From an uncultured Bacillota bacterium (GTDB taxonomy: Bacteria > Bacillota > Clostridia > Oscillospirales > Oscillospiraceae): a DNA stretch of 32,256 nt. The translations under genes were made by a program, and so were the position numbers. Where the stretch lies: the NCBI GenBank assembly GCA_947650875.1, contig CANSXE010000019.1, forward strand, positions 1 to 32,256. The letters are read 5' to 3'. Position 1 is the first letter of the stretch, and each line of letters starts with the position of its first letter. Under the pieces are notes generated by a model. That model saw nothing but the letters and a program-made list of their open reading frames with translations. It searched no databases and was not told where the DNA came from. Of the stretch, positions 1 to 32,256 are shown piece after piece.

Positions 1-1585
<1,585 letters not shown>

Positions 1586-1614
1586 TTACCTCCAATATAA
1601 TTCAGATCAATTGT

Positions 1615-1976
<362 letters not shown>

Positions 1977-1987
1977 GTACAGTTAAG

Positions 1988-2016
1988 ATAATAACCGCTT
2001 TGGGCAAAAAAATCAA
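1988..2016 (-). promoter_or_regulatory. Sigma-A promoter of groES-groL
   Basis: On the minus strand a -35 box TTGATT (2011-2016) and a -10 box TATTAT (1988-1993) are separated by exactly 17 bp. The predicted start falls next to the CIRCE operator, as in other Firmicutes. The -35 box is also part of the 3' arm of the upstream terminator hairpin. Confidence 0.85.
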
Positions 2017-2047
2017 CCCCCAATTTTAAAAAAACGGGGGTTGATTT
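2010..2047 (-). terminator. Intrinsic terminator after the GIY-YIG gene, overlapping the groES -35 box
   Basis: A perfect 12-bp stem (2010-2021 pairs with 2036-2047), with five G-C pairs at the loop end, a 14-base A/T-rich loop and, on the minus strand, a run of T residues directly after the stem. It lies 42 bp beyond the GIY-YIG stop codon, so it should insulate groESL from read-through. Confidence 0.85.
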
Positions 2048-2088
2048 GAAAGGATTTACATTTCGTTCACAAACAAAAGGTCGGAGTG

Positions 2089-2946
2089 CTAAGGCTGCAT
2101 CTGCTCGAGGTCCTTTAAGGTCTTTCCATTGTATTTCCATTTAATCGGCCCTGCCGCACTCCCGCCACAGATAATGACGGCGGCCCTGCTGGGGCTATCG
2201 CAGGGAATATCTCGCACAACGATAAGTTCTCCCTCCTGTTCCCCGGCTGTAATTGCTCCATCCTCCTCCAGTGACATGCGATACCGTTTGATATTCTGAC
2301 TGGCCGATGTACGAAATTCCTTTGCCGCCGTGGACCCGGCCAGCAAAACATATTTTCCATCGCGAATCGCCATCCGCCCAAGGTGGCCCTTAACCCTGTA
2401 TTCATATATGATCTCATCATCCTTCGGCGGCCTGGAGCGATAGGACAAGGGATCAAAGAAGGGAAGATTCAGTACCCGGACTAAGAGCTGGATTGCGTCC
2501 AAAAACTGCTGTACTTCCGCTTCATCCACCTCCGATATCGTGGGCACAGATGAAGCGTTGACATTGTCCAGATTCACGCGTTTTGTCTCTTTTGCCAAAT
2601 CAATCAATTTTGATTCCAGATATTTAATCTGTGTTTTGCTTAGATAGTCATCTTTTGAAGTGAAGACAAATGCTTCCGTCCAAAAATCCTTTTTTACTCC
2701 ATGACTTTTTAGCCGCTCAGATACAGGGTCACCCTCCCCAATGTACAGCATGGGACTCTCACTCGAATCAATTTCGCTGCCATACAGCATATAAACACCA
2801 GGGCGTCCCGCTTCATCCCGCGCCAAAAACTCCTTTAAAAAGGGGCGGGGAAATACAGTTGCTTTTATGGTCATATTGGAAATCTCAAGCGTTTTCAGTC
2901 CGTCTGTTTGATCATTCACTAAAAACGTACGAATCAAGCGTCCCAT
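2089..2946 (-). CDS. GIY-YIG nuclease-family protein with C-terminal DUF4357
   Basis: A 285-residue protein. A GIY-YIG core is visible: GVYMLYG (50-56), LYIGEGD (67-73), an Arg near 78 and a Glu near 111, matching the positions of the catalytic Tyr, Arg and Glu of the family. The C-terminal third (about 235-280), with IICGGSAAG, KWKYNGKTL and a final short helix, resembles DUF4357. Such proteins are thought to bind or cut DNA, and some occur beside restriction systems, but no methyltransferase or restriction subunit is adjacent here. The ATG follows AGGAGGATAAA. The start overlaps the lipid-kinase stop by 13 bp, so translation is probably coupled. Its codon use is less GC-rich than that of its neighbours, which suggests recent acquisition. 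Substrate unknown. Confidence 0.8.
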   Translation of the reverse strand: MGRLIRTFLVNDQTDGLKTLEISNMTIKATVFPRPFLKEFLARDEAGRPGVYMLYGSEIDSSESPMLYIGEGDPVSERLKSHGVKKDFWTEAFVFTSKDDYLSKTQIKYLESKLIDLAKETKRVNLDNVNASSVPTISEVDEAEVQQFLDAIQLLVRVLNLPFFDPLSYRSRPPKDDEIIYEYRVKGHLGRMAIRDGKYVLLAGSTAAKEFRTSASQNIKRYRMSLEEDGAITAGEQEGELIVVRDIPCDSPSRAAVIICGGSAAGPIKWKYNGKTLKDLEQMQP

Positions 2947-3911
2947 TTTATCCTCCTGTTCATCTCTGTTGTGCCAACACCGGCATACGAATCCGTTCTA
3001 ACATCCACCTGATATCCCGCCCCGGCGGGGTAAAAGAAGTTCACCTTCTTCTCTGACAGCCGGACGGTAACGGCGGTGTCCCGCATGACCTCCCCGTCCA
3101 CCACCACGGTGATGGGCTCTTTCGCCGAGAAGAAGACCTCCTGCCCGTGATAGCTCAGAATCAACTCCGGGTACTGCCGGTACAGCCCCTTGGCGTACTT
3201 CCCCACCAGCCGCAGGAAGGTGAGCAGGCTCACCTTTTTCACCAACAGCATATCCAGCACGCCGTCGTCGGGCATAGCCTCCCCCACGGGCATAAAGCCC
3301 CCGCCATAGTGCCGCCCGTTGCACACGCACAGCAGAGAGGCGGGCTGGTCCTCCCATTGGATATCTCCCATATGTACCGTCATGGTCCTGGCGATGCCCT
3401 TGAAGAAGATGTTCTCCAGCAGGGCCAATATGTATGCCCCGATGCCCGAGACGAACCGCCAGTCCTTGTACCGGTGGACATCGGCGGCGATGCGGGCGTC
3501 CACCCCGGCACATACCACGTCGATGCCCAGCCGGCCGTTGCAGTCAATCAGATCAAAAGGGGTCTGTGGCCCGGCGGCCAGGGCTTCCAAGTCGTAGAAC
3601 AGGCTCCGATAGCCGGGACCGAAGATTTTTAAAAAGTCGTTTCCTGTCCCCTTTGGAACATTGGTAACGGCCGCGTTGGCATAGCCTGCCGCACCGTTGA
3701 CCACCTCGTTAAGGGTGCCGTCTCCGCCGCAGGCGTAGATACGCACCGGCTCTCCAGTCCGGACCGCTTCCTCCGTAAACCGCCGGGCGTCCCCCTCCTG
3801 TTCGGTGTAAACCACCTCATGAGGGAAAGATAACTCCTTTAAAAGGGTCTCCAGCTGAGCCGTGGTCCCCTTTTTCCCGGCGGCGGGGTTGATGATGAAT
3901 AAATGGCGCAT
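2934..3911 (-). CDS. Diacylglycerol kinase-family lipid kinase (YegS/DgkB-like)
   Basis: Phosphorylates diacylglycerol or a related lipid with ATP, probably recycling lipid at the inner face of the membrane. From the ATG at 3911 the protein begins MRHLFIINPAAGKKG. The nucleotide-binding GGDGT motif is at 62-66 and the PKGTGNDF motif at 86-93, both hallmarks of the family. The length of 325 residues is normal. An earlier in-frame GTG at 3947 would add 12 residues. The ATG was preferred because family members start directly before the strand leading to NPxAG. It sits 32 bp after the methyltransferase and overlaps the GIY-YIG gene. Which lipid it uses cannot be read from sequence. Confidence 0.9.
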   Translation of the reverse strand: MRHLFIINPAAGKKGTTAQLETLLKELSFPHEVVYTEQEGDARRFTEEAVRTGEPVRIYACGGDGTLNEVVNGAAGYANAAVTNVPKGTGNDFLKIFGPGYRSLFYDLEALAAGPQTPFDLIDCNGRLGIDVVCAGVDARIAADVHRYKDWRFVSGIGAYILALLENIFFKGIARTMTVHMGDIQWEDQPASLLCVCNGRHYGGGFMPVGEAMPDDGVLDMLLVKKVSLLTFLRLVGKYAKGLYRQYPELILSYHGQEVFFSAKEPITVVVDGEVMRDTAVTVRLSEKKVNFFYPAGAGYQVDVRTDSYAGVGTTEMNRRIKWDA

Positions 3912-3943
3912 GGGCAGTCCCTCTCTCCCTTGGACTGTTTCGC

Positions 3944-5059
3944 TCACAAATACATAAACAGGTCACATTTCAGCATCCCATTGTACAGCTTGCGCTTCTT
4001 GTCCGCCTTTTTGCCAAAGGTGCGCTCAAACTCGGTGTGGGAGGAGAGCAGATAGAGCTTCCACCCCTCTGGGAGCTTGTCCCATGCCTTTCCGAAGAAA
4101 CGGTACAGCTCCTCCGCCTCCTTACGCTCCATCACCCGCTCGCCGTAGGGGGGATTGGTGACCACCCGGCCGTACAGCCCGCCCCAGTGGAAGCGGGTGG
4201 CGTCGTCCACGTCGAAGCGGACGATGTCGTCCACCTCGGCCAATTCGGCGTTGTGCCAGGCCAGGTCCACGGCAGACCGGTCGATGTCCCCGCCCCAGAT
4301 TTCATAGCTTCCGTCAAATTCCTTATCCATGGCTTCGCCGGCGGCGTCCAGCCAAAGCTGCTTGTCCAGCCAGCTCCACCTCTGCGCAGAGAAAGACCGG
4401 TTCAGGCCCGGGGCCCGGTTTCTGGCGATGAGGGCCGCTTCGATGGGGATAGTCCCTGAGCCGCAGAAGGGGTCGCACAGGGGGTCCCGGCCCTTATACC
4501 GGGACAGGAGCACCAGCCCGGCGGCCAGGGTCTCCCGCAGGGGTGCGGCCACCCCCTGAGCCCGGTAGCCCCGCTTGTGAAGGCCGGGGCCGGAGGTATC
4601 CAGCATCAGCGTGGCCATGTCTCCCATAATGGCAAACTGCACCTGATGCAGCGCGCCCGTCTCGGGGAGGGTCTGCAAGCCGTACTTGCTCCCCAGGCGG
4701 GCGGCAATGGCCTTTTTCACTATGGACTGGCAGGCGGGCACCGCATGGAGGGCAGAGTTGAGACAGTGGCCTTTTACGGGGAATTGGCCGTTTTTCGGGA
4801 TAAACCGCTCCCAGGGCAGGGCACGGGTCCCCTCAAAGAGGGCGTCGAAGTCCCGGGCGGGAAAGGTCGCCAGGGTGAGGAGCACACGCTCCCCGGTGCG
4901 TATGTTCAGGTTGAGCCGGGGCAGGTCGGCCGCCGACCCGGTACACAGCACCCGGCCGTTTTCCGCCTTCACCTGGAGCAGGTTCAGCCGCCGGACCTCG
5001 TCGGCGCACACCCCCTCCAGACCGAAGAGGGTGGGAATGGTAAATTGCAGTTCTGACAT
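3944..5059 (-). CDS. THUMP-domain class I SAM-dependent RNA methyltransferase (RlmL/YpsC family)
   Basis: A 371-residue protein with an N-terminal ferredoxin-like/THUMP region (about 1-155) and a C-terminal Rossmann methyltransferase. SAM motif DPFCGSGT is at 196-203 and the catalytic TNPPYGER loop at 301-308. The latter is typical of enzymes that methylate an exocyclic amino group of guanine. The family modifies 23S rRNA (N2-methylguanosine). The exact site is not deducible from sequence. The ATG at 5059 follows AGGAGAGAGCGAATCAT. A 12-codon upstream extension has no better ribosome site. First gene of a short run leading into the lipid kinase and GIY-YIG genes. Confidence 0.92.
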   Translation of the reverse strand: MSELQFTIPTLFGLEGVCADEVRRLNLLQVKAENGRVLCTGSAADLPRLNLNIRTGERVLLTLATFPARDFDALFEGTRALPWERFIPKNGQFPVKGHCLNSALHAVPACQSIVKKAIAARLGSKYGLQTLPETGALHQVQFAIMGDMATLMLDTSGPGLHKRGYRAQGVAAPLRETLAAGLVLLSRYKGRDPLCDPFCGSGTIPIEAALIARNRAPGLNRSFSAQRWSWLDKQLWLDAAGEAMDKEFDGSYEIWGGDIDRSAVDLAWHNAELAEVDDIVRFDVDDATRFHWGGLYGRVVTNPPYGERVMERKEAEELYRFFGKAWDKLPEGWKLYLLSSHTEFERTFGKKADKKRKLYNGMLKCDLFMYL

Positions 5060-5087
5060 ATGATTCGCTCTCTCCTGTTTGCAGGAA

Positions 5088-5149
5088 CGCATCATGATGC
5101 GTCCGTTTATTTGTTACCGCAGCCGTGCCGGACGCTTCATGAAGCGTCC
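5088..5149. repeat. Two related perfect palindromes in the intergenic space
   Basis: A 14-bp palindrome centred on ATCATGAT (5088-5101) and a 20-bp palindrome centred on TTCATGAA (5130-5149). Extended by a few bases they are versions of one unit, ACGC-W-TCATGA-W-GCGTCC, in which the variable base changes in both arms so that pairing is kept. They lie between the ankyrin gene stop and the methyltransferase start. There is no T tract, so a dispersed palindromic (REP-like) element is as likely as a terminator. Confidence 0.6.
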
Positions 5150-5169
5150 CTACATGCCGCCCGTCTTTA

Positions 5170-6198
5170 TCACGGCTGCAATTCGGTCAGTCCCGCCTCT
5201 CTCAGGTGATCCTGGGGGGTCTTGCCGGCAAAATCGGGCTGGGTCAGGGAGATGCCCATGGCGAGCAGCTCCCCCGCCCGCTTCGCCGCCCGGCGGGCGT
5301 CGGCCTGGAAGTGCCTGTCCCCGCTGTAGTGCCGGTAGATCAGGGCACAGCAGGACAGCAGGTTCCGGCCCATCTCGTCCCGGCTGTCCAGCCCCTTCTT
5401 CAGCCCCTTGAGGAAGGCGGTCATCGCCTTCTTGCTGGCGTAGGGCTTGGCGGTGGGGTCGGAAAAGTCCTGCATCAGGAAGTCATACTCCACCGTGTCC
5501 AGATAGAAGGGCGGAATCTCAGGCAGGCGGTCGGGATACCTCTCCTGAACAGCGGCCAGGGTCTGGGAGAAGTCCCTCCAGCAGGACATCCAGGGGACGG
5601 TGTCCCCCTTCCCCTGATGCCAGTTCAGCCAGCCCTCCAGCGGGGCCCGCTTACAGGCCTGGAGGATACTGGTCCGGGGGGTAAAAATGTCGTAGCCGCC
5701 CCGGACCAGAATGCTGTCCATCCGGTCATCCATGCTGGGGGTGACGTCATGAAACTCCACCCCGGGACAGCTCATCAGGTACCCGGCCATCTCATAATTT
5801 TTATCCTGCACCGCGTAGCGCAGGGCGGTGAAGCCGTAGCAGTCCCGCTGGTTGATATTGCAGCCCAGCTCCACCAGCTTCTGGGCAAACTCGTTCTCAA
5901 ACCGGAGCAGGTACTCCAGGGAAAAATCCCGGCACCGGCGGAAAAAGGCCTTCATCAACTCGTTCCGACCCTCCTGGGCGTAGAGACCGCCCTCCTGGGC
6001 GTTCCAGAACTCCACCGTGGGCCGGACCCGGCCGATGGTCAGCTCCATCAGGGCCGTCCGGCCGTACTCCTCCACCCCGTTCAGCCCGCCGCGGCTGTTG
6101 AGAAACTCCACCAGGGCGTCAAAGTCCACCTTCAGCAGAACGTCAGACAGCTCTATCCCGGAAAAATTGATCCCTTTTTTAATTGGCGATAAGCTCAT
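5170..6198 (-). CDS. Ankyrin-repeat-containing protein
   Basis: A 342-residue protein without signal peptide or membrane segment. At least one clear ankyrin unit is visible in the first half (NINQRDCYGFTALRYAVQDKN, roughly 135-155), preceded by weaker units around EYGRTALMELTIG (44-56). Another ankyrin-like end occurs near the C-terminus (MGISLTQPDFAGKTPQDHL). Ankyrin arrays bind other proteins, and nothing identifies the partner. The ATG at 6198 follows AGGAGAACCTGCT. It lies 47 bp after murI on the same strand and is probably cotranscribed with it. The middle of the protein (about 165-290) matches nothing I recognise. Confidence 0.75.
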   Translation of the reverse strand: MSLSPIKKGINFSGIELSDVLLKVDFDALVEFLNSRGGLNGVEEYGRTALMELTIGRVRPTVEFWNAQEGGLYAQEGRNELMKAFFRRCRDFSLEYLLRFENEFAQKLVELGCNINQRDCYGFTALRYAVQDKNYEMAGYLMSCPGVEFHDVTPSMDDRMDSILVRGGYDIFTPRTSILQACKRAPLEGWLNWHQGKGDTVPWMSCWRDFSQTLAAVQERYPDRLPEIPPFYLDTVEYDFLMQDFSDPTAKPYASKKAMTAFLKGLKKGLDSRDEMGRNLLSCCALIYRHYSGDRHFQADARRAAKRAGELLAMGISLTQPDFAGKTPQDHLREAGLTELQP

Positions 6199-6245
6199 AG
6201 CAGGTTCTCCTGTCTTTTGAACTGCGGGCGGCCACAGGACGCCTT

Positions 6246-7067
6246 TTATCTAATCTCCATAGGCGGATAAAACTCCACTGCGGCCACCCGCTCCAGCCCC
6301 ACCTGCCTGGCCCGGAGGGCGTACTCCGCCACGTCGCCGGTGGTGTAGATGGTCAGCGCACCGGGGCCGGTCCGGGGATTATTCAGCCCCTCCCGGTCCA
6401 AACAGGCTTTCAGCGACCGGGCCATCTCCACCGCCGGGTCGATCAGGGGCAGGCCGGGGTAGAGTCTCTGGATGCTGTCCGCCACCAGGGGGTAGTGGGT
6501 GCAGCCCAGCACACAGCAGTCCACCTTGTCCTCCAACACCATGTGGTCCAGCTCCTGGCGGAGGTTCTCCTCCACCTGGGCCATGCCGGCCGGGTCCCCC
6601 AGGCTGTGCTCCACCAGCCGGGCCAAATCGGGACAGCCGCAGCTGAGCACCACGACCTTCCGGGGGCTCAAGGCCTGGATTTTCCGGGGATAAACCCGGG
6701 AATTGTGGGTAAAGACGGTGGAGATAACCCCCACCTGAGCCACTTCCAGCCGGGCGGCGGCGGCGGCTCCCGCCTGGACGGCGCCGAACACGGGGCAGGA
6801 GACAGTGTCTCCGCACCGGTCCAGTACACAGGAGATGGTGTTGCAGGCCACCAGCAGTGCCTTTACCTTCCGTTCCTCCATAAACCCGAACATATACCGG
6901 GCCATGGCGGCAATGGTCTCCTCCGAGTGGTTGCCATAGGGGATGTGCGCACCGTCGCCGAAGTAGAGGATATCCTCCTCTGGCAGCAGCTTCTGCACCT
7001 GTTTTACCACGCTGAAGCCCCCAATGCCGGAGTCCAGAACGCCAATGGGGGCGGTTGTATGTGACAT
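6246..7067 (-). CDS. murI: Glutamate racemase
   Basis: Converts L-glutamate to D-glutamate for peptidoglycan synthesis in the cytosol. It has 273 residues, the usual length. The substrate-binding GVLDSGIGGFSV motif is at 9-20, the first catalytic cysteine is in ACNT (Cys75) and the second in GCTHYPL (Cys189), the pair that exchanges the alpha proton. The ATG at 7067 follows AAGGAGGAACTTT. It sits downstream of the WalRK operon, on the same strand but 84 bp away with a hairpin between. Cell-wall precursor supply therefore lies next to cell-wall regulation. Confidence 0.97.
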   Translation of the reverse strand: MSHTTAPIGVLDSGIGGFSVVKQVQKLLPEEDILYFGDGAHIPYGNHSEETIAAMARYMFGFMEERKVKALLVACNTISCVLDRCGDTVSCPVFGAVQAGAAAAARLEVAQVGVISTVFTHNSRVYPRKIQALSPRKVVVLSCGCPDLARLVEHSLGDPAGMAQVEENLRQELDHMVLEDKVDCCVLGCTHYPLVADSIQRLYPGLPLIDPAVEMARSLKACLDREGLNNPRTGPGALTIYTTGDVAEYALRARQVGLERVAAVEFYPPMEIR

Positions 7068-7102
7068 AAAGTTCCTCCTTGGGGATAAAATGCGGTCCGT
7101 GG

Positions 7103-7121
7103 TGCAGGGCGGAGCCCTGCA
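7103..7121. terminator. Hairpin between yycI and murI
   Basis: TGCAGGGC-GGA-GCCCTGCA forms a perfect 8-bp stem with a 3-base loop in the 84-bp gap. No run of T follows on the minus strand, so it may be a weak terminator, a processing site or an mRNA-stabilising structure separating the wal operon from murI. Confidence 0.5.
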
Positions 7122-7151
7122 TCACATAAAGCTATGCGCCGGGCCTTCCGC

Positions 7152-7967
7152 TTAGGACACCCGCGTTACCCCTCCGGTAACGGTATCCAGCTGATAGGCC
7201 CCTGTGTCGGTGGTCACCCGCCACACCGGGGTAAGGATCGCGGGACCGGACAGAGAGACCGAAACCGAATACCCCGGCTCGATGGCGTCAATCCGGTTGC
7301 ACACGTCGCCCAGCGTCCCCACTCCGTTAAAAAAGTTAATCAGGGCTGTGGCCACGGAAATGGTCTCCCGGGCAGCATCCTCCTGGGGCTTGCCCATCAT
7401 CTGCCGGCCGGAGGTAATGGCAACCAGGTCGCCGTCCTGACACACCAGCGTCATCTGTTGGGTGAACAGGGGGCTGCCCTTCCAGGTCTGCTGGAAAATG
7501 AGCCTGTCTTTCTCCTCTTTTAAAATCACACCCTCCAGGTCCATACGCTCCATCAGAGCCAGACAGCCGGCGGACCGGTCCTGCCCCAGGGAAAGTGCCC
7601 CCTTTTCCAGCTGGGCGGAGACGGTACCGTCGCTGTGAAACTGAACGGAGCCCTTTTCATTGAAATAACGGTACACCTCGCCTCCCCGGGCCTGGACAGA
7701 CACCGGACCATCCAGCAGGATGGAAGCCGCCCGCTCCTCGCCGGCCAGGTCCCGCTCTACAATCTGAGGGCGCAGGTCCATGGACTGGGGGATTACACTC
7801 TCATCCGTCTCGATGCCCCGGCTCCGGAGAAACTGAATGGAGTCCTCCCGGGCCTGACTGAGCAGGCGGCTGCCCTGGATGGCCCGGCCGCCCACCAGGA
7901 TCAGCAGGGCCAGGTTGGTTGCCGCCAGAATGACCAGGATGATATTTTTCATCTTGCTCCAAGGCAC
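7152..7967 (-). CDS. yycI: YycI-like regulatory protein of the WalRK system
   Basis: A 271-residue membrane-anchored protein: a short cytosolic PWSKMKN, one transmembrane helix (about 7-27, IILVILAATNLALLILVGG) and a large extracellular domain. The opening WSKxKNI and the position after yycH fit YycI, which with YycH restrains the WalK sensor outside the membrane. The C-terminus (YSVSVSLSGPAILTPVWRV..TGAYQLDTVTGGV) resembles the YycI/PepSY-like fold. The start is GTG at 7967, with GGAGGGAGGG upstream and only 3 bp after yycH. An ATG five codons later would remove the conserved WSK and is less likely. Sequence is divergent from Bacillus, so the assignment leans on topology and context. Confidence 0.72.
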   Translation of the reverse strand: MPWSKMKNIILVILAATNLALLILVGGRAIQGSRLLSQAREDSIQFLRSRGIETDESVIPQSMDLRPQIVERDLAGEERAASILLDGPVSVQARGGEVYRYFNEKGSVQFHSDGTVSAQLEKGALSLGQDRSAGCLALMERMDLEGVILKEEKDRLIFQQTWKGSPLFTQQMTLVCQDGDLVAITSGRQMMGKPQEDAARETISVATALINFFNGVGTLGDVCNRIDAIEPGYSVSVSLSGPAILTPVWRVTTDTGAYQLDTVTGGVTRVS

Positions 7968-7970
7968 GGC

Positions 7971-9332
7971 TCAGCCCTCCCTCCGGCGGTTATCCTTGGC
8001 CGACCAGCCGGCGGTCAGGGTGTCGCCGCCGCTGTCGATATATGTGAGCAGCAGTTCTTCCCCGGTCAGGTTCTGGGCCGACAGGGCGGCCGCCCCCTGC
8101 CTGGGGGGCAGAACCAGCGAGGTGGTCCCGCTATTGACATAGCTGCGCAGATACAGCGAAAACTGTACCACCTCTTCGCCTTCTACCACAAAGCGGGCGG
8201 CACGCCCCCCCTCGGTCAGCACAGGGATGCCGTCCAGGCTGTAGCCAAAGTCGATTTCCCATTCCCCCTCAGCGCCCCGGACGGATATGAGGTAGAGTCT
8301 GGCCTCGCCGCACCGGGCCGCCATGGCGGACAGCGCAATCTGCCGGCAGGTCTCTACGGCGCTGAACAGCTCGTCTGCGTTCCCCTGCCGCCGAACGGGA
8401 AACAGACCGTCTCCTTTGCGGCCCTCATACTGATACTGGGCGGTCCCCCGGTCAGACAGCCGCACGCTGTCGTCCCCGCTGCGGGCCACCTGTTCATCGG
8501 TGGAGTAAAAGCTGGTGGAGTTGAGGGAAAAGCCCAGGTCCTGAACCAGGGCCTGCAAGGTCTCCTGCCCGGCGCTCATGGGGTTGGAAGCGGCGTACAC
8601 CGCCGGGGCGGGGGCGTCGGGAAGCAGGAGGGTGTCCGGGTCCAGCGCCTGATACAGCTCCGATTCAAAGGCATAAAAGGCCCCGTTGTCCGTCAGCTTG
8701 GACAGGGCCTCTGCCAGGGCAAACGGATCGGCTACCTCCGACCGGCAGTGATAGCAGCTGCCCGTCTCCTCGTCCCGGTAATACAGGTCCACGCCGTCCT
8801 CCCACACGGTAAGCGCCAGACGGCGGACATGGGCCGTGAGACGGGTATCCCCTCCAGACAGCCAGCCCACCAGCACAGGCAGGGGGATCTCCCCCTGGAA
8901 GTCCATATATACCCCCAGCGTACCGGTCAAAGCGTTCTCCCACTGGCTTCGGCTCACCGGCTCGGGTTCTCCGGCACTGGACAGGGCTTCCACCAAGGGG
9001 CCGGCCACCTGCTGAAACAATTCCTGACAGGCGGCCTGGTCATACAGCAGGCCGCAGCGAATCCCCTCAGTCCCCTCGGGCAGACTGAGCTCTCCCGGCA
9101 GATTGGCGCCTGCCGGCAGGTTGGCCACCATGGCCATGGGCAGAGCGCCCATTCCCTGATTCACGTCTTGGGACTGACCGGGTACGGCCTGTCCCCGTTC
9201 CTCCCGGAGCAGCCCCCACATGGGGGCGGCCAGAGGTGTTTGGGCGGCCAGCCACAGGGCGGAAATGGTGAGCAGGACGATGAGCACGTCCTTAATCAGC
9301 TCAATTCCGCGGTATCCTTTCCTATGCTCCAT
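7971..9332 (-). CDS. yycH: YycH-like regulatory protein of the WalRK system
   Basis: A 453-residue protein with one N-terminal transmembrane helix (about 15-35, IKDVLIVLLTISALWLAAQ) and a long extracellular part. This is the topology of YycH, which binds WalK and modulates its activity. It starts inside the last bases of walK (overlap 11 bp) and runs into yycI, the canonical order. The ATG at 9332 follows GAGGGACCGGGCC. An upstream TTG would add five residues. Low identity to known YycH is expected, since these proteins diverge quickly. Assignment is by position, size and topology. Confidence 0.7.
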   Translation of the reverse strand: MEHRKGYRGIELIKDVLIVLLTISALWLAAQTPLAAPMWGLLREERGQAVPGQSQDVNQGMGALPMAMVANLPAGANLPGELSLPEGTEGIRCGLLYDQAACQELFQQVAGPLVEALSSAGEPEPVSRSQWENALTGTLGVYMDFQGEIPLPVLVGWLSGGDTRLTAHVRRLALTVWEDGVDLYYRDEETGSCYHCRSEVADPFALAEALSKLTDNGAFYAFESELYQALDPDTLLLPDAPAPAVYAASNPMSAGQETLQALVQDLGFSLNSTSFYSTDEQVARSGDDSVRLSDRGTAQYQYEGRKGDGLFPVRRQGNADELFSAVETCRQIALSAMAARCGEARLYLISVRGAEGEWEIDFGYSLDGIPVLTEGGRAARFVVEGEEVVQFSLYLRSYVNSGTTSLVLPPRQGAAALSAQNLTGEELLLTYIDSGGDTLTAGWSAKDNRRREG

Positions 9333-11100
9333 GGCCCGGTCCCTCAATATTCAGCTCCAGCCGGACAGCCAGACCGGGCCCTGTCTTATTCATCAGCGTA
9401 ATGCGCCCCTGGTGGCGCTCCATAATCTCCTTGGCGATGGACAGGCCCAGGCCGGTCCCCCCCGATTGGCGGGAGCGGGCCTTGTCCACACGGTAAAACC
9501 GCTCGAAGATGCGGGGACGGTCCTCCTCGGGAATGCCGATGCCGTCGTCATTTACAATCATCCACACCCGGTCCCGTTTCCGGCCGGCGAAGATGTCGAT
9601 ATGGCCCCCGTCGGGGGTGTATTTGATGGAGTTGGACACAACATTCATCATCACCTGGAGCACCCGTTCCCGGTCGGCCAGAATCTCGGGCAGGTCGGGC
9701 TCCAGCTCCAGGGTAAGGGTGTGGTCGTGCTTTTGGGCCTCCATATACACGGCGTTGTAGATATCCTGCACTGCTTCGCCAAAGGGGAACCGGGACAGCT
9801 TCAGCGTGTCCCGCTCCGAATCGAACCGGGACAGGGTGAGCAGGTCCTGGACGATATGGGTCATACGGTCGCTCTCGTTGAGGATGACGCCCAGGAATCT
9901 TTTCTCCATATCCGGGGGCATCTCTCCGGTATTGTCAATGAGGGTCTCTGCGTAGGACCGGATATTGGTCAGGGGGGTGCGCAGCTCGTGAGAGACGTTA
10001 GCCACAAATTCCCGGCGCAGCTCCTCGTTTTTCCGCTGTTCGGTAACGTCATGAAGCACCACCAGAACGCCGCCCCCCGCCCGTCCCCGGTCAAAGGGGG
10101 CCATGAGCAGCTGGAGAAAGCTGTCCCGCACCTGCATCTCTCCCTCCAGATGGTCGGGGGCATCCAGTACCTGCGCCAGGGGCGCAATGGGACCGAAGAG
10201 CTCCCGATAGGTGGTCTCCGCGCCCAGGCGGCGGCGGAGCATCCGTCCGGCGGCAGGATTGGAGTGGATCAGCAGCCCCTCCCGGGAGAAGGCGGCCACG
10301 CCGTCGGTCATATGGAGGAACAGCGTGTCCAGCTTATTGCGCTCGTTCTCCACCTGGCGCAGGGTGTCCTGGAGCTGGCCGGCCATGTCGTTAAAGGTGT
10401 CGGTCAGCACGCCGATCTCGTCCTGGGAGGGCACCTTGATCTTTTTGGAGAAGTCCCGCTCCGCCACCCGCATGGCCCCCTCAGTGAGACTCTGGATGGG
10501 GGTGACCATAGTTTTAGACAGCAGGAAGGACAGCAAAATGGAGATCACCAGACCGAAAATCAGGGCCTCAATGATGAGCACCAGCATCTGGTCGGTCAGG
10601 TCGTTGGAGGTGGCCTTGTTATCCAGAATATAGATAATATAGTCCTCCCCGCCCCGGTGGATGGGGACGGCCACGTCCATATAATCCAGAGCCAAATTGC
10701 TCTTGTCTCCCACTTCGCCGGTTTGCAGGCCGGTATTCATGGTAAAAACCAGGTTTTCTGTATATTCCAGCTGGACGGTCTCACCATCCGGGGAGACCCG
10801 GCATACGCCGCTGCCATCCAGAATGTACAGCTTGCGGTTGCGGTTGTCCACCCCCAGCTCGCCGGCATAGGCTTCCAGTACCAGGGCCATCTGAGCCGCG
10901 CCGTCCTCCTCCTCGTCGGCGGGCGTGGTCAGGTCGTGGAGGAGCAGGGGATCGCCGAACACATCGGACATTTGACTGTAAAAGTCCTCCAGGTAGAAGG
11001 CGGTCACCGAGTTAATCAGGAAGGCCCCCACCACCATCATCAGAGAGAGGATGAGCAGGACCATAATCATGACCAGCTTCATGTGCAGACTGCGCAGCAT
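9322..11100 (-). CDS. walK: Sensor histidine kinase WalK
   Basis: Essential cell-wall stress sensor that autophosphorylates and passes phosphate to WalR. 592 residues in the WalK order: transmembrane helix 1 (about 8-30), extracellular sensor (31-170), transmembrane helix 2 (about 172-194), HAMP (about 195-250), PAS-like domain (about 255-350), HisKA with the phosphoacceptor in NVSHELRTPL (His371), and an HATPase domain with MNVVSNSIKYTP (N box) and GIGIPEEDRPRIFERFYRVD (G1/F boxes). The ATG at 11100 follows GAGGTGAGTCCCC. It is 24 bp from walR. A PAS domain plus HAMP and the YycH/YycI neighbours separate it from PhoR-type kinases, although PhoR has a similar order. Confidence 0.92.
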   Translation of the reverse strand: MLRSLHMKLVMIMVLLILSLMMVVGAFLINSVTAFYLEDFYSQMSDVFGDPLLLHDLTTPADEEEDGAAQMALVLEAYAGELGVDNRNRKLYILDGSGVCRVSPDGETVQLEYTENLVFTMNTGLQTGEVGDKSNLALDYMDVAVPIHRGGEDYIIYILDNKATSNDLTDQMLVLIIEALIFGLVISILLSFLLSKTMVTPIQSLTEGAMRVAERDFSKKIKVPSQDEIGVLTDTFNDMAGQLQDTLRQVENERNKLDTLFLHMTDGVAAFSREGLLIHSNPAAGRMLRRRLGAETTYRELFGPIAPLAQVLDAPDHLEGEMQVRDSFLQLLMAPFDRGRAGGGVLVVLHDVTEQRKNEELRREFVANVSHELRTPLTNIRSYAETLIDNTGEMPPDMEKRFLGVILNESDRMTHIVQDLLTLSRFDSERDTLKLSRFPFGEAVQDIYNAVYMEAQKHDHTLTLELEPDLPEILADRERVLQVMMNVVSNSIKYTPDGGHIDIFAGRKRDRVWMIVNDDGIGIPEEDRPRIFERFYRVDKARSRQSGGTGLGLSIAKEIMERHQGRITLMNKTGPGLAVRLELNIEGPGHGA

Positions 11101-11124
11101 GGGGACTCACCTCACTTTTTTGCT

Positions 11125-11829
11125 CTATTCTCCGAAGTAGTACCCCATCCCCCGCTTGGTCTTGATGAACGCGGGAGAGGCAGGATCGTCCTCGATTTTT
11201 TCCCGCAGGCGGCGGATGGCCACGTCCACCGCCCGGACGTCCCCCACATAGCCCTCATAATTCCATACATGCTCCATCAGGGCTTCGCGGGAGAAAATCT
11301 TCCCCGGCCGGGCGGCCAGAAAACGGATCAGGTCGTATTCCCGCTGGGTCAGCTCCAGGGGCGTGCCGTCCTTAAAGATGGTGGCCCGCTCCTCATCCAC
11401 CCGGACCCGCTGACCCAGTGCGGACTCGTCCGCCGTCTCCGGTACGGGTGCGGCGGAACTCATGCTTACCCGGCGGATGTTGGCCTTCACCCGGGCCATC
11501 AGCTCCCGGTTTTTGAAGGGCTTGGTGATATAGTCGTCCGCGCCCAGCTCCAGGCCCCGCACCTTGTCGTCCTCTTCCTCCCGGGCCGTAAGCATGACGA
11601 TGGGTACCAGCGAGCCCGCCTGGCGGATCCTCCGGCACACCTCAAAGCCGTTCATGCCGGGCAGCATCAGGTCCAGCAGCACCAGGTCGGGATTCTGCTC
11701 CAGGGCCAGCTGCAGTCCGGCGGGACCGTCCAGGGCTTCCAGGGTGTCGTAGCCCTCTCTGGTGAGGTTGAAGGACAAAATATCCACAATGCTCTGTTCG
11801 TCCTCTACAATTAAAACGGTCTTTCCCAT
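11125..11829 (-). CDS. walR: Response regulator WalR (OmpR family)
   Basis: DNA-binding response regulator, 234 residues. Receiver domain (1-118) with acidic pocket VEDE (8-11), phosphoacceptor Asp53 in LLDLMLPG and Lys in TKPF. The C-terminal winged helix has TQREYDLIRFLA and DVAIRRLREKIEDDP, as in OmpR/PhoB-type proteins. The ending IKTKRGMGYYF is close to WalR. Controls autolysin and cell-wall genes in relatives. The ATG at 11829 follows GGAGGTCTCTGA, only 13 bp after the NUDIX gene, so it is probably cotranscribed with it. Confidence 0.94.
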   Translation of the reverse strand: MGKTVLIVEDEQSIVDILSFNLTREGYDTLEALDGPAGLQLALEQNPDLVLLDLMLPGMNGFEVCRRIRQAGSLVPIVMLTAREEEDDKVRGLELGADDYITKPFKNRELMARVKANIRRVSMSSAAPVPETADESALGQRVRVDEERATIFKDGTPLELTQREYDLIRFLAARPGKIFSREALMEHVWNYEGYVGDVRAVDVAIRRLREKIEDDPASPAFIKTKRGMGYYFGE

Positions 11830-11842
11830 TCAGAGACCTCCT

Positions 11843-12385
11843 TTACAGTCCCAACAAAACCTTTACCTTCAACGTGGTGGACACGGTTTTGCCGTCGGTG
11901 ATGGTGCCGTCCATCACCTGGCGCACCAGCTCGTCAAAAGGCATGGTAACCACGTCCAAAAACTCGTCCTCGTCCAGGTGCTGTCCCTTTCTGGTCAGTC
12001 CCCGGGCCAGGTACATGTGCAGGGCCTCGTCACAGAAGCCGGGGGAGGCCAGGGTGTAGCCCAGATAGGTCCATTCCGATGCCTCCAGGCCGGTCTCCTC
12101 GCTCAGCTCCCGCTGGGCTCCCAGCAGGCGGTCCTCCTCCGCGCCGTGGTCCAGCTTGCCCGCAGGCAGCTCCAGCAGCAGCTGCTGGATTGGGTAGCGG
12201 TATTGGTTTACCAGATAGACGGTGTTGTCCTCGTCCAGGGCCAGCACCGCCACCCCGCCGGGATGGTAAACCACCTCCCGGGCAGCCAGCGCCCCGTCGG
12301 GCAGCCGGGCCTGATCCAGCGTCACCTTGATGATTTTTCCCTCGAAAATGGTCTGACTGCTCACCATCTTTTCCTGTAAATTCAT
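11843..12385 (-). CDS. NUDIX hydrolase, ADP-ribose pyrophosphatase type
   Basis: Hydrolyses ADP-ribose or a related nucleoside diphosphate sugar to AMP and a sugar phosphate. 180 residues. The NUDIX box begins at GKLDHGAEED and continues with REL-SEETGL, carrying the catalytic REXXEE core. The N-terminal beta-strand region (FEGKIIKVTLDQ) is typical of the ADP-ribose pyrophosphatase subgroup. The ATG at 12385 follows AAGGAGGATTAAAAAT. A TTG 11 codons upstream has no ribosome site. First gene of the operon leading into walR, an arrangement I would not predict from function. Confidence 0.9.
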   Translation of the reverse strand: MNLQEKMVSSQTIFEGKIIKVTLDQARLPDGALAAREVVYHPGGVAVLALDEDNTVYLVNQYRYPIQQLLLELPAGKLDHGAEEDRLLGAQRELSEETGLEASEWTYLGYTLASPGFCDEALHMYLARGLTRKGQHLDEDEFLDVVTMPFDELVRQVMDGTITDGKTVSTTLKVKVLLGL

Positions 12386-12426
12386 ATTTTTAATCCTCCT
12401 TACGGATTTTGTGTCCAATTATAACA

Positions 12427-12455
12427 AGTATAACACAAATGCAACCTTCGGTAAA
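12427..12455 (-). promoter_or_regulatory. Candidate promoter of the NUDIX-walRK operon
   Basis: Minus strand TTTACC (12450-12455), 17-bp spacer, TATACT (12427-12432). A second -10-like TATAAT lies at 12418-12423 with a poorer -35 (TTGCAT, spacer 15). Either places the start about 25-40 bp before the ribosome site of the NUDIX gene. Confidence 0.5.
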
Positions 12456-12570
12456 GACGTATGGGGAATTTTATCTGTGCCGCCCTGTTTTCAACCAAAC
12501 CATGGCGCTATGCAGCGCCGGAACGGCAAGGGCCGTGAACTGTTCCACAAACCATCAAAATGAGCGCAGA

Positions 12571-12631
12571 AAAAGCCCTGTATCTGTTGCGGCACAAGGC
12601 TTTTGTCATGGTGGAGGCGGGGAGAGTTGAA
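12571..12631. repeat. attL: left copy of the 61-bp attachment repeat
   Basis: 61 bp matching 25662-25722 with three mismatches, all C/T transitions. The right part (12607-12631, 25 bp identical) copies the last 23 nucleotides of the tmRNA gene (acceptor and T-arm 3' half) plus two bases. The left part is the tmRNA terminator hairpin (12571-12581 with 12594-12604). The stem here has a G-U pair only in RNA made from the minus strand, consistent with the original downstream terminator of ssrA now cut off from it. Confidence 0.92.
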
Positions 12632-12735
12632 TTTACTTTTGCTTGAAAAATGCTGTAAATAGCCGTAAAAGAATCCAGTGATTGCAAGGGCTACCGGCCG
12701 AAAATAGAAAATATTGTTAATCTATGTAAATCGGC

Positions 12736-12759
12736 TAAAGGGAAAATACAAGGGAAAAC
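12736..12759 (+). repeat. Left arm-type direct repeat pair
   Basis: Two AAGGGAAAA units spaced 12 bp start-to-start (12738 and 12750). The whole 24 bp matches 25619-25642 with two mismatches and the same orientation. The position just inside the att core fits integrase N-terminal-domain (arm) sites. Confidence 0.7.
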
Positions 12760-12865
12760 TTTTTATTTAAGGTGTCCCATAAACCGGACAACAAATCCTA
12801 ATCTAGGACACAGTTCCCCCTCCTGCGTCTCCTCAGCACCATCCGGGGCAGCTGGAGACAAATAG

Positions 12866-12894
12866 AGAGGGCCAGGGGAGCACCCCGGCCCTCT
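12866..12894 (-). terminator. Terminator after the RecA-like gene
   Basis: AGAGGGCC/GGCCCTCT stem, one bulged A, then GGGG/CCCC and a 4-base loop, 47 bp past the RecA-like stop. The minus strand continues with a short T-rich stretch (CTATTTGTCT). Likely the end of the element's minus-strand transcription. Confidence 0.65.
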
Positions 12895-12941
12895 GCCGCA
12901 AACTTACTACCCCATAGCCGCCTACCGGATGATTTCCTTCT

Positions 12942-13706
12942 TCACGCACACACCCCCTCCCCATAAAGCAAACTGGCCGTTGCCCTCTTTCCGGGTGGCG
13001 CATATTTGCACTTCTCCACCCTGACCAATATCTTTTGACCTGTGACAGTATCAGCTTCTTTAATGGCCCCATACCCATGCGTCTCCAACCGCAGGGATGA
13101 ATAGTATGCTATGGCCCTTCCGCCTGTGGGATGGTCTGGACGTCCATAGAGACAGGGGGCTTTATTCCGCAGCTGGTTCACCAGGATCAGGGTACAGCCG
13201 GTATAATGGAGCACTCCGGCCAGGACGGGCAGGGCTTTGGACAATACCTTTGCTTGCCGCCCCCCCAGCTCCGGCCAGTATTTGCTATTAATGGTATTCC
13301 TCATTTCCTCATTGGTTGGCAGGGCGCACACGCTGTCTATCACGATAGCGCCGAAAGCACCGGTCCGCGCCGCAGCTGTACAGGCATCCAGGGTATCCTC
13401 CAGGGTCTCCAGCCGCAACAGGTAGAGGTCTTGCCCCTTGAGTATGTACGGGGAAAGCCCGCCGTCAGCGTCCACATAGAGGGCAGGACCTGGAAACTGC
13501 TGGGCCAGGTGGAGGGCCAGGGCGGTCTTGCCGCTTCCCTCTGCGCCGAATATCTCCACGATACGGCCACAGGGAACGCCCCCGCCAATCACGGCGTCAA
13601 GCTGGGGCAGGCCTGTGGGGATCACCTCTTGCTCCGGGAGTGAAAAGCCATAGCTGACTTTGGCCTGACAGGCTCTATTGATGGAATCCAATAATTCACA
13701 GTGCAA
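12942..13706 (-). CDS. RecA-like recombinase/ATPase of the element
   Basis: 254-residue RecA-fold ATPase. Walker A GAEGSGKT at 54-61, Walker B AIVIDS near 120-125, and a RecA L2-like region LVNQLRNK (175-182) followed by PTGGRAIAYYSSLRLE (193-208), which parallels the end of the RecA core. It lacks the long C-terminal domain and most of the N-terminal helix region of the roughly 350-residue host RecA, so it is an element-encoded paralogue. Probable role: strand exchange or annealing in replication or integration. The start is TTG at 13706, since GCAAGGAGG lies 10 bp before it and no ATG is near. Last gene before a terminator. RadA or circadian-KaiC-like assignments are less likely because the NQLR/TGG motif is RecA-type. 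Confidence 0.85.
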   Translation of the reverse strand: MHCELLDSINRACQAKVSYGFSLPEQEVIPTGLPQLDAVIGGGVPCGRIVEIFGAEGSGKTALALHLAQQFPGPALYVDADGGLSPYILKGQDLYLLRLETLEDTLDACTAAARTGAFGAIVIDSVCALPTNEEMRNTINSKYWPELGGRQAKVLSKALPVLAGVLHYTGCTLILVNQLRNKAPCLYGRPDHPTGGRAIAYYSSLRLETHGYGAIKEADTVTGQKILVRVEKCKYAPPGKRATASLLYGEGVCA

Positions 13707-13731
13707 TTTGAATTTTCCTCCTTGCTTTCTG

Positions 13732-13755
13732 GAGGGGGCCGGGTGAGGCCCCCTC
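13732..13755. terminator. Hairpin between HNH-like and RecA-like genes
   Basis: GAGGGGGCC-GGGTGA-GGCCCCCTC, a perfect 9-bp GC stem between the HNH stop and the ribosome site of the RecA-like gene. No T tract follows on the minus strand, so it may reduce rather than end transcription. Confidence 0.5.
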
Positions 13756-13762
13756 TATGTCA

Positions 13763-14209
13763 CTAATTCTTTTTGGGAATAGGCTTCAATAAGGCTTGAC
13801 CACGTTTCCCCGCCGCCCATCTTTTGTTAAATCTTTTACGGGAAATACCTGCAATCTTAGCCCATTCTGTTGCAGTTTTAAGTATGCCGCCTATCTCATA
13901 TTTCGGCGTGTGGCCGATGGGCGCAAATCGCCTGTTGTGAGCTTGTTCCTTCATAGTGGCCCATCGGCAATTATCCGGGCCATAGCCCTTGTTGTTGTCA
14001 ATGCGGTCAAGTGTCAGGTATTCGCGGTAGCCGTGGGAGTAGGCCCAATCTTCAAACGCTTTAAAATTGTGGAGCCATTCGGCACAGATGGTAATACCAC
14101 GGCCCCCATAATTTATATAACCTGTAGCTTGTGGATTGGTACACCGCTGTTTCATACACACCCAAATTGTATATAGACGTGTCTTGCTTGGGGATCGGTT
14201 TGTATACAT
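13763..14209 (-). CDS. HNH-like phage endonuclease-family protein
   Basis: 148 residues from the ATG at 14209. The pattern W-MKQRC-NP, YGGRGI-IC-EW, LDRIDNNKGYGPDNCRW, EQ-HNRR is that of a widespread phage family with an HNH/AP2-like homing-endonuclease core. Conserved Cys, His and Asn residues fit metal and DNA binding. The C-terminal part (YEIGGILKTATEWAKIAGISRKRFNKRW) looks like a helix-turn-helix recognition tail. An upstream TTG at 14284 would add 25 residues without a good ribosome site, so the ATG after AGGGGGAATTTT was taken. It lies downstream of a small RHH gene in the same direction. Probably a self-mobilising or packaging-associated nuclease, activity not shown. Confidence 0.7.
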   Translation of the reverse strand: MYTNRSPSKTRLYTIWVCMKQRCTNPQATGYINYGGRGITICAEWLHNFKAFEDWAYSHGYREYLTLDRIDNNKGYGPDNCRWATMKEQAHNRRFAPIGHTPKYEIGGILKTATEWAKIAGISRKRFNKRWAAGKRGQALLKPIPKKN

Positions 14210-14345
14210 AAAATTCCCCCTATCAAAAAGTCGCAGTTGACCTTTTGCGGGGGGTGTAGTAAAATATTTACACCACTCCCGCAAGGGTCTGGGCTATATC
14301 GGTTCACTGTCCGTTCCGCCAAGTTCAGTCAGTGGGCCGATATTC

Positions 14346-14516
14346 TTATTTCTGGGCCAAAAGAAGATGTATTCCCCGCCGTATGGCCTCCGCCCGTGTA
14401 ATAGCATGGGATTTGCAGTATTCATCAAGTCTCTGCGTTGTTTCATCATCGAGCCTAACTTTGAGGTCATTTGATTTTGGGTTTTCTGCTTTTGGTCGGC
14501 CTGTTCGTGGAGACAC
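14346..14516 (-). CDS. Small ribbon-helix-helix (CopG-like) protein, start GTG
   Basis: 56-residue protein that an ATG-only reading misses. It opens VSPRTGRPKAENPKSNDLKV. The beta strand DLKVRLDDE is followed by the helix ETTQRLDEYCKSHA and the second helix TRAEAIRRGIHLLLAQK, a classic RHH DNA-binding fold with a basic N-terminal arm. The GTG at 14514-14516 follows AAGTGAGGTGATACA. A textbook promoter lies 34 bp upstream. The RHH dimer is a transcriptional regulator, plausibly of its own promoter. A longer open frame across this region is out of frame with the protein signal. Confidence 0.8.
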   Translation of the reverse strand: MSPRTGRPKAENPKSNDLKVRLDDETTQRLDEYCKSHAITRAEAIRRGIHLLLAQK

Positions 14517-14549
14517 TGTATCACCTCACTTTTTGAGTTCCACAAATTT

Positions 14550-14578
14550 ATTATACTATTTGGGTTCCGGAAAGTCAA
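14550..14578 (-). promoter_or_regulatory. Promoter of the small RHH gene
   Basis: TTGACT (14573-14578), exactly 17 bp, TATAAT (14550-14555) on the minus strand. It lies 34 bp before the GTG start. The gene is therefore expressed independently of the element operon. Confidence 0.82.
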
Positions 14579-14661
14579 GCGGTTTTTCATAATTCCTCCG
14601 GGGTTGTTTTGGGGCTGCTTATCTCTCTCGCTGTCCAGGCTGTGAGGTATGCGGCCCTCTC

Positions 14662-14941
14662 TCATGCCACGCAGAAGCGCCGGGTCGTGGTGGTGGCCTT
14701 GCTGTACTGGCCGTAGAGGTCGCCGTGGTCGGCCTTGAACCGCTTGCTGTCGAACCGGCTGCTGACCACGTTCTTCCATGTGGCTTTCCATCCGTCCCCC
14801 TGAAGGACTTCCGCCCCCTGCTCCACCATAGCCCCCCTTGATCTTGTCGGTGAGGGCTTCGGCCTCCGTCTCCAGCTCTGCGATCATGGCCCGGACGCTC
14901 ATCAGGTCCCGAGCAGTGCTGTTAAGTTCGGTCATGCTCAT
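14662..14941 (-). pseudogene. Phage small protein with a one-base frameshift at a G6 tract
   Basis: The ATG at 14941 follows AAGGAGGTAACACA. The first 36 codons (MSMTELNSTARDLMSVRAM.., then EAEALTDKIK) are in one frame. The rest, starting MVEQGAEVLQGDGWKATW and ending TTTTRRFCVA, continues in the other frame and stops at 14662-14664. The switch lies at a run of six G on the coding strand (14832-14837). Removing one G gives a continuous protein of about 92 residues. Lengths agree: 280 nt is one more than a multiple of three. Either the gene is broken, a base was miscalled in the homopolymer, or the ribosome slips. Function unknown; the sequence looks like a small phage protein with an N-terminal helix. 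Confidence 0.72.
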
Positions 14942-15000
14942 TGTGTTACCTCCTTCATATTTTGGGGGATTGTCCCGGCGGCAGTGGGCTTCTGTCCTAA

Positions 15001-15099
15001 TCAGGCCCTTCCCTTTCGGAAATCCCGTCCCGCTCTTATCTCTGGTGCTTTACCCTTCCGGGCCTTCTCCAGTTGGCCGGTGCTGTTCCCTGTTGACAT
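15001..15099 (-). CDS. Possible leaderless 32-residue basic peptide
   Basis: An open frame MSTGNSTGQLEKARKG.. to RKGRA begins with an ATG located at the predicted start site of a minus-strand promoter and ends at a TGA at 15001. There is no ribosome site, so it would have to be a leaderless message. It would precede the frameshifted gene by 59 bp. It may be only chance coding in the leader. Low confidence. Confidence 0.22.
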   Translation of the reverse strand: MSTGNSTGQLEKARKGKAPEIRAGRDFRKGRA

Positions 15100-15104
15100 T
15101 ATGT

Positions 15105-15133
15105 ATTATACTATATCTGCACAGATATGTCTA
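15105..15133 (-). promoter_or_regulatory. Minus-strand promoter of the divergent region
   Basis: TAGACA (15128-15133), 17-bp spacer, TATAAT (15105-15110), driving the frameshifted gene. The spacer contains the first 13-bp repeat and its palindrome ATATCTG-CA-CAGATAT, placed to act as an operator. Confidence 0.72.
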
Positions 15134-15193
15134 TTGACATAGTACACATATTTGCGTAGATATATTTGTTTGATTTACCTATTTACACAGATA
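15115..15193 (+). repeat. Three 13-bp direct repeats in the divergent promoter region
   Basis: ATCTGCACAGATA (15115-15127), ATTTGCGTAGATA (15150-15162), ATTTACACAGATA (15181-15193): motif ATYTRCRYAGATA, start-to-start spacing 35 and 31 bp (about three helical turns). The first lies between the minus-strand -35 and -10 boxes, the third overlaps the plus-strand -35 box. Candidate operators for the adjacent RHH regulator. Confidence 0.68.
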
Positions 15194-15210
15194 GACGGGC
15201 GTGGTATAAT
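15182..15210 (+). promoter_or_regulatory. Plus-strand promoter of the tandem-RHH gene
   Basis: TTTACA (15182-15187), 17 bp, TATAAT (15205-15210). The predicted start is about 50 bp before the ribosome site of the downstream gene. The third 13-bp repeat covers the -35 box. Confidence 0.82.
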
Positions 15211-15268
15211 AGGACCATAATGGAGGAGGTGTCCGAATAAATCGGCGCTCCCCAGGGAGGTGAAATAT

Positions 15269-15625
15269 ATGCCAGTGTCAAAGGCACAGCAGAAAGCCGT
15301 CAATAAGTATATGGCGGCAAATTATGACAGAATAAATCTTACCATTCCAAAAGGCCAAAGGGATATTATCAAAGCCCACGCAGACAGCCAGGGCGAAAGC
15401 ACCAACGCCTTTATAGGCCGGGCCATCACTGAGACAATGGAGCGGGACGCAGGAGGGGTGCAGGAGACCACGGGGCCGGGGGGGCTATCCCTGCCCCCGG
15501 AAGCCCTTAAAACGGCCCAGGAGGCCGCAGAAGCCGCAGAGGAGACGGTTCCCGTGTTTGTTGCTCGTGCTATCGAAAGCCGGGCGAAGCTGGACCAACG
15601 GAAGAAGCCTAAAGGAGGTCAATAA
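15269..15625 (+). CDS. Protein with two tandem ribbon-helix-helix domains
   Basis: 118 residues from the ATG at 15269, which has GGGAGGTGA 7 bp upstream; a GTG three codons earlier overlaps that ribosome site and was not used. An N-terminal basic stretch leads to an Arc-like RHH domain (23-53: strand NLTIP, helix IIKAHADSQG, second helix STNAFIGRAI). After a Gly/Pro linker a second segment of equal length (72-102: strand GLSLP, ALKTAQEAAEA, TVPVFVARAI) aligns without gaps, with shared Leu, Pro, Ala, Glu, Phe, Arg, Ala, Ile. RHH proteins normally dimerise to bind DNA; a two-domain chain could do so as a pseudodimer. Predicted role: regulator of this cassette. The partner protein follows 1 bp after. 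Confidence 0.8.
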   Translation: MPVSKAQQKAVNKYMAANYDRINLTIPKGQRDIIKAHADSQGESTNAFIGRAITETMERDAGGVQETTGPGGLSLPPEALKTAQEAAEAAEETVPVFVARAIESRAKLDQRKKPKGGQ

Positions 15626-15626
15626 A

Positions 15627-15809
15627 ATGAAGGAGGTTGACATTATGACAGAGAAGGAACAGGCCACAAATATGATCGACGTCTATACGGACTTGCTCCG
15701 CATTAAACAGGCGGCGGACAAGGAGAAAGAGGTCAACAACCAGCTCCGCAAGGCAAAGGCAAAGCTGGAGGCACTCGGGGTCGTGGTAGAGGATTTGGTC
15801 ATTGAATGA
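15627..15809 (+). CDS. Small acidic coiled-coil-like protein, unknown function
   Basis: 60 residues from the ATG at 15627 (AAAGGAGGT upstream, inside the end of the RHH gene). A second ATG at 15645 also has AAGGAGG and would give 54 residues (MTEKEQATNM..). The sequence is charged and helical: IDVYTDLLRIKQAADKEKEV, then NNQLRKAKAKLEALG. It suggests a coiled coil. Cotranscribed and probably translationally coupled with the tandem-RHH gene. It could be an accessory or antitoxin-like partner, but no toxin is recognisable. No family recognised. Confidence 0.65.
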   Translation: MKEVDIMTEKEQATNMIDVYTDLLRIKQAADKEKEVNNQLRKAKAKLEALGVVVEDLVIE

Positions 15810-15815
15810 CAGCAA

Positions 15816-15841
15816 AGGGCCGGGGGATTTCCCCCGGTCCT
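15816..15841 (+). terminator. Terminator between convergent genes
   Basis: An 11-bp stem rich in G-C (from AGGGCCGGGGG to its partner CCCCCGGTCCT, one G-T pair) with a 4-base loop, followed by CTTTTTATC on the plus strand. Located between the small plus-strand gene and the end of the minus-strand operon. Confidence 0.85.
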
Positions 15842-15848
15842 CTTTTTA

Positions 15849-16478
15849 TCAAAAGTTCTTGATTGCGTTCTCAGTCAGCTGCTCCCACTGGCTGGAGATG
15901 GATAAGACATAGCTGGGTGCTCCCTTGCCGTGGCTCTGGCCGGTACAAATCCGGGCTGTGTCCTCCAGGTTCTTCCATGTGTCCAGAACGCCAGCCGGGC
16001 CAGCTTCCGCAGCCCTGGCCAGCATGATAAGCCGCTTTCGCTTCTCGGGGTCCCCCTCTGTTTCCGCCAGCCCTTTTACATGCTGGGCAATCAGCCGCTG
16101 CATAGTAAAATTGCCGCTGTACCTGTTATAGAACACCTCCAGCTCATCCACCGAAAGAATCCCGCTCTGGAGGATAGTCAGTCCGTTGGGGTCCACCTCC
16201 TCGGGGTCCGCCATGTTCGTTTTTGCCAGGGTGCTTTTCAGGGCTTCCCCGATCTCCTTCATCTGCCGGTCGAAGTCCGTCCACACGCTATTGTCAATCA
16301 GGTCAAAGGCGGCGCGGGCCTTGTTCAGGTTATGCTCTGCAAGCAGTTTGTCGTCTTCATCGCACCGCCGCCTGTCCTCCTCCGCAGCCTTCAAGCGGTT
16401 ATAGGCTTCTGTCCATTTGGTCCGGGCTTCTTTAAAGGCATGGTCCAGCTGGACCGCATAAATGGAATATTTACTCAT
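15849..16478 (-). CDS. Element protein of unknown function (209 residues)
   Basis: No domain recognised. The N-terminal 90 residues are strongly helical and charged (AFKEARTKWTEAYNRLKAAE, LLAEHNLNKARAAFDL), like a coiled coil. The centre contains DELEVFYNRYSGNFTMQRLI, and the C-terminus ends SQWEQLTENAIKNF. Neither signal peptide nor membrane segment is visible. The ATG at 16478 follows AAGGAGATGTAATTTT. Last gene of the long minus-strand run before the regulatory cassette. Its place downstream of the tape measure gene would, in ordinary phages, be occupied by distal-tail genes, but the sequence does not resemble them. Confidence 0.7.
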   Translation of the reverse strand: MSKYSIYAVQLDHAFKEARTKWTEAYNRLKAAEEDRRRCDEDDKLLAEHNLNKARAAFDLIDNSVWTDFDRQMKEIGEALKSTLAKTNMADPEEVDPNGLTILQSGILSVDELEVFYNRYSGNFTMQRLIAQHVKGLAETEGDPEKRKRLIMLARAAEAGPAGVLDTWKNLEDTARICTGQSHGKGAPSYVLSISSQWEQLTENAIKNF

Positions 16479-16496
16479 AAAATTACATCTCCTTTT

Positions 16497-16823
16497 TTAT
16501 TTTACCAGGGCACAGCTGCCGTCACTGTAAAAGGCGCAGCTTTCGCCGCAGTGGGCCATACCGGGGAAGGGGCAGGCCGTCCCGCTCCCCATGCGCCGCT
16601 CCTTGATACCGCAGCCTGTCCCCGTGTAGAGGGCGCAGGAGGTATCGCACCGGGCGTCGTACATACGGCCTTTGAGCGGGCAGGTTATATCCAGCCTTTT
16701 CGGCTTCGTGTCGGGCGGCGGGGCCCAGCTCTTTGCCTGCTCATTCACGTCATGGAGGGCGCTTTTAGGGATCGCCCCCTTTGTGGTATAAACTATGGGT
16801 TCATGCTCTATGAATTTCTGCAT
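16497..16823 (-). CDS. Cysteine-rich small protein, probably metal-binding
   Basis: 108 residues from the ATG at 16823 (AAGGAGGATACATA upstream). The C-terminal half holds about ten cysteines in the pattern CPLKGRMYDARCDTSC, TGCGIKE, ACPFPGMAHCGESC and DGSCALVK, suggesting one or two zinc or iron-sulfur sites. Start and preceding stop overlap (TAATG). Function unknown. Cys-rich small proteins of this look occur in Clostridial phages. Confidence 0.72.
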   Translation of the reverse strand: MQKFIEHEPIVYTTKGAIPKSALHDVNEQAKSWAPPPDTKPKRLDITCPLKGRMYDARCDTSCALYTGTGCGIKERRMGSGTACPFPGMAHCGESCAFYSDGSCALVK

Positions 16824-17035
16824 TATGTATCCTCCTTGTAATTTTCTGTCAGCCATTCATGGTATTGTGCCATTACCGAAAAAAGCATTGTAAACAGAGA
16901 GTTCACCAAAAATCGGTATTGTTCATCCGAAAACTTGTTGCCAATCTCATTTAGCCATTCACCTCCAAAACGGCGGGCGTCATAATCAAATTTCTTTTGA
17001 TCAAAACTGTCTATAAATTTCTGAAAAGGTTTCAT
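16823..17035 (-). CDS. Small element protein, unknown function (70 residues)
   Basis: Begins MKPFQKFIDSFDQKKFDYDA; the middle is helical (EQYRFLVNSLFTMLFSVMAQ) and amphipathic to hydrophobic. Starts 7 bp after the tape measure gene and overlaps the next gene by a TAATG junction, so it belongs to the same transcript. No family recognised. Confidence 0.65.
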   Translation of the reverse strand: MKPFQKFIDSFDQKKFDYDARRFGGEWLNEIGNKFSDEQYRFLVNSLFTMLFSVMAQYHEWLTENYKEDT

Positions 17036-17042
17036 ACCGTGC

Positions 17043-18836
17043 TTATCCTCTCACAAGGTCCACACCCATACGCCGCTGCTCGCTCTGGTTATATGGGTAA
17101 ATCAAACGGGCGAACTTCTGCCCGTCAATCGACAATTCGACAACCCCAGGGCCGCCCCCTCTGTTCTGATTCAAAAGCCCGCTTTCGTGAAGTGTCTCCA
17201 TAAATCCCTGCTTAATGGTAGCCAGGGGGGCTTCCACGTTGGTGCCGCTGCGCTGGTCGCCCAGCACGGCTAAAAACTCGCTGTTGGGAGAGATCACCGC
17301 CCCTTGTGCCAGGTGGGGGAGGTCGTTCAGGCTGTAAGCGGAGATTTCCCCGGCGTAAGCAGCCATGCGCGGGGAGTAAGAGCGCCCGGAGCCTCCATAA
17401 TCAGTTACAGAAACAGGACTAGCAGAAGAACTAACCCCAAACAACTCTCTGAACCAATCAATCAGGGACATTACTTTATCAATCACCCATTGAATACCGT
17501 CCCCTATCGTTTTCAAGATGCTGTTTATGGCATTCCGGAAACCTTCACTTGTGGCCCACAGCGTCATAAGGGCTGTGACAACTCCCACAATGGCTGTCGC
17601 AATTAAGACAAACGGGTTTGCATTCATAACTGCATTTAAAAGCCCCTGAGCAATAGTCTGTCCCTCTGTTGCAACGGTCAGCATTTGGATAACCTTTGTA
17701 ATTGAGCTCGCCACCTGATAGGCCAGCGTGGCCGCTTTCAAGGTCACAAATGCAACCGCTGCTGCCGTAACAACCGCCCCGAGATTTTCAAATAGTCCAG
17801 CTAAAAACGGAACTTTCTCCGCAAGGCTGTGACCGATTGAATCTATAGCTTGTCTGATAGCTTCAGTGAGTACAGTCAGCAGTTCTGGAAGTGCGCCCGC
17901 AAGGCCTTGAATAAGCGTTCCTGCCGCCTGAATAAGCGGGGGTAGAATTGTTTCCATCATTTCAGGCAATTTCTCAGCAATGATGGGGGCCAGTTGTGTG
18001 ACCATCTCACCAATACGAGTCAGAATGATCTCAATCCGGGGGATAAGGTTTTCCATAGCTGTCTCAAAGCTGCTTGTAAATTCTCCCATCAGTTTGCCGA
18101 GGTCTGCGTTGTCGTTCCCTATTCCGGCCACAAGGTTTTGCCATGCAGAACGCATAGACGCTATACTCCCATCAATGGTGCTTGCCGTCTCCTCCGCCGT
18201 GGTGCCAGTAATTCCAAGATCAGACTGTACAACGTGAATAGCTTCAACGATATCGGAGAAAGAGGAAATATCAAAGTGGATACCAGATAATTGCTCGGCG
18301 TCCGCAAGTAGACGTTCCATCTCCTCCTTTGTACCGCCATAACCCAACTTTAAGTTGTCCAACATGGTATAATTCTGCTTCGCAAACCCCTGATAGGCAT
18401 TCTGTATGCTCTCCATGCTGGTGCCCATTTTGTTGGCGTTGTCCGCCATATCAACAATGGCCTGGTCCGCAATGGTGGCCGCTTTTTCGGTGTCCCCGCC
18501 CAGGCTTTGCAGCAGACTGGCCGAGAAGCTGGTGACGGTCTCCATGTACTGGTTAGCGGACAGCCCAGCGGTCTTATAGGCGTTATTGGCATACTCCATC
18601 ACTTTTTCACTGGAGGTTTTGAACAAGGTTTCCACACCGCCAACAAGCTGTTCATATTCGGCGTATGCCTCTGTGGAATCTTTTGTCAGCTTCCCGATAG
18701 CGACGCCCGCCGCTCCGGTCGCAGCTGTCATGCCGGCAAGTCCCTTTTTTGCCACGCTTCCCAGCCGCTCAAAACTGGACTGAAACTCTTTGCTGTCTAC
18801 TACCGCTCCGATTCTTATGCTTCCATCTAACGCCAT
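17043..18836 (-). CDS. Phage tail tape measure protein
   Basis: 597 residues, short for the family. N-terminal DGSIRIGAVVDSKEFQSSF and the SVAKKGLAGMTAATG stretch, then helical repeats with the tape-measure signature YEQLVGGVETLFKTSSEKV and AYKTAGLSANQYMETVTSFS (also typical of TP901-1-type tapes). The middle holds several hydrophobic helices (LIATAIVGVVTALMTLWAT and the 260-390 region). The C-terminal part (NDLPHLAQGAVISPNSEFL, APLATIKQGFMETL) is the usual end. Role: sets tail length and is ejected into the host membrane. At about 0.15 nm per residue the length would be near 90 nm (inference). The ATG overlaps the end of the minor capsid region, 4 bp apart. Confidence 0.9.
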   Translation of the reverse strand: MALDGSIRIGAVVDSKEFQSSFERLGSVAKKGLAGMTAATGAAGVAIGKLTKDSTEAYAEYEQLVGGVETLFKTSSEKVMEYANNAYKTAGLSANQYMETVTSFSASLLQSLGGDTEKAATIADQAIVDMADNANKMGTSMESIQNAYQGFAKQNYTMLDNLKLGYGGTKEEMERLLADAEQLSGIHFDISSFSDIVEAIHVVQSDLGITGTTAEETASTIDGSIASMRSAWQNLVAGIGNDNADLGKLMGEFTSSFETAMENLIPRIEIILTRIGEMVTQLAPIIAEKLPEMMETILPPLIQAAGTLIQGLAGALPELLTVLTEAIRQAIDSIGHSLAEKVPFLAGLFENLGAVVTAAAVAFVTLKAATLAYQVASSITKVIQMLTVATEGQTIAQGLLNAVMNANPFVLIATAIVGVVTALMTLWATSEGFRNAINSILKTIGDGIQWVIDKVMSLIDWFRELFGVSSSASPVSVTDYGGSGRSYSPRMAAYAGEISAYSLNDLPHLAQGAVISPNSEFLAVLGDQRSGTNVEAPLATIKQGFMETLHESGLLNQNRGGGPGVVELSIDGQKFARLIYPYNQSEQRRMGVDLVRG

Positions 18837-18840
18837 TTTT

Positions 18841-19179
18841 TCACCCCATTTTCAAATATTCTTCAATATCCCGGCACAAATCACCCTTGTGGGCCGCCAT
18901 CGCCGCCACTTCCCAATGGGAGGTTGCTAATGGGTGCTTATCTGTGCTGTACTTTATCCCTTTCCCTTCCCATTGGCGTCGTGCATATGGCTGTTTGTAA
19001 TGGACGCACTCCGGTGTAATGTCCACGGTTTGGTCCAAAGCCCCGCTGTCCATGGGCACATAGTCGGAACAATACGCATGGAGCCGGGTGTGAGCGTAGG
19101 TCATGACTCCATCTCCGAATATGCGCTGGAATGTTTTTTGGGCATTATTGAGCTTTATCTCTTTGATAACAAGTTTCAT
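18841..19179 (-). CDS. Phage minor capsid protein (head-tail joining type)
   Basis: 112 residues. Landmarks are VPMDSGALDQTVDI (about 41-54), VHYKQPYARRQWEGKG (about 59-74) and HPLATSHWEVAAMAAH (about 82-97), recurring in minor capsid proteins of Siphophages. These proteins sit at the head-tail interface. The start overlaps the previous gene by ATGA and the stop is 4 bp before the tape measure gene. Its presence without portal or major capsid genes is unusual for a complete phage. The HK97 gp10-like family is an alternative with similar size and position. Confidence 0.78.
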   Translation of the reverse strand: MKLVIKEIKLNNAQKTFQRIFGDGVMTYAHTRLHAYCSDYVPMDSGALDQTVDITPECVHYKQPYARRQWEGKGIKYSTDKHPLATSHWEVAAMAAHKGDLCRDIEEYLKMG

Positions 19180-19409
19180 GTATCCTCCGATTCATATTTA
19201 AGCCCCGAAGTAAACAGGTCTGGCAAAACTCCATGCCCTTTTCCTTTAAATCTCTCTGCTTCACGATACCTGTCACTCCTCCAAAACTCAATACACTCGC
19301 CAATGGACATATATTCTTTGTGCCCGTCTTTGAAGGTTATGGTAACTTTACTGATTTTGAACTTCTCCGCTTTCGCCTGGAGTTGGGCCAGCTTCGAAAG
19401 AATAGACAT
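19176..19409 (-). CDS. Small element protein, KVTxTFxDG family (77 residues)
   Basis: Starts ATG at 19409 with GGAGGTGTGAA. Sequence SILSKLAQLQAKAEKFKI, then KVTITFKDGHKEYMSIGECI. It is a recognisable relative of the protein at 19652-19903 (same leading helix, same VTF-DG strand). No known domain. It overlaps the minor capsid gene by ATGA. Confidence 0.7.
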   Translation of the reverse strand: MSILSKLAQLQAKAEKFKISKVTITFKDGHKEYMSIGECIEFWRSDRYREAERFKGKGHGVLPDLFTSGLKYESEDT

Positions 19410-19410
19410 T

Positions 19411-19668
19411 TCACACCTCCACATAATCAGCTATGAAGCGTTCTAAATCTCCCATGCTCAAATTAAGACCATCTGTCCCGTCTAGGGGGTCAGCCCGGTT
19501 AAACTCAGCCAGAAGCGCCGCTTTCTCCAGTGTATCCAGGCGTGCCAGCTTTTCCCCCAGATTGAACAGGCTCCGGCTCAGGTCGTCCACAGGGCTTTCC
19601 TGTTCCATCCGTTTTCGCTCTATGGCTTCAGCCAGCGCCGCAAGCCGGGAATCAATACTTGCCACCAT
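19411..19668 (-). CDS. Small element protein, unknown function (85 residues)
   Basis: From the ATG at 19668 (TTTGGAGGTGGGG before it), the sequence begins MVASIDSRLAALAEAIERKR and is mainly helical, with a second helix DDLSRSLFNLGEKLARLD. An in-frame ATG seven codons earlier would include the ribosome site. It lies between the two KVTxTFxDG paralogues and overlaps the upstream gene by 17 bp. No family recognised. Confidence 0.62.
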   Translation of the reverse strand: MVASIDSRLAALAEAIERKRMEQESPVDDLSRSLFNLGEKLARLDTLEKAALLAEFNRADPLDGTDGLNLSMGDLERFIADYVEV

Positions 19669-19903
19669 CCCCACCTCCAAACACTGCATTTAGTGTGCAG
19701 ATTAACCCGATATAGCCGGGGCGCTCCGTCGTAATGGATTGGATTTCACCCAATTCCCTGTCTCTGCACGTCTCAATGGCACCAACGGGGGATGTGGTGA
19801 TTTCTCTGCCATCAGAAAAGGTCACCTTCACCTCACAGGGCTTGCGCTGATCTGCCAGCTGCTGGAGCGCATCCAGCCTCCGGATGATCGTTTTATTATC
19901 CAT
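19652..19903 (-). CDS. Small element protein, KVTxTFxDG family (83 residues)
   Basis: Sequence begins MDNKTIIRRLDALQQLADQR, then VKVTFSDGREITTSPVGAIE and the more acidic tail ERPGYIGLICTLNAVFGGG. It shares the helix plus VTF-DG core with 19176-19409. The start overlaps the end of the preceding gene by 8 bp. Function unknown. The conserved DG turn suggests a small beta fold. Confidence 0.66.
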   Translation of the reverse strand: MDNKTIIRRLDALQQLADQRKPCEVKVTFSDGREITTSPVGAIETCRDRELGEIQSITTERPGYIGLICTLNAVFGGGDGGKY

Positions 19904-20261
19904 TCTCTCCCTCCATTGCGTTCTCCAGCTCTTGCAGCCGGTTCAGAATGTCCACGGTTTCGGTCAGCTTCAAGCCGTGGGACAGGATAGCACGGGCCGC
20001 AGATATGCGGGCCTGGGCGTCCTCCTCTTTGTCCTCCACGATCTCCCGCAGGGTGGACAGGGCCGGAGATATGGCTTGCTGGGCTTGCCGGGTGGCGTCC
20101 TCGACCATGTTCCCAAATGCGTCCCGGTACGCTGCCTGAAACGCTGGGTCTGCCAGATAGTCTCTAAGTGTGCGGGGGGCAATCCCCGCCGCCTTTGCCG
20201 CTGCTGCCTTGCTGGGGGACGTCAGAAGCGCCGCAAGCGCTTTTTGCTGTCTCGGTGTCAT
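19896..20261 (-). CDS. Small-terminase-like helix-turn-helix protein
   Basis: 121 residues from the ATG at 20261 (AGGAGGTGCACT). The N-terminus (QQKALAALLTSPSKAAAAKA, then AGIAPRTLRDYLADPAFQAAY) is a winged HTH as in phage small terminase subunits and the related phBC6A51 proteins: TerS family recognition of pac DNA. The rest is coiled coil (EDKEEDAQARISAARAILSH). The start overlaps the PDDEXK gene by ATGA. In satellites a TerS of their own can redirect packaging of the helper, which would fit here, but an ordinary DNA-binding role is also possible since no large terminase is present. Confidence 0.68.
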   Translation of the reverse strand: MTPRQQKALAALLTSPSKAAAAKAAGIAPRTLRDYLADPAFQAAYRDAFGNMVEDATRQAQQAISPALSTLREIVEDKEEDAQARISAARAILSHGLKLTETVDILNRLQELENAMEGENG

Positions 20262-20608
20262 AGTGCACCTCCTCTCCGCTTTTCGCCGGTTTCTGCCGCC
20301 TGGAAGATGGTCAGCCAATCTGACAGCTTCATACAGACCATCCAGGGGGAGCGGGACCGGCGGAAGAATACGGCGGGGGCTCCGCCCTGGAATCTCTGGG
20401 CATCAGCTTCAGCCTGGGCCATCCACTTCCATATTTCGGTGGTCTCCCGTCGCTTGCACTCAATATGCACGCCGGGGAGGCCGGTCAGGTCCGGTACTTC
20501 ACCGAAAGAGAGGGACCCACCTCTCTCCACGGGGTAGCCGTGTTCCCGCAGGATTGCCGCAAGCTCCCGCTCCCCGGCGGCTCCTTTACGTGCGCTTTTA
20601 GCACCCAT
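20258..20608 (-). CDS. PDDEXK endonuclease, Hjc-like Holliday-junction resolvase family
   Basis: 116 residues. The core is SARKGAAGERELAAILREHG, then PDLTGLPGVHIECKRRE (about 39-55) with the Glu, Asp and E-x-K pattern of PDDEXK nucleases. This arrangement resembles archaeal Hjc and phage resolvase-like proteins. Probably cleaves branched intermediates made during element replication or recombination. It starts 6 bp past the end of the Cys-rich gene. The ribosome site is GGGGGGTAGCTGAT, without a strong Shine-Dalgarno. Confidence 0.75.
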   Translation of the reverse strand: MGAKSARKGAAGERELAAILREHGYPVERGGSLSFGEVPDLTGLPGVHIECKRRETTEIWKWMAQAEADAQRFQGGAPAVFFRRSRSPWMVCMKLSDWLTIFQAAETGEKRRGGAL

Positions 20609-20613
20609 ATCAG

Positions 20614-20940
20614 CTACCCCCCAATATCAACTGCAATCGTAGTCAATGCACAACTGCCACTGATTTTCTCTCCCTTATGGTTGTAACGGTCAACCCACCA
20701 CTCGCACCCGTTGCCTAAACACTCAATATGGGCCTCCCTTCCCACGCTCAACAGTGGGCAGATGGTATCACCTCCGGGCAGAAACATCATCCCAACATTC
20801 CCGCCGCCAAAATCAAGAATCTTTGCGCCCAGCTCCTGAGCCGTGGTCAGGTAGCAGCCACCCTCGGGCTGATCTGTGTACCGATCTGGACAATCTCGCT
20901 CACAGGGCTTTTTGTCAAGGGGACAAATCAATCGTTTCAC
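20614..20940 (-). CDS. Cysteine-rich small protein, probably zinc-binding
   Basis: 108 residues. The GTG at 20940 follows AAAGGAGCGCAAC, overlapping the helicase stop by GTGA. An upstream in-frame ATG at 20958 is possible but weaker. Cysteine pattern: LICPLDKKPCERDCPD at the N-terminus, then CYL, TICPLL, IECLGNGCEWWV and SCAL. This suggests a zinc-ribbon-like arrangement. Function unknown. Confidence 0.68.
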   Translation of the reverse strand: MKRLICPLDKKPCERDCPDRYTDQPEGGCYLTTAQELGAKILDFGGGNVGMMFLPGGDTICPLLSVGREAHIECLGNGCEWWVDRYNHKGEKISGSCALTTIAVDIGG

Positions 20941-22202
20941 GTTGCGCTCCTTTCCCATCCATACCGCTTTGCAGGTGATCCGCCCATCTGGAACAGCCTC
21001 CGGGACGGCTCGTTAAACTCCAGTTTTACTTTGCCTCTGGCCCCAAACTCCCGGTTTTTGAGAATGGTCAGCAGGGAAGAATACCCTAACTCTTGCACTT
21101 TTTCTTCTGGGGCTCGTTCGACCTTGAAAACGTTGTCGGCCCGGTTAGTAATATCGCCGCTGCCTCCCACGTCATCGGTCTCCAGGGGCCGTTTGCCCTC
21201 TGTTTTCCGGGGATGGGCAACCAGGTGGACATGGACCCCCAGCCGCTTACAGAAGTCCGCCAGACGACCTGCAAATGCGCTCTGTGCCCGATAATAGCCT
21301 TGCTCCGCTTCTCCCCGCAGTTGGGCGGTCATGATGTTATCCACAAGGAAAGTGTCACAGCCATACCGGCGGTTGGACCCCTCGAACAGTCTCAAGATCG
21401 TCTCCTCGTCGTGAGCGGCTTTGTCCCTGATGTCTGTGAGAAACAGGGTCCCGTCAAACCAGCGGTCAATGGGCACCTTCACATCATCGTTGACCAGAAA
21501 GAAGCTCTTGCCGGTCAATGGGTCCTCCCGTTTGGTCACATGGAGATAACCAGCCGCCTGTTGGCGAATGAACCGCTTGAATTGTTTTGCTGGCAATTCC
21601 CCGGAGTAGGCACACACCCGCCGGCCCTGATTGATAGCGTCCAGCAGGATTTGTCCCAGCAGGGTGCTTTTGCCCTCACCCCTCCGCCCGGTCCAGACTG
21701 ATAGCTCCCCCGGAGCAAAGCCGCCTATCTCCCGATCCAGCAGGGCCAGACCTGAGCTTGTCCGCTTCGTGTTGGTGTCCCTGTCGCAGTCGATCTCTGC
21801 GACATTGAGCAAACCGGGGGAGGGAAGTTCCTCAGCGTCCATGACCATCTGGTCTATGGCGGAGAGACCGTAGTTGTCCCGTAGCTCCAGGGCAGAAGCG
21901 CAGCCGTGGAAAGCGTCTCTGCCTGGAATAAGGACCGGAAGGGGGAAGCGGGCTTGCAGCTCGCTGGCAATCTCATCCCGGACCGGGCCAGGAGGCACAG
22001 CGACGATTATGTACGGATACCGACCGATAAACTCGGCCCACTCCGTCAGCTCCCGCCAGGGCGTCAAGAGCGCCTTGCACACGGCGTTGACGCCAACAGC
22101 CTGCATATCCTCGGCGTCCTTGCACCAGTACAAACCGAAGGGCTCCGCCTGTGGGTCCATGAATCGGGGCTCGAACAAGAGAGATTCATTTCCAGTAATC
22201 AT
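20937..22202 (-). CDS. DnaB/Twinkle-like replicative helicase
   Basis: 421 residues. Walker A GRRGEGKST at 172-180 inside the RecA-type helicase core that begins LLDREIGGFAPGELSVWTGR. A Walker B-like stretch DTFLVDNIM is followed by HVHLVAHPRK (a DnaB-type sensor loop), and the arginine-containing tail is FGARGKVKLEFNE. The N-terminal 130 residues include a TOPRIM-like part (YIIVAVPPGPVRDEIA), as in phage primase-helicases. Unwinds DNA for element replication. The start overlaps the upstream gene by 17 bp; AGGGGCCGAGG is the ribosome site. A RadA-type assignment is less likely. Confidence 0.82.
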   Translation of the reverse strand: MITGNESLLFEPRFMDPQAEPFGLYWCKDAEDMQAVGVNAVCKALLTPWRELTEWAEFIGRYPYIIVAVPPGPVRDEIASELQARFPLPVLIPGRDAFHGCASALELRDNYGLSAIDQMVMDAEELPSPGLLNVAEIDCDRDTNTKRTSSGLALLDREIGGFAPGELSVWTGRRGEGKSTLLGQILLDAINQGRRVCAYSGELPAKQFKRFIRQQAAGYLHVTKREDPLTGKSFFLVNDDVKVPIDRWFDGTLFLTDIRDKAAHDEETILRLFEGSNRRYGCDTFLVDNIMTAQLRGEAEQGYYRAQSAFAGRLADFCKRLGVHVHLVAHPRKTEGKRPLETDDVGGSGDITNRADNVFKVERAPEEKVQELGYSSLLTILKNREFGARGKVKLEFNEPSRRLFQMGGSPAKRYGWERSAT

Positions 22203-22767
22203 CCTCGGCCCCTCCCTCCTGCTCTGTCTTGTTCCGGCGCTCCCAGGTGCGGACAGCCGCTTTCCAGTCCTTCATGGCCTGGCCCCCGTTGAGTTTCCAG
22301 CCCCGTGCGGTGTAGTAGTCGATGAAAGCGGCGGGGTCTATCCCGTTCTTACGCTCTGAACAGTAGGTCGCTACCTCGGAAACATCAGGCGGAGCAAAGT
22401 GGGGGCGCTTGGGCGGCTTGCCCGCCCCTTTCGCTCCAGTTCCAGATTCAGATTCAGATACAGTTTCAGTTTCAGTGCTTTCCATTTTTGAAAACCTATG
22501 GTTTTCAGAATCAGAAACCATAGGTTTTTTAGGTGGTCTACCACCTAATTTACCATTGGCTCTCCTGTCCTTATTTGCGTCAATGCTGGGCCGGGCAACC
22601 GTGAAAACGGCCCTGGACATGGCGTCTTTTAAGTCTGGTTCTACCCCATACAGGGCATAGTCACAAATGGCAAGAAGCGTTGCCAGCTTGTTTTCATCGG
22701 TCATTTCCTCGATTGCGTCCCGAAATGACCGATAGAAAACAAATGATTCCAGAGGACGGTCTATCAT
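22186..22767 (-). CDS. DUF6291-like phage replication protein
   Basis: 193 residues. The N-terminal part (SFVFYRSFRDAIEEMTDENK, then ICDYALYGVEPDL) matches the style of DUF6291 proteins found at phage replication origins. The centre is low-complexity (STETETVSESESGTG), and the C-terminal part (VATYCSERKNGIDPAAFIDY, then AVRTWERRNK) is DnaD-like. Such proteins often act as helicase loaders or origin binders, consistent with the helicase gene that follows. Starts in an ATGA overlap with the upstream gene. Confidence 0.72.
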   Translation of the reverse strand: MIDRPLESFVFYRSFRDAIEEMTDENKLATLLAICDYALYGVEPDLKDAMSRAVFTVARPSIDANKDRRANGKLGGRPPKKPMVSDSENHRFSKMESTETETVSESESGTGAKGAGKPPKRPHFAPPDVSEVATYCSERKNGIDPAAFIDYYTARGWKLNGGQAMKDWKAAVRTWERRNKTEQEGGAEDDYWK

Positions 22768-23156
22768 TCAATCACCGCCTTTTCCACCGCATCGGCCACG
22801 GCGGCGATCTCAGCAGCCCGGAAACGCATGGACCGGATGAATCTCTCCTGCTCCTGGACATCAGCGGCCAAATAGTAACCGCTGATATTGTCGGACAGAA
22901 TCGGGATACCCCGCAGCCGTTCGGCCTGGATCATCCGCCGCACAACCCGCTCTGGCAGACTGGTCAGCTCCTTCAGGTGCCGTAGTGGGACAGCGGCGCT
23001 TTGACCGTGGCCCAGGAAGTTAGAAATTCTTTGACGGCTGGTCGTGGGTGTGGTAGACTGTGTGGTGGAAGTGGTGGCCTGTCTAGTCTCCGCTCCCGCC
23101 CTGTCCCGCTCCACGGTTGCCGCCGTGGGGTGGGGCTTTTTTGCGCCCATGCTCAT
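22764..23156 (-). CDS. Putative DNA-binding element protein (130 residues)
   Basis: From the ATG at 23156 (GGAGGTGAGTGC). A low-complexity Thr/Ser-rich N-terminus (ATTSTTQSTTPTTSRQR) is followed by a folded region HLKELTSLPERVVRRMIQAE resembling a helix-turn-helix, and IPILSDNISGYYLAADVQEQ, the winged part seen in phage regulators of DNA replication. It is translated from an ATGA junction with the excisionase gene. Confidence 0.6.
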   Translation of the reverse strand: MSMGAKKPHPTAATVERDRAGAETRQATTSTTQSTTPTTSRQRISNFLGHGQSAAVPLRHLKELTSLPERVVRRMIQAERLRGIPILSDNISGYYLAADVQEQERFIRSMRFRAAEIAAVADAVEKAVIE

Positions 23157-23344
23157 GCACTCACCTCCTGGGCCTGACGTTTCACCCATTCACGCAATCC
23201 GTCAACAGAGATCAGCGTGCGATTGCCCAGCTTGAACGAGGGAAAGCCCTCTCTGCCTATGTACTGGTAAATCGTGGGTTTTGATACGCCCAGCAGCCGG
23301 GCAGCTTCTGCGGCTCCAATGGCCAGCGGTTCCAGCTTGTCCAC
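23153..23344 (-). CDS. Excisionase-type helix-turn-helix protein
   Basis: 63 residues. PLAIGAAEAARLLGVSKPTI, then YQYIGREGFPSFKLGNRTLI, then DGLREWVKRQ: the MerR-like excisionase fold. A GTG start at 23344 overlaps the upstream stop (TAGTG). It is the expected partner of the integrase, promoting excision by bending DNA near the att arms. Sequence alone cannot separate excisionase from a general regulator. Confidence 0.78.
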   Translation of the reverse strand: MDKLEPLAIGAAEAARLLGVSKPTIYQYIGREGFPSFKLGNRTLISVDGLREWVKRQAQEVSA

Positions 23345-23523
23345 TATCCCACCTCCCCGGCCAACTCCCGGATAATGGAAAAAATCTTCTCCTTTTCCTC
23401 AGCTGGCAGTTCCCGGCGGAGCTTACGGGACAAGGAACAATCTGCGATCCCCAACTTCTCAGCTATCTGCCAGAGTTTGATTCCAGCTCCTGCGGCGGTC
23501 CGTCTGATGTCTTGGTTCTTCAT
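23344..23523 (-). CDS. Small helix-turn-helix protein (59 residues)
   Basis: A gene of 59 codons starting ATG at 23523 with GGAGGTGTGACCA. Sequence MKNQDIRRTAAGAGIKLWQI, then AEKLGIADCSLSRKLRRELP: a short lambda-Cro-like HTH unit. First gene of the minus-strand operon, divergent from the XRE repressor across the operator region. Possibly the Cro counterpart or an antirepressor. Easily missed because of its size. Confidence 0.75.
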   Translation of the reverse strand: MKNQDIRRTAAGAGIKLWQIAEKLGIADCSLSRKLRRELPAEEKEKIFSIIRELAGEVG

Positions 23524-23547
23524 TGGTCACACCTCCAAAAATTGTTG

Positions 23548-23576
23548 TTGACTTCTCTAGTTGTAGAGATTATAAT
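23548..23576 (+). promoter_or_regulatory. Repressor promoter with an operator in the spacer
   Basis: TTGACT (23548-23553), 17 bp, TATAAT (23571-23576). The spacer holds a perfect inverted repeat TCTCTA-GTTG-TAGAGA (23554-23569). Flanking TTGTTGTTG (23542-23550) and CAACAACAA (23585-23593) form a second inverted pair. On the other strand another TATAAT (23569-23574) can serve the minus-strand operon, so one bound repressor could switch both directions. Confidence 0.78.
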
Positions 23577-23702
23577 ATAAACAGCAACAACAAGAGCGTC
23601 CGAGGGCATTGTACCAAAAAAAGGGGCAGGGCGCAAGGCCCAGAACGAATGTTTCAACAGATGTTCACACAATCAGAGCAATAATGAATGGAGTGTATAT
23701 AT

Positions 23703-24320
23703 ATGGCGCATGAAAATGACCGTCTTCCCATTTTTACAGAACGATTCAGGGAACTAAAAGGAAAACAGAACGACACAGAATTTGCGGGATTTTTGGGTAT
23801 TTCCAGACAAACAGTCGGCTTTTATAGTAATGGAGATCGTTTGCCAGACGCCATAACACTAGTAAAAATTTCTCAAAAATGTGGTGTATCTGCTGATTGG
23901 TTACTTGGATTGTCAGATTACAAAAATAAGGAAACTGAGAGTACTTCCGCAAAAGAACTTGGTCTATCTGAAAAATCTGTAAACTTCCTTGCACGGCATA
24001 TCCTCAAACCAGATTTTATTTCGACAATTAATCTTCTAATAGAAGATGCTGCCAATCTGTATGCAGACCCGGATGGGGATGAATCTGTACTTGAGAATAT
24101 CGTTCGACTTTTTGAAGTAGTGCCGTTTGAACTGTCAAGCAGATGGTTTGTAACAACCGATGGAAAACTTTATACTGCGGAACAGGCATTGTCTTTACAA
24201 GAAGAGTACAATAATCTTGTGGATAAAATCTTTATTTCGGATATTATTGAGAATATCCTTCTAGATAAAATTAAGCGAGGGTTGCAACTATTAAAAATTT
24301 ATTCAGATTATCCAAATTAA
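23703..24320 (+). CDS. XRE-family repressor (CI-like)
   Basis: 205 residues from the ATG at 23703. N-terminal HTH: FTERFRELKGKQNDTEFAGF, LGISRQTVGFYSNGDRLPDA, then CGVSADWLLGLSDYK, the XRE/Cro-CI pattern. The C-terminal 120 residues (FLARHILKPDFISTINLLIE..) are not a LexA-type protease domain that I recognise, so self-cleavage is not indicated. Markedly more AT-rich than the rest of the element. Likely controls lysogeny-like maintenance through the operator in its own promoter. An ATG five codons earlier has a poorer ribosome site. Confidence 0.85.
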   Translation: MAHENDRLPIFTERFRELKGKQNDTEFAGFLGISRQTVGFYSNGDRLPDAITLVKISQKCGVSADWLLGLSDYKNKETESTSAKELGLSEKSVNFLARHILKPDFISTINLLIEDAANLYADPDGDESVLENIVRLFEVVPFELSSRWFVTTDGKLYTAEQALSLQEEYNNLVDKIFISDIIENILLDKIKRGLQLLKIYSDYPN

Positions 24321-24323
24321 AAA

Positions 24324-24389
24324 CCGCCCCCGGTGCTGCTAACACCGAGGACGGCTATAAGGGCAGTAAACTTGTACGGCCTACTGCCC
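24324..24389 (+). promoter_or_regulatory. Two hairpins in the leader between repressor and integrase
   Basis: First hairpin 24324-24354: inner stem CGGTG/CACCG with an outer CCG/CGG, two mismatches. Second hairpin 24361-24389: perfect GGGCAGTA/TACTGCCC with a 13-base loop. Neither is followed by a T tract, so they look like RNA structures controlling integrase mRNA rather than terminators. Confidence 0.5.
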
Positions 24390-24421
24390 TCCAATCATAT
24401 CAGAAACAGGAGGAAAAATCA

Positions 24422-25621
24422 ATGGCAAGAAAATCAACACGCAACGCCCAGGGGAGCGGGACGATCCGAAAAAAGACCGTCACCCGCAAGGGCCAGGAGT
24501 ACACCTATTGGGAGGCCCGTGTCACCGTGGGCCGGGACCCCGGCACAGGAAAGCAGATTCAGCGGTCCTTCACTGGCAAGACGCAGAAGGAAGTTCGGGA
24601 GAAGATGCAGGCGGTCACCGTGGCGATCAATGAGGGCACATATACGGAACCGTCGAAAATGACCGTGGGTCAATGGATGGATATCTGGCAGCGGGATTAT
24701 CTGGGCAGCGTAAAGCCGCTCACCGTCCAGACCTATGACAAAAATGTCCGGGTCCATATCAAGCCCGCCCTGGGTGCGGTCAAGTTGGAAACTCTGGACG
24801 TTCACACGGTGCAGGGTTTTATCAATGACCTGGGCAGACCACACGGAGACAAACCCGGCCTTGCCCCCAAGACGGTCAAGTGTATCCACGGTATCCTTCA
24901 CAAGGCGCTCCAGACGGCAGTGAAGGTTGGATATCTTCGCTTTAATCCGGCGGATTCCACAGAATTGCCCCGGTCGCAGCGGAGGGAGATCAAGCCGCTG
25001 GATGGGGAGGCCATCGGAGCATTTATGAACGCTGCCCAGGGGCACCGCTTCGAGGCCATCTATTTGACCATGCTCTTTACCGGACTGCGCAGAGCTGAGG
25101 CTTGCGGCCTGACCTGGGAGGCCGTTGATCTGGAGCGGGGCACTATCCGTATTGACAAGCAGCTCCAGAATGTCCCCGGCCGCCCTGGGGAATATATCCT
25201 TGCCCCCACCAAAAACGACAAGGGCCGCACCATCACTGCCGCCGTCTCCGTGGTGGAGCTGTTGAAGAAGCACAGGGCGCAGCAGGCCGGGGACAGGCTG
25301 AGGGCTGGTCCTCTCTGGCATGACGGCGGGTATGTGTTCACGGACGCACAGGGTAACCACCTAGCCCCCAGCACCCTTTACCACAACTACAAGAAGATCG
25401 TGGTCTCCATTGGTCTGCCGAATGCCCGTCTGCACGATCTCAGACACAGCTTTGCCGTCGCTTCCCTTCGGGCGGGGGACGATATCAAGACCGTCCAGGG
25501 CAATCTAGGCCACCACGCCGCTGCCTTTACTCTGGACGTGTATGGGCACGTTACGGAGGAGATGAAACAGGACAGTGCTGACCGGATGGAACAGTACATT
25601 AAGGGCATTTCCAATCTGTAA
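24422..25621 (+). CDS. Tyrosine-type site-specific integrase
   Basis: 399 residues, Tn916/phage integrase type. N-terminal arm-binding region (1-75), SAM-like core-binding domain (about 80-180), catalytic domain with Arg223 in GLRRAE, a Lys near 264, HDLRH (338-342: His338 and Arg341), His364 in LGHH and nucleophile Tyr374 in LDVYGH. Catalyses recombination at the ssrA att core. The ATG at 24422 has AGGAGG upstream. It reads toward attR and ends 41 bp before it; the stop codon falls inside the right arm-type repeat. Confidence 0.96.
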   Translation: MARKSTRNAQGSGTIRKKTVTRKGQEYTYWEARVTVGRDPGTGKQIQRSFTGKTQKEVREKMQAVTVAINEGTYTEPSKMTVGQWMDIWQRDYLGSVKPLTVQTYDKNVRVHIKPALGAVKLETLDVHTVQGFINDLGRPHGDKPGLAPKTVKCIHGILHKALQTAVKVGYLRFNPADSTELPRSQRREIKPLDGEAIGAFMNAAQGHRFEAIYLTMLFTGLRRAEACGLTWEAVDLERGTIRIDKQLQNVPGRPGEYILAPTKNDKGRTITAAVSVVELLKKHRAQQAGDRLRAGPLWHDGGYVFTDAQGNHLAPSTLYHNYKKIVVSIGLPNARLHDLRHSFAVASLRAGDDIKTVQGNLGHHAAAFTLDVYGHVTEEMKQDSADRMEQYIKGISNL

Positions 25622-25642
25622 AGGGAAAACATAAGGGAAAAC
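25619..25642 (+). repeat. Right arm-type direct repeat pair
   Basis: AAGGGAAAAC at 25621-25630 and again at 25633-25642, spacing 12 bp, matching the left pair (12736-12759) with two mismatches. Begins within the integrase stop codon and ends 19 bp before the attR repeat. Confidence 0.7.
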
Positions 25643-25661
25643 AGCCGAAAATGAATATGAG

Positions 25662-25695
25662 AAAAGCCTTGTACCTGTTGCGGCACAAGGCTTTT
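25662..25695 (-). terminator. Terminator of ssrA
   Basis: Perfect 11-bp stem AAAAGCCTTGT/ACAAGGCTTTT with a 12-base loop, followed on the minus strand by TTTTCTCAT. Begins 4 bp after the CCA end of tmRNA. A copy with one G-U pair is in attL. Confidence 0.85.
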
Positions 25696-25722
25696 GCCAT
25701 GGTGGAGGCGGGGAGAGTTGAA
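25662..25722. repeat. attR: right copy of the 61-bp attachment repeat
   Basis: Contains the terminator hairpin (25662-25695) and the last 23 nucleotides of ssrA (25700-25722). The 25-bp identical core with attL is 25698-25722. The intact ssrA gene is on this side, so integration rebuilds its 3' end. Confidence 0.92.
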
Positions 25723-26045
25723 CTCCCGTCCGAAAGCACTTCCACAGGAACTTCTCCGAGCGCAGACGATCATTTACATTCCCTTACTCAAGCGTGGGTC
25801 GTCACACTACTGAGCTTGGTAGAGTCATAATGCGTGGAACGGTCAACTCTTTCCGAACGCACGGGCACCACTAAGGCTACGCCCAAACCCGGCTCGTGGT
25901 CCTTCCGGGCAGGACGGCCGCATTAAGCAGCGGCGAGAACGTAATCGTTATCGTTCTTTAATTTATAAGTGCCCATTTTTAGGATGTTAGGCGCATCCGC
26001 TCGCTATTCCTGCTTCTATGCCCCCGTCGAAACCGGTACGCCCCC
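25700..26045 (-). ncRNA. ssrA: Transfer-messenger RNA (tmRNA)
   Basis: 346 nt. The 5' end GGGGGCG pairs with CGCCTCC at the 3' end (one G-U), followed by A and an encoded CCA, giving a complete acceptor stem. The 3' end has the TTCAAC T-loop with its flanking stem, and the 5' region contains the conserved CGGTTTCGACGGGGG. The tag frame ends KNDNDYVLAAA-stop (stop 25923-25925). The exact resume codon is not certain because the frame is also open one or two codons upstream. Releases stalled ribosomes together with SmpB, whose gene is 0.7 kb upstream. Confidence 0.96.
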
Positions 26046-26119
26046 TCGTCGTCGCGGGCTTCATATCCCTCGCTTCCGGCTGAAGCCGAAAGCTCACTCA
26101 TTACGCCGCTCCTCCTCTC

Positions 26120-26152
26120 CGACCGCGACCCACTTCGTTGGGCTCGCGGTCG
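26120..26152 (-). terminator. Hairpin between cyclophilin gene and ssrA
   Basis: A 9-bp stem (CGACCGCGA with TCGCGGTCG), then CCCA/TGGG after a bulge, loop of six. It lies 53 bp after the cyclophilin stop; no strong T run. Nothing else is recognised in the 160-bp gap (26046-26205), and I found no convincing ssrA promoter there. Confidence 0.55.
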
Positions 26153-26205
26153 GGCGGCGGCTGCGCCGCCGTGGGGAACGGCCGTTGAAGCGGCCAGGGG
26201 AATGG

Positions 26206-26727
26206 TTACACCTTCTCCGGCTCGGGGTACTCTACGCCGAAGGTGTCTACGGTGACCTTTTTCATCACCTGCTTTTGCCGGGGACGGTCCTGCCAGTCGG
26301 TCTTGCCGGAGACGATGGCGTCGGCAGTCTCCATGCCCTCGATCACCTTGCCGAAGGCGGCGTAGCCGCCGTCCAGGTGGGGGGCCTTATCCACCATGAT
26401 AAAGAACTGGCTGCCGGCAGAGTTGGGGTTCATGGACCGGGCCATGGACAGCACGCCCCGGTCGTGGACCAGATCGTTGGCGAAGCCGTTCTGAGCAAAC
26501 TCGCCCTTGATGGAATAGCCGGGCCCGCCGGTGCCGGTGCCCTGGGGACAGCCGCCCTGAATCATAAAGCCGGGGATGCAGCGGTGGAAAATCAGACCGT
26601 CGTAGAATCCTTTCTGAATCAGGGAAATAAAGTTGTTCACGCTGTTGGGGGCCACCTGGGGGTAGAGCTCCGCCTTGATAAGGGAGCCGTTTTCCATCTC
26701 AATGGTGACAATGGGGTTTTGTGCCAT
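26206..26727 (-). CDS. Cyclophilin-type peptidyl-prolyl cis-trans isomerase
   Basis: Speeds proline isomerisation during protein folding in the cytosol. 173 residues from the ATG at 26727, with AAAGGATGATAACT upstream. Cyclophilin landmarks: NSVNNFISLIQKGFYDGLIF, then HRCIPGFMIQGGCPQGTGTG (catalytic Arg in the FHR motif), NSAGSQFFIM and GGYAAFGKVIEGM. No signal peptide. Lies 22 bp after smpB on the same strand, so probably cotranscribed. Confidence 0.95.
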   Translation of the reverse strand: MAQNPIVTIEMENGSLIKAELYPQVAPNSVNNFISLIQKGFYDGLIFHRCIPGFMIQGGCPQGTGTGGPGYSIKGEFAQNGFANDLVHDRGVLSMARSMNPNSAGSQFFIMVDKAPHLDGGYAAFGKVIEGMETADAIVSGKTDWQDRPRQKQVMKKVTVDTFGVEYPEPEKV

Positions 26728-26749
26728 AGTTATCATCCTTTCTCGGGGG

Positions 26750-27220
26750 TTAACGGTTTCGGGTCTTCATGGCCCGGTCCATCTCCCGCTTGGCGTCCCG
26801 CCGGGCGGAGGATTCCCGCTTGTCGTAGAGCTTTTTGCCCTTGGCCAGGCCAATCTCCAGCTTGACCCTGGGGCCCCGGAAGTAGACCGACAGGGGGATG
26901 AGAGAGTAGCCGTCCTGCTTGATTTTTGCGAACAGCCGCAGAATTTCCCGCTTGTGCATCAGCAGCCGGCGGGGACGGCGGGGGTCCTTGTTGAAAATGT
27001 TGCCCTTCTCATAGGGGCTGATGTGCATGCCCAGTACGGAAATCTCCCCGTCCTTGATGAGACAGAAGGAGTCCTTCAGGTTTACGTTGCCCAGCCGGAT
27101 GGACTTCACCTCGGTGCCCGCCAGCTCGATGCCGGTCTCGTATTTCTCCTCAACGAAATAGTCGTGATAGGCCTTGCTGTTTTTGGCGACAATCTTCACC
27201 GCTTCGCCCACGGCGGACAC
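26750..27220 (-). CDS. smpB: SsrA-binding protein SmpB
   Basis: Binds tmRNA and carries it to stalled ribosomes. 156 residues. Family landmarks: KNSKAYHDYFVEEKYETGIE, TEVKSIRLGNVNLKDSF, then HISPYEKGNIFNKDP and the C-terminal basic tail KRESSARRDAKREM. The GTG at 27220 follows GGAGAGGGG; another GTG three codons later is possible. Located 0.7 kb upstream of ssrA, a frequent pairing. Confidence 0.97.
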   Translation of the reverse strand: MSAVGEAVKIVAKNSKAYHDYFVEEKYETGIELAGTEVKSIRLGNVNLKDSFCLIKDGEISVLGMHISPYEKGNIFNKDPRRPRRLLMHKREILRLFAKIKQDGYSLIPLSVYFRGPRVKLEIGLAKGKKLYDKRESSARRDAKREMDRAMKTRNR

Positions 27221-27243
27221 CCCCTCTCCTCACAAGTCAAACC

Positions 27244-27272
27244 ACTATACCATATACTGCCCAAAAAGGCAA
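27244..27272 (-). promoter_or_regulatory. Promoter of smpB
   Basis: TTGCCT (27267-27272), 17 bp, TATAGT (27244-27249) on the minus strand, 24 bp before the GTG start. The transcription start is thus close to the ribosome site. Confidence 0.75.
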
Positions 27273-27315
27273 GGGGAAAGTCAGGCTATTCCGGGGACTT
27301 ATTTTGTGTTTGGGA

Positions 27316-27344
27316 TTGTTTTTCTCTACAACAGCGTGTATAAT
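27316..27344 (+). promoter_or_regulatory. Promoter of the lrp-aminotransferase operon
   Basis: TTGTTT (27316-27321), 17 bp, TATAAT (27339-27344) on the plus strand, divergent from the smpB promoter. Start about 27351, followed by AGGAGG and the ATG at 27387. Confidence 0.8.
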
Positions 27345-27386
27345 ATAGGCTACCGAATTATTGACCGTATAATTAGGAGGAATACC

Positions 27387-27866
27387 ATGGAAAAACTGCT
27401 GGAGCTGCTGGAGCAGGACTGCACCATGCCGGTATCGGCGCTGGCCGCCGCCGCGGGGGTGAGCGAGGAGGAGGCAAAGGCCGCCATTAAAAAATATGAG
27501 GACGACCGCACCATCCTGGGCTACCAGGCCATTGTGGACTGGGACCGGGTGCGCCGGGAGACCGTTACCGCCCTGATCGAGGTGAACGTCACCCCCCAGT
27601 CCAAGGACGGCTTTGACCGCATCGCCGAGCGCATCTACCAGTATGACGAGGTGGAGAGCATGTATCTGATGAGCGGCTCCTTCGACCTGACCGTTATCAT
27701 CTCGGGCCGCACCCTGCGGGAGGTGGCCCAGTTCGTGGGCGAGCGGCTGGCCCCCATCCAGGGCGTCACCGGCACGGCCACCCACTTTATCCTGAAAAAG
27801 TACAAAGAGAAGCATCTGGTGTTCCGCCCCCAGGACCCGGAGGAAAGGGAGTATATCTTCGTATGA
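27387..27866 (+). CDS. Lrp/AsnC-family transcriptional regulator
   Basis: 159 residues from the ATG at 27387 (TTAGGAGGAATACC). N-terminal HTH (LLELLEQDCTMPVSALAAAA, then GVSEEEAKAAIKKYEDD) and a C-terminal RAM ligand-binding domain (TALIEVNVTPQSKDGFDRIA.., MYLMSGSFDLTVIISG). Senses an amino acid and controls metabolism genes. Overlaps the aminotransferase by ATGA, so it probably regulates this operon. Specific effector not deducible. Confidence 0.9.
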   Translation: MEKLLELLEQDCTMPVSALAAAAGVSEEEAKAAIKKYEDDRTILGYQAIVDWDRVRRETVTALIEVNVTPQSKDGFDRIAERIYQYDEVESMYLMSGSFDLTVIISGRTLREVAQFVGERLAPIQGVTGTATHFILKKYKEKHLVFRPQDPEEREYIFV

Positions 27867-29050
27867 ACTACGACAACATCCTCAACGAGAAAATCCAGAA
27901 CATCAAGCCCTCCGGCATCCGGAAATTTTTCGATATCCTGGAGGAGATGACCGACGCCATCTCCTTAGGGATAGGCGAGCCCGATTTCGTCACCCCCTGG
28001 CACATCCGGGACGCTGGCATCTACTCCCTGGAGCGGGGCCACACCAAATACACCTCCAACGCCGGCATGCTCCAGCTGCGCCGGGAGATCGCCGCCTACC
28101 TCAACCGCCGGTTTGACCTGCAATACGACTACGCCAGTCAAATTCTGGTCACCGTGGGCGGCAGCGAGGCCATCGACCTGTCCCTGCGGGTGCTGGTCAA
28201 CCCCGGGGAGGAAGTGATTGTCCCCACCCCCTCCTTCGTCTGCTACGGACCCCTGGCCGAGATGGCGGGGGGCGTGCCCAAATATCTGGAGCTGAAGGCG
28301 GAAAATCAGTTCCGTCTCACCCCCGAGGAGCTGCGGGGGGCCATCACCGACAAGACCAAGGTGCTGGTGCTGCCCTTCCCCTGCAACCCCACCGGGGGCA
28401 CCATGGACCGCAAGGACCTGGAGGCCATCGCAGAGGTGCTGAAGGGCACCGACATCATGGTGATCTCCGATGAAATTTATGCCGAGCTGACCTACGGCCG
28501 CCGTCACGTCTCCCCGGCCAACCTCACCGACCTGTATGACCGCACGGTGGTGGTCAACGGCTTTTCCAAGAGCCACGCCATGACGGGCTGGCGGATGGGC
28601 TACGTCTGCGCCCCCAAGCCCATTGTGGCCGCCATGACCAAGCTGCACCAGTTCGGCATCATGTCCGCCCCCACCACCAGCCAGTACGCCGCCGTGGAGG
28701 CCATGCGCAACGGAGACGGGGATATCGAGCACATGCGGGAGGAGTACGACCGCCGCCGCCGGTATCTGGTGGAAAACCTCAACCGCATCGGCCTGACCTG
28801 CTTCGAACCCAAGGGGGCGTTTTATGTGTTCCCGGACGTCCGCTCCACCGGCCTGTCCAGCGAGGAGTTCTGCGAAAAATTCCTCCTGGAGGAGAAGGTG
28901 GCCGTCATCCCCGGCTCCGCCTTCGGCCCCGGCGGCGAGGGCTTCGTCCGGGCCTGCTACGCCGCCTCCATGAAAGATATTGCCGAAGCCGTGGCCCGGA
29001 TGGATAATTTCCTCACCAATTTGAGAAGAAAACAGGGAAGAGAGGGTTAA
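27863..29050 (+). CDS. PLP-dependent class I/II aminotransferase
   Basis: 395 residues, fold-type I. Landmarks: SLGIGEPDFVTP, GHTKYTSNAGML, PFPCNPTGGTM (Asn175), ISDEIYAELTYG (Asp203) and FSKSHAMTGWRMGY with the Schiff-base Lys236. Transfers an amino group between an amino acid and a keto acid; the PatA/aromatic-type group is likely. The following thrH gene suggests a role in serine or threonine-related metabolism, but the substrate cannot be set by sequence. Confidence 0.92.
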   Translation: MNYDNILNEKIQNIKPSGIRKFFDILEEMTDAISLGIGEPDFVTPWHIRDAGIYSLERGHTKYTSNAGMLQLRREIAAYLNRRFDLQYDYASQILVTVGGSEAIDLSLRVLVNPGEEVIVPTPSFVCYGPLAEMAGGVPKYLELKAENQFRLTPEELRGAITDKTKVLVLPFPCNPTGGTMDRKDLEAIAEVLKGTDIMVISDEIYAELTYGRRHVSPANLTDLYDRTVVVNGFSKSHAMTGWRMGYVCAPKPIVAAMTKLHQFGIMSAPTTSQYAAVEAMRNGDGDIEHMREEYDRRRRYLVENLNRIGLTCFEPKGAFYVFPDVRSTGLSSEEFCEKFLLEEKVAVIPGSAFGPGGEGFVRACYAASMKDIAEAVARMDNFLTNLRRKQGREG

Positions 29051-29052
29051 CG

Positions 29053-29655
29053 ATGAATATTGTGTGTTTGGACATGGAGGGCGTTCTGGTCCCGGAGATC
29101 TGGATCGCCTTTGCCGAGGAGAGCGGCATCCCTGAGCTGCGCCGCACCACCCGGGACGAGCCCGACTACGATAAACTGATGACCTGGCGGCTGGGCATCC
29201 TCAAGGAGCACGGCCTGGGGCTGAAGGAAATCCAGGCGGTGATTGCCAAGATCGACCCCCTGCCCGGGGCCAAGGAGTTCCTGGACAAGCTGCGCACCGA
29301 GACCCAGGTGCTGATTCTCAGCGACACCTTTGAGCAGTTCGCCAAGCCCCTGATGGAGAAGCTGAACTGGCCCACCATCTTCTGCAACACCCTGGAGGTG
29401 GGGGAGAACGGGGCCATCACCGGCTATAAGATGCGGTGCGAGAAGTCCAAGCTGACCACCGTGAAGGCTTTGCAGTCTATGGGCTACGAGACCATCGCCG
29501 CCGGCGACAGCTTCAACGACCTGGCCATGATTCAGGCCAGCAAGGCGGGCTTCCTGTTCAAGTCCACCGACGCCATCAAGGCCGCCCACCCCGAGCTGCC
29601 CGCCTTTGAGGAGTTTGACGACCTGCTGGCCGCCATTGAGGGAGCGCTGGACTGA
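29053..29655 (+). CDS. thrH: Phosphoserine phosphatase/homoserine phosphotransferase ThrH
   Basis: 200-residue HAD protein. The N-terminus MNIVCLDMEGVLVPE (nucleophile Asp7) has the DxEGVL form typical of ThrH rather than the DxDxT of SerB. Motif II is LILSDTF and motif IV GDSFNDLAMI. In Pseudomonas ThrH dephosphorylates phosphoserine and can pass the phosphate to homoserine. Starts 2 bp after the aminotransferase stop. Confidence 0.9.
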   Translation: MNIVCLDMEGVLVPEIWIAFAEESGIPELRRTTRDEPDYDKLMTWRLGILKEHGLGLKEIQAVIAKIDPLPGAKEFLDKLRTETQVLILSDTFEQFAKPLMEKLNWPTIFCNTLEVGENGAITGYKMRCEKSKLTTVKALQSMGYETIAAGDSFNDLAMIQASKAGFLFKSTDAIKAAHPELPAFEEFDDLLAAIEGALD

Positions 29656-29678
29656 TATTTTGAAATGAGTGACAGAAT

Positions 29679-30950
29679 ATGAACGCTATGTTTGACAATC
29701 TACCCTTCAAGCCTGCCGATATCCTCCTGCCCCGGGACTGCGACCTGTCCCTGTGGTCGGTGGTGGCCTGCGACCAGTACACCTCCCGGCCCGAGTACTG
29801 GCAGCGGGTGGAGGACCGGGTGGGCCGGGCCCCCTCCGCCCTGCGTCTGATCCTGCCCGAGAGCTGCCTGGAGGGCCCCAGCGTGGAGATGGACATCATG
29901 GAGGTCAACAACACCATGAGCCGCTACCTGCGGGAGGGCCGTTTTCAGGACTACCCCGACGCGCTGTTTTATGTGGAGCGCACCCTGGATTCGGGAAAGG
30001 TCCGCCGGGGGCTGGTGGGCATGGCCGACCTGGAGCAATACGACTACGAGCCTGGGGCGGCTTCCGCCATCCGGGCCACCGAGGGCACTGTGATGGCCCG
30101 CATTCCGCCCCGGGTGGCGGTGCGGAAAAACGCCCCCATCGAGCTGCCCCATGCCATGCTGCTGGCCGACGACCCGGGCAAGACCCTCATCGAGCCCCTG
30201 GCCACCCAGACCGGGGAGATGGAGCTGCTCTACGACTTCGACCTGATGGAGCGCGGGGGCCATGTGAAGGGCTGGAAGCTCACCCGGGCCCAGACAGAGC
30301 ATGTGGCCCGGACCCTCCAGGCCATGAAGGTCCAGTCCGACGGGGAGCGGGGCGGCCTGCTCCTGGCCGTGGGGGACGGCAACCACTCCCTGGCCACCGC
30401 CAAGGCGTGCTACGAGCGGCGGAAGGGCCTTACCGACCCCGGCCAGTGGCCCGGGCTGCCCTCCCGGTATGCCCTGTGTGAGCTGGTCAACCTCCACGAC
30501 GACAGCCTGGAGTTTGAGCCCATCCACCGGGTGGCCTTCGGTGTGAAGCCGGAGGAGCTCCTAGATGCCCTGATGCACCATTACCCCTCCGCCACTCAGG
30601 GCAGAGGGGAGGGACATGTTCTGTCCTTTGTCATCAACCGCTGGAGCCAGGGCGAGGTGACGGTGGGGGAGCCCTCCGCCCAGCTGCCGGTGGGCACCCT
30701 CCAGAACTTTTTGGACGACTACATAGCCGCCCACCCCAGGGCACGGGTGGACTACATCCACGGCGCGGACGAGGCCAGGCAGCTGGCCGAGGAGCGGGAG
30801 GACGCCATCGCCTTCCTGCTGCCCGCCATGGGCAAGGAGGAGCTGTTCCCCACTGTGATCCACGATGGGGTGCTGCCCCGGAAGACCTTCTCCATGGGGG
30901 AGGCCCACGACAAGCGTTTTTATCTGGAGGCCCGGAAGATTCGCAAATAA
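29679..30950 (+). CDS. DUF1015 family protein
   Basis: 423 residues, cytosolic. The N-terminal region SVVACDQYTSRPEYWQRVED and the block LLLAVGDGNHSLATAKACYE, followed by the C-terminal HGADEARQLAEEREDAIAFL and MGKEELF.., are the usual DUF1015 landmarks. Enzymatic role unknown. In several Clostridia this family lies beside serine-pathway genes, consistent with thrH here. The GDGNH motif suggests a metal- or phosphate-binding site (inference). Confidence 0.85.
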   Translation: MNAMFDNLPFKPADILLPRDCDLSLWSVVACDQYTSRPEYWQRVEDRVGRAPSALRLILPESCLEGPSVEMDIMEVNNTMSRYLREGRFQDYPDALFYVERTLDSGKVRRGLVGMADLEQYDYEPGAASAIRATEGTVMARIPPRVAVRKNAPIELPHAMLLADDPGKTLIEPLATQTGEMELLYDFDLMERGGHVKGWKLTRAQTEHVARTLQAMKVQSDGERGGLLLAVGDGNHSLATAKACYERRKGLTDPGQWPGLPSRYALCELVNLHDDSLEFEPIHRVAFGVKPEELLDALMHHYPSATQGRGEGHVLSFVINRWSQGEVTVGEPSAQLPVGTLQNFLDDYIAAHPRARVDYIHGADEARQLAEEREDAIAFLLPAMGKEELFPTVIHDGVLPRKTFSMGEAHDKRFYLEARKIRK

Positions 30951-30986
30951 GCAGCGTATGAGATTGTTTTACAGGGGGGAGCCGTT

Positions 30987-31841
30987 GTGGAAATTCTGGC
31001 CCACGCCAAATTGAATCTGACCCTGGACGTGCTGGGCAAGCGCCCCGACGGCTACCACGACCTGCGGATGATTATGCAGTCGGTGGAGCTGGCCGACACA
31101 CTCACGCTGACCCGCAACGACACCGGGGAGCTGCGGGTCAGCACCAATCTGCATTTCCTGCCCAACAACGAGAAGAATCTGGCCGCCCAGGCCGCCCTGT
31201 GCTGGTGGGAGCGTGAAAACGCTGTCCCCTGTGGGCTGGATATCAACATTGAGAAGCATATCCCGGTCTGCGCCGGACTGGCGGGCGGGAGCAGCGACGC
31301 CGCCGCCGTCCTCCGGGCGCTGAACCAGATGGAGGATGTCCGCCTGTCTCCGGAGAGGGTGGCCGGGATCGGGGCGCGGGTGGGCTCCGACGTGCCCTAC
31401 TGCGTCATGGGCGGCACCGCCTTGGCTGAGGGACGGGGGGAGGTCCTCACCCCTCTGCCCCCCCTGCCCAAGTGCTGGGTGGTGCTGTGCAAGCCGGAGT
31501 TCTCCATCTCCACCCCCGCCCTCTTTGCCAAGATCGACAGCGTCCGCCTGCGCTGCCGGCCTGACACCCAGGGGGCCATCGCCGCCCTGGAGAGGGGGGA
31601 CCTGGCCGGGGTCGCCCGGCGGATGTATAACGTCTTTGAAGACGCCCTGCCCGAGCGCCAGCGGACCCGGGTGAACGATATCAAAAACGCCCTCATCCAG
31701 TGCGGTGCCCTGGGGGCCAGCATGAGCGGCACCGGTCCCACCGCTTTCGGACTCTTCGACAGCGAGGTCCTGGCTCGTGAGGCCTGGGAGCGCCTGTCCG
31801 ACTTCGGTGGCGAGGTGTTTTTAACGCAGACGGTATCGTGA
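30987..31841 (+). CDS. ispE: 4-diphosphocytidyl-2-C-methyl-D-erythritol kinase
   Basis: GHMP kinase of the MEP isoprenoid pathway, phosphorylating CDP-ME. 284 residues. Motif 1 AKLNLTLDVLGKRPDGYHDL (7-26), the ATP loop PVCAGLAGGSSDAAA (93-107), and the C-terminal motif GASMSGTGPTAFGLF. The GTG at 30987 follows GGGGGGAGCCGTT. Last gene of the plus operon, 36 bp after DUF1015. Confidence 0.97.
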   Translation: MEILAHAKLNLTLDVLGKRPDGYHDLRMIMQSVELADTLTLTRNDTGELRVSTNLHFLPNNEKNLAAQAALCWWERENAVPCGLDINIEKHIPVCAGLAGGSSDAAAVLRALNQMEDVRLSPERVAGIGARVGSDVPYCVMGGTALAEGRGEVLTPLPPLPKCWVVLCKPEFSISTPALFAKIDSVRLRCRPDTQGAIAALERGDLAGVARRMYNVFEDALPERQRTRVNDIKNALIQCGALGASMSGTGPTAFGLFDSEVLAREAWERLSDFGGEVFLTQTVS

Positions 31842-31845
31842 CAAA

Positions 31846-31876
31846 GACACCCTGGAGCTTACTGCTCCAGGGTGTC
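31846..31876. terminator. Bidirectional terminator between ispE and glnS
   Basis: A perfect 13-bp stem (GACACCCTGGAGC with its complement) and a 5-base loop, with CCTTTTCATT after it on the plus strand and CTTTGT on the minus strand. It stands 5 bp after ispE and 16 bp before the glnS stop. Confidence 0.9.
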
Positions 31877-31891
31877 CTTTTCATTATGCTT

Positions 31892-32256
31892 TTATTTTCC
31901 CGGTTTAAACCCGTCCTTCAGGCTGACAGCCCGGTTGAAGACCAGGGCGCCCGGCTTGGAGTCCTTACTGTCGGCGCAGAAGTAACCCAGACGCAGGAAC
32001 TGGAACCGGTCGGCCGGCTGGGCAGAAGCCAGGGAGGTCTCCAGCTTGCAGCCAGTGAGGACCTCCAGAGAGCCGGGGTTCAGGCACTCCAGAAAATCCT
32101 TGTCCCCGCCGTCGGGGTTCTCGTCGGCAAAGAGGTTGTCATACAGCCGCACCTGGGCGTCCACGGCGGTGGCGGCGTCCACCCAGTGGATGGTGGCCCC
32201 CTTCACCTTCCGGCCGTCGGCGGGGTCGCCCCCCCGGCTGTCCGGGTCGTACTCGG
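31892..32256 (-). CDS. glnS: Glutaminyl-tRNA synthetase, C-terminal fragment
   Basis: The final 121 codons; the gene runs off the right end. Recognised by EYDPDSRGGDP, KGATIHWVDAATAVDAQVRL, YDNLFADENPDGG, and the ending FQFLRLGYFCADSKDSKPG, NRAVSLKDG: the C-terminal beta-barrel anticodon-binding domains of GlnRS. Charges tRNA-Gln with glutamine. Such a direct GlnRS in a Clostridial genome, instead of the amidotransferase route, is common in this group. Confidence 0.95.
   Translation of the reverse strand, partial: EYDPDSRGGDPADGRKVKGATIHWVDAATAVDAQVRLYDNLFADENPDGGDKDFLECLNPGSLEVLTGCKLETSLASAQPADRFQFLRLGYFCADSKDSKPGALVFNRAVSLKDGFKPGK

Follow-up and report, generated by a model that had tools for sequence, protein, structure and literature searches.

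A putative phage satellite in the ssrA gene of a Gram-positive gut anaerobe, with its own small terminase subunit and a tape measure gene in an exchangeable slot

SaPI-like PICIs carry an integrase, have precise att sites and measure about 10-16 kb, with the repressor divergent from the excision and replication genes. They encode their own terminase small subunit (TerS) without the large one (TerL), and their tail is composed wholly of helper structural proteins. Capsid-forming PICIs (cf-PICIs) possess their own major capsid, portal and large terminase. The PLEs of Vibrio cholerae were shown in March 2026 to be satellites with their own tape measure protein (TMP), and are described as the first satellites known to make chimeric tails: deletions of the PLE tmp reduced transduction by 96 to 99.9%, and the PLE11 TMP was detected in PLE11 virions (Nature 2026, PMC12987554). 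The legend of its Extended Data Fig. 10 mentions putative tmp genes in cf-PICIs. In another satellite paper the TMP discussed belongs to the helper (PMC4936722). Within the PMC literature searched, a scope that leaves preprints and most subscription papers aside, satellite-encoded TMPs are stated only in PMC12987554, for PLEs and cf-PICIs; a query of the same literature on PICI minor capsid genes was unproductive.

The window, i.e. the whole stretch of DNA analysed here, is 32,256 nucleotides long and comes from an uncultured Bacillota bacterium of the Oscillospiraceae. It contains an element of 13.1 kb (12607-25722) whose ends are set by a 25-nt exact repeat, which corrects the extent of 12942-23523 given in the first-pass annotation. 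The integration target is the 3' end of ssrA, identified by an Rfam tmRNA match. The left att core lies inside a longer repeat (61 nt, 95%), and this left copy bears a further terminator that resembles, at 93%, the integrase end of the cousin element L241. The left side may therefore stem from the remains of another element, from a rearrangement or from a join made in assembly. The NUDIX gene of the left flank does not adjoin ssrA in any relative examined. The features are as follows.

12607-12631, no strand: left att core, displaced ssrA 3' end (25-nt exact repeat with 25698-25722)
12942-13706, minus: RecA/UvsX-like recombinase (PF00154, E 1e-45)
13763-14284, minus: HNH endonuclease (phrog_3377, E 3e-50)
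15260-15625, plus: ribbon-helix-helix regulator-like (phrog_13890, unknown function, E 3e-24; several Arc-like PHROGs, 1e-4)
15849-16478, minus: 209-aa protein that ends the TerS-TMP cassette (homologues in L119, L126, L133, L242, L268, L277)
16497-16856, minus: Cys-rich protein, conserved downstream of the TMP slot (homologues in relatives)
16823-17035, minus: 70-aa protein between the TMP and Cys-rich genes (intact ORF)
17043-18836, minus: TMP, type A, 597 aa (phrog_6900, E 1e-81)
18841-19179, minus: minor capsid / head-tail joining protein (PF11114 Minor_capsid_2, E 1e-10; phrog_556, 9e-19)
19176-19424, minus: small cassette protein (95% identical in L123)
19411-19689, minus: small cassette protein, after TerS in relatives (75-89% identical in L119, L123, L126, L133, L135)
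19896-20261, minus: TerS (phrog_4044, 2e-6, a weak HMM match)
20258-20608, minus: PDDEXK / RusA-like nuclease (phrog_244, 2e-24; PF24608, 5e-11)
20937-22202, minus: DnaB-like helicase (phrog_239, 2e-43)
22186-22767, minus: DUF6291 protein (PF19808, 4.5e-15; associated with replication by position)
23153-23344, minus: excisionase-like HTH protein (PF12728, 1e-12)
23688-24320, plus: cI-like repressor (PF01381, 2e-9)
24422-25621, plus: tyrosine integrase (phrog_1, 3e-65)
25698-25722, no strand: right att core, within the ssrA 3' end (25-nt exact repeat)
25700-26045, minus: ssrA (tmRNA), integration target (Rfam RF00023, 146.7 bits)

The genes for integration, repression and replication proposed from the first reading are confirmed by HMM (integrase, cI-like repressor, DnaB-like helicase), and the TerS-like protein, the minor capsid protein and the intact 597-residue tape measure that it listed are all present. 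The four-base overlaps it pointed out are seen at several junctions (e.g. 19176-19179, 20258-20261 and 22764-22767). With its integrase, att sites, length of 13.1 kb, repressor (plus strand) divergent from the xis-like and DnaB-like genes (minus strand), and TerS without TerL, the element resembles a PICI; it differs by its intact TMP gene (17043-18836), with which it would not rely fully on helper tail proteins. Of the six ORFs of at least 230 aa, the RecA-like, TMP, DnaB-like and integrase genes account for four, and the other two run antisense to assigned genes, so that every gene still unassigned is too short for TerL, portal or major capsid. The absence of these three, already reported at first reading, thus holds because no spare ORF of sufficient size is left, an argument that goes beyond HMM sensitivity. 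The element shares with cf-PICIs the presence of structural genes, including the putative tmp of some of them, but the ORF census separates it from them by the lack of capsid, portal and large terminase. No baseplate hub was recognised in the HMM scans, a difference from PLEs, although Rta and BhuB were not direct queries in these scans.

The HMM match of TerS being weak, its identity is deduced because homologues adjoin TerL in two contigs (in L125 the homologue, 58% identical, immediately precedes the gene of a PF04466 large terminase; the other is L282) and because its matches are biased to satellites: among 18 matches to phage records 16 are named, and all 16 are Streptococcus satellites, although 14 of these are weak. 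Its start is most likely the ATG at 20261, giving a product of 121 aa. The Streptococcus satellite Javan292 (MK448404; 13.5 kb) likewise has an integrase, a repressor, a PF11114 protein (2e-28) and a TerS 42% identical to that of the element. It differs in that no TMP was seen in this single record examined of its group, the largest late-strand CDS (about 474 aa) lying before the PF11114-TerS region.

The PF11114 match of the minor capsid protein exceeds the Pfam cut-off, and phrog_556 bears the label "minor head protein". This protein is 96% identical in L123, and its phage homologues contain a loop of about 25 aa that is missing from it; its predicted structure (pLDDT 48.6) was too poor for use. 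Besides phrog_6900, the TMP matches three more TMP families with E values under 1e-50, and is 65-66% identical to the phage TMPs of L003 and L002 over residues 1-481 and 1-471 respectively. A single satellite copy of this type A TMP was seen, and it resembles phage TMPs more closely than the other satellite TMPs encountered. Its nearest phage counterpart (L003, 65% identical) has about 594 aa; being of about equal length, it leaves the proposal that the satellite resizes the helper particle with a shortened tape measure unsupported.

In 11 other contigs (L119, L120, L123, L126, L133/L145, L135/L148/L242, L156, L177, L266, L273 and L281), including in further genera, TerS is likewise accompanied by a TMP in a comparably compact arrangement; a twelfth of similar architecture, L142, begins inside its TMP, its TerS end missing. 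The same gene set at similar size, which it had been suggested to look for in other genomes, is thus recurrent. Relatives with repeat-defined ends measure 9.8-13.1 kb, two of those bearing a TMP having exact att repeats (L145, 12.8 kb; L266, 9.9 kb). The eight satellite TMPs tested have seven best-matching PHROGs.

Two comparisons with close relatives reveal exchanges. L123 is 93% identical to the element through TerS and over the whole PF11114 gene; beyond this it carries a different TMP, type B, which gives no BLAST match with type A at E 1e-3. L132 lacks the segment 15844-20275 but is 90-91% identical to either side of it. In the best explanation of the locus, itself a probable one, the segment from TerS through the 209-aa gene would be one exchangeable late cassette and the TMP a replaceable part within it. 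Around the slot, the Cys-rich protein is 78-79% identical in L119, L126, L133 and L135, and 33% in L120; family searches by HMM gave no significant match for the 70-aa protein. The existence of cousins related by integrase or helicase but devoid of TerS and TMP (L132, L144, L241) could suggest that the cassette is passive cargo, i.e. morons acquired from phages with no role in transfer. We find this very unlikely, given that TerS and TMP are repeatedly together, in one slot among close relatives, and that TMP-B is under purifying selection (five divergent pairs: dN/dS 0.14-0.18 by NG86, 0.19-0.24 by YN00). The dN/dS of the PF11114 gene is 0.12 (element versus L123) and that of TerS 0.12-0.17 (versus L123, L133 and L242), while the 209-aa gene is fast evolving (0.32-0.48, divergent pairs). 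In L241 the RecA/UvsX-like gene has an 88% identical counterpart at the same end, and the integrase, also at ssrA, is 94-95% identical.

The locus could also be the remnant of a siphophage prophage that lost its head genes and kept TerS, the minor capsid protein and the TMP. The PF11114 and TMP genes, adjacent here, are separated by 2.0-2.4 kb with intervening genes in the phage contigs L002, L003 and L129, and relatives of the helicase at 41-62% identity lie in apparent larger prophages. But the compact layout repeats with different TMPs in the other contigs, two of them with exact att repeats, the named genes are intact, TMP-B is constrained, and the TerS family also occurs in Streptococcus satellites. 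Largely refuted by the recurrence of the layout, this explanation is very improbable. DnaB loci of at least 60% identity number seven in 64 genus genomes, and none of the seven combines this backbone with head genes: the element, L133 and L135 are satellites with a TMP, L132 is a compact cousin, and L134, L136 and L138 have in common only the helicase, or the helicase plus DUF6291. The 30-50 kb homologues carrying the missing genes, which would have pointed to a deletion derivative, were thus not found for this backbone; judged from its relatives, the element is not a one-off deletion derivative. L134 (genome G007) has a 98% identical DnaB in a seemingly conjugative element, and L136, an apparent larger prophage, has DnaB (62%) and DUF6291 (45%) next to a gene that looks like TerL. 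As far as these contexts tell, the replication block is therefore common to more than satellites.

The element is thus probably a phage satellite that would build chimeric tails from helper parts, because it has precise ends, a small size, accounted ORFs, a recurrent architecture, swaps, purifying selection and the precedent of the PLEs. The idea from the first reading of a satellite that supplies TerS, head-tail protein and TMP itself is supported. A helper siphophage would induce it, and it would excise and replicate with the genes listed above. Its TerS would turn the large terminase of the helper to satellite DNA, and its TMP and PF11114 protein would replace their helper counterparts on the helper tail tube, yielding particles with helper heads and chimeric tails. 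In relatives, small chaperone-like proteins may take the place of the PF11114 protein beside the TMP. The one flanking TMP-B has a predicted structure of pLDDT 83.8, with no PDB match at E 0.001 or better; in a viral library it matches one phage protein at 3.7e-5 and, among the best 50 listed, seven chaperones weakly. Such a satellite would likely gain by evading the tail-directed exclusion that hits its helper, or by fitting one particular helper or host. Weighing against this reading are the closeness of the type A TMP to phage TMPs, the cousins devoid of TerS and TMP, the wider occurrence of the replication block, and the searches described below, which yielded no helper.

Alternatively, the TMP and the PF11114 protein could, as dominant negatives, poison tail or neck assembly of the helper rather than become part of satellite particles, which would use unmodified helper tails. 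A satellite/prophage defence, Tai, reportedly acts on tail assembly, and the fast-evolving 209-aa gene could, speculatively, be such a factor. Tail assembly is also the target of the known defence Rta (PMC12987554). However, the TMPs not cut by contig ends look full-length and belong to several families, the type B gene is preceded by that of a small protein, as it would be in a tail operon, and the TMPs of PLEs are structural; such an inhibitory role therefore seems unlikely.

Chimeric tails would bring the element close to PLEs, which have their own tape measure and otherwise use helper parts. In both groups TMP types differ among related elements, and the small proteins beside the TMP in type B relatives are candidate chaperones comparable to those of PLEs. 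The differences are the host, a Gram-positive gut anaerobe rather than V. cholerae with its helper ICP1, and the presence of a recognised TerS and of the PF11114 minor capsid protein. The proposal of a new PICI variant holds in part: a Gram-positive, capsid-less satellite family with an exchangeable tape measure slot is, on these comparisons, new, whereas TerS with PF11114 was known from Javan292 and an own TMP from PLEs. The gene logic of PLEs is repeated in Gram-positive gut satellites, across the diversity of TMPs and with a clean swap between near-identical elements. Chances are about even that these elements form a widespread, hitherto undescribed class of Gram-positive gut satellites, independent of Vibrio PLEs, with TerS and TMP as a minimal hijacking kit and the TMP as a specificity module swapped among distant lineages at one slot, following changes in helper tail or host entry. 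This raises the testable question of whether the TMP, beyond length, decides whose tail is borrowed or which cell is entered. TerS plus TMP without TerL or capsid provides a search rule for a class easily mistaken for prophage debris.

A helper phage was sought in the host MAG (77% complete), where a TMP search found only the satellite's own TMP and PF03354 (TerL) had no match. PF04466 (TerL) gave one weak match (C61, E 1.9e-6), with no phage genes recognised around it. Pieces of the type-B TMP were matched by 27 phage records, none covering 80%, which names no helper, and the four loci retrieved with it from viral contigs are all of satellite type (L119, L123, L126, L142). Among other candidates, the suspected TMP of L178 is an AAA ATPase and the long ORF of L271 a DnaC-like loader.

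An exact repeat of 25 nt (at 12607 and 25698), nested in a longer 95% repeat, delimits the element (13.1 kb); the right copy is contained in the ssrA 3' end. The features referred to below are:

12607-25722, candidate phage satellite
12736-12759 and 25619-25642, repeats resembling integrase arm sites, flanking the element ends
15844-20275, cassette from the small terminase subunit gene (TerS) through a 209-aa gene
17043-18836, - strand, tape measure protein (TMP) of 597 aa, type A
18841-19179, - strand, PF11114 minor capsid (head-tail joining) protein

The + strand carries integrase and cI-like repressor genes and, further on, an RHH gene, beyond which lie HNH and RecA-like genes, both on the - strand. 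The other - strand genes encode excisionase-like, DUF6291, DnaB-like and PDDEXK/RusA-like proteins, TerS and small proteins, then the PF11114 protein, followed by the TMP, a Cys-rich protein and the 209-aa protein. The six ORFs of at least 230 aa in our ORF listing of the element are each assigned or antisense. There is therefore no room for the large terminase (TerL), portal and major capsid genes, none of which the first-pass annotation had recognised in the element.

At 12420-12631 terminator and core occur a second time, here 93% similar to the integrase end of the related element L241 and beside a NUDIX gene located elsewhere in related genomes; this copy may be a remnant element, a rearrangement or an assembly join. 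The ORF 14294-14941, adjoining the HNH gene, matches L132, L143 and L144 in two pieces (the first 37 residues strongly, the later part weakly and offset), and is possibly frame-shifted.

The DnaB gene has matches in 31 of 64 genus genomes (E 0.001 or better), reaching at least 60% identity over nearly the whole protein at 7 loci in 6 genomes. The order DnaB, nuclease, TerS, small gene, TMP slot, Cys-rich and 209-aa genes is common to the window, L133/L145 and L135/L148/L242; L132 is a compact cousin with neither TerS nor TMP. The satellite group also includes the IMG/VR contigs L119, L123, L126 and L142 (possibly overlapping populations) and, more distantly, L120; L120 and L142 are truncated by contig ends, L142 lacking the TerS side. 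Repeat-defined sizes are 12.8 kb for the TMP-bearing L145 (tRNA-Val), and 9.8, 10.5 and 9.9 kb for the TMP-less L132 (tRNA-Pro), L241 (ssrA) and L144 (tRNA-Thr). One genome, G079, contains both a TMP-less (L132) and a type B (L133) member. Two type B satellites have a Fic-domain gene at the tRNA-Val end (L242 7384-8664, PF02661; L142 3077-4357); in L133/L145 such a gene would not fit, as only ~0.7 kb separates the last cassette gene from the tRNA.

The other three of the 7 loci, judged from ORF lists, share little beyond the helicase. L138 has only this gene in common with the window (61%), and L136 (62%) reads like a larger prophage, with an apparent TerL beside the helicase. L134 shares a 98% identical helicase (12522-13775, genome G007) and a scrap of DUF6291, the rest reading like a conjugative element; thus the helicase moves between element types.

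The slot holds TMP-A in the window versus a TMP of 680-704 aa (type B; phrog_23464 2.5e-86, phrog_58 1.5e-18) in the satellite group, next to proteins of 94-120 aa. In L120 the TMP is of a third type (PF10145 4e-55, phrog_1533). Between L123 and the window, identity is 93.6% across 18849-19664 and 92.6% across 19907-20298. It stops where the PF11114 gene ends, and the TMP that follows is type B in L123 but type A in the window; the L123 TMP frame diverges from other type B frames ahead of the contig end. The whole cassette is also exchanged: L132 is 90-91% identical to the window on either side of it, with 1.3 kb of other content in its place. Cassette-less cousins have another common protein there (L132 11226-11711, 161 aa; L241 5714-6391).

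TMP-B, the PF11114 gene and TerS are under purifying selection. By NG86, dN/dS is 0.139-0.179 for TMP-B over five divergent pairs (0.078 for a near-identical pair), 0.118 for PF11114 (window-L123), 0.12-0.17 for TerS (window versus L123, L133 and L242) and 0.32-0.48 for the 209-aa gene over divergent pairs. Estimates from near-identical pairs are unstable (0.65 for TerS in L123-L133, 1.1 for the 209-aa gene in L133-L142). TMP-A against phages gives 0.08-0.17, with dS saturated.

A TerS profile of eight rows, L125 included, matched 19 of 394 order genomes. HMMs confirm a TMP at 4 of the 19 TerS loci: the window, L266 (phrog_1068 4e-127; 45-nt tRNA repeat, 9.9 kb), L273 (8e-226) and L281 (1e-51; 20-nt repeat, 12.9 kb). 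One locus, L282, has TerS plus TerL. ORFs were listed for the 18 loci other than the window, the remaining long ones being assessed from the listing, with HMMs for L267 and L271; L269, L270 and L276 stop at most 2.2 kb past TerS and L267 begins inside it, so these could still have a TMP. A DnaB scan of genome contigs (48 loci) added two TMP carriers: L156 (TMP of 935 aa, phrog_1535 5e-99; TerS 54%) and, in a Desulfoscipio MAG, L177 (TMP of 805 aa, phrog_1272 4e-49; TerS of a different family, PF05119 3.5e-7). By ORF size many others of the 48 resemble larger prophages, so carrying this helicase does not by itself identify a satellite. In total 12 contigs, including the window, carry TerS and TMP, plus L142. 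Sigma-factor-like genes adjoin the TMP in L156 (16280-16864; Sigma70_r2 6e-6), L273 (just upstream) and L281 (14267-15184), the last two identified by reading.

Eight tested TMPs fall to seven best PHROGs (6900, 23464, 19074, 1535, 1272, 1068 twice, and 58), two of them labelled unknown function. TMP-A and TMP-B have no BLAST match at E 1e-3; distant relationships link types A-H (25%), B-E (26%), F-G (45%) and A-D (48% over 99 C-terminal residues). TMP-A is mosaic, residues 1-481 matching the phage TMP of L003 and 485-595 a G016 TMP (47%). The first-pass annotation had considered a resized helper particle; at 597 aa, the window TMP is no shorter than its nearest phage counterpart (L003, ~594 aa), other phage frames varying widely in length.

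Gene content, element ends, recurrence, swapping and purifying selection are established from the sequences. We infer that a helper phage would induce the satellite, whose TerS would direct packaging and whose TMP would be incorporated. The PLEs, Vibrio cholerae satellites with their own TMP, are a direct precedent for this mechanism (PMC12987554).

In phage records, 16 of 18 TerS matches are Streptococcus satellites of 8.4-18.1 kb, and two lack annotation. Of the 16, 2 reach 42% over the whole protein and 14 are weak (33-34%, E about 1e-5). A 58% TerS homologue is paired with a PF04466 TerL in L125 (6661-8372 of a 12.2 kb contig), which with L124 represents a different element; L125 has ParA-like and replication proteins and an integrase, and no head or tail genes were recognised in it, with HMM searches covering TerS, TerL and one 237-aa protein. 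The window PF11114 protein has no match in phage records at E 1e-5. PF11114 is also present in the Streptococcus satellite Javan292, whose gene has 140 phage-record matches (2 satellites among the 40 listed, the others phages). The window protein is without a loop of ~25 residues found in aligned phage versions; at that position the satellite L126 has a longer loop.
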